64,000 nt of DNA from Bacteroidota bacterium (GTDB taxonomy: Bacteria; Bacteroidota; Bacteroidia; Flavobacteriales_D; Sanyastnellaceae). Each line of letters opens with the position of its first letter. Positions within the stretch are counted from its first letter, which is position 1. The stretch lies in assembly GCA_027621555.1 (NCBI GenBank), contig JAQCBJ010000001.1, positions 1 through 64,000 on the forward strand. The letters are read 5' to 3'. Below are positions 1 through 64,000 of this stretch, one piece after another. A program made the translations under genes and the position numbers. Below the pieces are notes generated by a model that searched no databases, had not been told where the DNA came from, and saw nothing but the letters and a program-made list of their open reading frames with translations.

Positions 1-72
1 AAATGGTGCTCGCTCGGGCAGCTGACCGAAGCGATGTTTGACGTCGGCGGGGCCTACCGCCGGAACATGTAA
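1..72 (+). CDS. C-terminal end of an unidentified protein (partial)
   Basis: An open frame enters from the left edge and ends at TAA 70-72. It gives about 23 residues ending in FDVGGAYRRNM. Frame and strand match the following genes, so it is probably the tail of an upstream gene of the same cluster. The fragment is too short to identify and no motif is visible. The next start codon (ATG at 95) follows 22 bases later, which fits an operon. Confidence 0.5.
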   Translation, partial: KWCSLGQLTEAMFDVGGAYRRNM

Positions 73-94
73 ATCACTTACACAGTACCTCTAC

Positions 95-625
95 ATGGAA
101 AGTCAAAATCTCTGGCCTGTCTGGATTGCAATGGCCATTCTGGTGATTGCTTATTTGTTGCTTCGGGCATTCATGAAAAAGTCCCTTCCTGACCTGTGGA
201 AGATTTACGCTCACTTTGCTGGAATAGAAACAGGTATGGTTGCATTCCCCATTTTGGTGTCGGTCGGGCACGCGTTGTTTGGCCAAATGGGTGTGTCTCA
301 AGCGCCTTCCGTCGGACCGGACCAAGACCCCGCCGCGTGGGAAGCGTTCATGCAGAGCCTCAGCACGCTCGAGTTGTTGTCTGCGACAGCCGCCCACATT
401 GGCGGAACGTTCCTTGCGGCAAGCATCGCGATGTTGATCGCCGCGTCGCGCACCCGCCGTCCAGGCCTCATCTTGGGAGGATTTGGGCTGCTCGGAGGCG
501 TGATGAACGCCATGATGCTTCCTGGCCAGCCCACCTGGCTGATGATTCTGGACGTGGCGCTGTACGTGCCGGCGGGGTGGTTGGCCGCGGAAATGGTGCT
601 TCGTCTCAAGAACCGAGTCGCGTAA
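95..625 (+). CDS. small four-helix inner-membrane protein, unknown function
   Basis: The protein has 176 residues. The start at 95 (MESQNLWPVW) is preferred to an in-frame ATG at 38, because translation from 38 would run over the end of the upstream gene. Four hydrophobic stretches are visible, at about residues 7-25, 45-65, 95-120 and 125-165. Short charged loops such as RAFMKK lie on one side. I do not recognise the family. The stop is four bases before the start of the sulfotransferase-like gene, so the two are probably co-transcribed. The membrane proteins flanking the sulfotransferase/aminotransferase pair may belong to the same process, but that is only inferred from order. Confidence 0.6.
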   Translation: MESQNLWPVWIAMAILVIAYLLLRAFMKKSLPDLWKIYAHFAGIETGMVAFPILVSVGHALFGQMGVSQAPSVGPDQDPAAWEAFMQSLSTLELLSATAAHIGGTFLAASIAMLIAASRTRRPGLILGGFGLLGGVMNAMMLPGQPTWLMILDVALYVPAGWLAAEMVLRLKNRVA

Positions 626-628
626 CGC

Positions 629-1342
629 ATGGCCCGGACCGTGGCGTTGTGGGCGGGACCGAGAAACGGAAGCACCGCCACGATGTACAGCTTCGCGCAA
701 CGGTCCGACACGCGGGTGTTGGACGAGCCGTTGTTTGCGCATTTCCTGAAGCAAACCGGCGTGGACCGTCCTTCGCGTGACGAGGTGTTGCGCACGATGC
801 CGACCTCCAAACGAGAGGCCCTCGCCACGCTCGCTCCCGAACCGTCCGACGACGTGCTCTTTCTGAAGCACATGGCGAACCACCTCGAAGGCTTGGACTG
901 GAACGATGTGGATGAACCAGATCACCGGCACGTCATCTTGACCCGGCATCCCGACGGCGTCCTGCCCTCCTACCGCGCTCACATCGACCGCCCGACCCTT
1001 CTCGACTTGGGGTACGCCCACCAGCACCGCATCCTGAATCATGCCGGAGAACGCGCCGTGGTCGTCACCGCCGAATCGCTTTTTGCTCAGCCCGAGGACA
1101 TCCTTCGAGGCTTGTGCAGCGCCCTCGAATTGCCTTGGCAACCGGGCATGCTCACGTGGGAAAAGGGCGGGCGGCCTGAGGATGGGGTTTGGGCTCAATA
1201 TTGGTACGACGGCGTGCACCAAAGCACCGGCTGGGAGCCGCGCGAACTTCAATACGGCAAAGTTCCCGAGTCACTCACCGAGCTTCGCGAAACCTGCCTC
1301 GAACATTACCTTGCCTTGCAAGCGCGCGCATTGACCCCTTGA
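629..1342 (+). CDS. sulfotransferase-like protein
   Basis: The protein has 237 residues, short for the P-loop sulfotransferase fold. An N-terminal strand-loop, ALWAGPRNGSTATMY at residues 6-20, matches the phosphosulfate-binding loop of PAPS-dependent sulfotransferases. The segment LTRHPDGVLPSY near residue 105 matches the second conserved block, where an Arg and a Ser contact the 3'-phosphate of PAPS. No signal peptide is seen, so it should be cytoplasmic. The acceptor is unknown. The class IV aminotransferase gene starts 13 bases downstream. As far as I recall, sulfotransferase-like and branched-chain-aminotransferase-like domains also occur fused in some eukaryotic proteins, which would make this pairing meaningful. 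The assignment to the sulfotransferase superfamily is fairly secure; the actual chemistry is not. Confidence 0.75.
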   Translation: MARTVALWAGPRNGSTATMYSFAQRSDTRVLDEPLFAHFLKQTGVDRPSRDEVLRTMPTSKREALATLAPEPSDDVLFLKHMANHLEGLDWNDVDEPDHRHVILTRHPDGVLPSYRAHIDRPTLLDLGYAHQHRILNHAGERAVVVTAESLFAQPEDILRGLCSALELPWQPGMLTWEKGGRPEDGVWAQYWYDGVHQSTGWEPRELQYGKVPESLTELRETCLEHYLALQARALTP

Positions 1343-1355
1343 TTCTTCTCCACCC

Positions 1356-2267
1356 ATGGCCAAATTCAACCAACCCGACCCCCGAAACGCCGGCACCTGG
1401 TGCTGGGTCAACGGACTTGTGAAGCGTGAAGAGGCGCGAGTCAGCGTTTTGGACAGCGTGGTTCAAGGCGGCGACGCGGTTTGGGAAGGCCTGAGGGTGA
1501 CCCAAGGGCGCATCTACCAACTCGATGAGCACCTCCAACGATTGCTCGAAAGCGCGCACGTACTGGGGTTTGCTGCCATCCCCTCACGCGAGGACATTCA
1601 GTCCGCCGTTTTCCAAACGCTTGAAGCCAATGGCATGACGGACGGAGTGCACATCCGTTTGACCCTCACGCGTGGCGAGAAATCGACCTCGGGAATGGAC
1701 CCTCGCCTCAACGTGCACGGCTGCACCTTGATCGTCCTTCCGGAGTACAAAGGCGCGGTGTACGGTTCCGGCGAGATTCGGCTCATCACGAGCTCTGTGC
1801 GCCGAAACAGCCCCGAATTCCTGGACTCCAAAATTCACCACAACAACCTGCTTAACAACATCTTGGCCAAGATGCAAGCCAACCACGCTGGAGTAGATGA
1901 TGCGGTGATGTTGGACGACCGGGGGTTTTTGGCCGAGACCAACGCCACCAACCTCTTCTTTGTGAAAGACGGGGTGTTGTGCACGCCGTTTGGGCATGCT
2001 TGCCTGCCAGGAATCACACGCGGATTCACCTTGGAACTCGCCGAGCGTCTCGGCATCCCAGTGAAGGAAGGCGACTTCAGCCTGACGCAGCTCTACACCT
2101 CAGACGAAGCCTTCACCACAGGTACGATGGGCGGACTTGCGCATGTGATCGAAGTCGACGGCCGACGCATTGGGCCTTCAGACCGCACAGGTGCCGGCCC
2201 GGTGACCACGCAGCTTCAAGACGCCTATCCCCAGTACATTTCCTCCATCCCTCTTCCCTTCTCATGA
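1356..2267 (+). CDS. class IV PLP aminotransferase (branched-chain/D-amino acid type)
   Basis: This 303-residue protein belongs to PLP fold type IV (IlvE, D-amino acid transaminase, aminodeoxychorismate lyase). Conserved elements are VNGLVKREEARVSVLD at the N terminus, the Lys of DSKIHHNNLLNN near residue 157 (Schiff-base lysine position), ETNATNLFFV around residue 195, LPGITRG around residue 215, and EAFTTGTMGG near residue 250 for cofactor phosphate binding. The family transfers the amino group of an amino acid to 2-oxoglutarate. Exact substrate cannot be read from the sequence, and the coupling to a sulfotransferase-like gene argues against a plain housekeeping IlvE. Its stop overlaps the ATG of the next gene by four bases, indicating translational coupling. 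Confidence 0.85.
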   Translation: MAKFNQPDPRNAGTWCWVNGLVKREEARVSVLDSVVQGGDAVWEGLRVTQGRIYQLDEHLQRLLESAHVLGFAAIPSREDIQSAVFQTLEANGMTDGVHIRLTLTRGEKSTSGMDPRLNVHGCTLIVLPEYKGAVYGSGEIRLITSSVRRNSPEFLDSKIHHNNLLNNILAKMQANHAGVDDAVMLDDRGFLAETNATNLFFVKDGVLCTPFGHACLPGITRGFTLELAERLGIPVKEGDFSLTQLYTSDEAFTTGTMGGLAHVIEVDGRRIGPSDRTGAGPVTTQLQDAYPQYISSIPLPFS

Positions 2268-2674
2268 AACGCCTCTTTTTCGCTGCATGCCGCGTCGCCC
2301 TAGGTTTTGGAGTGGGGACGCTTTTCAGCTGGGGAGCAGGCCAAACCCTGCAAGACCTCTTCGCCCCCAACGTTCCGCGACCAAGCACCAACGACCCGGA
2401 GGCGGTGGCTCAGTTCTTAACCGCTCTCCCGGCTTCGGCTCATGCTGGCCGCCTGGTGGCACTCGGAGCTGGGGTCATGGTCGGGTGCGCCTTGGTTCGC
2501 CGGCTGTCCAGAATTCGGCCTGTGGAGGCTTGGGCGTTGGCGTTGTTGTTTGGATTGGGCGCGGTGGCCGACGTCCTTCGCGTGCCCCATGGAAACGCCC
2601 TGAGCATCGCCACTGTCGCGATCATCCTTCCTGCAGCCTGGATGGGAATCCGCTTGGCCTCACGCCGCCGATGA
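2264..2674 (+). CDS. small membrane protein, unknown
   Basis: The protein has 136 residues and starts at an ATG that overlaps the aminotransferase stop (ATGA). It has an N-terminal hydrophobic segment (residues 5-25), then a soluble loop of about 35 residues, and two or three further membrane helices (about 60-78, 85-103 and 110-130). It ends in a basic tail ASRRR. I do not recognise a family. It closes the cluster that begins with the sulfotransferase-like gene. Its 3' end overlaps the convergent EamA transporter gene by 15 bases. Confidence 0.6.
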   Translation: MKRLFFAACRVALGFGVGTLFSWGAGQTLQDLFAPNVPRPSTNDPEAVAQFLTALPASAHAGRLVALGAGVMVGCALVRRLSRIRPVEAWALALLFGLGAVADVLRVPHGNALSIATVAIILPAAWMGIRLASRRR

Positions 2675-3490
2675 GGGCTTGAGTCGCGCCTTGAGCACCG
2701 TGTTGGCCACAATGCTGGCCACCACCAAAGCCATTCCGGCGAGGCTCAGGGTGGACATGTGTTCGCCGTACCCCCACCATCCCACCGCCAAGGCCAAGAC
2801 CGCCCCGAGGTATTTGAACGGCATGACCATGCCGGCGTCTTCGTTGTGCAGGGCGACGGTCATCAAAACTTGAGCAACGATGCTCAACACTCCAATGGCC
2901 AGGGCCAGCCCCCAGTCGACATCCGCCATGGGAACCCATTCCCCCACCGACAGCACCCCCATGATCGGCACCGCGAGCATGTGGAACCACACCACCACGC
3001 CCACCGGATGATCCGTGTCCCTGCACTTCATCGTCGCCAAATACGCCACCGCTGCGAGGCATGCCGAGGTCATGCCCAATCCCCACATCGCCCAAGTCAC
3101 GCGTGGATCAAATCCCTTCACCATGACAATGCCAGCCAGGGCCAAGCCTAAAAACAACCACTGCGCCTTGTGAACGCGCTCCTTCAAAAAAAACAAAGCC
3201 AACAAAACGGTGAACACCGGACTGAAATACTGAATCACTGTCGCGCTCGCCAAAGGAATGTGCTTCACGGTGTGGAAGAATCCAGACAAGGCGACCATTC
3301 CCACAAACCCGCGCACGAACAACCACTTCCGGTTGTTCCCCAACAGCGGAATTCCCGCGCGTTTGAGGTAGATCACACACAACAACAGTGACACCGTCGA
3401 CCGCAAAAAAACAAGCTGAAACGTTCCGAGGTGCGACAATTCCTTGACGCAGAGGTTCGCCGAGGTGTACAACACCACCGACGACAGCAT
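2660..3490 (-). CDS. EamA-family (drug/metabolite) transporter
   Basis: The protein has 276 residues and about ten hydrophobic helices arranged as two EamA repeats of five. Typical family segments include FLRSTVSLLLCV in the first repeat and PFKYLGAVLALAVGWWGYGE in the second. Such proteins export or exchange small metabolites across the inner membrane; substrate cannot be predicted. I chose ATG 3490 (MLSSVVLYTS), which follows a purine-rich AGGAAAGGA stretch; the frame is open further upstream but lies in the end of the neighbouring gene. The gene follows the CotH protein gene on the same strand, only 17 bases after its stop. Confidence 0.85.
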   Translation of the reverse strand: MLSSVVLYTSANLCVKELSHLGTFQLVFLRSTVSLLLCVIYLKRAGIPLLGNNRKWLFVRGFVGMVALSGFFHTVKHIPLASATVIQYFSPVFTVLLALFFLKERVHKAQWLFLGLALAGIVMVKGFDPRVTWAMWGLGMTSACLAAVAYLATMKCRDTDHPVGVVVWFHMLAVPIMGVLSVGEWVPMADVDWGLALAIGVLSIVAQVLMTVALHNEDAGMVMPFKYLGAVLALAVGWWGYGEHMSTLSLAGMALVVASIVANTVLKARLKPSSAA

Positions 3491-3507
3491 GGCAAGCAAT
3501 CCTTTCC

Positions 3508-6500
3508 TCACCTCACCACCGTGACGGTTCCACGCAGGTCCGTCGGAATCAATTCGTGGTAGCCCTGGGCCTCCACGCGCCACCCGTACACCCCATCCGG
3601 CACGAAGTGGGTGCCGAGGCGCTGGTTGTTTTGGCCAATCCACGGCTCCTCCGGATCGTCGGTCTGGAACACCAACTCCCCCCAACGGTTGAAGACGGAG
3701 AAGTGGTAGAGATCGCCCTCAAAGCCTGAACCCAGCGGTTGGAAAGCGTCGTTCACCCCGTCGTTGTCCGGAGTAAACGCATTGGGAACATACAGGTGGA
3801 ACTCCACGGGCTCGAAGTGAGCCGTCACGATTTCCACCGGCACGTCTGCGAGCAACAACGCCATGGGATTGGCTTTTTCCTCAGGCAGCGGTTCTGTCAC
3901 CGCGACTTCCCAATGGCTGAACTGCCACTCCTCTTCCGAGATGGCCTCAAAGACCGTCGGCCCATCCGGCTCAAACGACGTGGACCACACGTCCTCGACC
4001 ATGGCCATGTCCACCACTCGCACTTTGCCCGCTTGTTGGGGCGACACCACCACCGTCAAATCGGTGTGGGGAATCTCCACGAAATGCGCGGTCACTGTGC
4101 CCGGCTCGAACACTTCCAATTGCGCCGGGGAAGCTTCGGCATCCGGCGCGATGACGTTGCCCGTCCACGTCCAATGCGAGAAGGCCCACCATTCGTTGGG
4201 TTCGGCGAGCAAGTTGTGGTTGCCCACGTTGATCAAATCCACGTGGGGGTTGTCCAACAGGGTGACGCCATCCAAGATGACAAACCCGCTCCCTGGAGGC
4301 GACACAGAAAACGACACCTCCTCAGGAGGGACCGGGATTCCAAAGTGCGCGACGAGGTGAACGTCCCCCGTCAAATCCAGTTCAAGCAAGGGATCGTTCA
4401 CGTCCGAAATCGTCACGTCACCGGCCACTACTTCCCAATACAGGAAAGACAGACCGTAGTTCTCCTCCGCCTCCAAAGTGATCGGGACTTCCATGAAATA
4501 CCACCCGGAATAGGGAGTCATGTCAGGCGTGATGTCCAGGCTGTTGATGTGAATGTCGCCTTGGCCAACGATGTCCAGCGTCAGCGTCACGGGGGTCACG
4601 TCGTAGCAATCCTCCATGCCACCGAGCAACTCATCCTGGCAACGAGAATCGATGAAGTCCCGCATCTGCTGGAGCTCCGTTTCCCACCCCGCAACCGTTC
4701 CGCCCCAGCGTTGGCATTGGCGCGGCATCTCAGGCTCGAGGACCAGCACCATGCTGTCCAAGACGGCATTCATGGTCTCGCACGTGAACCACGTGTTGCC
4801 GAGGTCGGCCCAACGGTTGATGTACGTGTTCCAAAACGTCTCGTTGCCAAGCAGAGCATTCAGCACGGGGATGTGCCCCTGTCCACCCACGTTGCCCATC
4901 CCTTCCGGGTTGCATGGGTCCGCCGTCGGCCCCGTGTCCGGAATGCCCGTGTAGTTGATGTAATGCCCAAAACTCGCGTCGTTGTCCCACAACGCGTACC
5001 GCCAACGCTTCGCGTCGCCGTCGGGATGACGCCCACGCCACCATGCCGTGTTCCAGTTCAGCCAGTCCATGGTCACCACGTAGCTGTTCAGCACGAAGTA
5101 ATCGATGAGGGACATGGGGTTCAACTGCGACACCGCGTACTCGTAGTTCGCGGGAACGGTCATGTCTTGCGTCGTACAGAAGGTGACGAGGTCGTACCAA
5201 TCGCCCCCCGTGCCATACTCTTCCCACGTTCCGCCCCACGTCTTCAAGAAGTCGACAAAATGGCGTGGCTGGTCGTAGTACTCCTCCGTAAAGTCGAGGT
5301 CATCCACCTTTTCGCGGTACTCGTACACGCCCCAGTACTGGCCGTTCAGGTACACGATGCAGCTTTCGTTGGTCCGTTCGTCCAAGTGGAGGTCCGCCAA
5401 ATGGCTCAACGTGTGGATGTACGCGTCGCGGATGTGAGCTCCAGGCTCGAACGGGTAATTGTCGTTCGCCGCCGCCTTGAAGATCAAACGCTGGTACTGG
5501 TCGCGCTCCTTGACGTGGAACAACTCCGCTTCAAGCGCATAGTCGTAGCCCATTTGGTCGCGGGTGATGTAGTCAAACCCGCGTTGTCCGTACGCGTTGC
5601 TGTCGTTTCCGTGTTCGTTGCTGTCGCCCGTCGCCTCCACCCAAAACGTGCCGTCTGCATGAAAAAATTCAATGTGCGCCAACTCGCCATTCCCCCATCC
5701 CCATTGTCCATCCTCCTGCCCGTTGCCACTGACTGAAACGACGGGGATGGTGTGGTTGTCCGCTCCGATGAAAAAGGTGTTCGTCTGGATGAAACTAGGA
5801 GCCAGGTTTCCTGTGGGATCAAGAGCCACCGCCCGCACAACGGTGGTCGTGCCCACGTTGAATGGCCCAGTGTAGAGGGGGCTCGCCGCAGTGGGAGTGT
5901 ATCCGTCCAACGTGTAACGGATTTCGTACCCCGCGGGCACAGACAATTCAACCGAAACCGCAGCGTCGTAATGCCCTGCTTCCGCATTGAACGTCGGGGC
6001 CGGAGCGTAGCCATCCACCATGTCCGCGCCGTTGGCGGCCTGTGGAGTCGGGGCAAGGCAGACGCTCCACGTCGCCGCGCCATCTGTGGTTCGGCACCAA
6101 CTGTGGTCGGCTTGGGTGGTGTGCACGTCCGCGCCAAAGGTGTAACTCTCCAGCACGTTCAATCCCGGGTCGCAGAAGACGAGGGACTCGTTTTGGCATT
6201 GGTTGATCTTGAAATTCGTGTTCAAGAAACCACCCACATAAAGGTTGGTAGGCAGCTCGCCTTCGCCAGAGCACATGACCAACAAATGCCCACCCGCCGG
6301 AACAACCGTCCCCGCGGGGATTTCAAACTTGTCCAAGTTGGTCGGCACGTCCGACAAGAAATACCCCCCCAAGTCGACGTCTGCGCCTGTAGGGTTGTAG
6401 AACTCGACAAAGTCCTCGTTGTCCCCTCCCACTCCCAAGGTGTAGTTGCTGCAGGAGAATTCGTTGATCACGACTTGGGCCTGAAGCTCGAGCCCCAAAC

Positions 6501-6555
6501 CCAAGGCCAGGACAGCCGAAGCCCAACGCAAATTCATGTGGTTTCGAAAACTCAT
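3508..6555 (-). CDS. secreted lamin-tail/CotH protein with T9SS type B sorting domain
   Basis: The 1015-residue protein begins with a signal peptide (after MNLRWASAVLALGLG, cut near LQAQ). It then carries a lamin-tail-like domain (about 26-165, starting VVINEFSCSNY) and a chitobiase-type Ig-like segment (about 180-270, with RYTLDGYTPT). A CotH-like kinase domain follows (about 340-640, with WGVYEYREKVDD and the metal-binding type motif ALWDNDASFG). Next are three InlB-B-like beta repeats, and finally a gliding-motility type C terminus (PNAFTPDNDGVNDAF, FNRWGELVF) of the T9SS type B class. It should be exported by T9SS and held on or near the cell surface. CotH of spore formers phosphorylates protein side chains; the bacterial surface targets here are unknown. 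An alternative start is ATG 6537. The lysyl-oxidase-like gene lies just upstream on the same strand. Confidence 0.85.
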   Translation of the reverse strand: MSFRNHMNLRWASAVLALGLGLELQAQVVINEFSCSNYTLGVGGDNEDFVEFYNPTGADVDLGGYFLSDVPTNLDKFEIPAGTVVPAGGHLLVMCSGEGELPTNLYVGGFLNTNFKINQCQNESLVFCDPGLNVLESYTFGADVHTTQADHSWCRTTDGAATWSVCLAPTPQAANGADMVDGYAPAPTFNAEAGHYDAAVSVELSVPAGYEIRYTLDGYTPTAASPLYTGPFNVGTTTVVRAVALDPTGNLAPSFIQTNTFFIGADNHTIPVVSVSGNGQEDGQWGWGNGELAHIEFFHADGTFWVEATGDSNEHGNDSNAYGQRGFDYITRDQMGYDYALEAELFHVKERDQYQRLIFKAAANDNYPFEPGAHIRDAYIHTLSHLADLHLDERTNESCIVYLNGQYWGVYEYREKVDDLDFTEEYYDQPRHFVDFLKTWGGTWEEYGTGGDWYDLVTFCTTQDMTVPANYEYAVSQLNPMSLIDYFVLNSYVVTMDWLNWNTAWWRGRHPDGDAKRWRYALWDNDASFGHYINYTGIPDTGPTADPCNPEGMGNVGGQGHIPVLNALLGNETFWNTYINRWADLGNTWFTCETMNAVLDSMVLVLEPEMPRQCQRWGGTVAGWETELQQMRDFIDSRCQDELLGGMEDCYDVTPVTLTLDIVGQGDIHINSLDITPDMTPYSGWYFMEVPITLEAEENYGLSFLYWEVVAGDVTISDVNDPLLELDLTGDVHLVAHFGIPVPPEEVSFSVSPPGSGFVILDGVTLLDNPHVDLINVGNHNLLAEPNEWWAFSHWTWTGNVIAPDAEASPAQLEVFEPGTVTAHFVEIPHTDLTVVVSPQQAGKVRVVDMAMVEDVWSTSFEPDGPTVFEAISEEEWQFSHWEVAVTEPLPEEKANPMALLLADVPVEIVTAHFEPVEFHLYVPNAFTPDNDGVNDAFQPLGSGFEGDLYHFSVFNRWGELVFQTDDPEEPWIGQNNQRLGTHFVPDGVYGWRVEAQGYHELIPTDLRGTVTVVR

Positions 6556-6567
6556 TCAACGAAGGGA

Positions 6568-8985
6568 TTAACGGACTTCAAATCGGATGACCGCTGTTGC
6601 GGCATCGTTGTTCAACCGAAGAACGTAGCTCCCGGCTCCGAGTACTTCACGTGACAACGTCGTGGAACGCCCTGAAACTTGACGGTTCAACACCACCCGC
6701 CCCTGAATGTCCATGACTTCCATGTCCCAGGTCCCCAACGGGAAGGTCACAGTGCTGAAATCGCCCATCGGGTTGGGCATGACTTGAATGGCCTGCACCG
6801 CCTCCATGGTGATGATGTCGGAGACGCAACCGTCCACAACGGTGTGCAACGTGTTTTCGAAATCGTCGTTGACGACATCGATGACTTCCGCCACGCACAC
6901 TTCGGACGTCGCTTCGGACCAGTACACCCGCAGGAAGGGCACGTATTCAAGGTTCTTGTGGAAGGACGCCCCGTCGTAGCTCAAGCCAATGACCTTGTTG
7001 CCTCCAGGCACGAAAGACGGCACAATGTCGTAACCAATGGGGTCCGCCAACGAAACGGCGTCGCTGATGCTCACTCCAGAGAAATCCAATTCGTATCCCA
7101 CGATGCGGTTGTTGGGGTTCAGCACGTGCACGTCGAAGAAGTTCATGCTCCAATTCACGTCCGCCACCATGAAATGCACGGTGTCGTAGATGTTGATGAT
7201 TTCCTGAACGGGCAAGTTGCACTTGTCGTGGAACCCTGAACTGTCGGGGTGTTCGTGCGCCACGTTGTACCATTGGCACTGCGACATGAGGGCCGCATCG
7301 CTGACGGTGATTTGGCCGTCTTGGTCGATGTCTGTGCATGACGTCGGGGCCAAATCGTTGCCCAAGATGCCTTCTACGTACGCCACGGCATCCGCGTATT
7401 CTTGCGCGTCGTTGTTGTCAAGGTCCCCCACCAAAGCGGTCCCTCCACATTCGCCGTTGCAGTCGGTTTCCCCTATGCCAAAAAGCACGCCGTTGCAATC
7501 GTAGAACGGCTCGCAACCGTCCACTGTCTCCACGGCGAGGGATCCCGATGAGCGGTCCAAGTTGACGCAGACTGCGGCGTGGTTGTTGTCGTACGAGTTT
7601 TCGGCTCGGCCCAGTGCGTCCGGGATGAAGTCGTAGTTCGCGCGGACAATCAAGTAGTACGTGCCGTCTTCCACATCCGTCACGTCAATCCACTGGCAGC
7701 TCAATCCCGCGCCGTAAATGTCACCGCATCCCGCAGAGATGCCCATGTTTCCGCAACCGTATTGGCCCGTTCCTCCCCCACTGCATTCGAGGTCCATGAC
7801 GCAAAAACCGTTCTTGAAGCCGATGGGGATGATTCCTCCGTCAAGCGTGAACAGATCGTACTTCGCGTAGCCTTTGTGGTGCCAGTGGTTGTGGCAATCG
7901 CCCCATTCAAATTGGTTGTTCCCACTTTGTCCAGGAACGCCGATGTAGTAGTCGAGGTCGCCGATGTTTTGGATGTGCGTGGTGAAACGCACCAATTCAC
8001 GGGCACCGTAACCGTTCAAGCAGCCCTCTTCGATGTAGCAATCGGTTTCGTTGACCTGCATCACTTCGGTCGACAAGCTGTTGATGATGGCCTCTTCCAC
8101 CACGACCAAATCGGGTCCCGTGCAATCTGGGTCGCCGGGGTAAACGCACGACCCGTTGTCCACCTCCGCCATGGGGTTGTAGTTGCATGCTTCCGAATCC
8201 GTGCACCCCGTCGGAGGCCCTGCAAACCCAAACTCCCAAGCCCACGTTTCCGTGCATTGACCATCAAAGGAAGCCCAACGGATCCAGTACGTCACGCCGC
8301 CTTCGAGCAACACCGTCAACTGGGCCTCTTCCCCGCAGCCTCCTTGGTTGTCGTCGTAGTAGATGGTCCCTTCGTTGGTGTCGTCGAAGTTGCCCATTTG
8401 GCAGTAGTCGTAGATGTACAGCCGTGTGTCGCATTCGTTGCCGCAAGAGCTGAACGTGTACATGCCGTTGGCCTCAGGAGTGAAGGTGTACCAAAACGAG
8501 TCGGACGGGCTGTCCACCATGCCGTAATCGGCAGAAGTCAGCGGAATCGCGTCGTTGCAGGTTTCTCCTGGAGCACATGCGAAGATGGCCCCTCCCGCGT
8601 TGCCAAAGTCTCCGCCGTTGGCCATGAACTGACCGTCCAGAGTCACGTTGTAGTAGCCGTCACCGTATCCGCAGCAAATGCCGTCGCCGAAGGAGTCAAA
8701 AATCTCGAATTGAATGCACGGTTCTTCTGCCGAAGCAAAGCACAACGTGTCAAGAAACAAGGCCCCTGACTCGGAGTAAGGACCTCCCGACATCACCACT
8801 TCCCCATCCATGATCACTTCCCATGACGTTTCTCCGGGATAGCCGTCCGTCAACAATTCCACAACGAGGGTGCTCTCTCCGTCGCCACATTGGCTCCAGG
8901 CCGATTTTCCAGAGATGCCAAACACCAAGAATGCCAGCGCAACGTGTGCAGCGCGCATCAGGCGGGTTGATTCAACACGGTTCAT
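6568..8985 (-). CDS. secreted lysyl-oxidase-like protein with T9SS type A sorting domain
   Basis: The protein has 805 residues. After a signal peptide it has a beta-rich N-terminal part and one GCTDSEACNYNP repeat (about 260-282). Residues 290-477 closely resemble the catalytic domain of animal lysyl oxidase. The copper ligands CHNHWHH are at 364-370, GFKNGFC holds Lys391, YGAGLSCQWIDVTDV holds Tyr424, and the domain ends in ENSYDNNHAAVCV. Lys and Tyr occupy the positions that form the lysine tyrosylquinone cofactor in LOX. A dockerin-like pair of Asp-rich loops (about 515-580, including CTDIDQDGQITVSD) follows. The last 80 residues, with MPNPMGDFSTVTF, are a T9SS type A sorting domain. Predicted role: copper amine oxidase acting on surface or extracellular proteins. 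Activity is inferred from conserved residues only. Confidence 0.85.
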   Translation of the reverse strand: MNRVESTRLMRAAHVALAFLVFGISGKSAWSQCGDGESTLVVELLTDGYPGETSWEVIMDGEVVMSGGPYSESGALFLDTLCFASAEEPCIQFEIFDSFGDGICCGYGDGYYNVTLDGQFMANGGDFGNAGGAIFACAPGETCNDAIPLTSADYGMVDSPSDSFWYTFTPEANGMYTFSSCGNECDTRLYIYDYCQMGNFDDTNEGTIYYDDNQGGCGEEAQLTVLLEGGVTYWIRWASFDGQCTETWAWEFGFAGPPTGCTDSEACNYNPMAEVDNGSCVYPGDPDCTGPDLVVVEEAIINSLSTEVMQVNETDCYIEEGCLNGYGARELVRFTTHIQNIGDLDYYIGVPGQSGNNQFEWGDCHNHWHHKGYAKYDLFTLDGGIIPIGFKNGFCVMDLECSGGGTGQYGCGNMGISAGCGDIYGAGLSCQWIDVTDVEDGTYYLIVRANYDFIPDALGRAENSYDNNHAAVCVNLDRSSGSLAVETVDGCEPFYDCNGVLFGIGETDCNGECGGTALVGDLDNNDAQEYADAVAYVEGILGNDLAPTSCTDIDQDGQITVSDAALMSQCQWYNVAHEHPDSSGFHDKCNLPVQEIINIYDTVHFMVADVNWSMNFFDVHVLNPNNRIVGYELDFSGVSISDAVSLADPIGYDIVPSFVPGGNKVIGLSYDGASFHKNLEYVPFLRVYWSEATSEVCVAEVIDVVNDDFENTLHTVVDGCVSDIITMEAVQAIQVMPNPMGDFSTVTFPLGTWDMEVMDIQGRVVLNRQVSGRSTTLSREVLGAGSYVLRLNNDAATAVIRFEVR

Positions 8986-9111
8986 TTCAGGCAGGGTTTC
9001 GGTTTCAATGAACGCGCGCGTGCATTGCGCGCGAGCAAGGCAAGTTACGACAACTGCAAGGGAGACTTGCCCCCGTCAGGATAGGTTGCACCAACCGGCG
9101 GAATTGAGGCT

Positions 9112-9119
9112 TACTTTTG
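9112..9119 (+). promoter_or_regulatory. Bacteroidota -7 box TACTTTTG
   Basis: An exact match to TAnnTTTG, ending four bases before ATG 9124. A TTG (in GGTTGCACC) about 23 bases upstream could be the -33 element. Transcription would start at or next to the ATG, so the mRNA would be leaderless. Confidence 0.7.
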
Positions 9120-9123
9120 CGGC

Positions 9124-9243
9124 ATGGCACACGATACCCACGACCACCACGAACCCGAGCAGAACGAAATCGGAGGCCCCGTTGTCTTTGCCCTCTTCCT
9201 CTTCGCCATCGTTGTGGTGGCGATTGGAATGATGGCCTCGTAA
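9124..9243 (+). CDS. 39-residue single-span membrane microprotein
   Basis: A short frame reads MAHDTHDHHEPEQNE and then a hydrophobic helix of about 20 residues (GGPVVFALFLFAIVVVAIG), ending MMAS. The N terminus is rich in His and acidic residues (HDTHDHHE), a possible metal-binding patch. An exact TAnnTTTG promoter box directly upstream supports that it is real. It is convergent with the peptidase gene, whose stop lies three bases away. The layout resembles small single-helix subunits or assembly factors of respiratory oxidases, but there is no direct evidence for that role here. Confidence 0.65.
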   Translation: MAHDTHDHHEPEQNEIGGPVVFALFLFAIVVVAIGMMAS

Positions 9244-9246
9244 GGC

Positions 9247-11400
9247 TTATTCCTCGACTTCCGCGTCGGTTTTCGACACCAACGTCATCTCCTCAACGAG
9301 GTGACCTGCCCCGGCGTACACATCCATGACCCAGAGGACGTAGCGGATGTCCACCATGATGTTTCGACAGCGCGAACCGTCGAACAAGATGTCGCTCATG
9401 GTGCTTTCCCAACTCCGGTCGAAGTTGATCCCCACCAAGTGGCCGTTGGCGTCCAACGCTGGCGAACCTGAATTTCCTCCTGTGGTGTGGTTGCTGCCCG
9501 TGAAGCAAACCACGAGCTCCCCGTCGTCGTTTGCGTAATCCCCGTAATTGCGCGCTTCAAGGAGTTCCACCAAGCGTTCCGGCATGTCAAAATCGGGGTC
9601 GCCTGGCACGTATTTCTGGAGGATGCCGCGTGCTGTGCTGAGCGGGTTGTACTGCATGCCGTCGTACGGCGCACTGCCCTCCACCTTCCCGTACGTGAGA
9701 CGCAACGTGCTGTTCGCGTCGACCGGGAACACCTTCTTAGGAAAGGCCTTGCGAAGCTCCTTGGTGTACGCACCTGACGCCAGCTCAATTTCTTCGCGCA
9801 AACGTCCATACTCAGGCGCAACCTGTTCAAAGTAGCTCGAACGAAGCTTCTCGATCCAAACGTAGGCCGGATCTTTGGCCAACTTCCCCCACGCCTTGGC
9901 GCTCCCTGAAGCCATCAACTTGTCCATCTCATCGGCGTCGTCAAACACGCTTTTGCTGAACACCTTGGCCGCCCAAGCCGTGCCTCCCCCTGCTCTCAAC
10001 ACCTCAGCACGAAGGCCTCCCGGCTCCAATTCCGTGGGCACCCACTTCAGGTATTCGTCCACCAATCGCCCCAACAGCTGCTCGTCCACTTGGGCGTTAA
10101 AGTCCTTTCGGAATCCCGCCTCGTTCGCGCGCAGCTTGGCCAGCAATTGGTCACGCTTTTCACGCTCAACCGCGCCTTCAATCAAGCCCGCAAAACTGTG
10201 AGCGTAGTTGAGGATGTCGGGGCCGTAGTACGCCAATTCGATGAACAACGACCGCGCCTCGAGGTACGGGAAATACTGGGCATTCAGCGCGGCGATGTCT
10301 TCCACCACGGTGCTGCCCGTCGCGTCTTTCAGGCGACGTTCCATGTCGCGCTTTTTGTCCAACGCACGGAGTTCGGTGAGGCCGCGGTTTTGGCCCATCC
10401 ACTTTTTCCAAGCATTGGCCACGCTGCTTTGCTTGGCCGCGTAAGCGATGCGCAACTCGTCGCTCGAGGCCCGAGCTGCGTTGATGACCGCCAATCCTTC
10501 GTCGCGCATGGAAATGCGCATGGGATTGAGGCGGTTGATGACGTGGTCCACCGCGTCGGACGTGAGGTACTGCTCTGTGCGGCCGGGGAAACCAAAGACC
10601 ATGGTGAAATCCCCGTCCTTGACGCCGTCCACGTTCACAGGGAAGTGGTGCGCGGGCGCGTAAGGCTGGTTGTCGGCGCTGTAGTCCGCAGGGTTGTTGT
10701 CGGCGTCCGCGTAGATACGGAACACGCTGAAATCTCCCGTGTGACGAGGCCAAACCCAGTTGTCCGTGTCGCCCCCAAACTTCCCAACTGCCGAAGGAGG
10801 CGCCCCCACGAGGCGCACGTCACGATACACCCGGCTTGTGATGAGGTAGTGGCTGTTTCCGAAGTCAAAGGCCACGACTTGGCCCTCCAGTCCCTTCCCT
10901 TCAGTCGCCTGCTTCACAATGGAGGCCATTTCCTCTTTCATTCGTTGCTCCCTGGCTTCGCCCGAAAGCCCTACGCATGCTCGCGACAACTTCAACGTCA
11001 CGTCTTCAATGCGATCGATGAACGTGCAGGTCAAGCCGGGATTCGCCAACTCTTCGGCACGCGTCATGGCCCAAAACCCGTCGGTCAGCAAGTCGTTGTC
11101 CACGGTGCTGTGCTGTTGGATTTGGCCATAGCCGCAGTGGTGGTTGGTCAAGAGCAAGCCCTCGGAACTCACCATCTCCGCCGTGCATCCGCCGTTGAAA
11201 TGCACCACCGCATCCTTCAAACTGCTGTGGTTGATGCTGTAAATGTCCTCCGCCGTCAGCTTCAGCCCCATCGCTTGCATGTCCCCTTCCACCACTTTAA
11301 GCAGCGTGGGGATCCACATGCCTTCCTTCGCCTGAAGCGCGTTGAGCAGTCCAAACGTCAATACCAGCGCCATCGCGCCCTGTGCAGTCCATGTCTTCAT
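9247..11400 (-). CDS. S46 dipeptidyl-peptidase, DPP11-like (Asp/Glu-specific)
   Basis: The protein has 717 residues, the usual size for S46. It starts with a signal peptide (MKTWTAQGAMALVLTFGLL, cut near LQAKEG). The catalytic His lies in TNHHCGYG (86-91), the conserved block GGDTDNWVWPRHTGDF is near 225, and the nucleophile Ser644 is in GNSGSP. Eighteen residues after this Ser stands Arg662 (NFDRSWES). In DPP11 the equivalent Arg gives preference for acidic P1 residues, whereas DPP7 has Gly there. The enzyme should release N-terminal dipeptides in the periplasm and feed amino-acid uptake. The start at 11400 was chosen because of the signal peptide and the -7 box just upstream; a longer frame has no signal peptide. 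Confidence 0.92.
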   Translation of the reverse strand: MKTWTAQGAMALVLTFGLLNALQAKEGMWIPTLLKVVEGDMQAMGLKLTAEDIYSINHSSLKDAVVHFNGGCTAEMVSSEGLLLTNHHCGYGQIQQHSTVDNDLLTDGFWAMTRAEELANPGLTCTFIDRIEDVTLKLSRACVGLSGEAREQRMKEEMASIVKQATEGKGLEGQVVAFDFGNSHYLITSRVYRDVRLVGAPPSAVGKFGGDTDNWVWPRHTGDFSVFRIYADADNNPADYSADNQPYAPAHHFPVNVDGVKDGDFTMVFGFPGRTEQYLTSDAVDHVINRLNPMRISMRDEGLAVINAARASSDELRIAYAAKQSSVANAWKKWMGQNRGLTELRALDKKRDMERRLKDATGSTVVEDIAALNAQYFPYLEARSLFIELAYYGPDILNYAHSFAGLIEGAVEREKRDQLLAKLRANEAGFRKDFNAQVDEQLLGRLVDEYLKWVPTELEPGGLRAEVLRAGGGTAWAAKVFSKSVFDDADEMDKLMASGSAKAWGKLAKDPAYVWIEKLRSSYFEQVAPEYGRLREEIELASGAYTKELRKAFPKKVFPVDANSTLRLTYGKVEGSAPYDGMQYNPLSTARGILQKYVPGDPDFDMPERLVELLEARNYGDYANDDGELVVCFTGSNHTTGGNSGSPALDANGHLVGINFDRSWESTMSDILFDGSRCRNIMVDIRYVLWVMDVYAGAGHLVEEMTLVSKTDAEVEE

Positions 11401-11404
11401 GCCA

Positions 11405-11442
11405 CCAAGATACCCCACCTGTGCCCGACTCGCGTACTTTCG
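11405..11442. promoter_or_regulatory. divergent promoter pair between peptidase and threonine aldolase genes
   Basis: On the minus strand TATCTTGG (11405-11412) lies four bases before the peptidase ATG. On the plus strand TACTTTCG (11435-11442) lies four bases before the aldolase ATG. Each differs from TAnnTTTG at one position. Only 46 bases separate the two start codons. Confidence 0.55.
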
Positions 11443-11446
11443 CAGC

Positions 11447-12529
11447 ATGGCCAGTTCCTCCTCCGACAGCCAGCTCCAACCGCGCCCCGCGGACCTGCTG
11501 GTCGACCTCCGAAGCGACACCGTCACCGCGCCCACAGCCGCGATGCGCGACGCCATGAATGCCGCGCCTGTGGGCGACGACGTGTTTGGCGAAGACGAGA
11601 GCATCAACGCCCTTCAGGACCGATGCGCGGCACTGACGGGGCACGAGGCTGCGCTGTTTTGTCCTTCCGGAACGATGACCAACCAAATCGCGATTCAGGT
11701 CCACACGCGCCCCGGCGACGAGGTCATCTGCGACCGCCTTTCCCACATCTACAACTACGAGGGCGGCGGCATCGCTCGAAACTCAGGCGCGTCCGTGCGC
11801 CTGCTCCACGGCGACCGCGGCCGGTACCGCCTCGAAGACATGGTGGCGAACGTCAACCCGGCCGACAGCCACTACGCCCGCACTTCCCTCGTCGCGGTCG
11901 AGGACACGTGCAACAAAGGCGGCGGAGCCGTTTGGGACGTCCAGGAGCTCGAGCGCTTGTCGGCCGAGTGCCGCAAGCGCGGTTTGGGCTTCCACCTCGA
12001 CGGCGCCCGGGTCTGGAACGCGTGGGTTCAGCGCGGCGAATGGGGCCATCCCGAGCGACTTCGCGCTTACGGCCAACTCTTTGACAGCATGTCTCTCTGC
12101 CTCAGCAAGGGCCTCGGTTGCCCAGTAGGATCTGTGTTGGTGGGCTCCAAGGAATTCATTGCGGAAGCGCACCGGTCGCGCAAGGTGCTCGGCGGAGGAA
12201 TGCGCCAGGCTGGCGTGTTGGCTGCGGCCGGACTGCACGCCCTGGACCATCATGTGGCCCGACTTGAACAAGACCACAGGCACGCCTCTCTCCTCGGCGA
12301 GGTGCTCGAAGCCCACCCGAACATCGCTGGCGTGGACCCCGTCGAAACGAACATCGTCATTTTCACGTTGCCACGCGACAACTCCGCCGACGTCGTCCAG
12401 GCGTTTGCGCAAATGGGCATCGCGTGTTTTGCGTTCGGACCCGACAAGATTCGACTCGTCACGCACCTCGACATGACCCCTGAGACCATCCACGAGGCGT
12501 GTACCCGCATTCAGCGCTGGCGCGCTTAG
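11447..12529 (+). CDS. low-specificity L-threonine aldolase family enzyme
   Basis: The protein has 360 residues and belongs to PLP fold type I, beta-eliminating lyase/threonine aldolase family. Conserved segments are DLRSDTVTAPT at the N terminus, VGDDVFGED, ALFCPSGTMTNQIA, the His of RLSHIYNYEGGG, FHLDGARVWNA (Asp and Arg binding PLP), and SLCLSKGLGCPVGS with the Schiff-base Lys. It cleaves threonine or allo-threonine to glycine and acetaldehyde, or the equivalent beta-hydroxy amino acids. ATG 11447 was chosen over an upstream in-frame ATG at 11342 because the latter lies inside the divergent peptidase gene and because a -7 box sits just before 11447. Confidence 0.9.
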   Translation: MASSSSDSQLQPRPADLLVDLRSDTVTAPTAAMRDAMNAAPVGDDVFGEDESINALQDRCAALTGHEAALFCPSGTMTNQIAIQVHTRPGDEVICDRLSHIYNYEGGGIARNSGASVRLLHGDRGRYRLEDMVANVNPADSHYARTSLVAVEDTCNKGGGAVWDVQELERLSAECRKRGLGFHLDGARVWNAWVQRGEWGHPERLRAYGQLFDSMSLCLSKGLGCPVGSVLVGSKEFIAEAHRSRKVLGGGMRQAGVLAAAGLHALDHHVARLEQDHRHASLLGEVLEAHPNIAGVDPVETNIVIFTLPRDNSADVVQAFAQMGIACFAFGPDKIRLVTHLDMTPETIHEACTRIQRWRA

Positions 12530-12545
12530 GAGCTCGAGCTGGCGG

Positions 12546-14426
12546 TTAACGGCGAACGACCCGAACCCCGCCAGGAATTTCGTCGCAGGTCATCATGTAC
12601 ATCCCCGCAGGCACGTCCAACGTGGCCGTCACGCGATCACCTTGCCGCGTCCAAATGCACGGAACCTCCTTTCCCGACATGTCGCGCACACGAAGCCCTT
12701 GCAGGGATTTGGACAGCGGCCATTCGAGCGAAAGTTCATTCTCGAACGGGTTGGGGTACACGTCCAGCGCTGACACACCTTCCGAGCCCAACACGTCTTC
12801 CAGACCGCTCGCACAATCGTCCAGCGTCAGAATGATCGCGTCGGTGTCTGAACACCCCGCAGCGTCGGAAACCTCCACTCCGACCACCAACGTGCCCGGA
12901 TTTTCTGTCTGAACCACGACTAACGGCCCTGCTTGCCCTGTCGTCCAGGTGTACGACAAGTTGTTCCCCAACGGCGCCAACAACGTGAAGGCGTCGCCTG
13001 CGCACCCAAACAAACCGGGTCCCAAATCCACCTCGGGCACGCCCACGGCGTCCACCCACACCCATTCAGACGTAGAACAACCGTTTTCGTCCACCACATC
13101 AACCTGACATAGGCCACTCGGCAACCCAAAGACCTCGGCCCCGAACGCTTCGAAGGTTCCGATTGACCACGTCGCATCCACCTCACCTTGCCCTCCAACG
13201 ACAACCACCGCTCCGGACATGGCCGCGGAATCGCAATCTGCGGTCAACGTTACCTGAGCCTCAATCGGTGCGGGCTCTTCCACTTCAAACTGCTCCGCAA
13301 AAGATTGGCCGCAAAACGAGGCTGACACGTTGTACACCCCTGGAAGCAGCGGCCCCAACACAGCCTCTGAAGAGGTGAACCCAAAGGGGCCCGTCCACTG
13401 CCAATCCACCGAATTTGGCCCCACGTTGGTGTTCATGTCGATGGCTCCATTCGGGTTGAAGTCGGTCGCCAAACTGCAGCTCAAGTCCTGCACGCTTGCA
13501 GATACCGCCCACTCCTCAGGTGACGTTGAGGTGATGCTCACCTCCACGTCTCCAATCTCGCCATACCACCCATCGATTTGGAGGTAGAACGTCTCCCCCC
13601 CCTCCAAGCATGGTGTCAAAAAGCCACTGCGGTACGCTCCAAATTCACAACCAATGTCGTCGTTGGCGTTGACCAACGCATACGTGCTGAAATCCGCGCA
13701 GTCCTCCACTTCCCACATCGCCAGCTGGGTGTCAAACGACGTTCCCTCATTGCACGTGGTGATGGAATACACCCCCCCTTCTTCTGGCACTTCCCAAATC
13801 AACCACATCGTGCGATTCAGTCCAGATTCGCACCAGCCGCCGTACGTGCCACACCCCAATGCCGGCGGCGACGGCTCATTCGGAGACACCGTGGCCTCCA
13901 CGGTGGAGCCCACCCATGACGGTCCGTCTGCCACAATGCTCTCGGCCAAACATGGCATGTCTCCGGCCAGCAAGGCCGTTTGGAATGTCCAATCGTCCCC
14001 GCTTCCCGAACCACCAAATGCATAGACCTCCATCCCCGCCAACGCAATCGAAAACAGGGACCCGCCGTCGCCGTAACTGTCGCGATGGACCAACACCAAG
14101 CTGTCCTCCTCCGACACGCACAACGTCGGTGAGCTCACCACCACGTTGTTGCCATAGGCATCTCCAGGGAGACCCGGAACATCCTCCCCACACCCCACCT
14201 CGGGATTTCCTCCCCACAACAATGCATCGCCGTCACCGCATTCGGACCCAAGCGCCAAGAGCTCCCAGTACATTTCATAGCCCCATGCGTCTGTGGTGAC
14301 CGTTACGTTGAGCGCCAAGGAGTCTTCAGGACACGGAGACTGCGCCGTTGCATGGGTCACAATCAGCGCCGCAAGTGCACACACTAACGACGTCGGTAGA
14401 GGAAAGGTTGGCTTTGAGCACGTCAT
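12546..14426 (-). CDS. secreted protein with T9SS type A sorting domain, unknown function
   Basis: The protein has 626 residues and a signal peptide (cut near HATAQS). It contains beta-sandwich segments typical of adhesin-like surface proteins, including a DSYGDGGSLFSI stretch also seen in the lysyl-oxidase-like protein (DSFGDGICCGY) and an Ig/PKD-like region. The C terminus (LDVYPNPFENELSLEW, ending GGVRVVRR) is a T9SS type A sorting domain. Cysteines are frequent and probably paired. No catalytic domain was recognised. It is convergent with the threonine aldolase gene and divergent from yaaA. Confidence 0.8.
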   Translation of the reverse strand: MTCSKPTFPLPTSLVCALAALIVTHATAQSPCPEDSLALNVTVTTDAWGYEMYWELLALGSECGDGDALLWGGNPEVGCGEDVPGLPGDAYGNNVVVSSPTLCVSEEDSLVLVHRDSYGDGGSLFSIALAGMEVYAFGGSGSGDDWTFQTALLAGDMPCLAESIVADGPSWVGSTVEATVSPNEPSPPALGCGTYGGWCESGLNRTMWLIWEVPEEGGVYSITTCNEGTSFDTQLAMWEVEDCADFSTYALVNANDDIGCEFGAYRSGFLTPCLEGGETFYLQIDGWYGEIGDVEVSITSTSPEEWAVSASVQDLSCSLATDFNPNGAIDMNTNVGPNSVDWQWTGPFGFTSSEAVLGPLLPGVYNVSASFCGQSFAEQFEVEEPAPIEAQVTLTADCDSAAMSGAVVVVGGQGEVDATWSIGTFEAFGAEVFGLPSGLCQVDVVDENGCSTSEWVWVDAVGVPEVDLGPGLFGCAGDAFTLLAPLGNNLSYTWTTGQAGPLVVVQTENPGTLVVGVEVSDAAGCSDTDAIILTLDDCASGLEDVLGSEGVSALDVYPNPFENELSLEWPLSKSLQGLRVRDMSGKEVPCIWTRQGDRVTATLDVPAGMYMMTCDEIPGGVRVVRR

Positions 14427-14430
14427 GGAG

Positions 14431-14438
14431 GAAAGATA
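14431..14438 (-). promoter_or_regulatory. -7 box TATCTTTC for the T9SS protein gene
   Basis: One mismatch to TAnnTTTG, ending four bases before the ATG at 14426 on the minus strand. This is the same spacing as at other genes in the window. Confidence 0.5.
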
Positions 14439-14464
14439 GAGCCCTTATCCCCAACTTTGCGCCC

Positions 14465-15241
14465 ATGTTGGTCCTGCTTTCTCCTGCCAAAACCCTTTCG
14501 CCCGCACTCCCCACCGTTCCGGAAATTCAAAACAACCTGACCGAGCCCTTGGCCCTTCGTCACGCCACCGCCATCGTCCAACATTTGTCCTCATGGAGTC
14601 TTGCGAAAACCCAAAAGGAGCTGAAGCTCTCTGACACCTTGGCACAGCGCGTCTTTGAATGGCATCAAACCTGGAACCCCGCCTCCCCCTTCGCAGCGGG
14701 CTGGACGTTTCAAGGCGATGCCTTCAAATCCTTGGACCTTCCGTCGTGGAATCTACGCGATGCACAAGAAGCGGCGACAAGGCTGCGCATCTTGCACGGG
14801 GTGTACGGGATCCTTCGCCCTTTGGATCGGTACAGCCCCGTGCGTCTGGAAATGGCGCAAGCGTGGAGCCACGACCCCGGCCATCGCAACCTCGCTGGGT
14901 TTTGGAAAACTCATCTGCCCTCATTGGTGATGACCGAAATGAAGGAGGGCAGGCACAGCCACATCCTCAACCTTTCGAGCGCCGAATACGGAGACGTCGC
15001 CCTGCATGGCCTCTCCCCCAACCTCGTCGTCACGTGCCAATTTCTTGAGGACAAAAACGGGAAACTCAAGAGCATCTCTGCTTTTGCCAAAGCCGCACGT
15101 GGAGCCATGGCCGGGCACGTTTTGCGAAACCGCTTGACGTCACCCAACGACCTCGAAGGGTTCAACGACAAAGGCTATGTCTACGACCCTGAACGGAGTT
15201 CTGTCTCGCTGAAGGTTTTCGTCCGAACTTTGGCCCCATGA
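14465..15241 (+). CDS. yaaA: YaaA (UPF0246/DUF328) peroxide-stress protein
   Basis: The protein has 258 residues, the normal length for the family. It starts MLVLLSPAKTLS, the hallmark N terminus, and has LYGVLRPLD-like (VYGILRPLDRYSP) and NLSSAEYG motifs followed by the conserved end FNDKGYVYD. In Escherichia coli YaaA lowers intracellular iron-driven damage during peroxide stress and binds DNA; the exact chemistry is unknown. The start at 14465 gives the family N terminus; an in-frame ATG at 14348 would lie within the opposing gene. The stop overlaps the ATG of the FKBP gene by four bases (ATGA), so the two are translationally coupled. Confidence 0.93.
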   Translation: MLVLLSPAKTLSPALPTVPEIQNNLTEPLALRHATAIVQHLSSWSLAKTQKELKLSDTLAQRVFEWHQTWNPASPFAAGWTFQGDAFKSLDLPSWNLRDAQEAATRLRILHGVYGILRPLDRYSPVRLEMAQAWSHDPGHRNLAGFWKTHLPSLVMTEMKEGRHSHILNLSSAEYGDVALHGLSPNLVVTCQFLEDKNGKLKSISAFAKAARGAMAGHVLRNRLTSPNDLEGFNDKGYVYDPERSSVSLKVFVRTLAP

Positions 15242-15969
15242 TTCATCAACATTCTCGGATTGCGTCGTTTTTGATGCTGTTGGTTGGAATGGGCTTGTCC
15301 ACAGGATCGTGGGCGCAGCGGTCCAAACGAAACAGCAAAACGACGGAAACCACAACCACCTCTCAAACCCCTACCATGGATTCCTTGTCCTACGCTCTCG
15401 GCGTCTTGTTCGCCACCAATTTGTCCAACGAAGGACTTTCCTCCGTGCACGGGGAATCCCTCAAATCGGGTTTCGAGGCCACCCTCGCCGGCGACGCCAC
15501 GATGACGGCATCCGAAGCCGATGCGTTGGTGCGCACGGAGATGATGCGTTTGAAAGAAGAGAAGTCCAAAGCCACCAAAGCGGAAGGCGAGGCTTTTTTG
15601 GCGGAGAACGGAACACGGGAAGGCATCACCACCACGGCTTCTGGACTCCAATACGAGCATGAAGTGGTTGGATCAGGGGCTTCACCTGACGCCAACGACG
15701 AAGTCACTGTCCACTACCGAGGCACGCTGTTGAACGGCGAGGAATTCGATTCGAGCTACAAGCGTGGCGAACCCATCTCGTTCCCATTGAACGGTGTGAT
15801 TCGAGGCTGGACGGAAGGTCTCCAATTGATGCAGGAGGGCGGAAAGACCAAATTCTACATCCCCCAAGATTTGGCCTACGGGGCTCGACCTGCACCTGGC
15901 GGGGCCATCCCCCCTTACGCCGCCTTGATTTTTGAGGTTGAGCTCATCAAAGTCACCTCCAAAGATTGA
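15238..15969 (+). CDS. FKBP-type peptidyl-prolyl isomerase, exported (FkpA/Mip-like)
   Basis: The 243-residue protein has a signal peptide (SFLMLLVGMGLSTGSWAQ), a helical FKBP N-terminal dimerisation domain starting MDSLSYALGVLFATNL (about 42-130), and a C-terminal FKBP domain. The active-site pattern is VTVHYRGTLLNGEEFDSSY, FPLNGVIRGWTEGLQLM, GAIPPYAALIFEVEL. It should catalyse proline isomerisation or act as a chaperone for proteins in the periplasm. Translational coupling to yaaA is indicated by the four-base overlap. A strong hairpin terminator follows. Confidence 0.92.
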   Translation: MIHQHSRIASFLMLLVGMGLSTGSWAQRSKRNSKTTETTTTSQTPTMDSLSYALGVLFATNLSNEGLSSVHGESLKSGFEATLAGDATMTASEADALVRTEMMRLKEEKSKATKAEGEAFLAENGTREGITTTASGLQYEHEVVGSGASPDANDEVTVHYRGTLLNGEEFDSSYKRGEPISFPLNGVIRGWTEGLQLMQEGGKTKFYIPQDLAYGARPAPGGAIPPYAALIFEVELIKVTSKD

Positions 15970-16003
15970 TGCTGGGAGTATAATTTTTGATAAAATTCTC
16001 GTC

Positions 16004-16036
16004 AAAACCCCAGTGGATTCGTTCGCTGGGGTTTTT
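16004..16036 (+). terminator. intrinsic terminator after the FKBP gene
   Basis: Inverted repeat AAAACCCCAG / CTGGGGTTTTT with a 12-base loop. A T run follows on the plus strand, 34 bases after the FKBP stop codon. Confidence 0.85.
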
Positions 16037-16109
16037 CGTTGGAAAGAGGTGAAACCGAGAAGGAACTCGTCACGTAAGCGGTGGAAAACCCTATCACAAT
16101 TTCCATCCC

Positions 16110-19100
16110 ATGCGAGTTTCACTCTCCGCCCTTCTTCTTCTCTTTTTCACCTTCGCCGCTCTCCCCGCCCTTTCTCAATCTGAGGAAGAGTGCGCTGCAG
16201 AAGCGGTTCACTTTGCCGAAGTCAGCGCCTCGCAATCCTACGCGCGCAACTTTGACGCAGTGCGTGAAGCAGTCCAACGATTGCAATCGCAATCCAACCG
16301 CAATTTGGATGTCTACACCATTCCCGTTGTGGTCCACGTCATTCACCGCGGATCTGCAGTAGGTGTCGAGGAGAACATCAGCGACGAACAGATTTTGTCG
16401 GCCATTGAGGGATTGAACGACGACTTCCGAAAGAAGCCTGGCACCTCTGGAGATGGCGACGGCGTCGACACGTTCATCCAATTTGAAATGGCCAAGCGGA
16501 CCCCAAGCGACGAACCTACCAATGGCATCCTGCGTGTCAACGGAAATTCGATTCCTGGGTTCGCAGAACATGGGATCAGCAACGGCGCCGATGAAGATGC
16601 CGCAGACCAGTCGGCGGTCAAGAGCTTGACCACGTGGTATGGCGACGACTACATCAACATTTTCATCGTTCCAGAAATCAATGGCAACGACGGCGGATGG
16701 GGAGTTCAGGGATTTGCCTTCCTCGGTCCGACTGGGGACGAGCGCGACGGAATCGTTGTTTTGTACAATGCTTTTGGCACGGTCGGTGAATTGAAGCCCG
16801 GTCGAGATCTCAACAAGACCATCACCCACGAAATGGGCCACCACCTCTCGTTGTGGCACACTTTCTCAAACACGTCATCCTGCACGTCTGAAACCAATTG
16901 TGAGAATCAAGGAGATGAGGTGTGTGACACACCCGCGACCTTGCCGAATGACATGGGTTGTGCACTGCCCGTTTGCGAAGGTGCCCAGGTCGAAAACTAC
17001 ATGGACTACACACAAGAGACGTGTCGGAGCATGTTTACTGAGGGCCAGCGAACGCGCATGCGCGGTTGCCTCGAATCGGTACGCTCAAGCTTGTTGGAAA
17101 GCTCTGGAGGCTTGCCCGTTACCGAGCGCGATTTGACGGTTACAGGATTCAGCAATATTGGGGAGTCGACGTGCCTTCCTTCTGTGACTCCAATGGCGGT
17201 GGTCACCAATTTTGGTGTGGCCACGGTTGACGGATTCGAATTGACCACCACCTTGAATGACAACAACGCGTTCAAGACCATTCACCAAGAATCCATCCTC
17301 CCGGGCCAAAGTGTAGAAGTGACGCTTCCTGAATTGGCTTTGGTGGCGGACACCAACACGTTGCACATGGCGGTAACCCTCCTTGGCAACGAAGCAGATG
17401 ATTTTTCAGGCAACGATTCGTACAACCAGAGCTTCGTGGTCACTTCATCCGATTTCTGGACGATGACACTGAATACGGACAATTGGGCCAACGAAATTTC
17501 CTGGCGCATCGAAGACGCCGCCGGTGAGATTTTGATGGATGGTGGCAACTACGAAGTCGGGTCCAACACTTACGTGGAAATGGGTTGCATTCCCGTAGGA
17601 TGCCATACTCTGATCATGGAAGACGACAAAGGCGATGGCATTTGCGCCTTGGACTGGAACGCCGACGGCGTTTGTGACTCTGGCGGAAGCATGGTGTTGA
17701 CCGACGCTGCCGGCAACGAGTTGGTCGTTCTTGACAACACAAACAACAACTACGGTTCCGTGGGAACTTGGGAGGTTTGCGCCAGCGAAGCCTCTTCACT
17801 CGAAGGATGCTCTGACGCCAACGGCAACGGCATCTGCGACGACGCAGAAGTCTCTGGCTGCCAGGACGTTGCAGCTTGCAACTTCACCCCGGGAGCCATT
17901 TCGGACAACGGCTCATGCACCTACGCGGAAACTCACTACGATTGTGATGGCCATTGTCTGGTTGACACAGATGGTGATGGCGTCTGTGATCCCTTAGAGA
18001 TTCCGGGATGCGACGACAGCGGCGCTTGCAACTTCAATGCCTCTGCCACTGACAACAACGGAACCTGCGAATACACGTCATGCGCCGGTTGCACCGACGT
18101 CCTCGGCTGCAACTACGATTCCAGCGCGACGATTTCCAGCGGTTGCGACTACCCTGATACGGGATACGACTGCGACGGAGATTGCTTGAACGACGTCGAC
18201 GGGGACGGCGTGTGCGACGAATTTGAAGTCCCTGGTTGCAACGATGCGGAGGCATGCAACTACGACGTGTTGGCGACGAACGACGACGGCTCATGCGAAC
18301 TCCCGGAAGAATTCTACACGTGCGAGGGCACATGTGTGAGTGACACCGACGGCGACGGCATCTGCGACGAACTGGAAGTGGCCGGCTGCGATGACGACAT
18401 GGCGTGCAATTACAATGCCGAGACAACCGATGCTGCAGACTGTGAGTACCCTGACGACTACGTGGATTGCGATGGCAACTGCGTCAACGACGATGACGGT
18501 GACGGAGTGTGCAACGAATTTGAAATTGGAGGTTGCACCGACCTTGAGGCCTGCAACTTCGAGGCGAGCGCCACGGACAACGACGGAACGTGCGAGTATC
18601 CTGTTGAATTCTATACCTGCGACGGTTGCATACACGACACCGACGGAGACCTCGTCTGCGATGAATTGGAGATCTCCGGTTGCCAAGACATCATCGCAAG
18701 CAATTACAACGCCGAAGCAACAGACCCTCCTGCTGCTGGTCAGGAATGTTCTTACGAGTCTGGGTGCACCATGCCAGACGCTTGCAACTACAGCCCCAAC
18801 GCAACCGTGGCCGACGACGAAAGCTGCTTCTGGGCTGAAGAATACTACGATTGCTATGGCAATTGCAACACAGATGCCGACAACGATGGGGTTTGTGACG
18901 AGCTGGAAATCGGCGGTTGTAACGACATCACGGCATGCAACTACGACGCTGCCGCTACGGACAACGATGGATCGTGCCAGTACACAGAAGAATTCTACAA
19001 CTGCGACGGAACCTGCATCAACGACTCAGACAGTGACGGCATTTGTGACGAGTTGGAGGTTGCTGGCTGCGACGATCTGGAAGCTTGCAACTACGACGCC

Positions 19101-19502
19101 ACAGCTACCGAAAACGACGGTTCATGCGAATTCGCCGAGGAATACTACGACTGCGATGGTGCTTGCTTGAATGACATTGACGGCGATGGAATTTGTGACG
19201 AGGTCGACGACGAGATTGAAGGCGACAACGTGGGTGACTTCGACGTCGTTCCTGCCTTGAACTTGTTCCCCAACCCCATGAGTCCCGAACACAGCATGGT
19301 GTACTTGTCTGGCTTGGACAACGACCAAACCCCCATCCGCGTCTTGGCCTCTGACGGTCGCGTCGCTTGGCAAGGCACGGGCATCGTGACGTCGCCCGGC
19401 GTGGTGGGTTACCCCATTCGAGAATCCATTTCACCAGGCACCTACTTCATCCAAGTAGGAACCTCCACTCCATCCGGAAACATCCCATTGATGGTCTGGT
19501 GA
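16110..19502 (+). CDS. secreted M43 (cytophagalysin-type) metalloprotease with Cys/Asp-rich repeat tail and T9SS type A domain
   Basis: The protein has 1130 residues. A signal peptide (cut near LPALSQS) precedes an M43 zinc metallopeptidase domain (about 65-335). The zinc motif HEMGHHLSLWH is at 240-250 and the Met-turn NYMDYTQ is at about 296-302. A CARDB-like beta domain (about 340-450) and a jelly-roll segment (about 455-560) follow. Residues of about 565-1035 are eight long units of about 50-70 residues built on GCNDxxACNYxxxATDNDGSC and DTDGDGICDELEV, rich in Cys and Asp. The last 80 residues (LFPNPMSPEHSMVYL) are a T9SS type A sorting domain. It should be a surface-bound or released protease; the repeat tail probably binds calcium. 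Confidence 0.9.
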   Translation: MRVSLSALLLLFFTFAALPALSQSEEECAAEAVHFAEVSASQSYARNFDAVREAVQRLQSQSNRNLDVYTIPVVVHVIHRGSAVGVEENISDEQILSAIEGLNDDFRKKPGTSGDGDGVDTFIQFEMAKRTPSDEPTNGILRVNGNSIPGFAEHGISNGADEDAADQSAVKSLTTWYGDDYINIFIVPEINGNDGGWGVQGFAFLGPTGDERDGIVVLYNAFGTVGELKPGRDLNKTITHEMGHHLSLWHTFSNTSSCTSETNCENQGDEVCDTPATLPNDMGCALPVCEGAQVENYMDYTQETCRSMFTEGQRTRMRGCLESVRSSLLESSGGLPVTERDLTVTGFSNIGESTCLPSVTPMAVVTNFGVATVDGFELTTTLNDNNAFKTIHQESILPGQSVEVTLPELALVADTNTLHMAVTLLGNEADDFSGNDSYNQSFVVTSSDFWTMTLNTDNWANEISWRIEDAAGEILMDGGNYEVGSNTYVEMGCIPVGCHTLIMEDDKGDGICALDWNADGVCDSGGSMVLTDAAGNELVVLDNTNNNYGSVGTWEVCASEASSLEGCSDANGNGICDDAEVSGCQDVAACNFTPGAISDNGSCTYAETHYDCDGHCLVDTDGDGVCDPLEIPGCDDSGACNFNASATDNNGTCEYTSCAGCTDVLGCNYDSSATISSGCDYPDTGYDCDGDCLNDVDGDGVCDEFEVPGCNDAEACNYDVLATNDDGSCELPEEFYTCEGTCVSDTDGDGICDELEVAGCDDDMACNYNAETTDAADCEYPDDYVDCDGNCVNDDDGDGVCNEFEIGGCTDLEACNFEASATDNDGTCEYPVEFYTCDGCIHDTDGDLVCDELEISGCQDIIASNYNAEATDPPAAGQECSYESGCTMPDACNYSPNATVADDESCFWAEEYYDCYGNCNTDADNDGVCDELEIGGCNDITACNYDAAATDNDGSCQYTEEFYNCDGTCINDSDSDGICDELEVAGCDDLEACNYDATATENDGSCEFAEEYYDCDGACLNDIDGDGICDEVDDEIEGDNVGDFDVVPALNLFPNPMSPEHSMVYLSGLDNDQTPIRVLASDGRVAWQGTGIVTSPGVVGYPIRESISPGTYFIQVGTSTPSGNIPLMVW
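17800..19215 (+). repeat. coding repeat array of Cys/Asp-rich EF-hand-like units in the M43 protease
   Basis: Eight degenerate protein-level units each combine a GC-D-ACNY-A-DNGSC block and a YDCDGxC-DxDGDGxCDE block. Units differ in length (about 150-210 bases) and at the DNA level, so the array is old. Each unit has four to six cysteines and a thrombospondin type 3-like DxDGDGxxD calcium loop. Confidence 0.8.
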
Positions 19503-19536
19503 TAGGGTTAGGTTCTGCCAGGAACCAAAGAAGAGG

Positions 19537-19567
19537 ACGGCCTGCGCTTCGTGCGCGGGCCGTTTTT
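19537..19567 (+). terminator. intrinsic terminator after the M43 protease gene
   Basis: GC-rich hairpin ACGGCCTGCGC-TTCG-TGCGCGGGCCGT followed by TTTTT, 35 bases after the stop codon. Confidence 0.85.
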
Positions 19568-19610
19568 CGTTTGTCCCGATTTCCCCATTTTTGCCCAAAC
19601 CTGCCTTACG

Positions 19611-20921
19611 ATGATGACCCCTCTCCTCTCCTCCTTGTTCCTGAGCGCTTTCCCCATCGCCAACGACGCGGTCGTCTTGGGGCTGCTCGCAGGGGCTCTC
19701 GGCCTCGTTTTCTACACGCACTCGCTGCCGCAATTCAAGAAGTTCTACACCTTCGTCCCTGCGCTGCTGATGTGCTATTTCATTCCGGCAGCCTTGAATT
19801 CAGTGGGCATTGTGAACGGAGAAGAAAGCAACTTGTACTTCGTGGCCTCGAGGTATTTGCTGCCAGCGAGCCTCATTTTGCTGTGCCTGTCCATCGATCT
19901 CAAGGGCATTTACAACTTAGGGCCCAAAGCCATCATCATGTTCTTCGCCGCCACCCTCGGAATCATCGTGGGCGGCCCCCTGGCTCTTTGGGTGGTGGGG
20001 CAATCGGACCCCTCAGTTCTCGGCGGAGATGCCCCTGATGCCTATTGGCGAGGGCTTTCAACCGTAGCCGGAAGTTGGATTGGTGGAGGGGCCAACCAGG
20101 CCGCCCTCAAAGAAATCTCGGACACCCTGGACAGCCAATTCAGCATCATGCTGATTGTCGATGTGTTTGTGGCCAACCTGTGGATGCCGTTCTTGTTGTT
20201 TGGTGCTGGCATTCGTGAAAAGATTGACGGTTGGTTGAACGCGGATGCCTCTGCAGTCAACGAGTTGCAAGACAAGGTCGAAAAGCTCCAGGCTGAAACT
20301 GCCCGAATCGCCAGCTTTCCGGATTGGATGGTCATCGTCGCCTTGGCTTTTGGCGGGGTTGCCCTTTCCCATGTCGTCGCCGACAACGCCTCCGTCGCGC
20401 TCTCCGACTGGCTCTCCGCAACGCTTTCGTCCAACCCTGACTCCCCTGCCATCTACCTATCGTCGGTCACCAAGGGATTCTTTTGGCTTGTCGTGACGGC
20501 CACAGCCATTGGCATCGCCCTCAGCTTCACCAAAGCGAAATCCTACGAAGGCGCGGGTGCGAGCAAAATGGGCTCCGTGTTCCTCTACATTCTCGTGGCG
20601 ACCATCGGAATGAAGATGGACATCGGGAGTTTGATTGAAAACTGGTCCATGTACGGCTCTGCAGTGTCCATCGGACTCTTGTGGATGCTGGTCCACATCG
20701 TGGTTCTTCTCGTGGTGGCCAAACTCATCAAGGCCCCCTTCTTCTTCGTCGCCGTTGGCTCCCAGGCCAACGTCGGTGGTGCTGCGTCGGCGCCTATCGT
20801 AGCTAGTGCCTTCTCGCCGGCTCTTGCTCCGGTGGGCGTGCTCCTCGCCGTTCTTGGCTACGCCGTAGGAACCATCGGCGCCATCGTTTGCATGGAATGG
20901 ATGCACCTGCTTTCGGTGTAA
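19611..20921 (+). CDS. DUF819 family integral membrane protein
   Basis: The protein has 436 residues with about 10-12 membrane helices. Family features include FYTFVPALLMCYFIPA and YLLPASLILLCLSIDL near the N terminus, SWIGGGANQAALKEI near residue 160, and VGSQANVGGAASAPIVA followed by PVGVLLAVLGYAVG near the C terminus. DUF819 members resemble transporters of the sodium/anion type with internal repeats, but no substrate is established. ATG 19611 is immediately followed by a second ATG (19614) that could serve instead. It stands between terminators and the convergent gene at 20971, so it is probably monocistronic. Confidence 0.88.
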   Translation: MMTPLLSSLFLSAFPIANDAVVLGLLAGALGLVFYTHSLPQFKKFYTFVPALLMCYFIPAALNSVGIVNGEESNLYFVASRYLLPASLILLCLSIDLKGIYNLGPKAIIMFFAATLGIIVGGPLALWVVGQSDPSVLGGDAPDAYWRGLSTVAGSWIGGGANQAALKEISDTLDSQFSIMLIVDVFVANLWMPFLLFGAGIREKIDGWLNADASAVNELQDKVEKLQAETARIASFPDWMVIVALAFGGVALSHVVADNASVALSDWLSATLSSNPDSPAIYLSSVTKGFFWLVVTATAIGIALSFTKAKSYEGAGASKMGSVFLYILVATIGMKMDIGSLIENWSMYGSAVSIGLLWMLVHIVVLLVVAKLIKAPFFFVAVGSQANVGGAASAPIVASAFSPALAPVGVLLAVLGYAVGTIGAIVCMEWMHLLSV

Positions 20922-20970
20922 GGAAAGCCCGCCGAATCTCATGGCTCGAGGGAAACCTAATTCATCCAGC

Positions 20971-22329
20971 TCACTCGAAGGAGTGAATGACGTACACGCT
21001 CCGGCGACGATCCTCTTGCGACTGCCTCCTCACAATAAGGTCCGCACCATGGAGAATCCGATATTCAGTATTGATTCGGTTGATGGACCGCGCACGTTGA
21101 GAGCGCAACGTTTCAGGCGACGACAAATGAGAAATGCCTAACAGTTCATCCAATTCCTCGGTTTCCAATTGCTTCCCCCCCTCCTTCATCAATTTCTCCG
21201 TCATGGGAGAGATGCGGGAGGCAACGGATTCATCTTGAGATTGACTTACCTCATCGTCTTTTTGGCGCCGTTTTGTGAGCAACCTCAGTAAGAACAGAGA
21301 AAGCACAGCGACAAGGCTCCATGGCAACCAGGTGGCCCTTGGTTGCATGCTTTGACCGCCCCCCTGGTTGGACTCCCTCGCATCAAAAGACGAATTCGCC
21401 GCTTTTGGGCGAATTGGCTGGGACGCATCCACGACGTTGAATTGACTTCCAAAACCAGGCCCAATTTGAGGCAAGACAAAGGACTTGCGCAGTCCGTTGT
21501 AGACGTGCCAAGCCGAGTCCGGTTGGACGAACGTCCTACGCCCGGGTTTGGGGTTCCAGCTCAAGAAGGAATTCAATTCTTTTAACCGATTGGGAAAAAC
21601 GTAAGCCACCATGTCATCCAAGGTGACTACGATCAATTCTCCTGCGTAGTTCCGAAGTACCCAATGGTCGCCCATCCCAAACCCTCCGTTCAGAGACCCT
21701 AACCTTGGGTCGACAATGCCTTTGACAGACCACTCACGCGAAGCCACATCCAATTCCCGGAGGATGTACTCCGAATTGCCGTATACACCTTGCTCCATCA
21801 TCTCCTCAAGCACGAAGTAGCTACCTCCCCTAGCATGTGCAATGCTCCGATCCACATCCCTGTCTTGGGGCTTGTCCCCAACAACCCCCAACAATTGCCA
21901 TGCCTGCTTCCCTCCCTCAAAACGGAGCAAATCAAAATGCTTACGCCATAGACCGTAGCCGCCGAGGCTATGAAGCTGATCTTGCCAAACCAAGCTTTCA
22001 CTGCCACCGTTGTAACCTTCAACCAGCGACACACTCAGATTGGAATCGAGCATGCCTCCTTCCACAACCCATCGCATGTCCCCATTGCTGTGAAAATAGA
22101 TTTTGCCCGAATCGGCATCCCGCGCAGCGATGACTTCTTTGGACGCTCCGTTGATGTCAAGAAGCACTCGGGCTTCAACCCACGAAGAATCACGCGTGCA
22201 TGCTTGAGCGAATTGAATGAAATCCTCGTTAAGACTAAATTCGTTGGGGTGATGCCAAGGTTGCTGCGCCACGGCAAATACCGACGCCAAGAAGAGTGAA
22301 AAAGCGAGTGGCCGCGCGAAAGCAATCAT
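20971..22329 (-). CDS. membrane-anchored protein with periplasmic domain and small C-terminal HTH-like segment
   Basis: The protein has 452 residues: a signal peptide (1-21, cut near AVAQQ), a periplasmic domain of about 310 residues rich in Trp, Gly and Asp with no recognised fold, one membrane helix (WLPWSLVAVLSLFLLRLL at about 334-351) and a cytoplasmic tail of 100 residues. The tail contains LETEELDELLGISHLSSPE followed by RSQRARSINRINTEY, which looks like a small helical, possibly DNA-binding, domain. A membrane-tethered regulator is one reading; it is not proven. Base composition is lower in GC than the neighbours. The upstream region holds GCGTTT-type repeats. Confidence 0.6.
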   Translation of the reverse strand: MIAFARPLAFSLFLASVFAVAQQPWHHPNEFSLNEDFIQFAQACTRDSSWVEARVLLDINGASKEVIAARDADSGKIYFHSNGDMRWVVEGGMLDSNLSVSLVEGYNGGSESLVWQDQLHSLGGYGLWRKHFDLLRFEGGKQAWQLLGVVGDKPQDRDVDRSIAHARGGSYFVLEEMMEQGVYGNSEYILRELDVASREWSVKGIVDPRLGSLNGGFGMGDHWVLRNYAGELIVVTLDDMVAYVFPNRLKELNSFLSWNPKPGRRTFVQPDSAWHVYNGLRKSFVLPQIGPGFGSQFNVVDASQPIRPKAANSSFDARESNQGGGQSMQPRATWLPWSLVAVLSLFLLRLLTKRRQKDDEVSQSQDESVASRISPMTEKLMKEGGKQLETEELDELLGISHLSSPETLRSQRARSINRINTEYRILHGADLIVRRQSQEDRRRSVYVIHSFE

Positions 22330-22486
22330 GCAGGCAAATCAACGTGGCAACGTAGTGAATAATGCGTTTCAACGCGTTTCAACGAGAATCAAACGCGTTT
22401 ACTGTCGACCGATGCTAAAATCTGAACGACAAACAGCGATATTTAATCGTCCACTTCGACGGGACCAACTTACACCAAACAACATT
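22330..22486. other. intergenic region with GCGTTTCAAC direct repeats and an AAACGCGTTT palindrome
   Basis: GCGTTTCAAC occurs twice in tandem (22364-22373 and 22374-22383). A perfect 10-base palindrome AAACGCGTTT follows at 22391-22400. They lie 35-70 bases upstream of the minus-strand gene starting at 22329, so they could be operator sites for it. No gene was found here. Confidence 0.45.
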
Positions 22487-22511
22487 CGGCTCCTTCGGGA
22501 GCCGTTTTTTT
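22487..22511 (+). terminator. hairpin terminator oriented for plus-strand transcription
   Basis: CGGCTCC-TTCG-GGAGCCG followed by seven T on the plus strand. Both neighbouring genes are on the minus strand, so this terminator has no obvious plus-strand gene. It may end an unannotated RNA or protect the ribA 3' end from opposing transcription. Confidence 0.7.
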
Positions 22512-22519
22512 GTTCGGCT

Positions 22520-23095
22520 TTAAGGCATGCGGAACTGACCTGCTTTGGATTTCGCTCTCAGGTAAGCCTCGTTGTGCGGATTGGCCTCGATTTCAAGCGG
22601 GATGACTTCAACCACTTTAATGCCCGCCTTGTTGAGGTCCTCGACCTTTTCTGGGTTGTTGGTCAAAAGACGAATGTCAGTCCAACCCAAGCTTTTCAAG
22701 ATGTCACCCGCAATGCCGAAATCCCTTCCGTCTCGTTGATGCCCAAGCGCCTCGTTTGCTTCGAATGTGTCCATCCCCTCGTCCTGCAAATTGTAAGCCT
22801 TGAGTTTTTCGATCAATCCAATTCCCCGCCCCTCTTGCCTAAGGTAGACCACTGCCCCCCCTTCCCTTGCGATCATCTCCAGGGACTTGTTCAATTGAGG
22901 TCCGCAGTCGCATTTCAAGGAGCCCACCACGTCACCCGTCCAACACTCCGAATGCACCCGCACGAGCGGAATCGCATTGTCCGCACAGGCGACCCGAAGA
23001 ACAAGATGAGGTTGGCTCTCCACTCCGCTCTCGAAGGCCAGGATTTCGAAGTTTCCTGACAAGGCAGGCAAAGACGCGGTCACCAAAGGCTTCAT
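22520..23095 (-). CDS. ribA: GTP cyclohydrolase II
   Basis: The protein has 191 residues, the normal size of stand-alone RibA. The zinc site HSECWTGDVVGSLKCDCGPQ has the C-x10-C-x-C pattern, and the catalytic block YLRQEGRGIGLIEKL, the DTFEANEALGHQRDGRDFGI segment and LLTNNPEKV are all intact. It opens the imidazole ring of GTP and releases pyrophosphate and formate, giving the pyrimidine precursor of riboflavin. An exact TATCTTTG box lies four bases upstream of the ATG. It matters because the RibA half of the RibBA fusion at 34 kb looks inactive, so this is probably the working copy. Confidence 0.95.
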   Translation of the reverse strand: MKPLVTASLPALSGNFEILAFESGVESQPHLVLRVACADNAIPLVRVHSECWTGDVVGSLKCDCGPQLNKSLEMIAREGGAVVYLRQEGRGIGLIEKLKAYNLQDEGMDTFEANEALGHQRDGRDFGIAGDILKSLGWTDIRLLTNNPEKVEDLNKAGIKVVEVIPLEIEANPHNEAYLRAKSKAGQFRMP

Positions 23096-23099
23096 GCGG

Positions 23100-23107
23100 C
23101 AAAGATA
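23100..23107 (-). promoter_or_regulatory. -7 box TATCTTTG for ribA
   Basis: Exact TAnnTTTG match on the minus strand, with four bases between it and the ribA ATG (23095). A leaderless or nearly leaderless transcript is predicted. Confidence 0.7.
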
Positions 23108-23121
23108 CCGTGAGGAGATGC

Positions 23122-23151
23122 AAAAAAGGGGAGCCCGAGGGCTCCCCTTTT
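23122..23151 (-). terminator. intrinsic terminator after the CBM-like repeat protein gene (works both ways)
   Basis: GGGGAGCCC / GGGCTCCCC hairpin with A and T runs on both sides. It lies 24 bases beyond the stop of the gene at 23175 and just before the ribA promoter, so it separates the two minus-strand units. Confidence 0.88.
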
Positions 23152-23174
23152 CAAGGTTGGTTGCAGGGTTTGGC

Positions 23175-26100
23175 TTACAAGCAAGTCAAACCAAACGTTG
23201 CCAAGAACGCGAGAAGGTCACCCGTCGTTACGGAACCGTCTCCATCCAAATCGGCTGCGCAGTCGTTGGTGGATTCGAACAAGCAAGAGTTGTCGTCGAC
23301 GTTTGCGATGGGGTTAAAGTTGCTGGCCGCGTCGTAGATGCAGCCATACACAATGGCCGTACCGCAGCTGCCGTCGTCCACAAGCGCATAAGGGTCGTAC
23401 TCCAAGAATGCAGGATCCGTGCAGCCTCCGGCTACAGGGCAAGCTTCGCAAGACTCCCAGCATACCGCATCGAGCACAACATCCGCGTCGAACGTCAACG
23501 TGCGGTTGGTGAATCCATCAATCGTGGAGGTGCAAGCTTCAATGCCTGCGATGCCAGCGAGTTCTTCCTGGTAATTCCATCCGTCGAGGGTGAACTTGTA
23601 CTCCACAGTACCTGGGTTCAAGGACAACGTCACTTCCCACACACCATCGCCGTCGGCATCGTCCATGGGATTGCAGGTGCCACACCATCCGTTGAAGCTG
23701 CCGTTGAGGAACACACCGCTGTAAGCATAGGCTTCGGCGTATTGGTTCATGTCCACTTTGAAAGTGACGTTGGCTGGCTCCACCTGGTCAGCACATGAGG
23801 TGCAGCTTCCAAACGTATCGTTGGTCGTCGAACCAGCTGCCACTTGACGGTTGGCGTAGCCAGCAAAATCCGTCACAGGCGCGCAATCCGCACCGTTCGC
23901 CATGTCGTCCACGAGTTGCTCCTGGTCGGTAAATCCGTCAATGCCGTATTTGTATTCCACGGTTCCCGTCAGATCTGCGATTTCAACACTGTAGACCCCG
24001 TCGCCGTCGGCATCAGTCAACACGTTGTATCCCTCTGCAGCGCACCAGCCGCACCACGGTCCCGTGACGAACACCTCCGTGAAGGTGGTCGAGCCATTCA
24101 CCGTTGCGCCAGCGCCGTCCACACAGCTCATGTCCACGTTGAAAATGGTGCTTCCACCACCCGTGGTGCCGCAAGCCTCGCACGAAGCATACACGTCAGA
24201 AATGTCGGCAGATCCCACCGTCCACAAACGGTTGGCGTAGGATGCACCGTCCGTGATTGGGGTGCAATCGCCCAAGCCAATGAGGTTTTCTTGGACGCCG
24301 TCCACAATCCAGAGGTATTCCATGTCGGCATCGGGTGCTGGATCGAAGGTCACTGACCACGTTCCGTCGCCGTTGTCCGTCGCAATTGGTCCTCCGGCAG
24401 GGTCCCAGCCCCAGAAAGGTCCGGTCAAGCGCACCTCCGTTGCAGCATCTCCGCAGAGATCCACAGTCGCCACCAAAGCGGCAGGAGCAGCCACACAGGC
24501 GTCGCAGCTGTTGAAGCACACCACAGGCAAGGTCTCTGCCACACCCGAACGCTCATGCAAGCGGTTCGAGCCGCCCACTCCGTTGTCCACACCGCATCCT
24601 GCGGTCACAAAATCGGCATTTTCTTCACCCGCGTAGTTCGCCACGCTATCCACCACGGCAAGTCCATTGTTGAACTTGTACTGGAACGAGGCAGGACCAC
24701 TGATGTTGACCGTAGCCGTCCAAATGCCGTCCGCATCAGCATCTTCCATCGCGATGGCACCGAACTGCCACGCTGGAGTCGTAAAGGAGCCAATCAAGAA
24801 CATGCCGGCTGAGTCCACTGTGATTTGCGAGGCATCGACTTGGAAAGTCACGTCCGCTGCGTCGGGATCGATCGCACAGGTTTCGGCACACTGGGCAAAG
24901 CAGCCTTGGGTAGCAATGGGAGCTCCGAGGGTCACCACTACGGAACGGTTGCCTCCGCAGTCCAGCTCCTCATAGCCGCCGTTGCCGTTTTGGTATTTGA
25001 ACTCGTAAGTAGCCGCTTCGAGAGACTTGGTGATGCTCCAAGAGCCGTCGCCGTTGTCCATCATCGCTTCAGGAGTCCATGCGTTCATTGCACCCGCGAG
25101 GTACATGCCGTCTGCAGCAACTGTAATGTTGTCCGTCAGCACCGTGAAAGTCACATCCTCTGTCGGGAGAGAAGTGCCGCAGGCCGTGCATGAACCGAAG
25201 CACACCACGTCCAACGTCGCGTCCGCCGTGCCCACCGTGTAGCCACGATTTCCATTCACTGCGCATGCCACAGGCACGCTTTCATCGAGGCCCCAGTTGG
25301 GTCCGTTGATGAACTTGTACTCCACTGCAGATCCTTCCGCAATCATCGCCGTGTATTCCCACACATCATCGCCATCCGCATCGGTCATCGCGGTCGCTCC
25401 TGCGCTCCAGCCCTGGAAGTTTCCGGCAATGAACACACCAATGGGGTTGGTCGTCTGCTCGGTCATGTCCACTTGGAACGTCACTGCGTGCTGCACTTCC
25501 ACACAAGCCTCGCAACTGTTCCAGCACACTGGATCCAACGTTTGGCTTGCGTACGCTGCCAAGGTGCGATTCGTAAAGCCGTCGAGGGTTGACGTGCATG
25601 ACTCACCGCCCGCAAATTCTTCTTGGGCCGTCCAACCGTCCACCGTGAATTTATACTCGATGGTGTCAGGAGCCACAGTCACAGTGATGTCGTAGATGCC
25701 GTCGCCGTCCGCGTCAGACATTGGAGCACAGGGACCGCACCATCCGTTGAAAGAACCGTTGAGGTTCACGTTGGTGTACGCTCCTGCGTATTGGCTCATG
25801 TCAACCTGGAAGGTGATGTCCACCGGGGGAGCGTCGTTGCAAACCCCGTCGCATGACCCGTAGTAGTCGTTGGCCACAGACCCCTCCTGAATTTGACGGT
25901 TTGCGTAACCGTTGAAGTCCGTCACAGGAGCGCACGTGGCGCCAGCAACCATGTCGTTGATCAAGTTTTCCTGATCGGCGAAACCGTTGATGGCGTATTT
26001 GTACTCGATGAGTCCCGTCACCGTGGAATCAAGAGTGACCGTGTAAATGCCGTCACCGTCGGTGTCGGTCATGGTGTTGTACACGTCGTTGGCGCACCAG

Positions 26101-26231
26101 CCGCACCAGGGACCCGTAACAAAGACATCTGTGAACCCAGCGGGGGCACAGGTCATGTCTACGTTGAACGTGGTTTGGGCTTGAGCCGCAAACGCGAACA
26201 ACGCAGAAAGAAGCATAAGAGAATAACGCAT
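23175..26231 (-). CDS. secreted protein of eight CBM20/48-like modules with dockerin-like C terminus
   Basis: The protein has 1018 residues. The start at 26231 (MRYSLMLLSALFAFAAQAQ) gives a clear signal peptide. Eight modules of about 100-115 residues follow, each starting TFQVDM-like and carrying GSFNGW, then PMSDADGDGIYD and EYKFTVDGW. This is the pattern of starch/glycogen-binding beta sandwiches (CBM20, CBM48, AMPK type). Modules 1-2 and 7-8 are near copies of each other. Several modules contain WCGPC or WCGWC in the ligand-loop region and end in CWxSCEAC. The protein ends DLDGDGSVTTGDLLAFLATFG, a dockerin-like calcium loop, instead of a T9SS tail. It probably binds alpha-glucan or a related polymer. 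An SLC45-like sugar transporter is the next gene upstream. Confidence 0.8.
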   Translation of the reverse strand: MRYSLMLLSALFAFAAQAQTTFNVDMTCAPAGFTDVFVTGPWCGWCANDVYNTMTDTDGDGIYTVTLDSTVTGLIEYKYAINGFADQENLINDMVAGATCAPVTDFNGYANRQIQEGSVANDYYGSCDGVCNDAPPVDITFQVDMSQYAGAYTNVNLNGSFNGWCGPCAPMSDADGDGIYDITVTVAPDTIEYKFTVDGWTAQEEFAGGESCTSTLDGFTNRTLAAYASQTLDPVCWNSCEACVEVQHAVTFQVDMTEQTTNPIGVFIAGNFQGWSAGATAMTDADGDDVWEYTAMIAEGSAVEYKFINGPNWGLDESVPVACAVNGNRGYTVGTADATLDVVCFGSCTACGTSLPTEDVTFTVLTDNITVAADGMYLAGAMNAWTPEAMMDNGDGSWSITKSLEAATYEFKYQNGNGGYEELDCGGNRSVVVTLGAPIATQGCFAQCAETCAIDPDAADVTFQVDASQITVDSAGMFLIGSFTTPAWQFGAIAMEDADADGIWTATVNISGPASFQYKFNNGLAVVDSVANYAGEENADFVTAGCGVDNGVGGSNRLHERSGVAETLPVVCFNSCDACVAAPAALVATVDLCGDAATEVRLTGPFWGWDPAGGPIATDNGDGTWSVTFDPAPDADMEYLWIVDGVQENLIGLGDCTPITDGASYANRLWTVGSADISDVYASCEACGTTGGGSTIFNVDMSCVDGAGATVNGSTTFTEVFVTGPWCGWCAAEGYNVLTDADGDGVYSVEIADLTGTVEYKYGIDGFTDQEQLVDDMANGADCAPVTDFAGYANRQVAAGSTTNDTFGSCTSCADQVEPANVTFKVDMNQYAEAYAYSGVFLNGSFNGWCGTCNPMDDADGDGVWEVTLSLNPGTVEYKFTLDGWNYQEELAGIAGIEACTSTIDGFTNRTLTFDADVVLDAVCWESCEACPVAGGCTDPAFLEYDPYALVDDGSCGTAIVYGCIYDAASNFNPIANVDDNSCLFESTNDCAADLDGDGSVTTGDLLAFLATFGLTCL

Positions 26232-26323
26232 GTGAGAAAGAAAAAGGGCTTTGAAATGGCTAGAGAGCATCACCCTGAATTTCGATGAGCTCCCAAAATC
26301 ACCGGATGAGGACGCATTTTCCT

Positions 26324-26331
26324 CAAATGTA
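26324..26331 (-). promoter_or_regulatory. possible -7 box TACATTTG for the CBM-like protein gene
   Basis: Exact TAnnTTTG match 92 bases upstream of the ATG on the minus strand, in an AT-rich stretch. This would give a normal 5' leader of about 85-90 bases, unlike the leaderless pattern elsewhere. Confidence 0.4.
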
Positions 26332-26464
26332 AAGATAACCCATTCTGTCGAATGTGTCAAACGAACACACCCGTGAATTGTGCACATGTGCCCTCCCCAC
26401 CTTCATTGAACCCACAAAACATATTTCGGCTTGCGGGAGCTGACCTATGGAGTTGGTCGTGAAA

Positions 26465-27805
26465 TCAAGCTGCGCTGCTCGGAACCAACAAATTCGATGC
26501 CGCTGCCAAGAACAGGCTCAGCCCTGCGAGAACCATGGTTTGGACAACGTCTCCATCAAAGAACAACTCGTTGAGCCAAACGATGCCGCCGAGGGCCGCG
26601 ACGATTTGGGGCAACACGATGAACATGTTGAACACCCCCATACCGATGCCCATTTTTGAAGCTGGTACCGATCCCGACAGCATGGCATAGGGCATGCTCA
26701 AAATGCTTCCCCAAGCCACGCCTACACATGCAAAACTCACGTTAAGCCACGCTGACGATTCCGGCGTCCACCAAGACATCGAGACAAACCCCACCCCGCC
26801 TACAGCCAAACTCAACAAATGCGTCCAACGACGATTGAGATTCCGACGAGCGGTCCACACGGACAGCAACAGAGCAAACGCCATGCTGCTCAAGCCGTAC
26901 ATTCCCATCGAACTTGAAACGACATTGGCCGCTTGTTCAAAAGCCGACCGTTTCAGATCGTAGTCCACAGCGCCATCGACAGGCATAGGGGCTTGAAACA
27001 CCGCCTCGGTGAGTGCAGGGGTTGCAAAAGACCACATGGTGAAAAAGGCGAACCAGCTGAAGAATTGGACTACGCCAAGTTTGGCCATCACCGTTGGCAT
27101 TGAAGTGACAAAATTCAGGATCTCCTTGAGCCCCGAGGCTTCTTCGTTGGTCTCAACAGGGCCCGACTCTGAAGCCAACGCTTCGGGCGGATCTTCCGTC
27201 GTCGTGAACACCGTCACCAAGATGCTGCCCATGAACACGAGAGCACCAATGGCAAAGGACATGTAGACACTGTCAGGAAGCTCTCCGGCAGCAGCTTCGT
27301 TGGACACCCCGAGTTGCGTCACAAACCAAGGCAAGTTGGAAGCAACCCACGTGCCTATTCCGATGATGAGGGTTTGCATCACGAACCCATAATTGCGCTG
27401 GCTCTCCGGCAGCTTGTCCGCCACCAAGGCCCGGAAAGGCTCCATGCTCACGTTGATGCTCGCGTCGAGCACCCAAAGAAAACCCGCGGCCATCCAAAGC
27501 TCGCTGCTGTAGGGCACGAAAAACAAGGCAATGGAGCTCAAAATGGCGCCAATCAGAAAAAATGGACGGCGTCTCCCCCACCGTGGATGCCACGTGCGGT
27601 CGCTGAGGTAACCGATGATGGGCTGAACAATCAACCCCGTCAACGGGGCGGCAATCCACAGCATGGGAATCTCATCCTTGCCCGCTCCCAGCGTTTGGAA
27701 AATGCGAGACATGTTGCCCCCTTGAAGGGCAAAACCAAACTGGATGCCCATGAAGCCAAAGCTCATGTTCCAGATTTCCCAAAATCCAAGTTTTCTCTTT
27801 TCCAT
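26465..27805 (-). CDS. MFS sugar transporter, SLC45/maltose-permease-like
   Basis: The protein has 446 residues and 12 predicted membrane helices. Signature segments are WNMSFGFMGIQFGFALQGGNMSRIFQ at the N terminus (residues 12-37), LTGLIVQPIIGYLSDRTW, and WGRRRPFFLIGA in the loop between helices 2 and 3, as in the SLC45/sucrose-maltose type of the GPH/MFS transporters. It should carry a disaccharide or oligosaccharide with protons across the inner membrane. Its neighbours are two secreted repeat proteins, one with glucan-binding-like modules. A TATCTTGC box lies about 40 bases upstream of the ATG. Confidence 0.88.
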   Translation of the reverse strand: MEKRKLGFWEIWNMSFGFMGIQFGFALQGGNMSRIFQTLGAGKDEIPMLWIAAPLTGLIVQPIIGYLSDRTWHPRWGRRRPFFLIGAILSSIALFFVPYSSELWMAAGFLWVLDASINVSMEPFRALVADKLPESQRNYGFVMQTLIIGIGTWVASNLPWFVTQLGVSNEAAAGELPDSVYMSFAIGALVFMGSILVTVFTTTEDPPEALASESGPVETNEEASGLKEILNFVTSMPTVMAKLGVVQFFSWFAFFTMWSFATPALTEAVFQAPMPVDGAVDYDLKRSAFEQAANVVSSSMGMYGLSSMAFALLLSVWTARRNLNRRWTHLLSLAVGGVGFVSMSWWTPESSAWLNVSFACVGVAWGSILSMPYAMLSGSVPASKMGIGMGVFNMFIVLPQIVAALGGIVWLNELFFDGDVVQTMVLAGLSLFLAAASNLLVPSSAA

Positions 27806-27882
27806 GATCGTCTGAGGTGTTCAGGCTGCCCTAAGGTTCGTGTGCAAGATACACTAACCTCCATGTGCATGGATTGCGGCAT

Positions 27883-27913
27883 AAAAAAAGCGCCGGCACG
27901 AGGCCGGCGCTTT
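27883..27913 (-). terminator. intrinsic terminator after the second secreted repeat protein gene
   Basis: AGCGCCGGC / GCCGGCGCT hairpin followed on the minus strand by seven T. It lies about 33 bases beyond the stop at 27946. Confidence 0.9.
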
Positions 27914-27945
27914 CGGATCATTTCTGCTCTGAAGTCAATCTTGAA

Positions 27946-30054
27946 TTAGAGGTCGGCGCATGCCTGGCCGAAGGCCACGAGGAATTCGAGCAAATCGCCA
28001 GAGCCAATTTCGCCGTTGCCATCCGCATCAAACGGACAAGCACCGCCCGTGCCGCAGGGCTCGAACACGCATGAACCGTCGTCGTTGTTCGCGAAGGCAA
28101 TGTAGTTCTCAGCCGTAGCGTCGGTGCAACCCGAGAAGATGCAAGAGCCGTCTTCCGCTGTGTTCACCGCGTCGTAGTTGTCCGCACCTGGGTACGTGCA
28201 ACCCGCGGCCACACAGGAGCCGTCGTCGTTGTTGGCCTCAGGGTTGTAGTTCTCCGCGTTGGGGTTGGTGCAACCGCTGATGATGCAAGAACCGTCGTCG
28301 TTGTTGGCCGCAGGGTCGTAGTTGTCAGCAATGGGGTTGGTGCAACCACTGATGATGCAAGATCCGTCGTCGTTGTTGGCCGCAGGATCGTAGTTGTCAG
28401 CCGCAGGGTTGGTGCAACCGCTGATGATGCAAGATCCGTCGTCGTTGTTGGCCTCAGGGTTGTAGTTGTCCGCTGCAGGGTTGGTGCAACCGCTGATGAT
28501 GCAAGAACCGTCGTCAATGATGGCCGTGGCGTCGTAGTTGTCCGCCGCAGGGTTCGTGCAACCAGAACACGTGCTGTTGTCACCTCCACAAACGCCGCAA
28601 GCGTCGAGGTTCAAGCATGAACCGTCGTCTTCCGTAGCGTTGATGTTGAAGTTGCAGGCCGCGTTGTCCGTGCAACCCAACACTTCGAGCTCGTCGCACA
28701 CGCCGTCGCCGTCCGTGTCGTTGATGCAACCGTCGCAATCGTAGAATTCAGCGGGGAACACACAGTCCGCGTCGCCTTCAGCAGCGGGATCGTAGTTGCA
28801 CGCCAAGGGGTCGTTGCAACCCGCACCCGCCACGGGGAAGGTCAAAGTCATGCCTGACGCGTAGAACGAATCCTGGTTGGCATCCCGGAACTGAAGGTTG
28901 ATGAGCGCGTTGGTCGTGCCGGACGTCGTCACCTGACCAAGAAGCACTCGGCCGTTGACGGGGTTTCCTTGGCCGTTTGCACCTGGAACCACGAAGACTG
29001 AACCCCCGATGAAGGTGTTCACCACGAAGTCTCCACCGTTGTTCCAATCCTCGAAAGAGGTCAAGGCTTGGTCAAAGGCTTGGTTCAAGCCGTCTGCATC
29101 GCCAGGAGCAGCGCCGATGGTCCACCACGTGTCGTATTCCACGGTAGGGAACGCTCCGAAGAACAAGGGGTTGACCTGCCCCCCAAAATCACTTCCCACA
29201 GCATCCTGGTAGAATGGGGCGTCGCCAATGAGGCTCCACACTTCGGTATCCGTACCATACATGGCGGTCACTTCGGCATCAGGCGTCGAGAAGTTGGCGT
29301 AGATGCGGTAGGTGCTTTCGCCGGTACCAAGGGGATCTGCAGAAACGAGGTCATACGAGAGACCTGTGCAGAGACCTCCGCCGTACGTGCACGAACCGTC
29401 TTCTTCGTTGGCAGCAGGGTTGTAGTTATCCGCCGCAGGGTTGGTGCAACCAGGAACGGGTACTTCTGGGAACACAATGGTCACGCCTTCGTTTTGGAAC
29501 GTGGCGGTTGTCTCGTCGTCCCACTGGAAATTCATGGTCAAGTTGACCACGCCATCCGTCGTGAACTGGCCGATCAACACGCGGCCGTCTGTGCCTGCTT
29601 CGGCATCCGCGCTTTGGTTGGGCAGCAAAAACCACGAACCACCGATGAAGGTGTCAATCGTGAATCCGCCACCCGCTTCAAACGCTGCGAAATAGGTGTC
29701 CATGCCGACTTGTTGAACGTCGCTTGTTCCGTTGGAATCTGCAGAGCCAATGGTGAACCAGCTGTCGTACTGAAGCGACGGAAACGCTCCGAAAAACGCA
29801 GGGTTGATGGTCTGAGCAAGCACGGCGCCAACAGGGTCTTGGTAGAACGACGTGGAAACGCCCACAACCATGGGTGCAGTTTCAAGGGCGTAAACAGCCA
29901 CCAACTCGTCGGTGGGGTTGTCGAACGTGGCGTAAACGCGATACGTGGTTCCATTGGCCGTTTCAGCCACGGTTTCGTACTCCATGCCAACAAAATTGGC
30001 AAGAGCCATGCTCGAGGCAAACGCCATCAAAGCTGCAGTAAATAGATGCTTCAT
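27946..30054 (-). CDS. secreted protein: duplicated unknown domain, 24-residue repeats, dockerin-like C terminus
   Basis: The protein has 702 residues. The start at 30054 (MKHLFTAALMAFASSMALA) gives a signal peptide. Two copies of an unrecognised domain of about 190 residues follow (about 20-205 and 230-420). Each has YRVYATF or YRIYANF, FFGAFPS plus YDSW or YDTWW, FIGGSWF/FIGGSVF and GRVLIGQ/GRVLLGQ. After a GCNDPLACNYDP unit and a DTDGDGVCDELEV loop come seven 24-residue repeats (GCTNPAADNYNPEANNDDGS type). The end, CPFDADGNGEIGSGDLLEFL, resembles the tail of the CBM-like protein and not a T9SS domain. Function unknown; surface or extracellular location likely. Confidence 0.78.
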   Translation of the reverse strand: MKHLFTAALMAFASSMALANFVGMEYETVAETANGTTYRVYATFDNPTDELVAVYALETAPMVVGVSTSFYQDPVGAVLAQTINPAFFGAFPSLQYDSWFTIGSADSNGTSDVQQVGMDTYFAAFEAGGGFTIDTFIGGSWFLLPNQSADAEAGTDGRVLIGQFTTDGVVNLTMNFQWDDETTATFQNEGVTIVFPEVPVPGCTNPAADNYNPAANEEDGSCTYGGGLCTGLSYDLVSADPLGTGESTYRIYANFSTPDAEVTAMYGTDTEVWSLIGDAPFYQDAVGSDFGGQVNPLFFGAFPTVEYDTWWTIGAAPGDADGLNQAFDQALTSFEDWNNGGDFVVNTFIGGSVFVVPGANGQGNPVNGRVLLGQVTTSGTTNALINLQFRDANQDSFYASGMTLTFPVAGAGCNDPLACNYDPAAEGDADCVFPAEFYDCDGCINDTDGDGVCDELEVLGCTDNAACNFNINATEDDGSCLNLDACGVCGGDNSTCSGCTNPAADNYDATAIIDDGSCIISGCTNPAADNYNPEANNDDGSCIISGCTNPAADNYDPAANNDDGSCIISGCTNPIADNYDPAANNDDGSCIISGCTNPNAENYNPEANNDDGSCVAAGCTYPGADNYDAVNTAEDGSCIFSGCTDATAENYIAFANNDDGSCVFEPCGTGGACPFDADGNGEIGSGDLLEFLVAFGQACADL
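28063..28570 (-). repeat. seven tandem 72-base coding repeats
   Basis: The pattern GTGCAACC(x)CTGATGATGCAAG recurs with an exact 72-base period at about 28194, 28266, 28338, 28410, 28482 and 28554, plus a diverged copy near 28122. Each encodes GCTNPxADNYxPxANNDDGS plus a short linker. The middle copies are almost identical in DNA, so copy number may vary between strains. Confidence 0.88.
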
Positions 30055-30208
30055 CGGAAACAATTTGGAGGGCATAGCCCGGTTCAAGATTTGACTTTTG
30101 TCGTTTGTAAATCGCTTTTCAGCGACACTCATAGGCCACTAATCTACGAAAAGCGACACGAAGTCGTTGGCAGAACCCCCGAAAAAGCAACCCGAAAAAT
30201 CGCCTCCC

Positions 30209-31792
30209 TTACTCTCGGAGGCGTTCAACAAGTGCTGTGGTGGACGCATCGTGAGCTCCAACCTGCTGTTCGCCATTCAATTCAGGAAGCAGCGCATTGG
30301 CCATCGCCTTGCCCAACTCCACGCCCCATTGATCGAAGCTCGCAATCCCCCACAACACGCCTTGGACAAAAATCCGGTGTTCGTGGAGGGCCACCAACAT
30401 CCCCAAAGCCTTGGGCGTCAAACGGTCGAAAAGCATGAACGTGGAAGGACGGTTGCCTTCGAAAGCGCGATGAGGTTCCCCTTCAGGCGCCTTCTTTCCC
30501 TGCAGCAGAGCTTCCGCTTGCGCGAGGGCATTGGCCAAGAGCATGCGATGCATGTCGTGGTAGCGACTCGTCGGTTTCGCGAAGGCGACGAAATCCACGG
30601 GATGAATTTCTGTGCCCTGGTGCAACAGCTGGAAAAACGCGTGTTGGCTGTTGGTTCCAGGTTCTCCCCACACCACGGCTCCCGTGTTCCAGGACACGTG
30701 TTCGCCGTCGCGGGCAATGTTCTTGCCGTTGCTTTCCATGTCCGCTTGCTGCAGGTAGGCCGGCAAGCGGTTCAAATCCTCCGCGTAGGGCAAGACGACA
30801 TGGGAGCGGAAGCCCAGGCAATTTTGGTTCCAGTGGCCGAGCAATGCCAGTTGAACCGGAATGTTTTGGGCCAAATCCGCGGTCTGAACGTGTTGATCCA
30901 CCACGCGAGCGCCGCTGAGGAATTCCTCAAATCGGTCTCGGCCCACGGACAACGCGATGCAGATGCCTACGGGTCCCCACATCGAGTACCGTCCACCGAC
31001 CCAATTCTCGAATCCAAACGTCTGGCTCCCTGAGACGCCAAAGGCCTCAGTGGCCTCGGTGTTCGTGGAAACGGCGACGAGCTGACGAGACAGCTCCCCT
31101 CCTCCTCGTTCGAGCCAAGCCTTGGCGAGGCGCGCGTTGGCCATGGTTTCCTGGGTGGTGAACGTCTTGCTGACGATGACAAGCATGGTGCTCTTGGGGT
31201 CCAAATCCTCGAGCACAGACTCCAGGTGCGCCCCGTCGACGTTGCTCACGAAATGACAGGTTGGGCCGTTGCCGAATTGGCGCAAAGCCCTGACCGCCAT
31301 CGCCGGCCCCAAGTCAGATCCGCCAATGCCGATGTTGACGACGTCTGTGATTTGACCTTCGCGATGCCACTCGTGCACGCGATCCACAAAAGCGAGCATG
31401 CGCTCGCGCACCTCCAACACCTCCTTCAGCACGTCTTGCCCGTCCACCTCAAAGCAATCACCGGGAGCAGCACGCATGGCCATGTGCAACACGGCACGGT
31501 CTTCTGTGGTGTTCAAGCGCTCTCCACCGAACAAATCCCCAATGGCCCCTCGAACGTGCGCTTCTTCAGCCAACGCGAGCAAGGCCGACTGGGTTTCCGT
31601 GTCCAGGCGTTGTTTGGACATGTCGACGTAGAGCCCCTCCAATTCGAAAGACAGCTCTTGAACGCGGTGAGGGTTGCTCTGAAACGCCTTGCGAACATCC
31701 ATGGACTTCTTGGCCGAAGCCAACACCTCAAGCTCCCTCTGAGCGGGAGAATCGGACAACCGAAACGGCCGCCAAACGCGACGTTCTGACAT
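30209..31792 (-). CDS. pgi: glucose-6-phosphate isomerase
   Basis: The protein has 527 residues, slightly short of the 550 usual for bacterial Pgi. Signatures include NIGIGGSDLGPAMAVRALR (phosphate binding), the SKTFTTQETMANA serine/threonine loop, NWVGGRYSMWGPVG, and the Glu/His region with GEPGTNSQHAFFQLLHQG and QGVLWGIASFDQWGVELGK. It interconverts glucose 6-phosphate and fructose 6-phosphate. The ATG lies three bases after the fba stop codon, so fba and pgi form one unit. No obvious terminator was found directly after the gene. Confidence 0.95.
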   Translation of the reverse strand: MSERRVWRPFRLSDSPAQRELEVLASAKKSMDVRKAFQSNPHRVQELSFELEGLYVDMSKQRLDTETQSALLALAEEAHVRGAIGDLFGGERLNTTEDRAVLHMAMRAAPGDCFEVDGQDVLKEVLEVRERMLAFVDRVHEWHREGQITDVVNIGIGGSDLGPAMAVRALRQFGNGPTCHFVSNVDGAHLESVLEDLDPKSTMLVIVSKTFTTQETMANARLAKAWLERGGGELSRQLVAVSTNTEATEAFGVSGSQTFGFENWVGGRYSMWGPVGICIALSVGRDRFEEFLSGARVVDQHVQTADLAQNIPVQLALLGHWNQNCLGFRSHVVLPYAEDLNRLPAYLQQADMESNGKNIARDGEHVSWNTGAVVWGEPGTNSQHAFFQLLHQGTEIHPVDFVAFAKPTSRYHDMHRMLLANALAQAEALLQGKKAPEGEPHRAFEGNRPSTFMLFDRLTPKALGMLVALHEHRIFVQGVLWGIASFDQWGVELGKAMANALLPELNGEQQVGAHDASTTALVERLRE

Positions 31793-31795
31793 GGC

Positions 31796-32866
31796 TTACT
31801 TGGCTTGGCTTCCCGTCGCGTTCAAATCGGCGAACGCCTGCGTCAGGCGCGCCACGAAGGCATCCTCGCCCTTTCGCAACCACACCCTCGGGTCGTAGTG
31901 CTTCTTGTTGGGCACGTCGTCGCCTTCGGGGTTGCCGATTTGGGCCCCGAGGTATTCTTGTTTGGCTTGGACGTAGTCCCGCACGCCAGACAAGAATGCC
32001 CACTGCATGTCCGTGTCGATGTTCATCTTGATCACGCCGTAACCGATGGCCTCTCGAATCTCCTCCAAGCTCGAACCGCTGCCCCCGTGAAAAACAAATT
32101 CCACAGGCTGCGAGTCGGTGCCGAATTCGGTTTCAATGTGCTTTTGGCAATCGTCCAAAATGCTGGGGCGCAGCTCGACGTTGCCCGGCTTGTACACGCC
32201 GTGAACGTTCCCAAACGCCGCCGCAATCGTGAAGTTGGGGGAAATGGCGCGCAGCACCCGGTACGCCTCCGCAACCTCTTCAGGTTGCGTGTACAGACGG
32301 CTGCTGTCCACGTCCGTGTTGTCCACGCCGTCCTCTTCGCCTCCCGTCACTCCGAGCTCAATCTCCAGATGCATGTCGATGGCCGCCATGCGCTTCAAGT
32401 ATGCCGCGCACGTGTCCAAGTTTTCCGTCAAGCTCTCTTCGCTCAGATCGATCATGTGCGAACTGAACAAAGGCTTCCCCGTCTCGGCAAAGTGCTTTTC
32501 GCCGGCCTCGAGAAGGCCATCCACCCAAGGCAACAATTTCCGAGCGCAGTGGTCGGTATGAAGGATGACCGAAACCCCGTAAGCTTCAGCCAACGTTCGA
32601 ACGTGATGTGCCCCAGCGACCGCCCCAAGCACAGCCGAACCCTCATTCGCCAACGACAACGACTTGCCTGCATTGAACTTCGCACCCCCATTTGAAAACT
32701 GGATGATGACGGGCGAATTGACGGCCTTGGCCGTTTCCATGACAGCGTTGATGCTGTTGCTTCCTATGACGTTGACCGCTGGTAAGGCATAGCGGTGCTT
32801 TTTGGCGTGGGCCCAAACGTCTGACACTTGGGTTCCGGTGAGGACTCCGGCGGGAAATTGACTCAT
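31796..32866 (-). CDS. fba: class II fructose-bisphosphate aldolase
   Basis: The protein has 356 residues. The start MSQFPAGVLTGTQ is chosen since class II aldolases begin this way; a longer frame to 32902 adds residues across the promoter. Zinc and substrate motifs include HTDHCARKLLPW (Asp and His), HLEIELGVTGGEEDGVD, VHGVYKPGN and FVFHGGSGSS, with NIDTDMQWAF at the second substrate site. It is the long (type A) class II form. Reaction: fructose 1,6-bisphosphate to dihydroxyacetone phosphate and glyceraldehyde 3-phosphate. It is followed directly by pgi. Confidence 0.95.
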   Translation of the reverse strand: MSQFPAGVLTGTQVSDVWAHAKKHRYALPAVNVIGSNSINAVMETAKAVNSPVIIQFSNGGAKFNAGKSLSLANEGSAVLGAVAGAHHVRTLAEAYGVSVILHTDHCARKLLPWVDGLLEAGEKHFAETGKPLFSSHMIDLSEESLTENLDTCAAYLKRMAAIDMHLEIELGVTGGEEDGVDNTDVDSSRLYTQPEEVAEAYRVLRAISPNFTIAAAFGNVHGVYKPGNVELRPSILDDCQKHIETEFGTDSQPVEFVFHGGSGSSLEEIREAIGYGVIKMNIDTDMQWAFLSGVRDYVQAKQEYLGAQIGNPEGDDVPNKKHYDPRVWLRKGEDAFVARLTQAFADLNATGSQAK

Positions 32867-32886
32867 GCGATTGGTTGATTTGGGCG

Positions 32887-32894
32887 CAAAATTA
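32887..32894 (-). promoter_or_regulatory. -7 box TAATTTTG for the fba-pgi unit
   Basis: Exact TAnnTTTG on the minus strand, 20 bases before the fba ATG. A short leader is predicted. Confidence 0.6.
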
Positions 32895-32934
32895 GCCCGC
32901 ACAACAACGCCCTCCTAACGACGCAAGGACCAAA

Positions 32935-33426
32935 TCACGGCCGCTGCGGAAGCAACTTTAAACTTTGCGACGCCATTTCAGCCTCTGGCGTCCCTGGGTG
33001 CAATGCGATGACGCGCTCGTACGCCCGCTTCGCGAGGTCGGCATCCCGCAGATGCACGTCGTGGATGAAGGCCACCAAAAAAGCGCATCGCGCCCGCAGT
33101 TCGTACTGCGGATAGCCGTCGTGCAAGTCTTGGAGTTGCAAGACCGCTTGTTCATGCTTCCCCGCCGAAATCAACAAATCGGCACGCCGAAACAACCCTT
33201 CCGGGACGAACGGGTGATCCGGCTGTTCGCGCGCCAAATCAGCATAAGACACCATGAGTTGCCGCCGAACATCGTCACGCAGTGAATCCCCCACGAACGC
33301 CTCTTTTTCGAGGGACTGGATTCTTTCGAATGTATTCTTAACGGGGCCCTCGCACGCCAAGGCCAACGTCAAAATTGACGCAAGCCAAACCCACGAAACC
33401 GAGCCAGACTTCCGGATGTCAGCCAC
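32935..33426 (-). CDS. lipoprotein with TPR-like repeats
   Basis: The protein has 163 residues. A GTG start at 33426 overlaps the def stop by eight bases (GTGGCTGA), giving a lipoprotein signal peptide with lipobox LALAC followed by EGPVKN. The rest is helical with TPR-like hairpins, for example FVPEGLFRRADLLISAGKHE, then ALHPGTPEAEMASQSLKLL near the end. Similar small TPR lipoproteins in Bacteroidota act in outer-membrane assembly or as scaffolds, but no specific role can be assigned. It is translationally coupled to def. Confidence 0.7.
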   Translation of the reverse strand: MADIRKSGSVSWVWLASILTLALACEGPVKNTFERIQSLEKEAFVGDSLRDDVRRQLMVSYADLAREQPDHPFVPEGLFRRADLLISAGKHEQAVLQLQDLHDGYPQYELRARCAFLVAFIHDVHLRDADLAKRAYERVIALHPGTPEAEMASQSLKLLPQRP

Positions 33427-33997
33427 GTTTTTTGGTCTTGGGAAACCGCATCTTGTAGTCCACGGGGATCTTGCCCAAGCCGATGTCCCGCAATTTGCCA
33501 TGCAACAACATGCGCTTCGCGGCCGGAATGTGATCTGGAATCATTTTGCCATCTAGGTGGTCGTTTTCATGCTGCACGATGCGGGCGGCCAAACCATCGA
33601 GGTGCTCTTCCACCAGATTCCACTCCTCGTCGTAATACTCCACCCCGATGCGCACTGGCCGTGTCACAGGTTCCCGAATGCCAGGAATGCTCAAGCATCC
33701 TTCTTCCATGGCCTCCTCCTCATCCGACAAATCGAAAAGGACCGGGTTGATCATCACCCGTTTGAATCCCTTGCATCCCGGGTCACCGTCTTCCCCTTCA
33801 CCAAACGGAGAACCGTCCGCCACGAACATCCGAATCGACAGCCCAATTTGCGGCGCCGCCAAACCCACGCCGTCCGCTTCATACATCGTCTCCCACATGT
33901 CGGCAATCAAGGCCGCCAACTCGGGGTGGTTGGACTCCAATTCTTGCGCTTCCTTTTTCAACACGGGATCGCCGTAAGCCACAATTGGTCGAATCAT
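33419..33997 (-). CDS. def: peptide deformylase
   Basis: The protein has 192 residues. All three signature motifs are present: GVGLAAPQIG, EEGCLSIPG with the metal-binding Cys, and QHENDHLDG with the two metal-binding His residues and catalytic Glu. It removes the formyl group from new polypeptides. ATG 33997 gives the usual N terminus (MIRPIVAYGDPVL), and a -7 box stands four bases upstream. Upstream it is divergent from ribBA with only 46 bases between the starts. Confidence 0.96.
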   Translation of the reverse strand: MIRPIVAYGDPVLKKEAQELESNHPELAALIADMWETMYEADGVGLAAPQIGLSIRMFVADGSPFGEGEDGDPGCKGFKRVMINPVLFDLSDEEEAMEEGCLSIPGIREPVTRPVRIGVEYYDEEWNLVEEHLDGLAARIVQHENDHLDGKMIPDHIPAAKRMLLHGKLRDIGLGKIPVDYKMRFPKTKKRG

Positions 33998-34001
33998 GCC
34001 A

Positions 34002-34037
34002 CAAAGATAGCCGCAGCCTTGTCCCACCCTACCTTTG
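34002..34037. promoter_or_regulatory. divergent promoter pair between def and ribB
   Basis: Minus-strand TATCTTTG (34002-34009) ends four bases before the def ATG. Plus-strand TACCTTTG (34030-34037) ends six bases before ATG 34044. Both match TAnnTTTG exactly. Each -33 region must overlap the other promoter, so the two genes may compete for polymerase. Confidence 0.7.
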
Positions 34038-34043
34038 CGGTCC

Positions 34044-35168
34044 ATGTCGCAACTGAATTCCATCCCGGAAGCCATCGAGGCCATCCAACAAGGCCAAATC
34101 ATCATCGTCGTCGACGACGAAGACCGAGAAAACGAGGGGGACTTTCTCATCGCCGCCCGGCACGCCACTCCGGATGTCGTCAATTTCATGGCCACCCATG
34201 GGCGTGGCTTGATTTGCGCGCCCCTTCTTGAATCCCGATGCGATGAATTGGGTTTGGGCCTGATGGTCGAATCCAACAACGCCGCATACGAAACTCCGTT
34301 TACAGTGTCTGTGGACCTTCTCGGCCATGGATGCACCACAGGGATATCTGCCAGCGACCGTTCCAAGACCATTCAAGCGCTGATCAATCCCCAAACGCGA
34401 CCCGAAGAATTGGGAAAACCAGGCCACATTTTCCCCCTTCGCGCGAAACCAGGGGGTGTGCTTCGTCGACCTGGCCACACGGAAGCTGCCGTGGACTTTT
34501 CCCGGCTTGCAGGCTTCGAGCCCGCCGGTGTGATTGTCGAAATCATGAACGAGGACGGCACCATGGCGCGCCTGCCACAACTCGTGGACTTGGCGAACAA
34601 ACACGGCATGAAACTCGTTTCCATCGCGGACTTGATTGCGTACCGCTTGGAGCACGAGAGCCTGATCGAGCGCACGGCCGAAGTGGAACTGAATACGGAA
34701 TTTGGCACGTTTCGAGCCATCAGCTTTCGACAAACAACCAATGACGTCGATCATTTGGCCCTCGTGATGGGAGAATGGGAGGCCGACGAGTCTGTGCCCG
34801 TCAGGGTCCACGCCTCGAGCATGGTCGCAGACATTTTTCAGGTCAGCGACTTTGGAAAAGGCCCCGAGCTTCATGCCGCCCTGAAACAAATCCAGCAGGC
34901 CGGAAAAGGCGCCGTGGTGTTCTTGAACAAAACCAGGCATGGAGGTGGGCTGGCCGACGAACTGAACGCCTACGCCGAAATGAAGCAAGCCCAACAACGG
35001 GGCAACTTCCCTCAACTCGACTCCAAAGACCGAGGCATTGGCGCGCAAATCCTGCGAAGCATCGGCATTCGCCGCATCACCCTGTTGAGCAACTCAAGCC
35101 AGCGCACCGGAGACGTGGGTTACGGCCTCACGGTGAGCGCCATTGAACCCATTCATGGTTCACTCTGA
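34044..35168 (+). CDS. ribB: 3,4-dihydroxy-2-butanone-4-phosphate synthase with degenerate GTP cyclohydrolase II domain
   Basis: The protein has 374 residues. Residues 1-200 are a complete RibB domain: VVDDEDRENEGDF (metal binding), THGRGLICAPL, TVSVDL, GCTTGISASDRSKTI and GHTEAAVDF. It forms 3,4-dihydroxy-2-butanone 4-phosphate from ribulose 5-phosphate. Residues 205-374 align with GTP cyclohydrolase II, but the zinc-binding cysteines are absent (HASSMVADIFQVSDFG where HSECLTGDVFGSLRCDCG is expected) and RQEGRGIG is NKTRHGGG. LRSIGIRRITLLSNSSQ keeps only the fold signature. So the RibA half is probably inactive and structural or regulatory. Start 34044 is set by the promoter; an in-frame TTG at 34035 lies inside it. 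Confidence 0.9.
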   Translation: MSQLNSIPEAIEAIQQGQIIIVVDDEDRENEGDFLIAARHATPDVVNFMATHGRGLICAPLLESRCDELGLGLMVESNNAAYETPFTVSVDLLGHGCTTGISASDRSKTIQALINPQTRPEELGKPGHIFPLRAKPGGVLRRPGHTEAAVDFSRLAGFEPAGVIVEIMNEDGTMARLPQLVDLANKHGMKLVSIADLIAYRLEHESLIERTAEVELNTEFGTFRAISFRQTTNDVDHLALVMGEWEADESVPVRVHASSMVADIFQVSDFGKGPELHAALKQIQQAGKGAVVFLNKTRHGGGLADELNAYAEMKQAQQRGNFPQLDSKDRGIGAQILRSIGIRRITLLSNSSQRTGDVGYGLTVSAIEPIHGSL

Positions 35169-35202
35169 GAGCCGTCAATGACGGCAAACCCCGACGCTTG
35201 GA

Positions 35203-35238
35203 CAAAAAAAGAGCCCGCTCGTGAGCGGGCTCTTTTTT
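35203..35238. terminator. bidirectional terminator between ribB and rpmE2
   Basis: Hairpin GAGCCCGCTC-GT-GAGCGGGCTC with seven A on the left and six T on the right. It serves the convergent genes on both strands. Confidence 0.92.
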
Positions 35239-35255
35239 CTGGAGTGCCTGAAGAA

Positions 35256-35525
35256 TCAGCCTTTGTTCTCCTTTTTGTCGAACTTCCCGTACTTCTGACG
35301 GAATTTGTCGATTCGACCTGCCGTGTCCACGAACTGAGCCTTACCCGTGTAAAAGGGATGGCTCTTGTGGCTCACTTCAACCTTGACCAAAGGGTATTCG
35401 TTTCCGTCTTCCCACTGGATGGTTTCTTTCGTTTCAGCAGCTGACTTGCTCAAGAATGCATAGTCGTTGCTCATGTCCTTGAACACCACCATGCGGTAGT
35501 TGTCGGGATGGATGCCTTCTTTCAT
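35256..35525 (-). CDS. rpmE2: ribosomal protein L31 type B (zinc-free form)
   Basis: The protein has 89 residues, beginning [19 protein letters not shown] and including [20 protein letters not shown], the L31 signature. It lacks the CxxC pairs of the zinc-binding form, so it is the C-minus paralogue that in several bacteria replaces zinc L31 when zinc is scarce. It is part of the 50S subunit. An exact TAAGTTTG box sits 19 bases upstream of the ATG. An inverted repeat at 35569-35601 lies further upstream and may be an operator. Confidence 0.95.
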
Positions 35526-35544
35526 GGTTGCAAAATTGGGAGTG

Positions 35545-35552
35545 CAAACTTA
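35545..35552 (-). promoter_or_regulatory. -7 box TAAGTTTG for rpmE2
   Basis: Exact TAnnTTTG on the minus strand, 19 bases before the rpmE2 ATG. Confidence 0.65.
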
Positions 35553-35568
35553 CGACGAAGTTCGCAAT

Positions 35569-35601
35569 CCACCTAACCCAATTCCCTACAAAATTGGGTG
35601 G
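35569..35601. promoter_or_regulatory. inverted repeat upstream of the rpmE2 promoter
   Basis: CCACC-TAA-CCCAATT, an 8-base spacer, then AATTGGG-TGG. It lies 17 bases upstream of the rpmE2 -7 box, roughly where a -33 element or a repressor or activator site would lie. It has no T run, so it is not a normal terminator. Confidence 0.45.
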
Positions 35602-35676
35602 ATTTATGTGAAAAGCGTGTGACAACGCAGCTCGCAACATATTCTCACAGATTTTTTGATTTCAACCGCCAACTTC

Positions 35677-35708
35677 TTTGGAAGTAAAAATTCGTCACTC
35701 TATCTTGG
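35677..35708 (+). promoter_or_regulatory. promoter TTTG-N20-TATCTTGG for candidate small RNA
   Basis: A -33 element TTTG (35677-35680), a spacer of exactly 20 bases, then TATCTTGG (35701-35708), one mismatch from TAnnTTTG. The spacing is ideal for a Bacteroidota vegetative promoter. Confidence 0.65.
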
Positions 35709-35711
35709 CAG

Positions 35712-35800
35712 TGTTAAAGTGAGTTTAGCGAAGAGCTAAGCATCAAGTGATAATTTGGTTAAGTTGGTCCCGCTCCGAAACGTCGGAGCGGGATTTTTCT
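35712..35800 (+). ncRNA. candidate small RNA of about 90 nt with own promoter and terminator
   Basis: The transcript would start just after the promoter at 35677-35708 and end in a strong terminator, TCCCGCTCCGA-AACG-TCGGAGCGGGA plus TTTTT (35768-35798). Inside is a small hairpin TTAGC-GAAGA-GCTAA. No open frame of useful size is present. It could be an independent small RNA (for example a 6S-like RNA, known in Flavobacteria as 6S-Flavo) or the attenuated leader of the gene at 35916. I could not match it to a known family by eye. Confidence 0.55.
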
Positions 35801-35915
35801 TTTCAGGCAACTTCGTTCTTACGTGTCATAACAAATTCCACTTGTGCACGGCAAGGCGTGAGTACATTCTCCGAGATTCCCCCATCCTCCTCATCGTGAC
35901 GGCGACCTTGCAGTT

Positions 35916-37085
35916 GTGATCGCCCCCATCTTCCTCCCCTTCTTTGCCTTGCTGGCTTCGTTGTCCACGCGACCGGCCCCCGTTCTCGAATGGCATGTCT
36001 CTCATTGCCAAAAGGACGTGTGCACGCTCCACCTCGAGTTGTTCGGCGCTGCTCGTGGCGACGTGAGCAAACTGAGCTTGGTGCCGAATCAAACCGGTGG
36101 CCCATTGAAGCTCGTCGCTTCCAACGTGCAGTGCGACGACCACTGGACGCGTGACAACACCTTAAATTGGATGTGGCAAGAAGTCCCCAACCACATCGCC
36201 ATCGACGTTGACATTCAGTGGAGCTCGGTTGAGGAAAAGGATGAAACGCCGAACCTGGAGGTGGTTTGGGAACAAGTGCATCAAGGAGATCGACAAGCCT
36301 GGACCCTCGGTTCAGTTGTGTTCCCTTCATCTCCTTCGTACAAAGCACCGACCCCAACGGGGTCTCGCTCCGGGACGGTTGTGTCGCCCACCGTGTCCGA
36401 CATCCAATTGAACGTGTCAGATGCCTTGCCGGGATCTTTTGTGAAATGGACGGAGTACATTCCAGAGGGGTGCACCTGCGACGTCCTTGAGTCTTCAGGC
36501 GCATCCTTACGCAGGGCCGAAAACAGGCAAATCTTCTTGTGGTTTGAGGTGAAAGAAGGCCAGCACTTGGCGCCCAGTTACCGGCTCACTTGCACCGATT
36601 CTCCAGCATCTGCTGCGTTTGACGGCGAACTTGAATGTGCATTTGGAACTGCGACAAAATCGTTGCATATTGCAGAGGTTGAATGGGTTGGTGTTTCGCC
36701 GGCTCAGAATGAAAACATGGAACTGAATCAATCGCCTGACGCTACGTCAGCACGGTCGCCTGTTGGGGCTATTCAACGTGCTGAGACTCCCGGCTCACTC
36801 GACGTTCAATTCTCGGTGCAATTGCTTGCGAACCACCGATATTTGAATGCTTCCGACGTGGCCGAGGCTTTGGGATACTCCAACTCTTTCCATATTTTCC
36901 GTCACGAAGGTTGGCACAAGTACCTCACAGACGATGTAAGCTCATACGCTGAAGCACGTGAGATACGTTCTACACTCCGGAGCACCACCTCTGCGACGGA
37001 TGCCTTTGTGACAGCCTCCTTGGACGGCGAACGAATCTCCGTCCAGGAGGCCTTGTTGATGTCGAATCAATCTTGGATTCCATAA
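35916..37085 (+). CDS. unknown protein with C-terminal SPOR-like domain
   Basis: The protein has 389 residues from a GTG start; no better in-frame start exists near the N terminus. The N-terminal 15 residues (IAPIFLPFFALLASLS) form a signal peptide or anchor. The middle is low in recognisable motifs, with Cys residues (CQKDVC, CTCDV). Residues of about 298-385 look like a SPOR domain: LDVQFSVQLLANHRYL, then HIFRHEGWHKYLTDDVSSYAEA and DAFVTASLDGERISVQEA. SPOR domains bind denuded peptidoglycan at division sites. The recombinase gene follows after four bases, so they are probably co-expressed. Confidence 0.65.
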   Translation: MIAPIFLPFFALLASLSTRPAPVLEWHVSHCQKDVCTLHLELFGAARGDVSKLSLVPNQTGGPLKLVASNVQCDDHWTRDNTLNWMWQEVPNHIAIDVDIQWSSVEEKDETPNLEVVWEQVHQGDRQAWTLGSVVFPSSPSYKAPTPTGSRSGTVVSPTVSDIQLNVSDALPGSFVKWTEYIPEGCTCDVLESSGASLRRAENRQIFLWFEVKEGQHLAPSYRLTCTDSPASAAFDGELECAFGTATKSLHIAEVEWVGVSPAQNENMELNQSPDATSARSPVGAIQRAETPGSLDVQFSVQLLANHRYLNASDVAEALGYSNSFHIFRHEGWHKYLTDDVSSYAEAREIRSTLRSTTSATDAFVTASLDGERISVQEALLMSNQSWIP

Positions 37086-37089
37086 GCCT

Positions 37090-38043
37090 ATGTCACCACG
37101 CGCCACAGATTGGAAGTCAGCCGTGCAAGGCTACCACGACTACCTCACGCTTGAGCGAGGACTGAGCAAGAACTCAGTCATGGCGTACATGCGTGACATC
37201 CGTCAATTCATGGAATACGCTGTGAATGAGGAAAAGGTCAAGGCTCCCATGCACATTGAGCTTCCCCACGTGGAGCGTTTTTTAGGCCATTTGTACGACC
37301 GTGGTTTGGCTCGAAACAGCCAAGCACGCATGTTGAGCGGCGTTCGCAGTTTCTGCAAATACCTTCGCATCGAAGGGATCATGGATTCCGACCCCATTCA
37401 ATTGATTGAAGCCCCTCGACCAGAGCGTAAGCTGCCGGATGTATTGACGGTTGAAGAAATCGAGAGCATCATCAATGCTGTGGACATGAGCCGTCGCGAG
37501 GGCGTTCGCAACAAAGCCATGCTCGAAGTGCTCTACAGCTGTGGGTTGCGAGTTTCCGAATTGATTGATCTTCAGCTCTCCAAAGTCGATTTGATTGACG
37601 GCCTCGTTCGGGTCATCGGCAAAGGAAACAAAGAGCGTGTCGTGCCGATTGGCCAACAAGCGTGCGACTCCATCGACGACTACCTCAGCCATTACCGTTC
37701 GAATGTCATCCCACAAAAGGGCCATGAAGACGTCCTCTTCTTAGGGCGACAAGGACGAAAGATGACTCGACAAATGGCGTTCACCATGTTGAAGCGAAGT
37801 GTGGTCGCCGCGGGCATTCGCAAAAACGTCAGCCCTCACACGTTCCGACACAGCTTCGCCACGCACCTCATTGAAAGTGGTGCCGATTTGAGAGCCGTTC
37901 AGGAAATGCTCGGCCATGCGCAGATCACGACCACGGAGATTTACACCCACTTGGATGGACGTTTCCTGAAGGATCAAGTGAGCAATTTCCATCCACGGAG
38001 CGAGGAAGCCGTCGACAACATCGCGGATTCGTCGAATTCTTAA
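37090..38043 (+). CDS. xerD: XerC/XerD-type tyrosine recombinase
   Basis: The protein has 317 residues. The N-terminal SAM-like domain (LTLERGLSKNSVMAYMRDI) is followed by the catalytic domain with Arg in YSCGLRVSELIDL, Lys in VIGKGNKERVVPIG, the HTFRHSFATHL box, Arg and His in LGHAQITTTEIYTHLD, and Tyr in IYTHLD. Length and motifs fit the housekeeping Xer recombinase that resolves chromosome dimers at dif, not a phage integrase. The partner (XerC or XerD) is not in the window, so the exact letter is uncertain. Its end overlaps the convergent gluQ gene by four bases. Confidence 0.9.
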   Translation: MSPRATDWKSAVQGYHDYLTLERGLSKNSVMAYMRDIRQFMEYAVNEEKVKAPMHIELPHVERFLGHLYDRGLARNSQARMLSGVRSFCKYLRIEGIMDSDPIQLIEAPRPERKLPDVLTVEEIESIINAVDMSRREGVRNKAMLEVLYSCGLRVSELIDLQLSKVDLIDGLVRVIGKGNKERVVPIGQQACDSIDDYLSHYRSNVIPQKGHEDVLFLGRQGRKMTRQMAFTMLKRSVVAAGIRKNVSPHTFRHSFATHLIESGADLRAVQEMLGHAQITTTEIYTHLDGRFLKDQVSNFHPRSEEAVDNIADSSNS

Positions 38044-38905
38044 GCTCCTCTCTGCTTCAATAAGCTAAGCTGCCAATTCGAGGTGGCTTGGTCAAGCATC
38101 TTTGGGGGGGCGTCCATCTCATATCCAGTGATCCTCAAATGGGCGAAAACCTTTTTCAACGTTTGAGGCGCTTCAACGACTGAAACGGGTTGAGCGAGGG
38201 ATTGCTTGCTGAGTTTTTGGCCTTGGGCGTTGGTAACGATGGGGAGGTGCGCATAGCGCAAAGGCCGAAAACCAAGCGCGCGCTGCAACGCGATGTGCGC
38301 CGCTGTGGCATCCACCAAGTCGGCCCCGCGGACGACGTCGGTGATTCCTTGGTACTCGTCGTCCACCACAACCGCCAGGTGATAGGCCCATTGACCGTCC
38401 GCACGCAACAAGGTGACGTCGCCAACTCTCTCGCTGGCATAGCGTTGGTCTCCTTGAACCGCGTCTTGCCAAACCAGTTCCTCGTGATCGGGCATCCGGA
38501 ATCTCCACGAACGTGGTTCAACCCCGCTAGGCAGCCCGGCCCGGCACGTTCCTGGGTAGACCTGCAATCCATCTGCTTCCGCCAGATCTCGTCGAGTGCA
38601 GCAACAGCCAAACGCCTTGTCTTCCTCAACCAACTGGTCCAGCGCCGCTCGATACGCCGCGTGTCTCGTGTGCTGGTACAACACCTCCCCGTCCCAGTTT
38701 AGTCCAAAGCCTTCCAACGTCCGCAAAATGTCGTCCGCTGCGCCCGGAACCTCTCGTGGAGGGTCGAGGTCTTCCATGCGAACGAACCATGTGCCACCGC
38801 GCGCCCGCGCGTCGAGGTAGCTCGCCACAGCGGCCACCATGGAGCCCAGATGCAACCGACCCGTAGGCGACGGTGCGAACCGTCCGACGTACGGACGTAC
38901 CTGGG

Positions 38906-38909
<4 letters not shown>
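38040..38909 (-). CDS. gluQ: glutamyl-Q tRNA(Asp) synthetase
   Basis: The protein has 289 residues, a truncated glutamyl-tRNA synthetase without an anticodon-binding domain. It has the class I HIGH-like motif FAPSPTGRLHLGS, the zinc-site region GCCCTRRDL followed by YPGTCR, and a KMSKS-like KLSKQ. These match GluQRS (YadB), which attaches glutamate to the queuosine base at position 34 of tRNA(Asp). It lies in tail-to-head overlap (four bases) with ettA, so both translation-related genes are in one unit. Confidence 0.9.
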
Positions 38910-40594
<1,685 letters not shown>

Positions 40595-40633
40595 GAGGAT
40601 GAAATTCAGAAGTTAACGGGCCAAACGCCCGGG

Positions 40634-40641
40634 CGAAGTTA
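40634..40641 (-). promoter_or_regulatory. possible -7 box TAACTTCG for ettA
   Basis: One mismatch to TAnnTTTG on the minus strand, 39 bases before the ettA ATG. It overlaps the stop codon of the upstream gene. Confidence 0.4.
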
Positions 40642-41898
40642 GGCTTCAGGAGCGCCTTGCACCAAGGTCAGCACGGTGATTTCAGGCGGCATCCCTACGC
40701 GGCCAGGAAAGCCCAAAACTCCGAAGCCTCGATTCACGTGCAGGTACTGGTCTCCCTCGAGGTACAGACCGCCCCAGCGCTTGTAGGTGAAGGACGACGG
40801 AGACCATTTGATTCCGAGCCATGGAATCTCGATGCCCATTTGCATTCCGTGCGTATGCCCACTCAGGGTCAATTCCACGGGCGCCTTGCCTTCCATGATT
40901 TCCAGCTCGTAGTGCGTTGGGTCGTGGCTCATCAGCACCGTGAATGCCCCTTCTGCTCCACTCCCTTCCAGGGCCTTCGACAGGTCCCCGCTTTGTCGGA
41001 ACCCCTTGCCCCAATTCTCCACGCCCAGCAGCACCATGCGCTCGCCGTCCTTCTCCCAAACGACGTGATCGTTGTCCAGCATCTTGAACCCCATGCGCGA
41101 CTGGATGTCCTTGAGCTGGGCAATGCTGGCTGCGCGCTCCTCCTTGGTGAACGGTCCGTAATCCGCGTAGTCGTGGTTGCCCATCACGCTGAATTTTCCG
41201 AGAGGCGCATCGATTGTGGCAAAGGCCTCCACCCAAGCTTCCGCCTCGTCGGCCAATTCATTCACCAAATCGCCGGTGAACAGCACCACATCGGGCTTGA
41301 GCTCGTTGACCTTTTCAAGGGCGGCGAGCACAGGCTCAGGAGTTCCTTCGAAGGACCCGAGGTGCGCGTCGCTCAATTGCACTACACGAAGTCCCTCAAA
41401 AGCCTTCGGCACCTTGGGGTGGCGTACTTCGACGTCGCGCACCTTGTAGGCGTACTTGCCCCGTGTGATGCCGTAGCCCATCCCGAAAAAGGCAAACAGG
41501 CCCAAGCCCTGGCCCAGCAAGTTAAGGAACGATCCACGGCCCATGGCCCCGTCGGTGGGTTGGCCAGACAGTTTGAGCCATCCCATGACGCCAAGGGCGC
41601 GAAGCTCGTCCACGAGTTGAACCGCGCTCACGAACAGCTTGGGAATGGTCAAGGCAAACGTCAACGACATGATCGTGCGAAGCAGCACCGGATGCGTGCC
41701 TCGCCACGTCGGCCACATGAAAAACGCCGCCAAGAATGCGGCCCACACCACCACGTGCACCGACCACCACACCGCCTTCGCCGTCGGCCACCACGATTGA
41801 GTGTGGTAGACCTTCCAAAGCGACCGAAACGTCAGCGTTTCAATGACGAGAAAGAAAACCGAAACGAAGGTGAGACCTATAAGAATGCGTTCGAGCAT
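40639..41898 (-). CDS. membrane-anchored metallophosphoesterase
   Basis: The protein has 419 residues. Four hydrophobic helices occupy the first 150 residues. A calcineurin-like phosphoesterase domain follows (about 165-410), with motifs LSDAHLGSF (Asp, His), FTGDLVNE, MGNHDYADY, the second-half SHDP, and SGHTHGMQMG. It is like YaeI/YkuE-type enzymes, whose members remove phosphate groups from lipids. Substrate is unknown. It has an exact TACTTTTG box 22 bases upstream of its ATG. Confidence 0.9.
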   Translation of the reverse strand: MLERILIGLTFVSVFFLVIETLTFRSLWKVYHTQSWWPTAKAVWWSVHVVVWAAFLAAFFMWPTWRGTHPVLLRTIMSLTFALTIPKLFVSAVQLVDELRALGVMGWLKLSGQPTDGAMGRGSFLNLLGQGLGLFAFFGMGYGITRGKYAYKVRDVEVRHPKVPKAFEGLRVVQLSDAHLGSFEGTPEPVLAALEKVNELKPDVVLFTGDLVNELADEAEAWVEAFATIDAPLGKFSVMGNHDYADYGPFTKEERAASIAQLKDIQSRMGFKMLDNDHVVWEKDGERMVLLGVENWGKGFRQSGDLSKALEGSGAEGAFTVLMSHDPTHYELEIMEGKAPVELTLSGHTHGMQMGIEIPWLGIKWSPSSFTYKRWGGLYLEGDQYLHVNRGFGVLGFPGRVGMPPEITVLTLVQGAPEA

Positions 41899-41920
41899 GA
41901 TGCGGTGGCGAAAAGAGGAA

Positions 41921-41928
41921 CAAAAGTA
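41921..41928 (-). promoter_or_regulatory. -7 box TACTTTTG for the metallophosphoesterase gene
   Basis: Exact TAnnTTTG on the minus strand, with 22 bases between it and the ATG at 41898. Confidence 0.6.
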
Positions 41929-41978
41929 CCGCTTGCGACGAGGGTTTGTTCACAGGCGACTCCCAAAACTCCCCAACC

Positions 41979-42689
41979 TCACCCCCCCAAGGCCCGCTCC
42001 AATTCCAACTCCAGCTCTTCCAAGCTGGCCCCCACCGGAATGGACTGGATGGCTCGGTTGCGAAGCAGAGATATGGAGCTCTTGGACCGCACCCCTTGGG
42101 CAACGGAGGCCAAACCTCGCTGCACACCCCGCAAATCGTGCGTGGCCATGAGCACGCTTCCTCCCGCGTCGACGTGCCGAGACAACATCGACCACATGTC
42201 GCGTTGGGCGGCCACATCGAGAAAGGCCGTCGGTTCATCCAGGACCACCCAATGGGGGGACTGCAGCATCGCCCTTGCCACCATGACTTGTTGCGTCTGT
42301 CCGTCGCTCAGTTGAGAGAGCCGGTGGTTGAACCAAGACTCCAGGCGCGGATTCAGGCGGGCTGCATCGTTCGCATCTCCGGACAGCTCGAGCACTTCCC
42401 GCACTGTCAGCCCCACTTGTTGAGGCGGAGTCGAGGGAACAAACGCGAGGTGCTTGACCCAGTTCGCACGGTCCTCCGCACCCCAATTGCGGCTTCCGGC
42501 TTCCAAAGCAACAGAGCCACTCAACAAGGGCTGAATGCCAAGGATGCTTCGAAGCAATGTGGATTTTCCAGACCCGTTGGAGCCCAAAACCACGTGGAGC
42601 CCTCCTGCTTCCATGAACCACGAATCGAGCTCCAGCAGAGGCGGATGGCCCGCGTGGCCGATTTGGGCATGTTGGAGCTTGAGGTTCAT
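41979..42689 (-). CDS. ABC transporter ATP-binding protein (cobalamin/Fe-siderophore/heme family)
   Basis: The protein has 236 residues. It has Walker A GSNGSGKST, signature LSDGQTQQVMVARAM, Walker B WVVLDEPTAFLD and the switch His in MATHDLRG. The ABC signature reads LSDGQ in place of LSGGQ. The start ATG overlaps the permease stop (ATGA). With the permease and binding protein it forms a type II importer for a bulky metal chelate. It is the last gene of the operon. Confidence 0.92.
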   Translation of the reverse strand: MNLKLQHAQIGHAGHPPLLELDSWFMEAGGLHVVLGSNGSGKSTLLRSILGIQPLLSGSVALEAGSRNWGAEDRANWVKHLAFVPSTPPQQVGLTVREVLELSGDANDAARLNPRLESWFNHRLSQLSDGQTQQVMVARAMLQSPHWVVLDEPTAFLDVAAQRDMWSMLSRHVDAGGSVLMATHDLRGVQRGLASVAQGVRSKSSISLLRNRAIQSIPVGASLEELELELERALGG

Positions 42690-43666
42690 GACCAATCGTG
42701 CGTTCGTTTCCACAAGACGGACACCACAACCGGAGCTCCGAGCATCGCCAGCACCGCATTCAGAGGCCAATGCGCTCCGCCGCCCGCATCCGTCCAGCGA
42801 ACCAACCCATCGGCCATCAACGCCAACACCACGCCCCAAGCCGCCACCCCCATCACCGAATCTCGGTGGCCTCGCTCCGAGTGAAAGAACTTGTACACGT
42901 GCGGTACAGCGAGGCCGAGAAACGCAAGCGGACCACACACCGAAGTCACCCAACCCAAGACAAGGCCGGTAAGGAGAAGGATCTCGCGGTTCATTTGGGT
43001 GCGGGAGACGCCCATGGTTTGGGCCAACTCCTCGCCCAGCAACCACGCGTCCAACCACGCCGATCGCCACCGCATCCAACTGCCCAAGACCACCACCAAT
43101 CCAAGAAGCGTCGTGGCTTGCCACAAGGTGGCCTTCCCGAAGGTCCCCATCCCCCAAAACACAAAGGTTTGAATGGATTCCGCCGAGGCCGACGACTCCA
43201 ACACAGTCACCGCCGCACTGACGGCGTAGCTGATCATCAAGCCAAACACCAACGTCGTCACAGGCGACGCAAACCGACGCGCCCCCATGCCGATGAGCAG
43301 CAAGACCGCCAAGCAGCCCAAGGACGCTCCGAGCCAGGTGGGCATTCCCCATCCGAGAAGCACGGCAAGGGCTACGCCCAAGGAGCCTCCGGACGTGATG
43401 CCCAGGACCCCAGGTCCTGCCAGTGGGTTGCGAAACCACGTTTGCATCAACAACCCAAGCCACGCGAGCAGCATGCCGGACGCCGCCGCAGCAAGGGTTC
43501 GGGGGAGGCGCACGGTGTGCATCACCACTTCGTGAAGTTCGGAGGACGCACGGCCCGTGGCCGCTCGGAGCACCTCCGACGGCGACATGGCGACCTCTCC
43601 CCAAAACAAGTGCCCGGCCACCAAGAGCAGCACCAACATCACCACGACCGCTTGGCGCAACTTCAT
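42686..43666 (-). CDS. FecCD/BtuC-type ABC transporter permease
   Basis: The protein has 326 residues with ten predicted membrane helices. Typical BtuC/FecCD segments are RLPRTLAAAASGMLLAWLG, QTWFRNPLAGPGVLGITSG, and GPLAFLGLAVPHVYKFF near the C terminus. Four-base ATGA overlaps join it to the binding-protein gene before it and the ATPase gene after it. It forms the membrane channel for the chelate. Confidence 0.93.
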   Translation of the reverse strand: MKLRQAVVVMLVLLLVAGHLFWGEVAMSPSEVLRAATGRASSELHEVVMHTVRLPRTLAAAASGMLLAWLGLLMQTWFRNPLAGPGVLGITSGGSLGVALAVLLGWGMPTWLGASLGCLAVLLLIGMGARRFASPVTTLVFGLMISYAVSAAVTVLESSASAESIQTFVFWGMGTFGKATLWQATTLLGLVVVLGSWMRWRSAWLDAWLLGEELAQTMGVSRTQMNREILLLTGLVLGWVTSVCGPLAFLGLAVPHVYKFFHSERGHRDSVMGVAAWGVVLALMADGLVRWTDAGGGAHWPLNAVLAMLGAPVVVSVLWKRTHDWS

Positions 43667-44805
43667 GGTGCGGAAGGGGTCACGTTCAACCGTTCGAACA
43701 CCCCATGAGGACCGCGGTCCTTTCCTTCCATCATCCTCATCAAGTCCTCGAGCACCCATTCGGGGTGAGGCACCACCTCTCCAAAATAGTCGGCGTGGGC
43801 CGTGTTGCACACCCAAACGTCGTTGGTGGCATGAAGCAGGGATTCGTGCCGCGGGTCAAGGGAAACCAAGTCTTGCGCGGTGAAGGTGCCCGGATCGTAC
43901 GTCACCACCACCCAAGCATCGGCTTGGTGGGCCAAGGCCAAGAGAGATTCCAACCCCAATTCCACGTTCTCGTCGTCGTCCGTGGAGCTCAACGCGTATT
44001 CCCCGCCGGCGTCCCGAATCCACTGCGCCACAAAACTGTCGTCGCCGGGGGCGTGCCAGACCCCGTCCGCCACGCTTCCTGTAAAGACGCGTTTGCCCTG
44101 TCCCATTCCCGAGGCCTTCAACGCCTCATACTTCGACATCACCGTTTCGTAGGCACGCGCGCCGGCCAACGAATCGCCTGCAAGCCAAGCCAGAGGCACC
44201 ATCCATTCCGCACGGCCCAACGGGGTCGGCTCGAGGTATTCCGTCAGCGGAATGAGGGGCCAAGATCGCTCGCCGAGGTCGTAAGTCGGGCTCACGGCCA
44301 TCCACCCCGGTAAGACGGCCTCCACCGCTTCCACATTCCATCCTCCATCTCCACGGACGTCGCGTACCCCCGTGGAATCTGCCCAATTTCTCACTGCCTC
44401 ACTTCTCAGATATTCCAGCGACGTGCAGGCCTTCCACCCCGCCAATCCGGCGCCTGCATGAAGCAAATGAACGTGGGTCGTGCTTGTCGTCACAAACCCT
44501 TTGGATCGGTCCACCGTGACGTGGGGAATCCCTTCGCCATCCGGAAAGCCCTCACTGCCAGCCGGCAAGGCCTCCACCGACACCGTCGCCAGCACTTCTC
44601 CTGTCCTGGGCTGGCGAAGCGCGAGGACCGTCACCCCCTCCTGGGTTTGGAACCACTCAAAACCTGCCGCATGAGACGGCGACTGAAGCGGCCGCCAAGG
44701 CCCCATCGTTTCGGTAGCGGTGGGCGGAGAAACACAGCCTTGCACCGCCAGCCACATCGGCAACGTCAGGACCTGCAATCCCCGCCAAGGAGTTTGACCT
44801 CGCAT
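43663..44805 (-). CDS. periplasmic substrate-binding lipoprotein of the chelate importer (BtuF/FepB fold)
   Basis: The protein has 380 residues. The N terminus MRGQTPWRGLQVLTLPMWLAVQGC has a lipobox-like end (VQGC), so it is probably lipid anchored. The binding-domain part has VSPTYDLGERSWPLIPLTEYL and EPTPLGRAEWMVPLAWLAG, and residues near WVVVTYDPGTFTAQDLVSLDP, typical of TroA-like helical-backbone metal-chelate binding proteins. The ligand may be cobalamin, heme or a siderophore; no outer-membrane receptor gene is adjacent to help decide. An exact TACCTTTG box lies five bases upstream of the ATG. Confidence 0.85.
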   Translation of the reverse strand: MRGQTPWRGLQVLTLPMWLAVQGCVSPPTATETMGPWRPLQSPSHAAGFEWFQTQEGVTVLALRQPRTGEVLATVSVEALPAGSEGFPDGEGIPHVTVDRSKGFVTTSTTHVHLLHAGAGLAGWKACTSLEYLRSEAVRNWADSTGVRDVRGDGGWNVEAVEAVLPGWMAVSPTYDLGERSWPLIPLTEYLEPTPLGRAEWMVPLAWLAGDSLAGARAYETVMSKYEALKASGMGQGKRVFTGSVADGVWHAPGDDSFVAQWIRDAGGEYALSSTDDDENVELGLESLLALAHQADAWVVVTYDPGTFTAQDLVSLDPRHESLLHATNDVWVCNTAHADYFGEVVPHPEWVLEDLMRMMEGKDRGPHGVFERLNVTPSAP

Positions 44806-44810
44806 GCCTT

Positions 44811-44837
44811 CAAAGGTAGGGGGTTGATGTACCTTCG
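44811..44837. promoter_or_regulatory. divergent promoter pair between the importer and the carboxylase genes
   Basis: Minus-strand TACCTTTG (44811-44818, exact) ends five bases before ATG 44805. Plus-strand TACCTTCG (44830-44837, one mismatch) ends four bases before ATG 44842. Only 36 bases separate the two genes. Confidence 0.65.
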
Positions 44838-44841
44838 GGGC

Positions 44842-46479
44842 ATGGCGAAGGACAAAGAATTGGCCCAAAACCTCAACGAGGACCGCATGCGAATGCGACT
44901 CGCCGATTTGGAGCGCATCCTTTCGGAAGTCCGCAAGGGAGGCGGCCCCAAGCGCATCGAAAAAGAACACGCCAAGGGAAAATGGACGGCCAGGGAACGG
45001 CTGGACCGGTTGTTTGACCCTGGATGCGAGCGCCTCGAAATCGGTGCGCTGGCGGGATACGGCATGTACGAAGAGCAAGGCGGGTGCCCCGCAGGGGGTG
45101 TGGTGGTTGAGTTGGGACGCATTCACGGAAAGCCCTGCCTTGTCGTGGCCAACGACGCCACCGTGAAAGCTGGCGCATGGTTTCCCATCACGGGCAAAAA
45201 GAACCTGCGCGCCCAAGAAATCGCGCTCGAAAACCGCCTGCCCATCATTTACTTGGTTGACAGTGCCGGAGTGTACTTGCCCATGCAAGACGAGATCTTC
45301 CCGGACAAGGAGCACTTTGGGCGAATGTTTCGAAACAACGCTCGACTCTCCTCCGCAGGAATTCCTCAAATCGCTGCCGTGATGGGAAGTTGCGTCGCGG
45401 GTGGCGCTTATCTGCCCATCATGAGCGACGAAAGCATCATCGTCGAGGGTACAGGGTCCATCTTCTTGGCGGGCAGCTACCTCGTCAAAGCGGCCATTGG
45501 CGAGACCATCGACAACGAGACACTCGGAGGAGCGGCCACCCACGACGAAATCAGCGGAGTCACCGATTACCGTTGCGCCAACGAACAAGAAGCCCTGGAC
45601 CACATTCGGACCCTCGTCTCGCATTGGGGCGACCTCGGTCCGGAAGCTGGCTTCCACCGTGAAGAAGCTGTGTCACCGAATGGCCCCTCGTTGTGTGCCG
45701 TTCTGCCCGACGCGCGAACGGAACCCTACGACACGTACGATTTGGTCTCAGCCCTTGTGGACCATGGAAGTTTCACGGAATACAAAAAAGGCTACGGCAA
45801 AACCTTGGTGTGCGGCTACGCGCGCATCGACGGGTGGAGCGTCGGTCTTGTCGCCAACCAGCGAAGCTTGGTCAAGAGCAAAACAGACGGCTTGCAGTTT
45901 GGCGGGGTGATCTACTCGGACAGCGCGGACAAAGCGGCGCGGTTCATCGCCACCTGCAACCAGCGCAACGTTCCTCTCGTGTTCCTTCAAGATGTCACAG
46001 GGTTCATGGTCGGCTCTCGTTCCGAACACGGAGGCATCATCAAGGACGGCGCCAAAATGGTGAACGCCGTGGCCAACAGCGTGGTCCCCAAATTCACTGT
46101 GGTCCTCGGCAACAGCTACGGTGCAGGCAACTACGCCATGTGCGGAAAGGCCTACGACCCCAGGTTGATCGTGGCCTGGCCTACAGCCCGCATCGCGGTG
46201 ATGGGCGGCGAGCAAGCCGCCAAGGTGTTGCTCCAAATTGAAAAGGCCTCCCGTGCCAAAGCTGGAGAGCCCATTGACGAATCGAAAGAACACGAACTTC
46301 TTCAAACCATCACAGAGCGCTACGACAACCAGACCGATCCGCTCTACGCGGCAGCTCGTCTTTGGGTGGACGCCATCATTGATCCAGAAGCCACGCGTTC
46401 CTGGATCAGCATGGGCATTGAAGTGGCCAACGCTGCCCCTGCCTCTGAGCCGTTCCGGCCAGGGGTGTTCCAAACCTGA
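44842..46479 (+). CDS. acyl-CoA carboxylase beta subunit (methylcrotonyl-CoA carboxylase-like)
   Basis: The protein has 545 residues. The carboxyltransferase N and C halves are complete: GKWTARERLDRLFDPG, the acyl-CoA binding region with PIIYLVDSAGVYLP, GSCVAGGAYLPIMSDE, and the C-terminal VPLVFLQDVTGFMVG and NSYGAGNYAMCGKAYDP. This arrangement is that of 3-methylcrotonyl-CoA carboxylase beta (leucine breakdown), which transfers CO2 from biotin. No biotin carboxylase/carrier subunit is nearby, so the partner must be elsewhere. ATG 44842 was preferred over an in-frame ATG 15 bases upstream, which lies within the promoter. Confidence 0.88.
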   Translation: MAKDKELAQNLNEDRMRMRLADLERILSEVRKGGGPKRIEKEHAKGKWTARERLDRLFDPGCERLEIGALAGYGMYEEQGGCPAGGVVVELGRIHGKPCLVVANDATVKAGAWFPITGKKNLRAQEIALENRLPIIYLVDSAGVYLPMQDEIFPDKEHFGRMFRNNARLSSAGIPQIAAVMGSCVAGGAYLPIMSDESIIVEGTGSIFLAGSYLVKAAIGETIDNETLGGAATHDEISGVTDYRCANEQEALDHIRTLVSHWGDLGPEAGFHREEAVSPNGPSLCAVLPDARTEPYDTYDLVSALVDHGSFTEYKKGYGKTLVCGYARIDGWSVGLVANQRSLVKSKTDGLQFGGVIYSDSADKAARFIATCNQRNVPLVFLQDVTGFMVGSRSEHGGIIKDGAKMVNAVANSVVPKFTVVLGNSYGAGNYAMCGKAYDPRLIVAWPTARIAVMGGEQAAKVLLQIEKASRAKAGEPIDESKEHELLQTITERYDNQTDPLYAAARLWVDAIIDPEATRSWISMGIEVANAAPASEPFRPGVFQT

Positions 46480-46490
46480 ACCTCCTTCTC

Positions 46491-47378
46491 ATGAAACACG
46501 TATTTCTCTTGATCGTTGTGGCCTTGTCCACGATCACGATGTCCGCCCAATCGCGTGCCCTGAAAAAGGCCCAGGCCGAATCACCTCTGGCGTATGCTTT
46601 GTTCAACAGCGAGGGTGAGCCCGTAAGTTGGGCCGAGTTCGTGGACGACGCAGCCCAAGCCGATGTCGTGTGCTTTGGCGAATTGCACGACGACGCCATC
46701 ATGCACTGGCTCCAAGCGGAATTGGTTCGTGACCTTGTGGCCGCTGGCAAATCGCCGACGCTCGGAGCGGAAATGCTCGAAGCCGACGACCAACTCGTGG
46801 TGAATGAACACCTTGAAGGTTGGGTGAACGAAGACAAACTCAAAGCCGCCGCCAACCTTTGGCCCAACCATTTCACCGACTACCAGCCACTTTTGGAGCT
46901 GGCCGCTGAAAACGGCCTGCCTTTCATTGCGACCAACGTGCCCCGCCGATACGCTTCGTACGTCTACAAAAACGGCTTGGACGCACTGGGCGATCTCAGC
47001 GACGAGGCGAAAACCTACCTCCCCTCCCTTCCCGTCCCTTTTGACATCAACCTTCCTGGCTACCAAGCCATGATGGCCATGGGTGGAGGGCACGGCGGCG
47101 AGACCTTGCCCATGGCTCAGGCCATCAAGGATGCTACCATGGCCCATTTCATTTTGGCCAACCTTCCCAAGAAATCGCCCTTCGTGCATTTCAATGGGGC
47201 CTACCACAGCCAGGATCACGAAGGCATCGTGTGGTACCTCCACAACGCCAAGCCCAAACTCAAAGTCCTCACCTTGCACGGACATCTCCAAGCAGACGTC
47301 ACAGCTCCGGAGGACGAGGTCATCGGAAAAGGCGATTACCTGCTGATTACGCACGAGCGCATGACAAGGACCCACTAA
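46491..47378 (+). CDS. ChaN/Tiki-superfamily exported protein
   Basis: The protein has 295 residues with a signal peptide (MKHVFLLIVVALSTITMSAQ). The conserved motifs CFGELHDDAIMHWLQ (the Gx-ExH block), LGAEMLEADDQ, TNVPRRYASYVY and FVHFNGAYHSQDHEG match the ChaN-like family (DUF399), related to the Tiki/TraB metalloprotease fold. ChaN of Campylobacter binds heme for iron uptake; other relatives may be proteases. The gene starts 12 bases after the carboxylase stop. Confidence 0.82.
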   Translation: MKHVFLLIVVALSTITMSAQSRALKKAQAESPLAYALFNSEGEPVSWAEFVDDAAQADVVCFGELHDDAIMHWLQAELVRDLVAAGKSPTLGAEMLEADDQLVVNEHLEGWVNEDKLKAAANLWPNHFTDYQPLLELAAENGLPFIATNVPRRYASYVYKNGLDALGDLSDEAKTYLPSLPVPFDINLPGYQAMMAMGGGHGGETLPMAQAIKDATMAHFILANLPKKSPFVHFNGAYHSQDHEGIVWYLHNAKPKLKVLTLHGHLQADVTAPEDEVIGKGDYLLITHERMTRTH

Positions 47379-47397
47379 GGACCAAGCCGCGTCACCT

Positions 47398-47405
47398 TAC
47401 CTTCG
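47398..47405 (+). promoter_or_regulatory. -7 box TACCTTCG for the DUF4920 gene
   Basis: One mismatch to TAnnTTTG, 19 bases before ATG 47425 and 20 bases after the ChaN-like gene stop, so the DUF4920 gene may begin its own unit. Confidence 0.5.
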
Positions 47406-47424
47406 CTTCAACAAAACCACGACC

Positions 47425-47919
47425 ATGACATTCCGTTCTTTCGCGGCGCTCGCCACCCCTGTTCTCACATTCGCTTTCTTCAGTTGCGCATCCCCTGAAC
47501 CCGTTGATTCCGAGGGGCAACCTGAAAACCAAACCTTTTATGGTTCGGTGATTGAAACGGCGGGGACCCTGGATGGGGCCGAGGTGCGTCGCGCTCTGAC
47601 CGAATCCGGACGAGCCGAAGTGCGACTCGAAGGCACCATCACGGCAACCTGTGCCAAGAAGGGATGCTGGATGGACGTCGCTTCGGGCGAAGACACCGTG
47701 TTCGTTCGGTTCCAAGATTACGGGTTTTTCGTCCCCACCGAAGGTGCGGAAGGCAAGCGCACGGTGATTCAAGGGGAGGCCTTCTACGACACGTTGACCG
47801 TGCCCATGTTGCAGCATTACGCCGAAGATGCCGGGAAATCTCAAGAAGAAATCGAGGCCATCACTGAACCTGAACTCCGCCTGGCTTTTACCGCTACGGG
47901 GGTCATGATTGAAGACTGA
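47425..47919 (+). CDS. DUF4920 lipoprotein
   Basis: The protein has 164 residues with a lipoprotein-type signal (MTFRSFAALATPVLTFAFFSCASPE, lipobox FFSC). The DUF4920 domain starts FYGSVIE and has TITATCAKKGCWMDVASGED with the conserved cysteine pair, then VFVRFQDYGFFVP, VIQGEAFYDTLTV and QEEIEAITEP. The fold resembles OB-like domains; Cys residues might bind a metal or heme. It probably faces the periplasm. The next gene (a c-heme lipoprotein) begins one base after the stop. Confidence 0.85.
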   Translation: MTFRSFAALATPVLTFAFFSCASPEPVDSEGQPENQTFYGSVIETAGTLDGAEVRRALTESGRAEVRLEGTITATCAKKGCWMDVASGEDTVFVRFQDYGFFVPTEGAEGKRTVIQGEAFYDTLTVPMLQHYAEDAGKSQEEIEAITEPELRLAFTATGVMIED

Positions 47920-47920
47920 C

Positions 47921-48373
47921 GTGAAGTACCGTTCGACCGCATTTGGGATGGCAGCCATCGTCATGCTTGCGTGCGCATGGGCCAGGTGCTCGCCTCAGGC
48001 AGAGTCCGGCTCGGCCCCCAAGCTCGCCCCCAACCAACCCAACGGTTCGTCGCCTCTGGCCTCGAACATGGTGGCGATGGATGGCCAACTCCAGGCAACC
48101 CTGGAAGCCGTCATGGCGGACCCTGAGCACAGCTGGGAAGGACGTTCGCTGATGTCCCACGAATTGTTGGGGTTGGAGCCCACAGACGCAAGCATGGTCA
48201 ATGCCCATTTCGAGGAGCACGCACCGTTGTACTCCCTCGCCATCAAGCAGTTCAACTCTTCTCCCTCGGCCCAGACGTACAACGCTGTCGTTCAAGCCTG
48301 CACGGACTGCCACCTCGGCACGTGCCCCGGTCCCTTGGAGCGAATCGCCAAGCGTCGCTCGGACGCCCATTGA
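47921..48373 (+). CDS. small cytochrome-c-like lipoprotein
   Basis: The protein has 150 residues from GTG 47921. A TTG at 47909 and an ATG at 47948 are alternatives. The signal sequence ends in a lipobox-like AWARC. The rest is helical, and near the C terminus stands QACTDCHLGTCPGPLERI with one CxxCH heme-c motif, in the position used by cytochrome c'-like four-helix proteins. It may be an electron carrier or a heme sensor. The one-base gap to the DUF4920 gene suggests the two act together. Confidence 0.72.
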   Translation: MKYRSTAFGMAAIVMLACAWARCSPQAESGSAPKLAPNQPNGSSPLASNMVAMDGQLQATLEAVMADPEHSWEGRSLMSHELLGLEPTDASMVNAHFEEHAPLYSLAIKQFNSSPSAQTYNAVVQACTDCHLGTCPGPLERIAKRRSDAH

Positions 48374-48389
48374 TTTCGGCACCTTCGTT

Positions 48390-48890
48390 TTACATCATGG
48401 AGTCGCTCAACACCGCGAGATGTTGAGCCATGGCCTCTACGAAAGGCCGAATTCCCGCTTTGCCATCATCTTGCAACGCCTCCGAGGCGATGACCTGGGC
48501 CTCCAACACGTCCTTTTCATGGGTCACAGTCTCCACCTGCTCTAGAAGCGTTGTGCCTTCCATGGCTTGGCGAAAATCCCCTTCGCACGCCGCTTTTACC
48601 ACGTGAGCCAAGCGGCCCTCGCATGTGAAGCCGCAGCTCCACAAGAACCACAACAGATCCGCGCGAACGTGCTTCAAATCGTCCTGTTCCAAGGCGTCGA
48701 GGAAGATGTCTTCTGCAGCGGATAGCTTCAGGGTGCTCAACATCGCTCCCATCTCCTCCCTCAACCCGTCTTCTTCGCGACTTGCAAACGCTTCCAACAA
48801 GGGCAAGATCCACGTCGCATCTCCGTTTTTCTTGGCGCGCTTCAGGGCGGCTTTGACCTTTTGAGGACTGTTGCTTTTCAAATCTTTCAT
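48390..48890 (-). CDS. HEAT-like helical protein, unknown
   Basis: The 166-residue protein starts at ATG 48890 (MKDLKSNSPQKVKAALKRAKK). It is all helical and repeat-like (WILPLLEAFASREEDGLREEM, then DIFLDALEQDD), similar to HEAT-repeat scaffolds. No motif gives a function. It lies 11 bases after the NUDIX stop on the same strand, so both are probably in one unit. Confidence 0.65.
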   Translation of the reverse strand: MKDLKSNSPQKVKAALKRAKKNGDATWILPLLEAFASREEDGLREEMGAMLSTLKLSAAEDIFLDALEQDDLKHVRADLLWFLWSCGFTCEGRLAHVVKAACEGDFRQAMEGTTLLEQVETVTHEKDVLEAQVIASEALQDDGKAGIRPFVEAMAQHLAVLSDSMM

Positions 48891-48901
48891 GCCAACGAAG
48901 G

Positions 48902-49564
48902 TTAGGAGGACGCAAAGGAAGGCCCAAATCCCGCCAAATGGCAAACCTCCCGCAATTCCGCCATCATCATCGCCGTCGCTCCCCACAGGACGTGGCCTCC
49001 GCAGGGCCAACCGGGAACGCTCGCCATGCCCCCACGCACGGGAATGCGCTGCATCGGCCAAGGGGTTGAGGGTGAAGGAAGCGCGCCAAGCGGGAGCACC
49101 AAGACTTCCGCCACCTCCTCCTCCTGCAACACAAATTCCAACGGATCTGGAGACCAGGCGACGTACGGCTGAACGAAGAAATCACTGGGCGGGATGTACA
49201 ACGAGGACAACGAACCCAACACCCGATGCTCCGGCACCTCCACCCCCACTTCTTCGGCGCACTCGCGGATGGCCGTTTGCTTCAGATTTCCACAGTCCTC
49301 AGGGTCTTCTGCCCCGCCTGGAAAGGCCAGTTGCCCGCTGTGCGCCGTCCCATCTTCCGTGCGCTTCATCAGCACCACCGACCAACGGCCTTCGGAATCG
49401 GGACAAAGCAGGCACATCACGCCGGCGCGTTTGGCTTGGGTCATCTTCTCGGCCACGTCGGAAGGCCGACCAGGAGGACACGCCAGGGCTTGAGCATTCC
49501 AACCAGGCAAGGCCTCGGGCTGCAAACAAGATTCCAACTTGGCAATTTCAATGGGTGCGTTCAT
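48902..49564 (-). CDS. NUDIX hydrolase, CoA pyrophosphatase-like
   Basis: The protein has 220 residues. The NUDIX box region is LAFPGGAEDPEDCGNLKQTA followed by IRECAEEVGVEV, close to the NudL/PCD1 form. Such enzymes hydrolyse CoA to 3',5'-ADP and 4'-phosphopantetheine. SSLYIPPSDFFVQPYVAW further along also fits the CoA-type family. ATG 49564 was chosen; an upstream in-frame ATG (49612) overlaps the divergent aat start. Confidence 0.85.
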   Translation of the reverse strand: MNAPIEIAKLESCLQPEALPGWNAQALACPPGRPSDVAEKMTQAKRAGVMCLLCPDSEGRWSVVLMKRTEDGTAHSGQLAFPGGAEDPEDCGNLKQTAIRECAEEVGVEVPEHRVLGSLSSLYIPPSDFFVQPYVAWSPDPLEFVLQEEEVAEVLVLPLGALPSPSTPWPMQRIPVRGGMASVPGWPCGGHVLWGATAMMMAELREVCHLAGFGPSFASS

Positions 49565-49610
49565 CTCCCGCATGAGCACAAAGGAAGCGCACAGGCCCTT
49601 ACTTTGTGGC

Positions 49611-50318
49611 ATGAAGATTCACCTGCTCGACGCGGACTTGCACTTCCCCCCTGTGGAAGTCGCGGAAGAGCATGGACTCCTGGCCGTGGGAGGCGATTTG
49701 TCACCGGCCCGGTTGCTGGCAGCCTATGAACATGGCGCCTTTCCGTGGTTCATGGAAGGCGACCCGATTTTGTGGTGGGCGCCGGCCGAGCGAGCTGTCC
49801 TTCCGGCCGAGGGACTCAAGGTGTCCAAAAGCATGCGTAACGAACTCAATCGGAACCGCTACCGCGTGACCCTAGACCGCGCCTTTGAACGCGTCATTCG
49901 TGGATGCCAATCCGCGCCCCGCGATGGCGGAGGCACCTGGATTTCCGAAGACATCGTTCGTGCTTACATCTCCCTGCATGAGTTGGGGGTAGCGCATTCG
50001 GTTGAGGCTTGGGAAGGTGATCAACTCGCAGGAGGGCTCTACGGCGTTTCTCTGGGGAGGATGTTCTTCGGAGAAAGCATGTTTTCCACCTCCACCAACG
50101 CCTCGAAAGTGGCGTTTGTGAAATTTGTGCGGTGGCTGTCCTTCCGCGGTTTTGGACCTGTGGATTGCCAAATCATGAATGATCACCTGGCTTCGTTGGG
50201 CGTGCAATCCTGGCCTCGTGAGGATTTCCAAATCAAGCTTGAGCATTTTCTGTACAAAGCCCCGACGCTGAAAGGAAATTGGACGGCCTTTGAGGACGAA
50301 CTTGCAGCGCATGGCTGA
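49611..50318 (+). CDS. aat: leucyl/phenylalanyl-tRNA-protein transferase
   Basis: The protein has 235 residues. Signatures include GLLAVGGDLSPARLLAAYEHGAFPW, WWAPAERAVL, HSVEAWEGDQLAGGLYGVSLGRMFFGESMF and STNASKVAFV. It adds Leu or Phe to N-terminal basic residues of proteins, marking them for degradation through the N-degron route. A TTACTTTG box (one mismatch) ends four bases before ATG 49611. Its end overlaps the next gene by eight bases. Confidence 0.95.
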   Translation: MKIHLLDADLHFPPVEVAEEHGLLAVGGDLSPARLLAAYEHGAFPWFMEGDPILWWAPAERAVLPAEGLKVSKSMRNELNRNRYRVTLDRAFERVIRGCQSAPRDGGGTWISEDIVRAYISLHELGVAHSVEAWEGDQLAGGLYGVSLGRMFFGESMFSTSTNASKVAFVKFVRWLSFRGFGPVDCQIMNDHLASLGVQSWPREDFQIKLEHFLYKAPTLKGNWTAFEDELAAHG

Positions 50319-50814
50319 CCCAACGACACGGACCCATCGTCGTCCTCCCGCGCCTGGCGCCAAGCGCGCAACGTGGTGTGTCCAATGGATGCGCTTGGTG
50401 GTGAGGGCGTTGGGCTGGCAATTGCGAGGCCAACTGCCTCCGCAGTTTTGGAGGACCACGCTTGTCATTTGGGCCCCCAAACCTTGGCAAGTCACCCTGC
50501 TTTGTGCCACCATGCCCGTGAAGGTCATGGTCCTGCAAGGGAATGCTGAGGATTGGGATCAACGTAGCACTCAAAGCCTGGACCACTTTGGACGAGGATG
50601 CACCAACGCCACCTCCACAACTGCCCTCCGAGGTGACCTTGAAAACATCCAACGCGCGGCTCACAAGGCCAAGAGCCGGATCACCCTGTGCGCTTGGGAA
50701 TCACGTCGTCGCTTCGTTCACGTCCACGCGCCGTTCAAGACTTCGCCTTTCCCCGATCGAGACGTGCACTACATGGAGAGATACTTCAAGTACTTTCGCC
50801 AAACCGCTCGTTGA
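50311..50814 (+). CDS. degenerate lysophospholipid-acyltransferase-like protein
   Basis: The protein has 167 residues, starting at ATG 50311 inside the end of aat. The N-terminal part WMRLVVRALGWQLRGQLPP and the end RDVHYMERYFKYFRQ resemble the ends of short Bacteroidota glycerol-acyltransferase-like proteins. The catalytic HxxxxD block is missing: where APHTSNWD would stand, the sequence reads APKPWQV. So it may be a decayed gene or a protein with a new role. No signal peptide is visible. Similarity was judged by eye and is moderate. Confidence 0.45.
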   Translation: MADPTTRTHRRPPAPGAKRATWCVQWMRLVVRALGWQLRGQLPPQFWRTTLVIWAPKPWQVTLLCATMPVKVMVLQGNAEDWDQRSTQSLDHFGRGCTNATSTTALRGDLENIQRAAHKAKSRITLCAWESRRRFVHVHAPFKTSPFPDRDVHYMERYFKYFRQTAR

Positions 50815-50830
50815 CAGAACCTGAGCCACG

Positions 50831-50883
50831 ATATCCACACGTTGTTCACAATTTCGAGAGAGCCGTGAACAAGTCGTGAATAA
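50831..50883. promoter_or_regulatory. cluster of four DnaA-box-like 9-mers in an inverted arrangement
   Basis: Compared with TTWTNCACA, ATATCCACA (50831-50839) and TTGTTCACA (50842-50850) have one mismatch each on the plus strand. On the minus strand TTGTTCACG (50864-50872) has two and TTATTCACG (50875-50883) has one. TTGTTCAC/GTGAACAA also form an inverted repeat with a 15-base spacer. This may be a DnaA-regulated promoter or a simple operator for the winged-helix gene. Confidence 0.4.
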
Positions 50884-50964
50884 CGGACCCCGCGGTTTTC
50901 CTGAGGTTTCCGCGGAAAAGTCCTTTCTTGCTGTTCAAATCTTTCACAAACCAACGCCTGCACC

Positions 50965-51249
50965 ATGAACAACTTGGACAAGTACGACCACATGATTCTC
51001 GACATCATCCACCAGCACAAAATCGAGAACCAGTGCCACATTCGTCTTGCTGTGTTGGAGCGCAATTTTTGGAAGCGCATTGAAGAGGACACGGACTTGC
51101 ACGTTGGCAAGGCGCGCATCGGTGAACGCATCACCAACCTCTACCTCGACGGCTTGATTCAAAACAAGGATGGCTACGCCTTGACGAAAAAAGGACGCGA
51201 GCAGCTTGCATTTGCTCCTTGGAAGCAAGAAGCGGCGGAGGCGAAATAA
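50965..51249 (+). CDS. small winged-helix-like protein
   Basis: The protein has 94 residues. The sequence MNNLDKYDHMILDIIHQHKI, then ARIGERITNLYLDGLIQNKD and GYALTKKGREQLAF, fits a PadR/MarR-like winged helix: helix-turn-helix followed by a two-stranded wing. It is probably a DNA-binding protein or regulator. The upstream region holds an inverted repeat of TTGTTCAC, which could be its own operator. A bidirectional terminator follows. Confidence 0.7.
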   Translation: MNNLDKYDHMILDIIHQHKIENQCHIRLAVLERNFWKRIEEDTDLHVGKARIGERITNLYLDGLIQNKDGYALTKKGREQLAFAPWKQEAAEAK

Positions 51250-51284
51250 GCCTCGTTCCCGAGTGAGCTTCGGTAGAAGCCACG

Positions 51285-51313
51285 AAAAAAGGCGGCCCAT
51301 GGCCGCCTTTTTT
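51285..51313. terminator. bidirectional terminator between two convergent small genes
   Basis: AAAAAA-GGCGGCC-CAT-GGCCGCC-TTTTTT. It serves the small winged-helix gene on the plus strand and the 49-residue gene on the minus strand. Confidence 0.9.
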
Positions 51314-51333
51314 GCGTTCGCTTCTCCGCAGGA

Positions 51334-51483
51334 TTACGACTCTTCGAGAATCTCCAACGCTGGGAACTTTTCCTTCCAGTACGCCAACTTGCTTGAGTCA
51401 CGCACGGTGATGACCGTCCGGCGATCGAGACGAACTTTGATGTTGGGTTGAAGTTCCTTCTCCGATTTTTTTCTGCGTGCCAT
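51334..51483 (-). CDS. 49-residue basic protein, unknown
   Basis: It starts at ATG 51483 with MARRKKSEKELQPNIKVRLD and continues RRTVITVRDSSKLAYWKEKF, ending in an acidic tail LEILEES. It is strongly basic at the N terminus and lies next to a good terminator, which supports a real gene. No family was recognised. A nucleic-acid-binding or ribosome-associated role is possible on charge alone. Confidence 0.6.
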   Translation of the reverse strand: MARRKKSEKELQPNIKVRLDRRTVITVRDSSKLAYWKEKFPALEILEES

Positions 51484-51636
51484 GAATCTTGGGTTTCGTA
51501 GCCGCGACAACGTTGCTCGCATACTACTTCCCCAAAAGAACACATGTCGCCCTGAAAAAGTTGTCTGTTGTGCAAAAACTCAACTCCAGCGTTAAGGAAA
51601 CTTGGGATTCCCCCTCCGCTCCGGCGGCGAGGAGCG

Positions 51637-52971
51637 TTATTTGGACTCCTGGGGCACCAAACGGCCTGAATACCACGCGATGTACATGTAGCACAACATG
51701 GGCAAAACAAAGGCCACCGCAAAGCCAGCGCTGTCAACCATGGCTCCTACCGCCGGTGGGATGAATGCCCCTCCTACGATGGCCGTGCACAGCACCCCCG
51801 AACCGTAGGGTTTTCCATCTCCCAGATCCTCAATGGCCAACGTGAAGATGGTGGGGAACATGATGCTGTTGCAGAAACCGACCGCCAACAACAGCAACAA
51901 GGCTGGAACCCCCGTACTCGCGATGGACAACCCAATGAAGGTCAACGCCAAAGCGGCTGCTCCCGCAAGCAAGGTGGAGGGCGTCATACGCTGCATGAGC
52001 GCAGACCCTGCAAACCGTCCCACCATCGCGCCGCCCCAATAAAAGGTCAGGAGCGCACCAAGGACACCTTTGGCATCGAGGCCAGACACGTCCACACCTT
52101 TGATGAATGCCGCAACTCCCGCCATGCCTCCAAGCAGGTGGCTCGTTTTGATTTCTTCCAAGATGTCCAAACTCAATCCGTAGTTCACCATGTAGGAGCC
52201 CAAGGCCACTTCAGCCCCGACGTACACAAAAATGCCCAAGGCGCCGAAGAGCAATTTCTTGTTCCCCAGCACTCCTGCATAAGAAGCCACACTGCTCGCC
52301 TTGCCTTCTCCCAAAATCTTGGGCAGCGAAATGACGCCCACCACGCCAGCCAACGCGAAAAAAGCCAACGCAATGAGCACAAACGGCTCCTGCACGGCCG
52401 AGGCCTCCTCGGCGTAATATGCCAGCCGGTCGGTCTCAGAAAGTGCCTCAATGGCACCGCTGCTTAAGATTTGGTCTCCGAGGAGAAAACTCGCCGCCAC
52501 CACCGGTGCGATCGTCGTCCCAAACGAATTGAACGCTTGAGACAAGTTGAGGCGCGCAGAAGCAGACTCTTCGGGCCCAAGGACGCTGATGTACGGGTTG
52601 GCCGCCACTTGCAATACAGTGATGCCCCCAGCAACGACGAAAAGCGCCAGGAGAAACAACGGGTACATCCGCGTGGCCGCTGCCGGGTAAAACAGCAGGC
52701 ACCCCACCCCCGCCGTGGCCAAGCCAACCAAAATCCCGCGTTGGTAGCCAATTCGGGAAATCAGGTTTCCTCCAGGGATGGAAAGAATGCCGTAAGCCGC
52801 GAACCAAGCGAATTGGACCAAGCCTGCTTGAAGGAAGGTGAGTTCAAACACGTCCTTCAGGCGAGGAATCAACGCGTCAACGAGAACCGTGATGAAGCCC
52901 CACATGAAGAAGAGCGAGGTCACGGCGACAAAGGCTCCCTTCATGGAGCGGCCAGATTCAGTTTGGGTCAT
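51637..52971 (-). CDS. FucP/GluP-type MFS sugar transporter
   Basis: The protein has 444 residues and 12 membrane helices. The N-terminal FFMWGFITVLVDALIPRLKD, then QFAWFAAYGILSIPGG and QVAANPYISVLG, and the second-half GFCNSIMFPTIFTLAIEDLG match fucose/glucose/galactose proton symporters. It imports a hexose or deoxyhexose. It lies 16 bases after the stop of the choice-of-anchor L protein gene on the same strand. Confidence 0.92.
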   Translation of the reverse strand: MTQTESGRSMKGAFVAVTSLFFMWGFITVLVDALIPRLKDVFELTFLQAGLVQFAWFAAYGILSIPGGNLISRIGYQRGILVGLATAGVGCLLFYPAAATRMYPLFLLALFVVAGGITVLQVAANPYISVLGPEESASARLNLSQAFNSFGTTIAPVVAASFLLGDQILSSGAIEALSETDRLAYYAEEASAVQEPFVLIALAFFALAGVVGVISLPKILGEGKASSVASYAGVLGNKKLLFGALGIFVYVGAEVALGSYMVNYGLSLDILEEIKTSHLLGGMAGVAAFIKGVDVSGLDAKGVLGALLTFYWGGAMVGRFAGSALMQRMTPSTLLAGAAALALTFIGLSIASTGVPALLLLLAVGFCNSIMFPTIFTLAIEDLGDGKPYGSGVLCTAIVGGAFIPPAVGAMVDSAGFAVAFVLPMLCYMYIAWYSGRLVPQESK

Positions 52972-52987
52972 GAATCAGAAGGTTGGG

Positions 52988-55237
52988 TTAGCGCATCAGG
53001 TGAACGAATCCACGGAATTCTTCAGCCTGCGTATCGAATCCGGCGACTTTGATCACCCAATGGTACACTCCGTTGGGTGCAAAGTGGGTGCCGCCGTTGA
53101 CGTCTCCCATCCAGACTTCGTCCAGGTCCGTGCTGGTGTAGACCAATTCGCCCCAACGGTTGTAGATCCAAATCTCGAACAGGCGGACTTGCCGCCCGGT
53201 GATGGCGAACGCGTCGTTGATTCCATCGTTGTCCGGTGTGAAAGCGGTAGGGATGTAGAACAAGACATCCCCGTAAATGTCCATGATGGCGTTGTCCGTG
53301 CATCCAATGTCAGTTGTGACAAAGACTTGTGCTTCGTACGTGGACAAGCCGTCGTAACGGTGGGTGGGATTCCGCTCGTACGCCCATTCCCCATCGCCAA
53401 AATCCCATTGGTAGAAATACGCCCCTTCCGCGGGTTCCGCAGGATCCACCAACACGTCAAATTCGTAGGTGTCGTCTCCCAAGCTCTCTCGCAAAATGGT
53501 GGCTTTGACGGTTTGGACGTCCACTTGGGTCGAAGCAAACTCGGAGTAGTCGCAATTGTCGACGACCACCACTTCGTATTCGGTGCTGACGTCGGGGTCC
53601 ACCACGTGAAGGAGTTCCTCGTCGTTGAAGTCGTCCCACTGGATTTGGTACGGCGGCTGACCTCCTGCAATTTCAAGTTCTATGAATGCCGAGGCTCCGT
53701 TGCACAGCAAAGTGTCGTTGGGCATGGTGAGCTCCAGCGCTTCGTAGGGCACGTCGAACAAGCCCTGCAAATAGATCTCACGACCGCATCCGTCCTCCAA
53801 GTACACCTCCATCAGGGAAGTCGTCAAGGAACCGTACGTGACGCACTGGTCCGAACCGTAATCCACTCCGTTAATGGACCACGTGTAGTCCACAGGTGGG
53901 TAGGCGTAGGCCGGGTCTTGAATCAGCTCAATGCACACTTCCTCGGTCTGGTCGCAAGGCACCGTCACAAGTTCCGGCATGGTCGCCTCAAACGGTGGCG
54001 TGTCGTAGATGATGATGGTGATTTGGCTCTCAATGGTGCCGCTCACCACTTTCAAATTCAGGGTTTCGGTCCCTTCGTCAATGAAATCTTGAGGGACATC
54101 AAACGTCAAGGAGATGCCGTACTCCCCGATGGGGATGGCCGCAGAAGTAGGCAACCCCACCAGGTCTTGGTCCAGCGTGGCCTCAGAACCTGGAGCGGCA
54201 ATCAAGTCAAATGGAAACGGGAACAGAGAAGAAACTGCACAGGGTCGGCTGATGGTGATGGTGGAAGGTCCGCAATCCTCCCAAGCACAATAAATGATTT
54301 CGTCGTCGTCGGGATCGGGGTCGCACTCTGGCGACGCTTGGGCTTCGTACGTGGTTGGGATGGGGGAACCAAAGCTGCCTTCTTCCAGCATCACGATTGA
54401 ATCCAGCCAATCGTCACTGCCATCAGCAATCGCCAATTTAATGTGGTAGGTTTGACCACAGATTACAGGATAGACCGCGGTAAGCGTCGTTGTCCATCCT
54501 CGCATGCAAACATCTTCTTCCAGGTAATTGAAACTGCCCTCATCCCAGTTGCTGATGAAATACTCCGGGTTCAACGTTCCATTCACCGAGCTGATGGTGA
54601 TTGGCAATGGGGGCTCAGAATCGGGAACTCCTGCGATATTGATTGCCTGTCCAGGAAAAGCCGCTGGCGCATTGTACGGACCATCGATGCCCGCACCGGA
54701 CAGAAAGAAAGCGAAGACATCATTCCACTGAGTGTTTTCGTATCCAAAGTATTCGTTGGAAGCAAACACATAGTTGAAGCTGACGTAATCTCCTGCGGGG
54801 TCAAAATCGAACTCGAGTATGCACACGTCATTCACCGAACCAACATTAAAGTTTTGGTTTATCAAAGGAGGGACATCGTTCGCGATTTCCAACAAATCGT
54901 CGTCGGATGGCACTCCATAAGTACAATTCATGCATGTCGCTCCGCCACAATCAAGCGCTGCCGCATGTCCTGAACTGAGGACTAAGCCCGACTCAATCGG
55001 CAGTCCAGAGGCTATGCCATTCGAAGCATAGCCTATTTGCTCGGCGGAGCCAACGAACGAAATGTTGGTCGCGGTCACGCCCTCTCCCAGCAACACGTCG
55101 TTGACGTATTGGTCAATGGTGAGGCTTTGGTCCACGGTGACCTGCCCAACCGCCCATGAGCTTGCGGCAAGCAGGCCCAACATCACGAAGATCTTCAGGG
55201 AAAATGAAGACAGACGGAAAGAAAAAGGTGAAACCAT
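52988..55237 (-). CDS. secreted choice-of-anchor L protein with T9SS type B sorting domain
   Basis: The protein has 749 residues with a signal peptide (cut near WAVGQV). The N-terminal choice-of-anchor L domain (about 35-290) has GIASGLPIESGLVLSSGHAA and DYVSFNYVFASNEYFGYENT. Ig-like and PKD-like parts follow (about 300-650, with YFYQWDFGDGEWAYERNPTH). The type B tail is IPTAFTPDNDGINDAF with IYNRWGELVY. It should be exported by T9SS and act as a surface protein or adhesin. The 5' third of the gene appears lower in GC than the rest. Confidence 0.88.
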   Translation of the reverse strand: MVSPFSFRLSSFSLKIFVMLGLLAASSWAVGQVTVDQSLTIDQYVNDVLLGEGVTATNISFVGSAEQIGYASNGIASGLPIESGLVLSSGHAAALDCGGATCMNCTYGVPSDDDLLEIANDVPPLINQNFNVGSVNDVCILEFDFDPAGDYVSFNYVFASNEYFGYENTQWNDVFAFFLSGAGIDGPYNAPAAFPGQAINIAGVPDSEPPLPITISSVNGTLNPEYFISNWDEGSFNYLEEDVCMRGWTTTLTAVYPVICGQTYHIKLAIADGSDDWLDSIVMLEEGSFGSPIPTTYEAQASPECDPDPDDDEIIYCAWEDCGPSTITISRPCAVSSLFPFPFDLIAAPGSEATLDQDLVGLPTSAAIPIGEYGISLTFDVPQDFIDEGTETLNLKVVSGTIESQITIIIYDTPPFEATMPELVTVPCDQTEEVCIELIQDPAYAYPPVDYTWSINGVDYGSDQCVTYGSLTTSLMEVYLEDGCGREIYLQGLFDVPYEALELTMPNDTLLCNGASAFIELEIAGGQPPYQIQWDDFNDEELLHVVDPDVSTEYEVVVVDNCDYSEFASTQVDVQTVKATILRESLGDDTYEFDVLVDPAEPAEGAYFYQWDFGDGEWAYERNPTHRYDGLSTYEAQVFVTTDIGCTDNAIMDIYGDVLFYIPTAFTPDNDGINDAFAITGRQVRLFEIWIYNRWGELVYTSTDLDEVWMGDVNGGTHFAPNGVYHWVIKVAGFDTQAEEFRGFVHLMR

Positions 55238-55294
55238 AGGTCAGGAGCACTCGAGTTGCCCCCAAGATACGGGAAGTCGTCGAGGAAAAAACCC

Positions 55295-55798
55295 TCAGTT
55301 GAAATCAGACAGCGACCCCGACAACTTCTTCCGAGCGTGGAAGATGCGCGACTTCACGGTGCCCATGGGAATCTCCATTTCCGCGGCGATTTCATCGTAG
55401 TGGTACCCGTCGAGGAACATCGTGAATGGCTTGCGGAAATCCGGCTTCAATTCGTCGATCGCGCTCAAGATGTCCCCCTGATTGATCACCGTGGTTACGG
55501 TGTCGACGCGGTAGTCTTGGCTAGCGTTGATGAAATACTGGTTCTCCGTGCTGTCAAGAACGGTGTTCTGGAACTTCTTCCGCTTGTAGTTGTTGATGAA
55601 GATGTTCCGCATGATCGTGTAGAGCCACCCTTTCATGTTCGTCCCTTCCTTGAAGTTGTTCTTGTAGCGAAGGGCTTTCACCATGGTGTCTTGAACCAAG
55701 TCGTCGGCGTCTGCACCGTTTCGTGTGAAACCCAGGGCAAAACCGCGCAAGAAGTCAGATTGGCTGACGAGAAGTTGGTTGAATTCGAGCGTGCTCAT
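55295..55798 (-). CDS. ECF-type RNA polymerase sigma factor
   Basis: The protein has 167 residues. Sigma region 2 reads GADADDLVQDTMVKALRYKNNF and NMKGWLYTIMRNIFINNYKR. Region 4 reads KPFTMFLDGYHYDEIAAEME and IPMGTVKSRIFHARKKL. ATG 55798 gives a standard length. It lies downstream of the MerR/B12-like regulator gene on the same strand. That pair is common in Bacteroidota beside carotenoid genes, but none are present here. Confidence 0.93.
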   Translation of the reverse strand: MSTLEFNQLLVSQSDFLRGFALGFTRNGADADDLVQDTMVKALRYKNNFKEGTNMKGWLYTIMRNIFINNYKRKKFQNTVLDSTENQYFINASQDYRVDTVTTVINQGDILSAIDELKPDFRKPFTMFLDGYHYDEIAAEMEIPMGTVKSRIFHARKKLSGSLSDFN

Positions 55799-55944
55799 GA
55801 TCGATTTGTTTAACGATTCGAGGTAAAGATTAAACAACTTTCCCCTGAACACAACTTTTTGTTGAACTATTTTCAACTTTCATTCCACAAAACAACCTTA
55901 AGCCCTGAATAACAACGATTTAAAGTTCTGCAAAACGAGCTGAA

Positions 55945-56832
55945 TTAGAACAATCGCTGGACCAAGGCGCCTCCAGTGACATCGACTGTGACGCCTGGAG
56001 CAGGTTTTGCGGATTGGAATACGCTGCCCGCGAGGTGGAATTGCACCGCCGTTCCTTCAAACGTTCGCACGATGCGATCGATGTATTCCTGCGCCTGGTT
56101 TTCAGCCGGGTACGTGGTGCAATAGGTCACAAAGCGCGCCGTGGGGAATTGCCCCGCCACGTTGATGAGGTCGTCGAATGGGACGCTTTGGCCCAAGAAA
56201 ATGCTTCGCCGGCCATGTGCCCTGCACAATTGGTGCACAAACAGGAGAGAAATGTCATGGATTTCGCGCTCCGGCAAGTACAGGACGAGCACCTCCCCCG
56301 AATCCTTTTCCGATTCCAAGGGGGTGTTGTGAATTTGGGCAAAGAGCATTTGACGGAGCAAATTGCTCATGAAGTGCTCGTTTGCGGGGCAAATGGCGTT
56401 GGTCAACCACAAAACCCCGACTTCCGCGAGAAAAGGCAAGCAGACGCGAAGCACGGTCGTTTCAAATCCAAGACGCGTGATGCTCTCGTCCATCGTTTGA
56501 CGAAACAGCACCTCATCGTATGACATCATGGCCACCTTCAGGCGTTGCTGCGCAACCAGTTCCTCTCCATTCTCCGACACCGCCGGACCTTTTTGGATGG
56601 CGGACACCAATTGCATCTCCGACATGGTGGCCACCTTGGAAATCTTGAGCCCGCGGTCCACCAAAAGACTCACGTTTAGCAGACGCTTGAGATCGTCGCC
56701 CGAATACGTCCGGATGTTGGTTTCCGAACGTTCAGGATGCAACAGATCGTACCGTTGCTCCCAAATGCGAATGGTATGCGCCTTGACCCCCGTCAGATTT
56801 TCGAGGTCTTTGATGGAAAATTCCTGCTTCAC
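55945..56832 (-). CDS. MerR-family regulator with B12-binding-like C-terminal domain
   Basis: Assuming the GTG start at 56832, the protein has 295 residues. The MerR winged helix reads FSIKDLENLTGVKAHTIRIW with EQRYDLL and a wing at SETNIRTYSGDDLKRLLNV. The rest resembles the cobalamin-binding regulators CarH/LitR. There is a helical part with ICPANEHFMSNLLRQ, then EREIHDISLLFVHQLC with the His that can ligate B12 in relatives, and the FLGQSVPFDDLI loop. Such proteins can act as light or B12 sensors. A longer ATG start at 56916 would overlap the divergent gene start and is less likely. Confidence 0.82.
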   Translation of the reverse strand: MKQEFSIKDLENLTGVKAHTIRIWEQRYDLLHPERSETNIRTYSGDDLKRLLNVSLLVDRGLKISKVATMSEMQLVSAIQKGPAVSENGEELVAQQRLKVAMMSYDEVLFRQTMDESITRLGFETTVLRVCLPFLAEVGVLWLTNAICPANEHFMSNLLRQMLFAQIHNTPLESEKDSGEVLVLYLPEREIHDISLLFVHQLCRAHGRRSIFLGQSVPFDDLINVAGQFPTARFVTYCTTYPAENQAQEYIDRIVRTFEGTAVQFHLAGSVFQSAKPAPGVTVDVTGGALVQRLF

Positions 56833-56902
56833 GCCGATTTCCTGATGATTGTGAGGAGTACTTCTCCAAGGAACACCTGACGGAGCGTTTTGGTTCACAT
56901 CA

Positions 56903-56910
56903 TAAGTTTG
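56903..56910 (+). promoter_or_regulatory. -7 box TAAGTTTG for the GlmU-like gene
   Basis: Exact TAnnTTTG with four bases between it and ATG 56915. Confidence 0.65.
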
Positions 56911-56914
56911 TGGC

Positions 56915-58018
56915 ATGACAGCTTCTTGCTTTTTGGACGTCGATCCAAATTTTGCTCTTTACCCGTTGAACGTCTTTCGCGACGAACCAACGCTGCATTT
57001 TGGAGTGAGGTCAATTGCAAATCAATGGCAAGAAGTCCTTCAGTCCAAACCCCACCTCCGCGTCCACACTCGCCTCCTTCCAACGGCCAGCAACGTTCGG
57101 AGGGTGTTGTCGTTGGCGGCGGACACAGCTTGGAAACGCAACGACTCGGTCGTGGCCGTCCACGGGGGCAATTTGGCAACGGAAGTCGAATTGGGGGAGC
57201 CTGAGATGCTCCGCAATTGCGGAGATTTGTTTGAGCAAGTGGCGCAAGGCCTTGAGGCCGACCTTGAACGACTGAAACTGGCGTGGCGCCTTCGAACCCT
57301 GAGCGAAGACGAGCGGGACGCCTGGGCCTCGCGAGGGATTGTGGTGAACGGGGCGATGGACCGCATCCACCTTGGCCCTGGCGCGAAGTTGCGCGACGGC
57401 TCGTACAACACAGAATCCGGTGACATTGTGATTGGTCCCTCCGCTGAAGTCATGGAAGGGTGCCGAATTCGCGGACCGTTTGCGTTGGGTGAAGGGTCGA
57501 CGCTGCGGATGGGCTCGTTGGTGTACGGTCCGACCACCATTGGCAAGGGCTGCAAAGTAGGAGGCGAAGTGAGCAACGTGGTGATCCACGACTATTCGAA
57601 CAAGGCCCACGGAGGCTTTCTGGGCAACTCGGTCTTGGGATCGTGGTGCAACCTCGGAGCGGAGACGACCTGCAGCAACCTGAAAAACACGTACGGACAC
57701 ATTGCCGAATGGAACGCCTCGTCGCAATCGTTTGAGAGCCAAGGCCGGACGTTTTGCGGATTGATCATGGGCGACCACAGCAAAACGGCCATCCACACGG
57801 CGTTCAGCACCGCGACAGTGGTGGGGCCGATGTGCAACGTCTTTGGCGACGCTACCCCTCCGCGCCACCTCCCGCCCTTTTCCTGGGGCTGCGAGGGCGA
57901 AACACACGACCTCGAACGCGCACTTGATACCGCGCGCAAGGTGATGGCTCGCCGCTCCGTGGAAATGCCCGAGGCCGTCGAAGCGCGCATTCGCCAAGCG
58001 TTTGGGGAGCGTTCGTGA
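56915..58018 (+). CDS. GlmU-like sugar-nucleotidyltransferase/acetyltransferase (alternate bacterial form)
   Basis: The protein has 367 residues. The N-terminal part (about 1-130) starts LDVDPNFALYPLNVFRDEPT and is short and poorly conserved versus normal nucleotidyltransferases. The C-terminal left-handed beta helix (about 145-320) shows hexapeptide rungs (GPSAEVMEGCRIRGPFALGE, TIGKGCKVGGEVSNVVI) and NVFGDATPPRHLPPF. This matches the alternate GlmU of Bacteroidota, thought to make UDP-GlcNAc for peptidoglycan and lipid A. Substrates are inferred from the family. Lon follows after about 115 bases. Confidence 0.85.
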   Translation: MTASCFLDVDPNFALYPLNVFRDEPTLHFGVRSIANQWQEVLQSKPHLRVHTRLLPTASNVRRVLSLAADTAWKRNDSVVAVHGGNLATEVELGEPEMLRNCGDLFEQVAQGLEADLERLKLAWRLRTLSEDERDAWASRGIVVNGAMDRIHLGPGAKLRDGSYNTESGDIVIGPSAEVMEGCRIRGPFALGEGSTLRMGSLVYGPTTIGKGCKVGGEVSNVVIHDYSNKAHGGFLGNSVLGSWCNLGAETTCSNLKNTYGHIAEWNASSQSFESQGRTFCGLIMGDHSKTAIHTAFSTATVVGPMCNVFGDATPPRHLPPFSWGCEGETHDLERALDTARKVMARRSVEMPEAVEARIRQAFGERS

Positions 58019-58133
58019 GGTTTGGAACCTGACATCCTGTCGTGCGGGCCAGAGATTCCTGCCGTTCTGAACAACGAACTGGACAGGTTGGCGTTTGTTT
58101 TGTCAGGGAAGAGGGTGCTGAGGCGATTGGCAC

Positions 58134-60590
58134 ATGATTTGTCTCTTCCACGACACGAACCTGAAGGCCATGCGACTGAGCGACATCCAAGACCAAGATT
58201 TCATTCCCATCCTGACCGAAGAGGATGAAACCGCCATGCAAGAAAAGGAGGTGCCCGAGGTGCTTCCTCTTCTCTCCTTGCGCAACACTGTGTTGTTTCC
58301 TGGCGTGGTCATCCCCATCAGCGTGGGACGAGACCGCAGCGTTCGGTTGATCCGGGAAGCGAACAAATCGGAGTCGCTGATCGGCGTCGTGAGCCAAAAA
58401 GAAGACGACACGGAAGTCCCAGGCCCGGACGACCTCAACAAAGTGGGCACGGTCGCCCGCATCCTGAAAATGCTCAAGATGCCCGACGGAACCAACACGG
58501 TCATCCTTCAGGGCCAGCAGCGCTTCCGCTGGACGGAAGTCATTCAGGAGGAGCCCTACCACAAAGCCCGAGTTGAAGGCTACGGTGGCATCGACGAACC
58601 TCTGCCGGAAAAGGAAGGCCAAGCCATGATGGAGAGCCTCCGCGACTTGTCCGTCGAAATCATCGAGATGAACCCCAACATCCCCACGGAAGCGGCGGAG
58701 GCCATCAAGGGAATCGATCGTTTGGGCTTCTTGGTGAATTTCATCGGCAGCAACATGCAGGTCGAAGTGGAAGACAAGCAAGCCATCCTCGAAGAAGTCG
58801 ACTTGCGTGAGCGCGCCCAAAAGGTGCTTGAACTTCTGCACAAGGAGAAGCAGATGCTGTCGCTCAAGCAGGACATCCAGCGCAAAGTCAAGACGGACCT
58901 CGATCAGCAGCAACGGGAGTTCTTCCTGCATCAGCAGATGAAGACCATCCAAGAGGAATTGGGCTCAAACCCGCTGAAGGAAGAAGTGTTGGAGAAGCGC
59001 GCCAAAGCCGCCACCAAGGACTGGCCGGAGCATGCGAAGGAGGCCTTCGACAAAGAAATCGGCAAGCTCGAGCGCATGAATCCGCAAGCGAGCGAATACA
59101 GCGTGCAGGCCAACTACTTGGACACCTTGCTGGATTTGCCGTGGAACGAAACCTCCGACGACAACTTCGATTTGAAGCATGCGCAAGCGGTGTTGGACGA
59201 GGATCACTACGGACTGGAGAAGGTCAAAGAGCGCATCATCGAGCACCTTGCTGTTTTGAAAATCAAAGGGGACCTGAAAGCGCCCATCTTGTGCTTGTAC
59301 GGCCCTCCGGGCGTGGGCAAGACGTCGCTCGGACGCAGCATTGCAGAAGCGCTGGGCAGGAAGTACGTGCGCATGAGCCTAGGTGGGCTGCGCGACGAAG
59401 CGGAAATTCGGGGACACCGCAAAACCTACATCGGAGCCATGCCCGGGCGCGTGCTCCAGAATTTGAAGAAGGCCGGGACCAGCAATCCGCTTTTCGTGTT
59501 GGATGAAATCGACAAGCTTGGTCGCGACCACCACGGCGACCCCTCTTCTGCCCTGCTCGAGGTGCTTGACCCAGAACAGAACCACACCTTTCACGACAAT
59601 TACCTCGACCTCGACTACGACCTCAGCAAGGTCATGTTCCTCGCCACGTGCAACGACCTGAGCACCATTCAGCCGGCATTGCGCGACCGCATGGAGATCA
59701 TCGACGTCAGCGGGTACACCTTGGAAGAGAAGGTCCAAATCGGCAAGCGCCACCTCCTCCCCAAGCACCTGAACGAATCGGGTCTCGCGCCCGCCCAATT
59801 GAAAGTGCCCGTGACGACCATTCAATCGGTGGTCGAACAATACACCAACGAAAGTGGGGTTCGTGGGCTGGACAAGCGACTGGCTAAAATCGTGCGGCAC
59901 CGCGCGAAGCAGCTCGCCCTCGAAGAAGCGCACGAGGTTGAAATTGGCCAGGACGACTTGCACGGGATCCTCGGGATCGCCCGGGAGAAGGACCGCTACG
60001 AAGGAAACGACGTGGCGGGCGTGGTGACGGGTCTGGCGTGGACGCCGCGGGGTGGCGACATCCTGTTCATCGAATCGTCACTGACCTCCGGCACTGGCAA
60101 ATTGACGCTGACCGGAAACCTCGGCGACGTCATGAAGGAGTCGGCCATCATTGCCCTGCAACATTTGAAGGCCCATGCGGATTGGTTGGGACTGACGCCG
60201 GACGTGTTTGACAAGTGGAACGTGCACATCCACGTGCCGCAGGGCGCCATTCCCAAGGACGGGCCGAGCGCGGGCGTGACCATGTTGACGGCCCTCGCCA
60301 GTGCCTTTACCCAGCGCAAAGTCCGCAAATACCTCGCCATGAGTGGCGAAATCACCTTGCGTGGCCAAGTGCTCCCCGTCGGAGGCATTCAGGAAAAAAT
60401 CCTGGCCGCCAAGCGCGCAGGCATTCGCGAAATCATTTTGTGCGAACGCAACCGCCAAGACATCGAGGACATCAACCCGCGCTACATCAAGGGGTTGACC
60501 TTTACGTACGTCTCGCACATGCGAGAAGTGGTCGACCGTGCGTTGTTGGGGCAACATGTTGAACACCCGTTGCGCATCGTCTCGTCCTAA
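58134..60590 (+). CDS. lon: ATP-dependent Lon protease
   Basis: The protein has 818 residues. The N-terminal substrate domain has [19 protein letters not shown]. The AAA+ module has Walker [10 protein letters not shown] and Walker [14 protein letters not shown], and the C-terminal Ser-Lys protease domain has [11 protein letters not shown] with the catalytic Ser and a downstream Lys in [14 protein letters not shown]. It degrades misfolded and regulatory proteins. ATG 58134 gives 12 more residues than the alternative ATG 58170; neither has a clear TAnnTTTG box. The porQ gene follows after ten bases. Confidence 0.95.
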
Positions 60591-60600
60591 CTTGCACCTC

Positions 60601-61671
60601 ATGCTTCGCCTCTCCTCCCGTTCTGCTGGCCTCGTCTTGGTGGCCTTTTGCTCGTGGGGAGCGAATGCCCAAACCCCAACCGACGTCCCCACCTCCCTCG
60701 CTTGGGACCTGGCGGCGGACGCCCGCAACGCCGCCTTGGGGGGACTGGACGTGGCTCCGATTCAGGGAGACGGATGGAGTGCCGTCCTGCACCCAGCAGC
60801 CATCGACTCCACGGTCAGCCAGGACATCTACACGTCGTACCTCGATTACTTCGCAGGCATCCGTGGCGGTGCCGTGGCGGTGCCCCTCGCGCCGACCGGG
60901 CGACGCGCCTCGTACGTCGGCATCCGGTTCGCGTCCTACGGTTCCTTTGAAGGAACGTCGGCCGCGGGAGACCCCACCGGCACGTTTTCAGGAGGCGATT
61001 ACGCGGCGCAGTACGGCACCTCGTGGGTGCTCGACACGCTCTGGGTGGTTGGCGTCTCGGGATACGCGGGGCTTCGCAACCTCGAGCAGGTCAACGCGGG
61101 CGTGCTCGGCGCCGACCTCGGGGTGGTGCGCCGGTCTCGGAACGGGCACGGCGCGGTCGGCCTCTTGATTTCGAACCTGGGCTTCCAACAAGACTTCTCC
61201 GGCATCATGCCCGAGGGCCGTCTCCCCCACAACGTGCAGTTGGGACTGACCCAAGGATTCCCCAACGCGCCGTTCACCTTCCACCTGCGCCTCCAGCGCC
61301 TTGAAACGTGGGAGCTCGCGCCGGAGGGCACGTACGACGACCTCTACGACCCACTGACGGGCGAGGTCATTCCCAACGACACGTGGGTGTGGGGCGATAA
61401 ATTTTTTCGTCACGTGACTGGAGGCGTCACCCTCAACCTCAGCCCGCAGCTTCGCGGGTACATCGGGTACAACCACCAACGCCAAAAAACCATGGCGGCC
61501 GCCGGCCGCACCGGGGTGAATGGGATGTCCCTTGGGGTGCGTGGCCGGTTCCGGAATTTGGACTTCAGCCTCGCGCGAAGCGTGTACCATTTTGCCGGTT
61601 CGTCCACGCATTTGGGCTTGGTGTTGCAACTGCCCAAATCACGCGCCAATTCCCCCTCCGTCACCCCCTGA
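60601..61671 (+). CDS. porQ: type IX secretion system protein PorQ
   Basis: The protein has 356 residues with a signal peptide (cut near WGANAQT). The beta-barrel-like sequence starts SLAWDLAADARNAALGGLDV, continues SAVLHPAAIDST, and contains strands with alternating hydrophobic residues and NPDTWVWGDKF-like turns (residue 258 onward). It resembles PorQ, an outer-membrane T9SS component that with PorU, PorV and PorZ attaches cargo to the surface. The order lon-porQ-cmk fits other Bacteroidota. The T9SS cargo genes of this window need such machinery. Confidence 0.85.
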   Translation: MLRLSSRSAGLVLVAFCSWGANAQTPTDVPTSLAWDLAADARNAALGGLDVAPIQGDGWSAVLHPAAIDSTVSQDIYTSYLDYFAGIRGGAVAVPLAPTGRRASYVGIRFASYGSFEGTSAAGDPTGTFSGGDYAAQYGTSWVLDTLWVVGVSGYAGLRNLEQVNAGVLGADLGVVRRSRNGHGAVGLLISNLGFQQDFSGIMPEGRLPHNVQLGLTQGFPNAPFTFHLRLQRLETWELAPEGTYDDLYDPLTGEVIPNDTWVWGDKFFRHVTGGVTLNLSPQLRGYIGYNHQRQKTMAAAGRTGVNGMSLGVRGRFRNLDFSLARSVYHFAGSSTHLGLVLQLPKSRANSPSVTP

Positions 61672-61689
61672 TTTTCAGCGGGAGCATCC

Positions 61690-61697
61690 TATCTTCG
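61690..61697 (+). promoter_or_regulatory. -7 box TATCTTCG for cmk
   Basis: One mismatch to TAnnTTTG, ending four bases before ATG 61702. It lies about 20 bases after the porQ stop, so cmk may also have its own promoter. Confidence 0.5.
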
Positions 61698-61701
61698 ACG
61701 C

Positions 61702-62403
61702 ATGGGGAGAAGCCGAATCAACATCGCCATTGACGGCCATTCAAGTGCTGGCAAAAGCACCATGGCCAAGTCGTTGGCCAAGGAGTTGAACTACGTCTAC
61801 GTCGACACCGGAGCCATGTACCGTGCTGCCACCCTGCACGCGATGCGGGAACGGAGCGTGGTGGACACCGCGGTGAACGAAGTGGGCCTGCGGGCTGGGC
61901 TGGACCGGATGTTTTTGGCCTTCCGCTACAACCCCCAAACCGAACAGTCCGAGATCCACCTCAACGGCATCAACGTCGAAAAGGAAATTCGGACCATGGA
62001 AGTGGCGTCCAAAGTGAGCCTCGTGGCGCGGGTGCCGGAAGTGCGCACCAAGTTGGTGGCCATCCAGCAACGCATGGCCGAAGCCGGCGGTGTGGTGATG
62101 GACGGCCGAGACATTGGTACGGTGGTGCTTCCCCAGGCAGAACTGAAGATTTTCATGACCGCGGATCCGGAAACACGTGCGTACAGACGCCTGCGCGAGT
62201 TGCAACAAAGCGGCAAAAGCGTCAGCTACGACGAGGTGCTCGACAACGTGTTGGAGCGCGACCGCATCGACTCGGAACGCGCCGTGGCGCCGCTCCGCCA
62301 AGCCGACGACGCGGTGGTGGTGGACAACAGCGAATTGACCGTCGAGGAACAGTTCAATTTCCTCGTGACGTTGGCTCGAACCCGCATGGAGGAGCTCGGT
62401 TGA
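61702..62403 (+). CDS. cmk: cytidylate kinase
   Basis: The protein has 233 residues. The P-loop reads DGHSSAGKSTMAK, followed by YVYVDTGAMYRA and VVMDGRDIGTVV with the NMP-binding residues, then FMTADPETRAYRRLRELQ. It phosphorylates CMP and dCMP with ATP. The stop overlaps the ATG of the GH3 lipoprotein (TGATG), indicating translational coupling. Confidence 0.95.
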   Translation: MGRSRINIAIDGHSSAGKSTMAKSLAKELNYVYVDTGAMYRAATLHAMRERSVVDTAVNEVGLRAGLDRMFLAFRYNPQTEQSEIHLNGINVEKEIRTMEVASKVSLVARVPEVRTKLVAIQQRMAEAGGVVMDGRDIGTVVLPQAELKIFMTADPETRAYRRLRELQQSGKSVSYDEVLDNVLERDRIDSERAVAPLRQADDAVVVDNSELTVEEQFNFLVTLARTRMEELG

Positions 62404-64000
62404 TGCTGCGCGCCCTGTACACCGCAGTTGCGCTTTTGGCCGTGGCGGGATGCCACCGAGCGCAAGTCAACCCCGCCGAAGGCCCCATTCGTCCTGCATT
62501 TCTTGCGGAGGACAGCTTGGCCGTCGACAGCGTGCTCCAAACCCTGACCATGGAGCAGCGCGTGGCCCAACTCCTGATGGTCCCGATTTACGCCCGAACC
62601 GACACCGCGGGCTGGGCTGAAGCCGAGCGCTGGACCCGAGACCTGAGTTTGGGCGGCGTGATTTGCATGCAAGGCGGACCGGAGCACCAACGCATTCGCT
62701 TGAATCGACTTCAAGCGCTCGCGGAAGTCCCGCTTATGGTGGCCTCAGACGCCGAGTGGGGCCTGGGGATGCGCCTGGACAGCACCCGCTCGTTCCCGCG
62801 CGCCATGACGCTCGGTGCCACACGGAATCCCACGCTGGTGAGGATGTTTGGTCAGGTGGTGGGCCAGAGCCTCCGCGCGACGGGGGTCCACGTCAACTTC
62901 GCCCCGGTGGTGGACGTGAATTCCAACCCCATCAACCCTGTGATCGGAAGCCGGAGCTTTGGGGAGGAGGTTGAGTGGGTCGGCGTTTTGGGGCAAGCCT
63001 ACGCCGACGGTTTGCAAGACGTTCACGTTTTGGCGACGGCCAAACACTTCCCTGGCCACGGCGACAGCGACAGCGACTCGCACGCCACGCTGCCGACCAT
63101 CAGCCACGACCGCACGCGTCTCGACTCTGTGGAACTCGCACCGTTCCGCCACACTTTTGATCGCGGCATGGGTGCCGTGATGGTCGCCCACCTTGACGTG
63201 CCGGGACTGGACAGCGCGGAAGCGCAACCTTCCACCCTTTCCCCCCTCATCGTGGACTCGCTGCTGCGGGGCGAGCTCGGATTCGAAGGACTGGTGTTCA
63301 CTGACGCCATGAGCATGAAGGGCTTTGCCGACTTCGTGGGGGAGCGTCCGCGCATCAGGGATGCCCTGCTCGCCGGAAACGACGTGCTTTTGTTTCCCGG
63401 CGATCCGGAAGCGGCGATCGCCGAGGCCATGGAGGCGTTGACGGACGGCAGTTTGGATTCCGCCGCCGTGACGGAAAAATGTCGGCGTGTGCTGCTCGCG
63501 AAGATGTGGTGCCATTCGGAAGAACCCCTCCCAGTCGCAGGTACGCCTTGGGAACCGGACCACGCCGACGTCATTCACCGCGAACTCCTCGCGCAGAGCT
63601 TGACCGTCCTTCCTGGAGTTGACTCGGCGACCACCGCCCCCTACCTCGGCCACTCGGGCCATCTCGTGATGCTCGACCTTGCCAACCACGAGGCCTCTTG
63701 TGCTCCGCTCGAGGCCCAGCTTCGTGCACACCTCGGATCGGGATGGACGGTGGAGCGCCACGTGTTGGGCAAAGACGCAAGCGGCATGGGACGGGACGCC
63801 GTGCAAACCGCCCTCGCAAATGCCGACCACGTGCTGATCACGGCCACGGAAATGAGCCACCGCCCTTCGCGCAACTTTGGGTTGCAACGGGACGGAGTGG
63901 CTGTTTTAGGGAAAGCCCTCGAAGCTGCTCGCGTGGACGCCCACAAAGTGAACGTCGTATGGATGGGAAACCCCTACGCCCTTCGTGACTTCATGCCGCT
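62403..64000 (+). CDS. glycoside hydrolase family 3 lipoprotein (partial, runs off window)
   Basis: The open frame starts at ATG 62403 and continues past the end, at least 532 residues. It begins MLRALYTAVALLAVAGCHRA with a perfect lipobox (AVAGC). The GH3 N-terminal domain has DAEWGLGMRLDST, VHVNFAPVVDVNSNP, the KHFPGHGDSDSDSHATLP loop with the acid/base His-Asp dyad of NagZ-type enzymes, and FTDAMSMKGF with the nucleophile Asp. A C-terminal GH3-type domain starts near residue 390. It is probably a beta-N-acetylhexosaminidase acting on peptidoglycan fragments or chitin oligomers; Bacteroidota versions often carry a further serine-hydrolase domain, which would lie beyond the window. Confidence 0.9.
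   Translation, partial: MLRALYTAVALLAVAGCHRAQVNPAEGPIRPAFLAEDSLAVDSVLQTLTMEQRVAQLLMVPIYARTDTAGWAEAERWTRDLSLGGVICMQGGPEHQRIRLNRLQALAEVPLMVASDAEWGLGMRLDSTRSFPRAMTLGATRNPTLVRMFGQVVGQSLRATGVHVNFAPVVDVNSNPINPVIGSRSFGEEVEWVGVLGQAYADGLQDVHVLATAKHFPGHGDSDSDSHATLPTISHDRTRLDSVELAPFRHTFDRGMGAVMVAHLDVPGLDSAEAQPSTLSPLIVDSLLRGELGFEGLVFTDAMSMKGFADFVGERPRIRDALLAGNDVLLFPGDPEAAIAEAMEALTDGSLDSAAVTEKCRRVLLAKMWCHSEEPLPVAGTPWEPDHADVIHRELLAQSLTVLPGVDSATTAPYLGHSGHLVMLDLANHEASCAPLEAQLRAHLGSGWTVERHVLGKDASGMGRDAVQTALANADHVLITATEMSHRPSRNFGLQRDGVAVLGKALEAARVDAHKVNVVWMGNPYALRDFMP

Follow-up and report, generated by a model that had tools for sequence, protein, structure and literature searches.

A multi-module type IX secretion cargo protein with a conserved lysyl oxidase domain in an uncultured flavobacterial family

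The gene at positions 6568-8985 of the window, the whole 64,000-nucleotide stretch of Bacteroidota DNA analysed here, encodes a protein with a true catalytic domain of the lysyl oxidase (LOX) family. Judged from its sequence, the encoded protein is probably an active lysyl oxidase with copper and lysine tyrosylquinone (LTQ), carried out of the cell by the Sec pathway and then by the type IX secretion system (T9SS), and either held on the cell surface or released from it. A marine flavobacterium would in that case possess a copper enzyme of the type by which animals harden collagen, packaged for display on the cell exterior. The coordinates of the gene, its modules and its conserved neighbours are collected in Table 1.

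Table 1. Features of the LOX gene and its neighbourhood (window positions; aa, residues of the LOX protein)
Feature	Position	Strand	Evidence
Lysyl-oxidase-domain T9SS cargo gene, 805 aa	6568-8985	-	ORF; PF01186 E=6.5e-32; TIGR04183 above cut-off
Signal peptide-like N-terminus, aa 1-31	8893-8985	-	Read directly: hydrophobic stretch then AWS-Q; putative cleavage site
N-terminal beta domain, aa 33-137	8575-8889	-	Profile in 92/103 relatives; high-confidence model
PPC / ColG collagen-binding-domain-like jelly roll, aa 138-258	8212-8574	-	Structure match; in 99/103 relatives
GCTDxxACNYNPxA..DNGSC repeat, aa 259-287	8125-8211	-	Profile in 102/103 relatives and other window proteins
Lysyl oxidase catalytic domain, aa 288-492 (Pfam match 291-477)	7510-8124	-	PF01186, LOXL2 alignment, model
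Copper-ligand motif H365-N-H367-W-H369	7879-7893	-	Invariant in 103/103 relatives and LOXL2
K391, LTQ lysine (LOXL2 K653)	7813-7815	-	Invariant
Y424, LTQ tyrosine (LOXL2 Y689)	7714-7716	-	Invariant save one sequence truncated before Y424
Cys-rich linker DCxG...DCNGECGG, aa 493-516	7438-7509	-	Profile in 102/103 relatives
Dockerin-like segment, aa 517-590	7216-7437	-	Dockerin_1 E=0.04, below cut-off; in 101/103 relatives
Cohesin-fold beta sandwich, aa 591-726	6808-7215	-	Cohesin structure matches; in 101/103 relatives
T9SS type A C-terminal sorting domain, aa 727-805	6571-6807	-	TIGR04183; CTD fold
CotH-kinase-domain T9SS type B cargo	3508-6555	-	PF08757 E=2.4e-28, CHU_C, LTD; 12 bp downstream of LOX
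S46 dipeptidyl-peptidase-like gene, upstream, conserved neighbour	9247-11607	-	PF10459 E=4e-208; synteny
Cys-rich T9SS type A cargo, conserved in same neighbourhood	12546-14426	-	TIGR04183 at cut-off; synteny

An earlier note, made from the letters of this DNA, had read the domain as lysyl-oxidase-like and suggested a search with the family profile. This search gave a decisive match, with PF01186 scoring 111.3 bits against a Pfam cut-off of 20.4. Among all PDB sequences, phmmer found human LOXL2 (5ZE3) as the sole match (E=6.7e-25), and its alignment pairs H365, H367 and H369 with LOXL2 H626, H628 and H630, K391 with K653 and Y424 with Y689, the copper histidines and the cofactor-forming pair of that enzyme (PMC10532419). 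K391 lies within GFKNGFC (389-395) and Y424 within GCGDIYG. The positions given in the note (CHNHWHH 364-370, K391, Y424 and CQWIDVTDV 430-438) are exact, and its equation of these residues with the copper ligands and LTQ pair of animal LOX is borne out both by the alignment and by their invariance in relatives.

The fold agrees with this assignment. When the domain was folded alone (pTM 0.74, pLDDT 70.7), the model matched LOXL2 5ze3 with Z 15.0 (rmsd 3.5, 191 aligned residues, 27% identity), the next chain reaching Z 6.4. In the full-length model, which is of modest confidence (pLDDT 62.5), residues 262-495 match LOXL2 at Z 11.6. The catalytic loop bearing Y424 is modelled with low confidence (pLDDT <50). 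The Lys-Tyr distance, which the note had proposed as a check, is a poor criterion, since the pair lies 16.6 A apart in the LOXL2 precursor crystal itself (5ZE3; PMC9659206). The domain has ten cysteines that hardly vary among relatives (C316, C322, C364, C395, C401, C411, C420, C430, C473 and C491) and may pair as disulfides. Where animal LOX has a fourth histidine (H289 of the human enzyme), the window protein has a glycine; this histidine is as a rule absent from bacterial LOX and is reported to be dispensable for activity (PMC4448552). The window protein and human LOXL2 share the fold, three copper histidines, the LTQ lysine and tyrosine, the cysteine pattern and the CQWxDxTDV motif, at 39% identity over the aligned part. 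They differ in that the window protein lacks SRCR domains and the fourth histidine, and in that its LOX domain is embedded among PPC, dockerin-like, cohesin-like and T9SS modules.

Conservation was analysed in 103 distinct LOX domains gathered from related bacterial genomes, with pairwise identities down to 31% (median 55%). None of them departs from H365, H367, H369 or K391, and Y424 is kept in all but the truncated sequence. Over the whole protein, which has seven lysines in all, K391 is the only one kept in 108 of 108 homologues. Within the genus and its near relatives, dN was lowest in the LOX domain in five of seven comparisons (the dockerin or cohesin part being lower in the other two), and the T9SS tail was the fastest-evolving part. 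On these alignments, the conservation of the active-site residues is far from chance. We also considered a catalytically dead LOX fold that serves as a structural module, as the structural look of the flanking modules might suggest. This is very improbable, given that the HxHxH motif, lysine and tyrosine are fully conserved among such divergent relatives and that a single lysine has been conserved in a lysine-poor protein.

Extracellular amine oxidation by copper and quinone is well supported, as far as sequence comparison can tell, by the conserved residues and by the demonstrated activity of an archaeal LOX that has the same ones: the recombinant protein oxidizes a broad set of amines, depends on copper and is sensitive to BAPN (PMC6452851). 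The three histidines would bind copper, and copper and oxygen would turn Y424 and K391 into the LTQ cofactor. Primary amines, namely peptidyl-lysine and possibly small amines, would then be converted to aldehydes, hydrogen peroxide and ammonia. The archaeal enzyme (HTU-LOX of Haloterrigena turkmenica) was compared through its published description, in which it has the same His/Lys/Tyr set but is not described as a multidomain T9SS protein (PMC6452851).

Export through T9SS, read earlier from the C-terminal tail, is supported by three lines of evidence. The tail matches the NCBIfam T9SS type A sorting domain (TIGR04183) with 29 bits against a cut-off of 23, and lies slightly below the Pfam cut-off (24.6 versus 27). 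The model of residues 727-805 adopts the T9SS CTD fold of PorZ and mirolase (Z ~11). Finally, the genome encodes the translocon protein SprA (1776 bits) and 55 type A tails, which makes T9SS export of the LOX protein credible.

The modules between the signal peptide and the tail form a recurrent architecture. Profiles derived from the window protein showed these parts to occur together in nearly all relatives: the jelly roll was found in 99 of the 103, the GCTDxxACNY repeat in 102, LOX in 103, the Cys-rich linker in 102, and the dockerin-like and cohesin-like parts in 101 each; several of the exceptions are proteins truncated at contig ends. The middle of the architecture is constant in 101 of 103 relatives. 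The C-terminus is less uniform: the tail profile made from the window protein matches 63 of 103, and other members have other T9SS tails. At L014:5887-8259(+), a LOX protein of the B type, a dockerin-like repeat pair lacking any Pfam match replaces the T9SS tail at the end. The N-terminal beta domain resembles a domain of the T9SS protein at 12546-14426, and two further window proteins, 27946-30132(-) and 16110-19502(+), are rich in the type of GCTDxxACNY repeat that precedes the LOX domain.

Residues 138-254 were modelled as a ColG collagen-binding/PPC fold (Z 11.2 to 5iku and 10.9 to 2o8o, ~12% identity), a likeness to the collagen-binding domain that is to be read as similarity of modelled fold only. 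Residues 597-727 match many cohesins at Z 10-11 and 7-16% identity; the domain has no Pfam match by sequence, and its assignment as cohesin is one of fold only. The dockerin-like segment of the earlier note recurs in the relatives, as counted above, but Dockerin_1 matches it below the cut-off (E=0.04-0.16, best 14.5 bits versus 22.9; E=0.0057 in the related protein L125), so that it can be called dockerin-like only. As for the architecture as a whole, the note had recognized the LOX domain, the dockerin-like segment and the T9SS tail, and had overlooked the cohesin fold and the CotH partner gene. Most likely, the PPC-like, dockerin-like and cohesin-like modules would place the catalytic domain on a surface or target. 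In some genera the LOX protein is much bigger, reaching 2246 aa, and contains PKD, HYR and 9-17 MopE 'metal-binding' repeats. Two such paralogues are L077:2138-8395(-), with 2086 aa and 9 Cu-binding_MopE repeats, and L078:1708-8445(+), with 2246 aa and 17 of these repeats; both also have PKD domains, and in them the copper enzyme is fused to putative metal-binding repeats.

The neighbourhood of the gene recurs across genera, with rearrangements, in the order T9SS cargo, threonine aldolase-like, S46 peptidase, LOX, CotH, and then EamA, aminotransferase IV and sulfotransferase (the threonine aldolase, EamA, aminotransferase and sulfotransferase names were assigned by reading the sequence, without Pfam). 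Across about 25 other loci, most gaps between LOX and CotH fall between about -4 and +30 bp, some of them being ATGA-type overlaps, and the gap reaches 180 bp in L085. Such short or overlapping gaps imply co-transcription, perhaps with coupled translation, and the two genes likely belong to the same operon. CotH does not adjoin LOX in one genus-level group, nor does it stand beside second LOX copies, and is therefore not obligatory. The CotH protein of the window also carries CHB_HEX_C, and several lysines in or near its kinase region are invariant in 24 sequences; a phmmer search of the PDB sequences found no CotH structure. The CotH kinase family elsewhere modifies spore coat proteins. One could speculate that the LOX and CotH operon modifies a single extracellular target in two ways, by oxidizing its lysines and by phosphorylating it. 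This would be a bacterial analogue of the animal pair of lysyl oxidase and FAM20-type secreted kinase that evolved in an uncultured marine flavobacterial lineage; we regard it as improbable.

What prokaryotic lysyl oxidase does in its native setting is still debated in the literature (PMC4448552, PMC6452851), and own-matrix, nutrient and adhesion or antagonism purposes are all compatible with the same LOX chemistry. The enzyme might use lysine aldehydes to cross-link surface or matrix proteins of the bacterium itself, in the manner of animal LOX acting on collagen. The surface export signal, the conserved adjacency to the CotH kinase and the matrix- or adhesin-looking character of the huge modular paralogues in related genera agree with such a role. 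The candidate substrates, however, do not: lysine has a median of 1.0% among 40 T9SS cargo proteins of the genome (L139-L178), none of which is lysine-rich, and collagen-like genes do not track LOX (PF01391 in 9 of 29 genomes with LOX and 3 of 12 without; Fisher p = 1.0). No collagen-like PF01391 protein exceeded the cut-off in genomes of the own genus. A collagen-like substrate was rejected on these counts, as was the conserved neighbouring T9SS protein (12546-14426), which has no conserved lysine. We consider the own-matrix role unlikely; self cross-linking is lowered only, since one exposed lysine per protein would suffice. Hence, of the 'cross-linking or amine oxidation' proposed earlier, amine oxidation is supported by sequence, and cross-linking is possible but finds no support in the lysine-poor cargo or the unassociated collagen-like genes. 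Some of the T9SS cargo proteins of this genome are very cysteine-rich (up to 10%).

Given so little lysine in the cell's own T9SS proteins, foreign protein or amines, as from particles, algae or dissolved organic nitrogen, are likelier substrates than the bacterium's own cargo. Extracellular deamination of peptidyl-lysine or dissolved amines may free ammonium for uptake. HTU-LOX acts on a broad range of amines, for which its authors suggest a role in nitrogen supply (PMC6452851), and an S46 dipeptidyl-peptidase-like gene is a conserved neighbour. On the other hand, the elaborate modules kept in 101 of 103 relatives exceed the needs of a scavenging amine oxidase, and the conserved neighbourhood contains neither an aldehyde-handling gene nor an obvious ammonium transporter; a nutrient role is possible, though we would not favour it. 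Alternatively, aldehydes formed on foreign protein could give the cell a covalent hold on particles or algae, or hydrogen peroxide could harm competitors. The ColG-like fold and the cohesin- and dockerin-like modules flanking the catalytic domain would suit these uses, and the lysine-poor surface proteins of the cell itself would be spared. Yet the PPC and cohesin folds are of a generic kind, matched here at 7-16% identity, and the lysine content of T9SS cargo varies among lineages with no obvious relation to LOX, which leaves adhesion or antagonism a tentative proposal. Lysine depletion was also considered as a possible self-protection; cargo lysine in LOX-lacking genomes varies and overlaps.

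LOX was found in 10 of 10 other genomes of the genus, 89 of 103 others of the family and 20 of 87 in the rest of the order, giving 99 of 113 genomes for this uncultured Flavobacteriales family. A phylum-wide draw contained four matches among 392 genomes (~1%), of which one is the genome of the window itself, another belongs to the same family, and the remaining two have weak, divergent domains. The family tree has at least three paralogous LOX clades; its rooting is uncertain, as both outgroup rows sit on very long branches. A search for a phage origin of the gene found no match. LOX is most simply read as an inherited trait of the lineage and not as a recent stray gene.

Bacterial LOX, including that of Bacteroidetes, is already published (Grau-Bove et al. 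2015, PMC4448552). Those proteins share with ours the family and the absence of the first histidine, but all except three prokaryotic LOX in that work are simple LOX-only proteins, unlike the constant modular architecture described here. Other Bacteroidota families have divergent LOX (L072, L073) in which HxHxH, Lys and Tyr motifs are readable; these differ in scoring 37-40 bits, in missing most cysteines and in carrying LOX alone or with a P-domain. Among the papers searched, none linked bacterial LOX to cohesin/dockerin or T9SS, and the constant multi-module architecture, the near-universality in one family and the operon-like CotH link were likewise not found in them. In the family studied here LOX comes close to being a core trait; its surface architecture of several modules is fixed, and many members also have a fixed partner gene, so that a lineage and a defined construct are now at hand for testing the role of bacterial LOX.

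Several minor observations were made along the way. Two LOX genes of different clades, L125:5072-7516(+) and 13973-17146(-), lie ~6.5 kb apart on opposite strands, and match positions suggest the same layout in G019, G038, G048, G057, G064, G070 and G085, of the same genus. A record titled 'Euryarchaeota archaeon SP189' (L009, L016) contains two typical Flavobacteriales LOX loci, and its title is probably wrong. Elsewhere in the window, 23175-26387(-) encodes a secreted-looking protein of 1070 aa with CBM48/CBM20 starch-binding-type modules, and 19551-20921(+) a DUF819 membrane protein.
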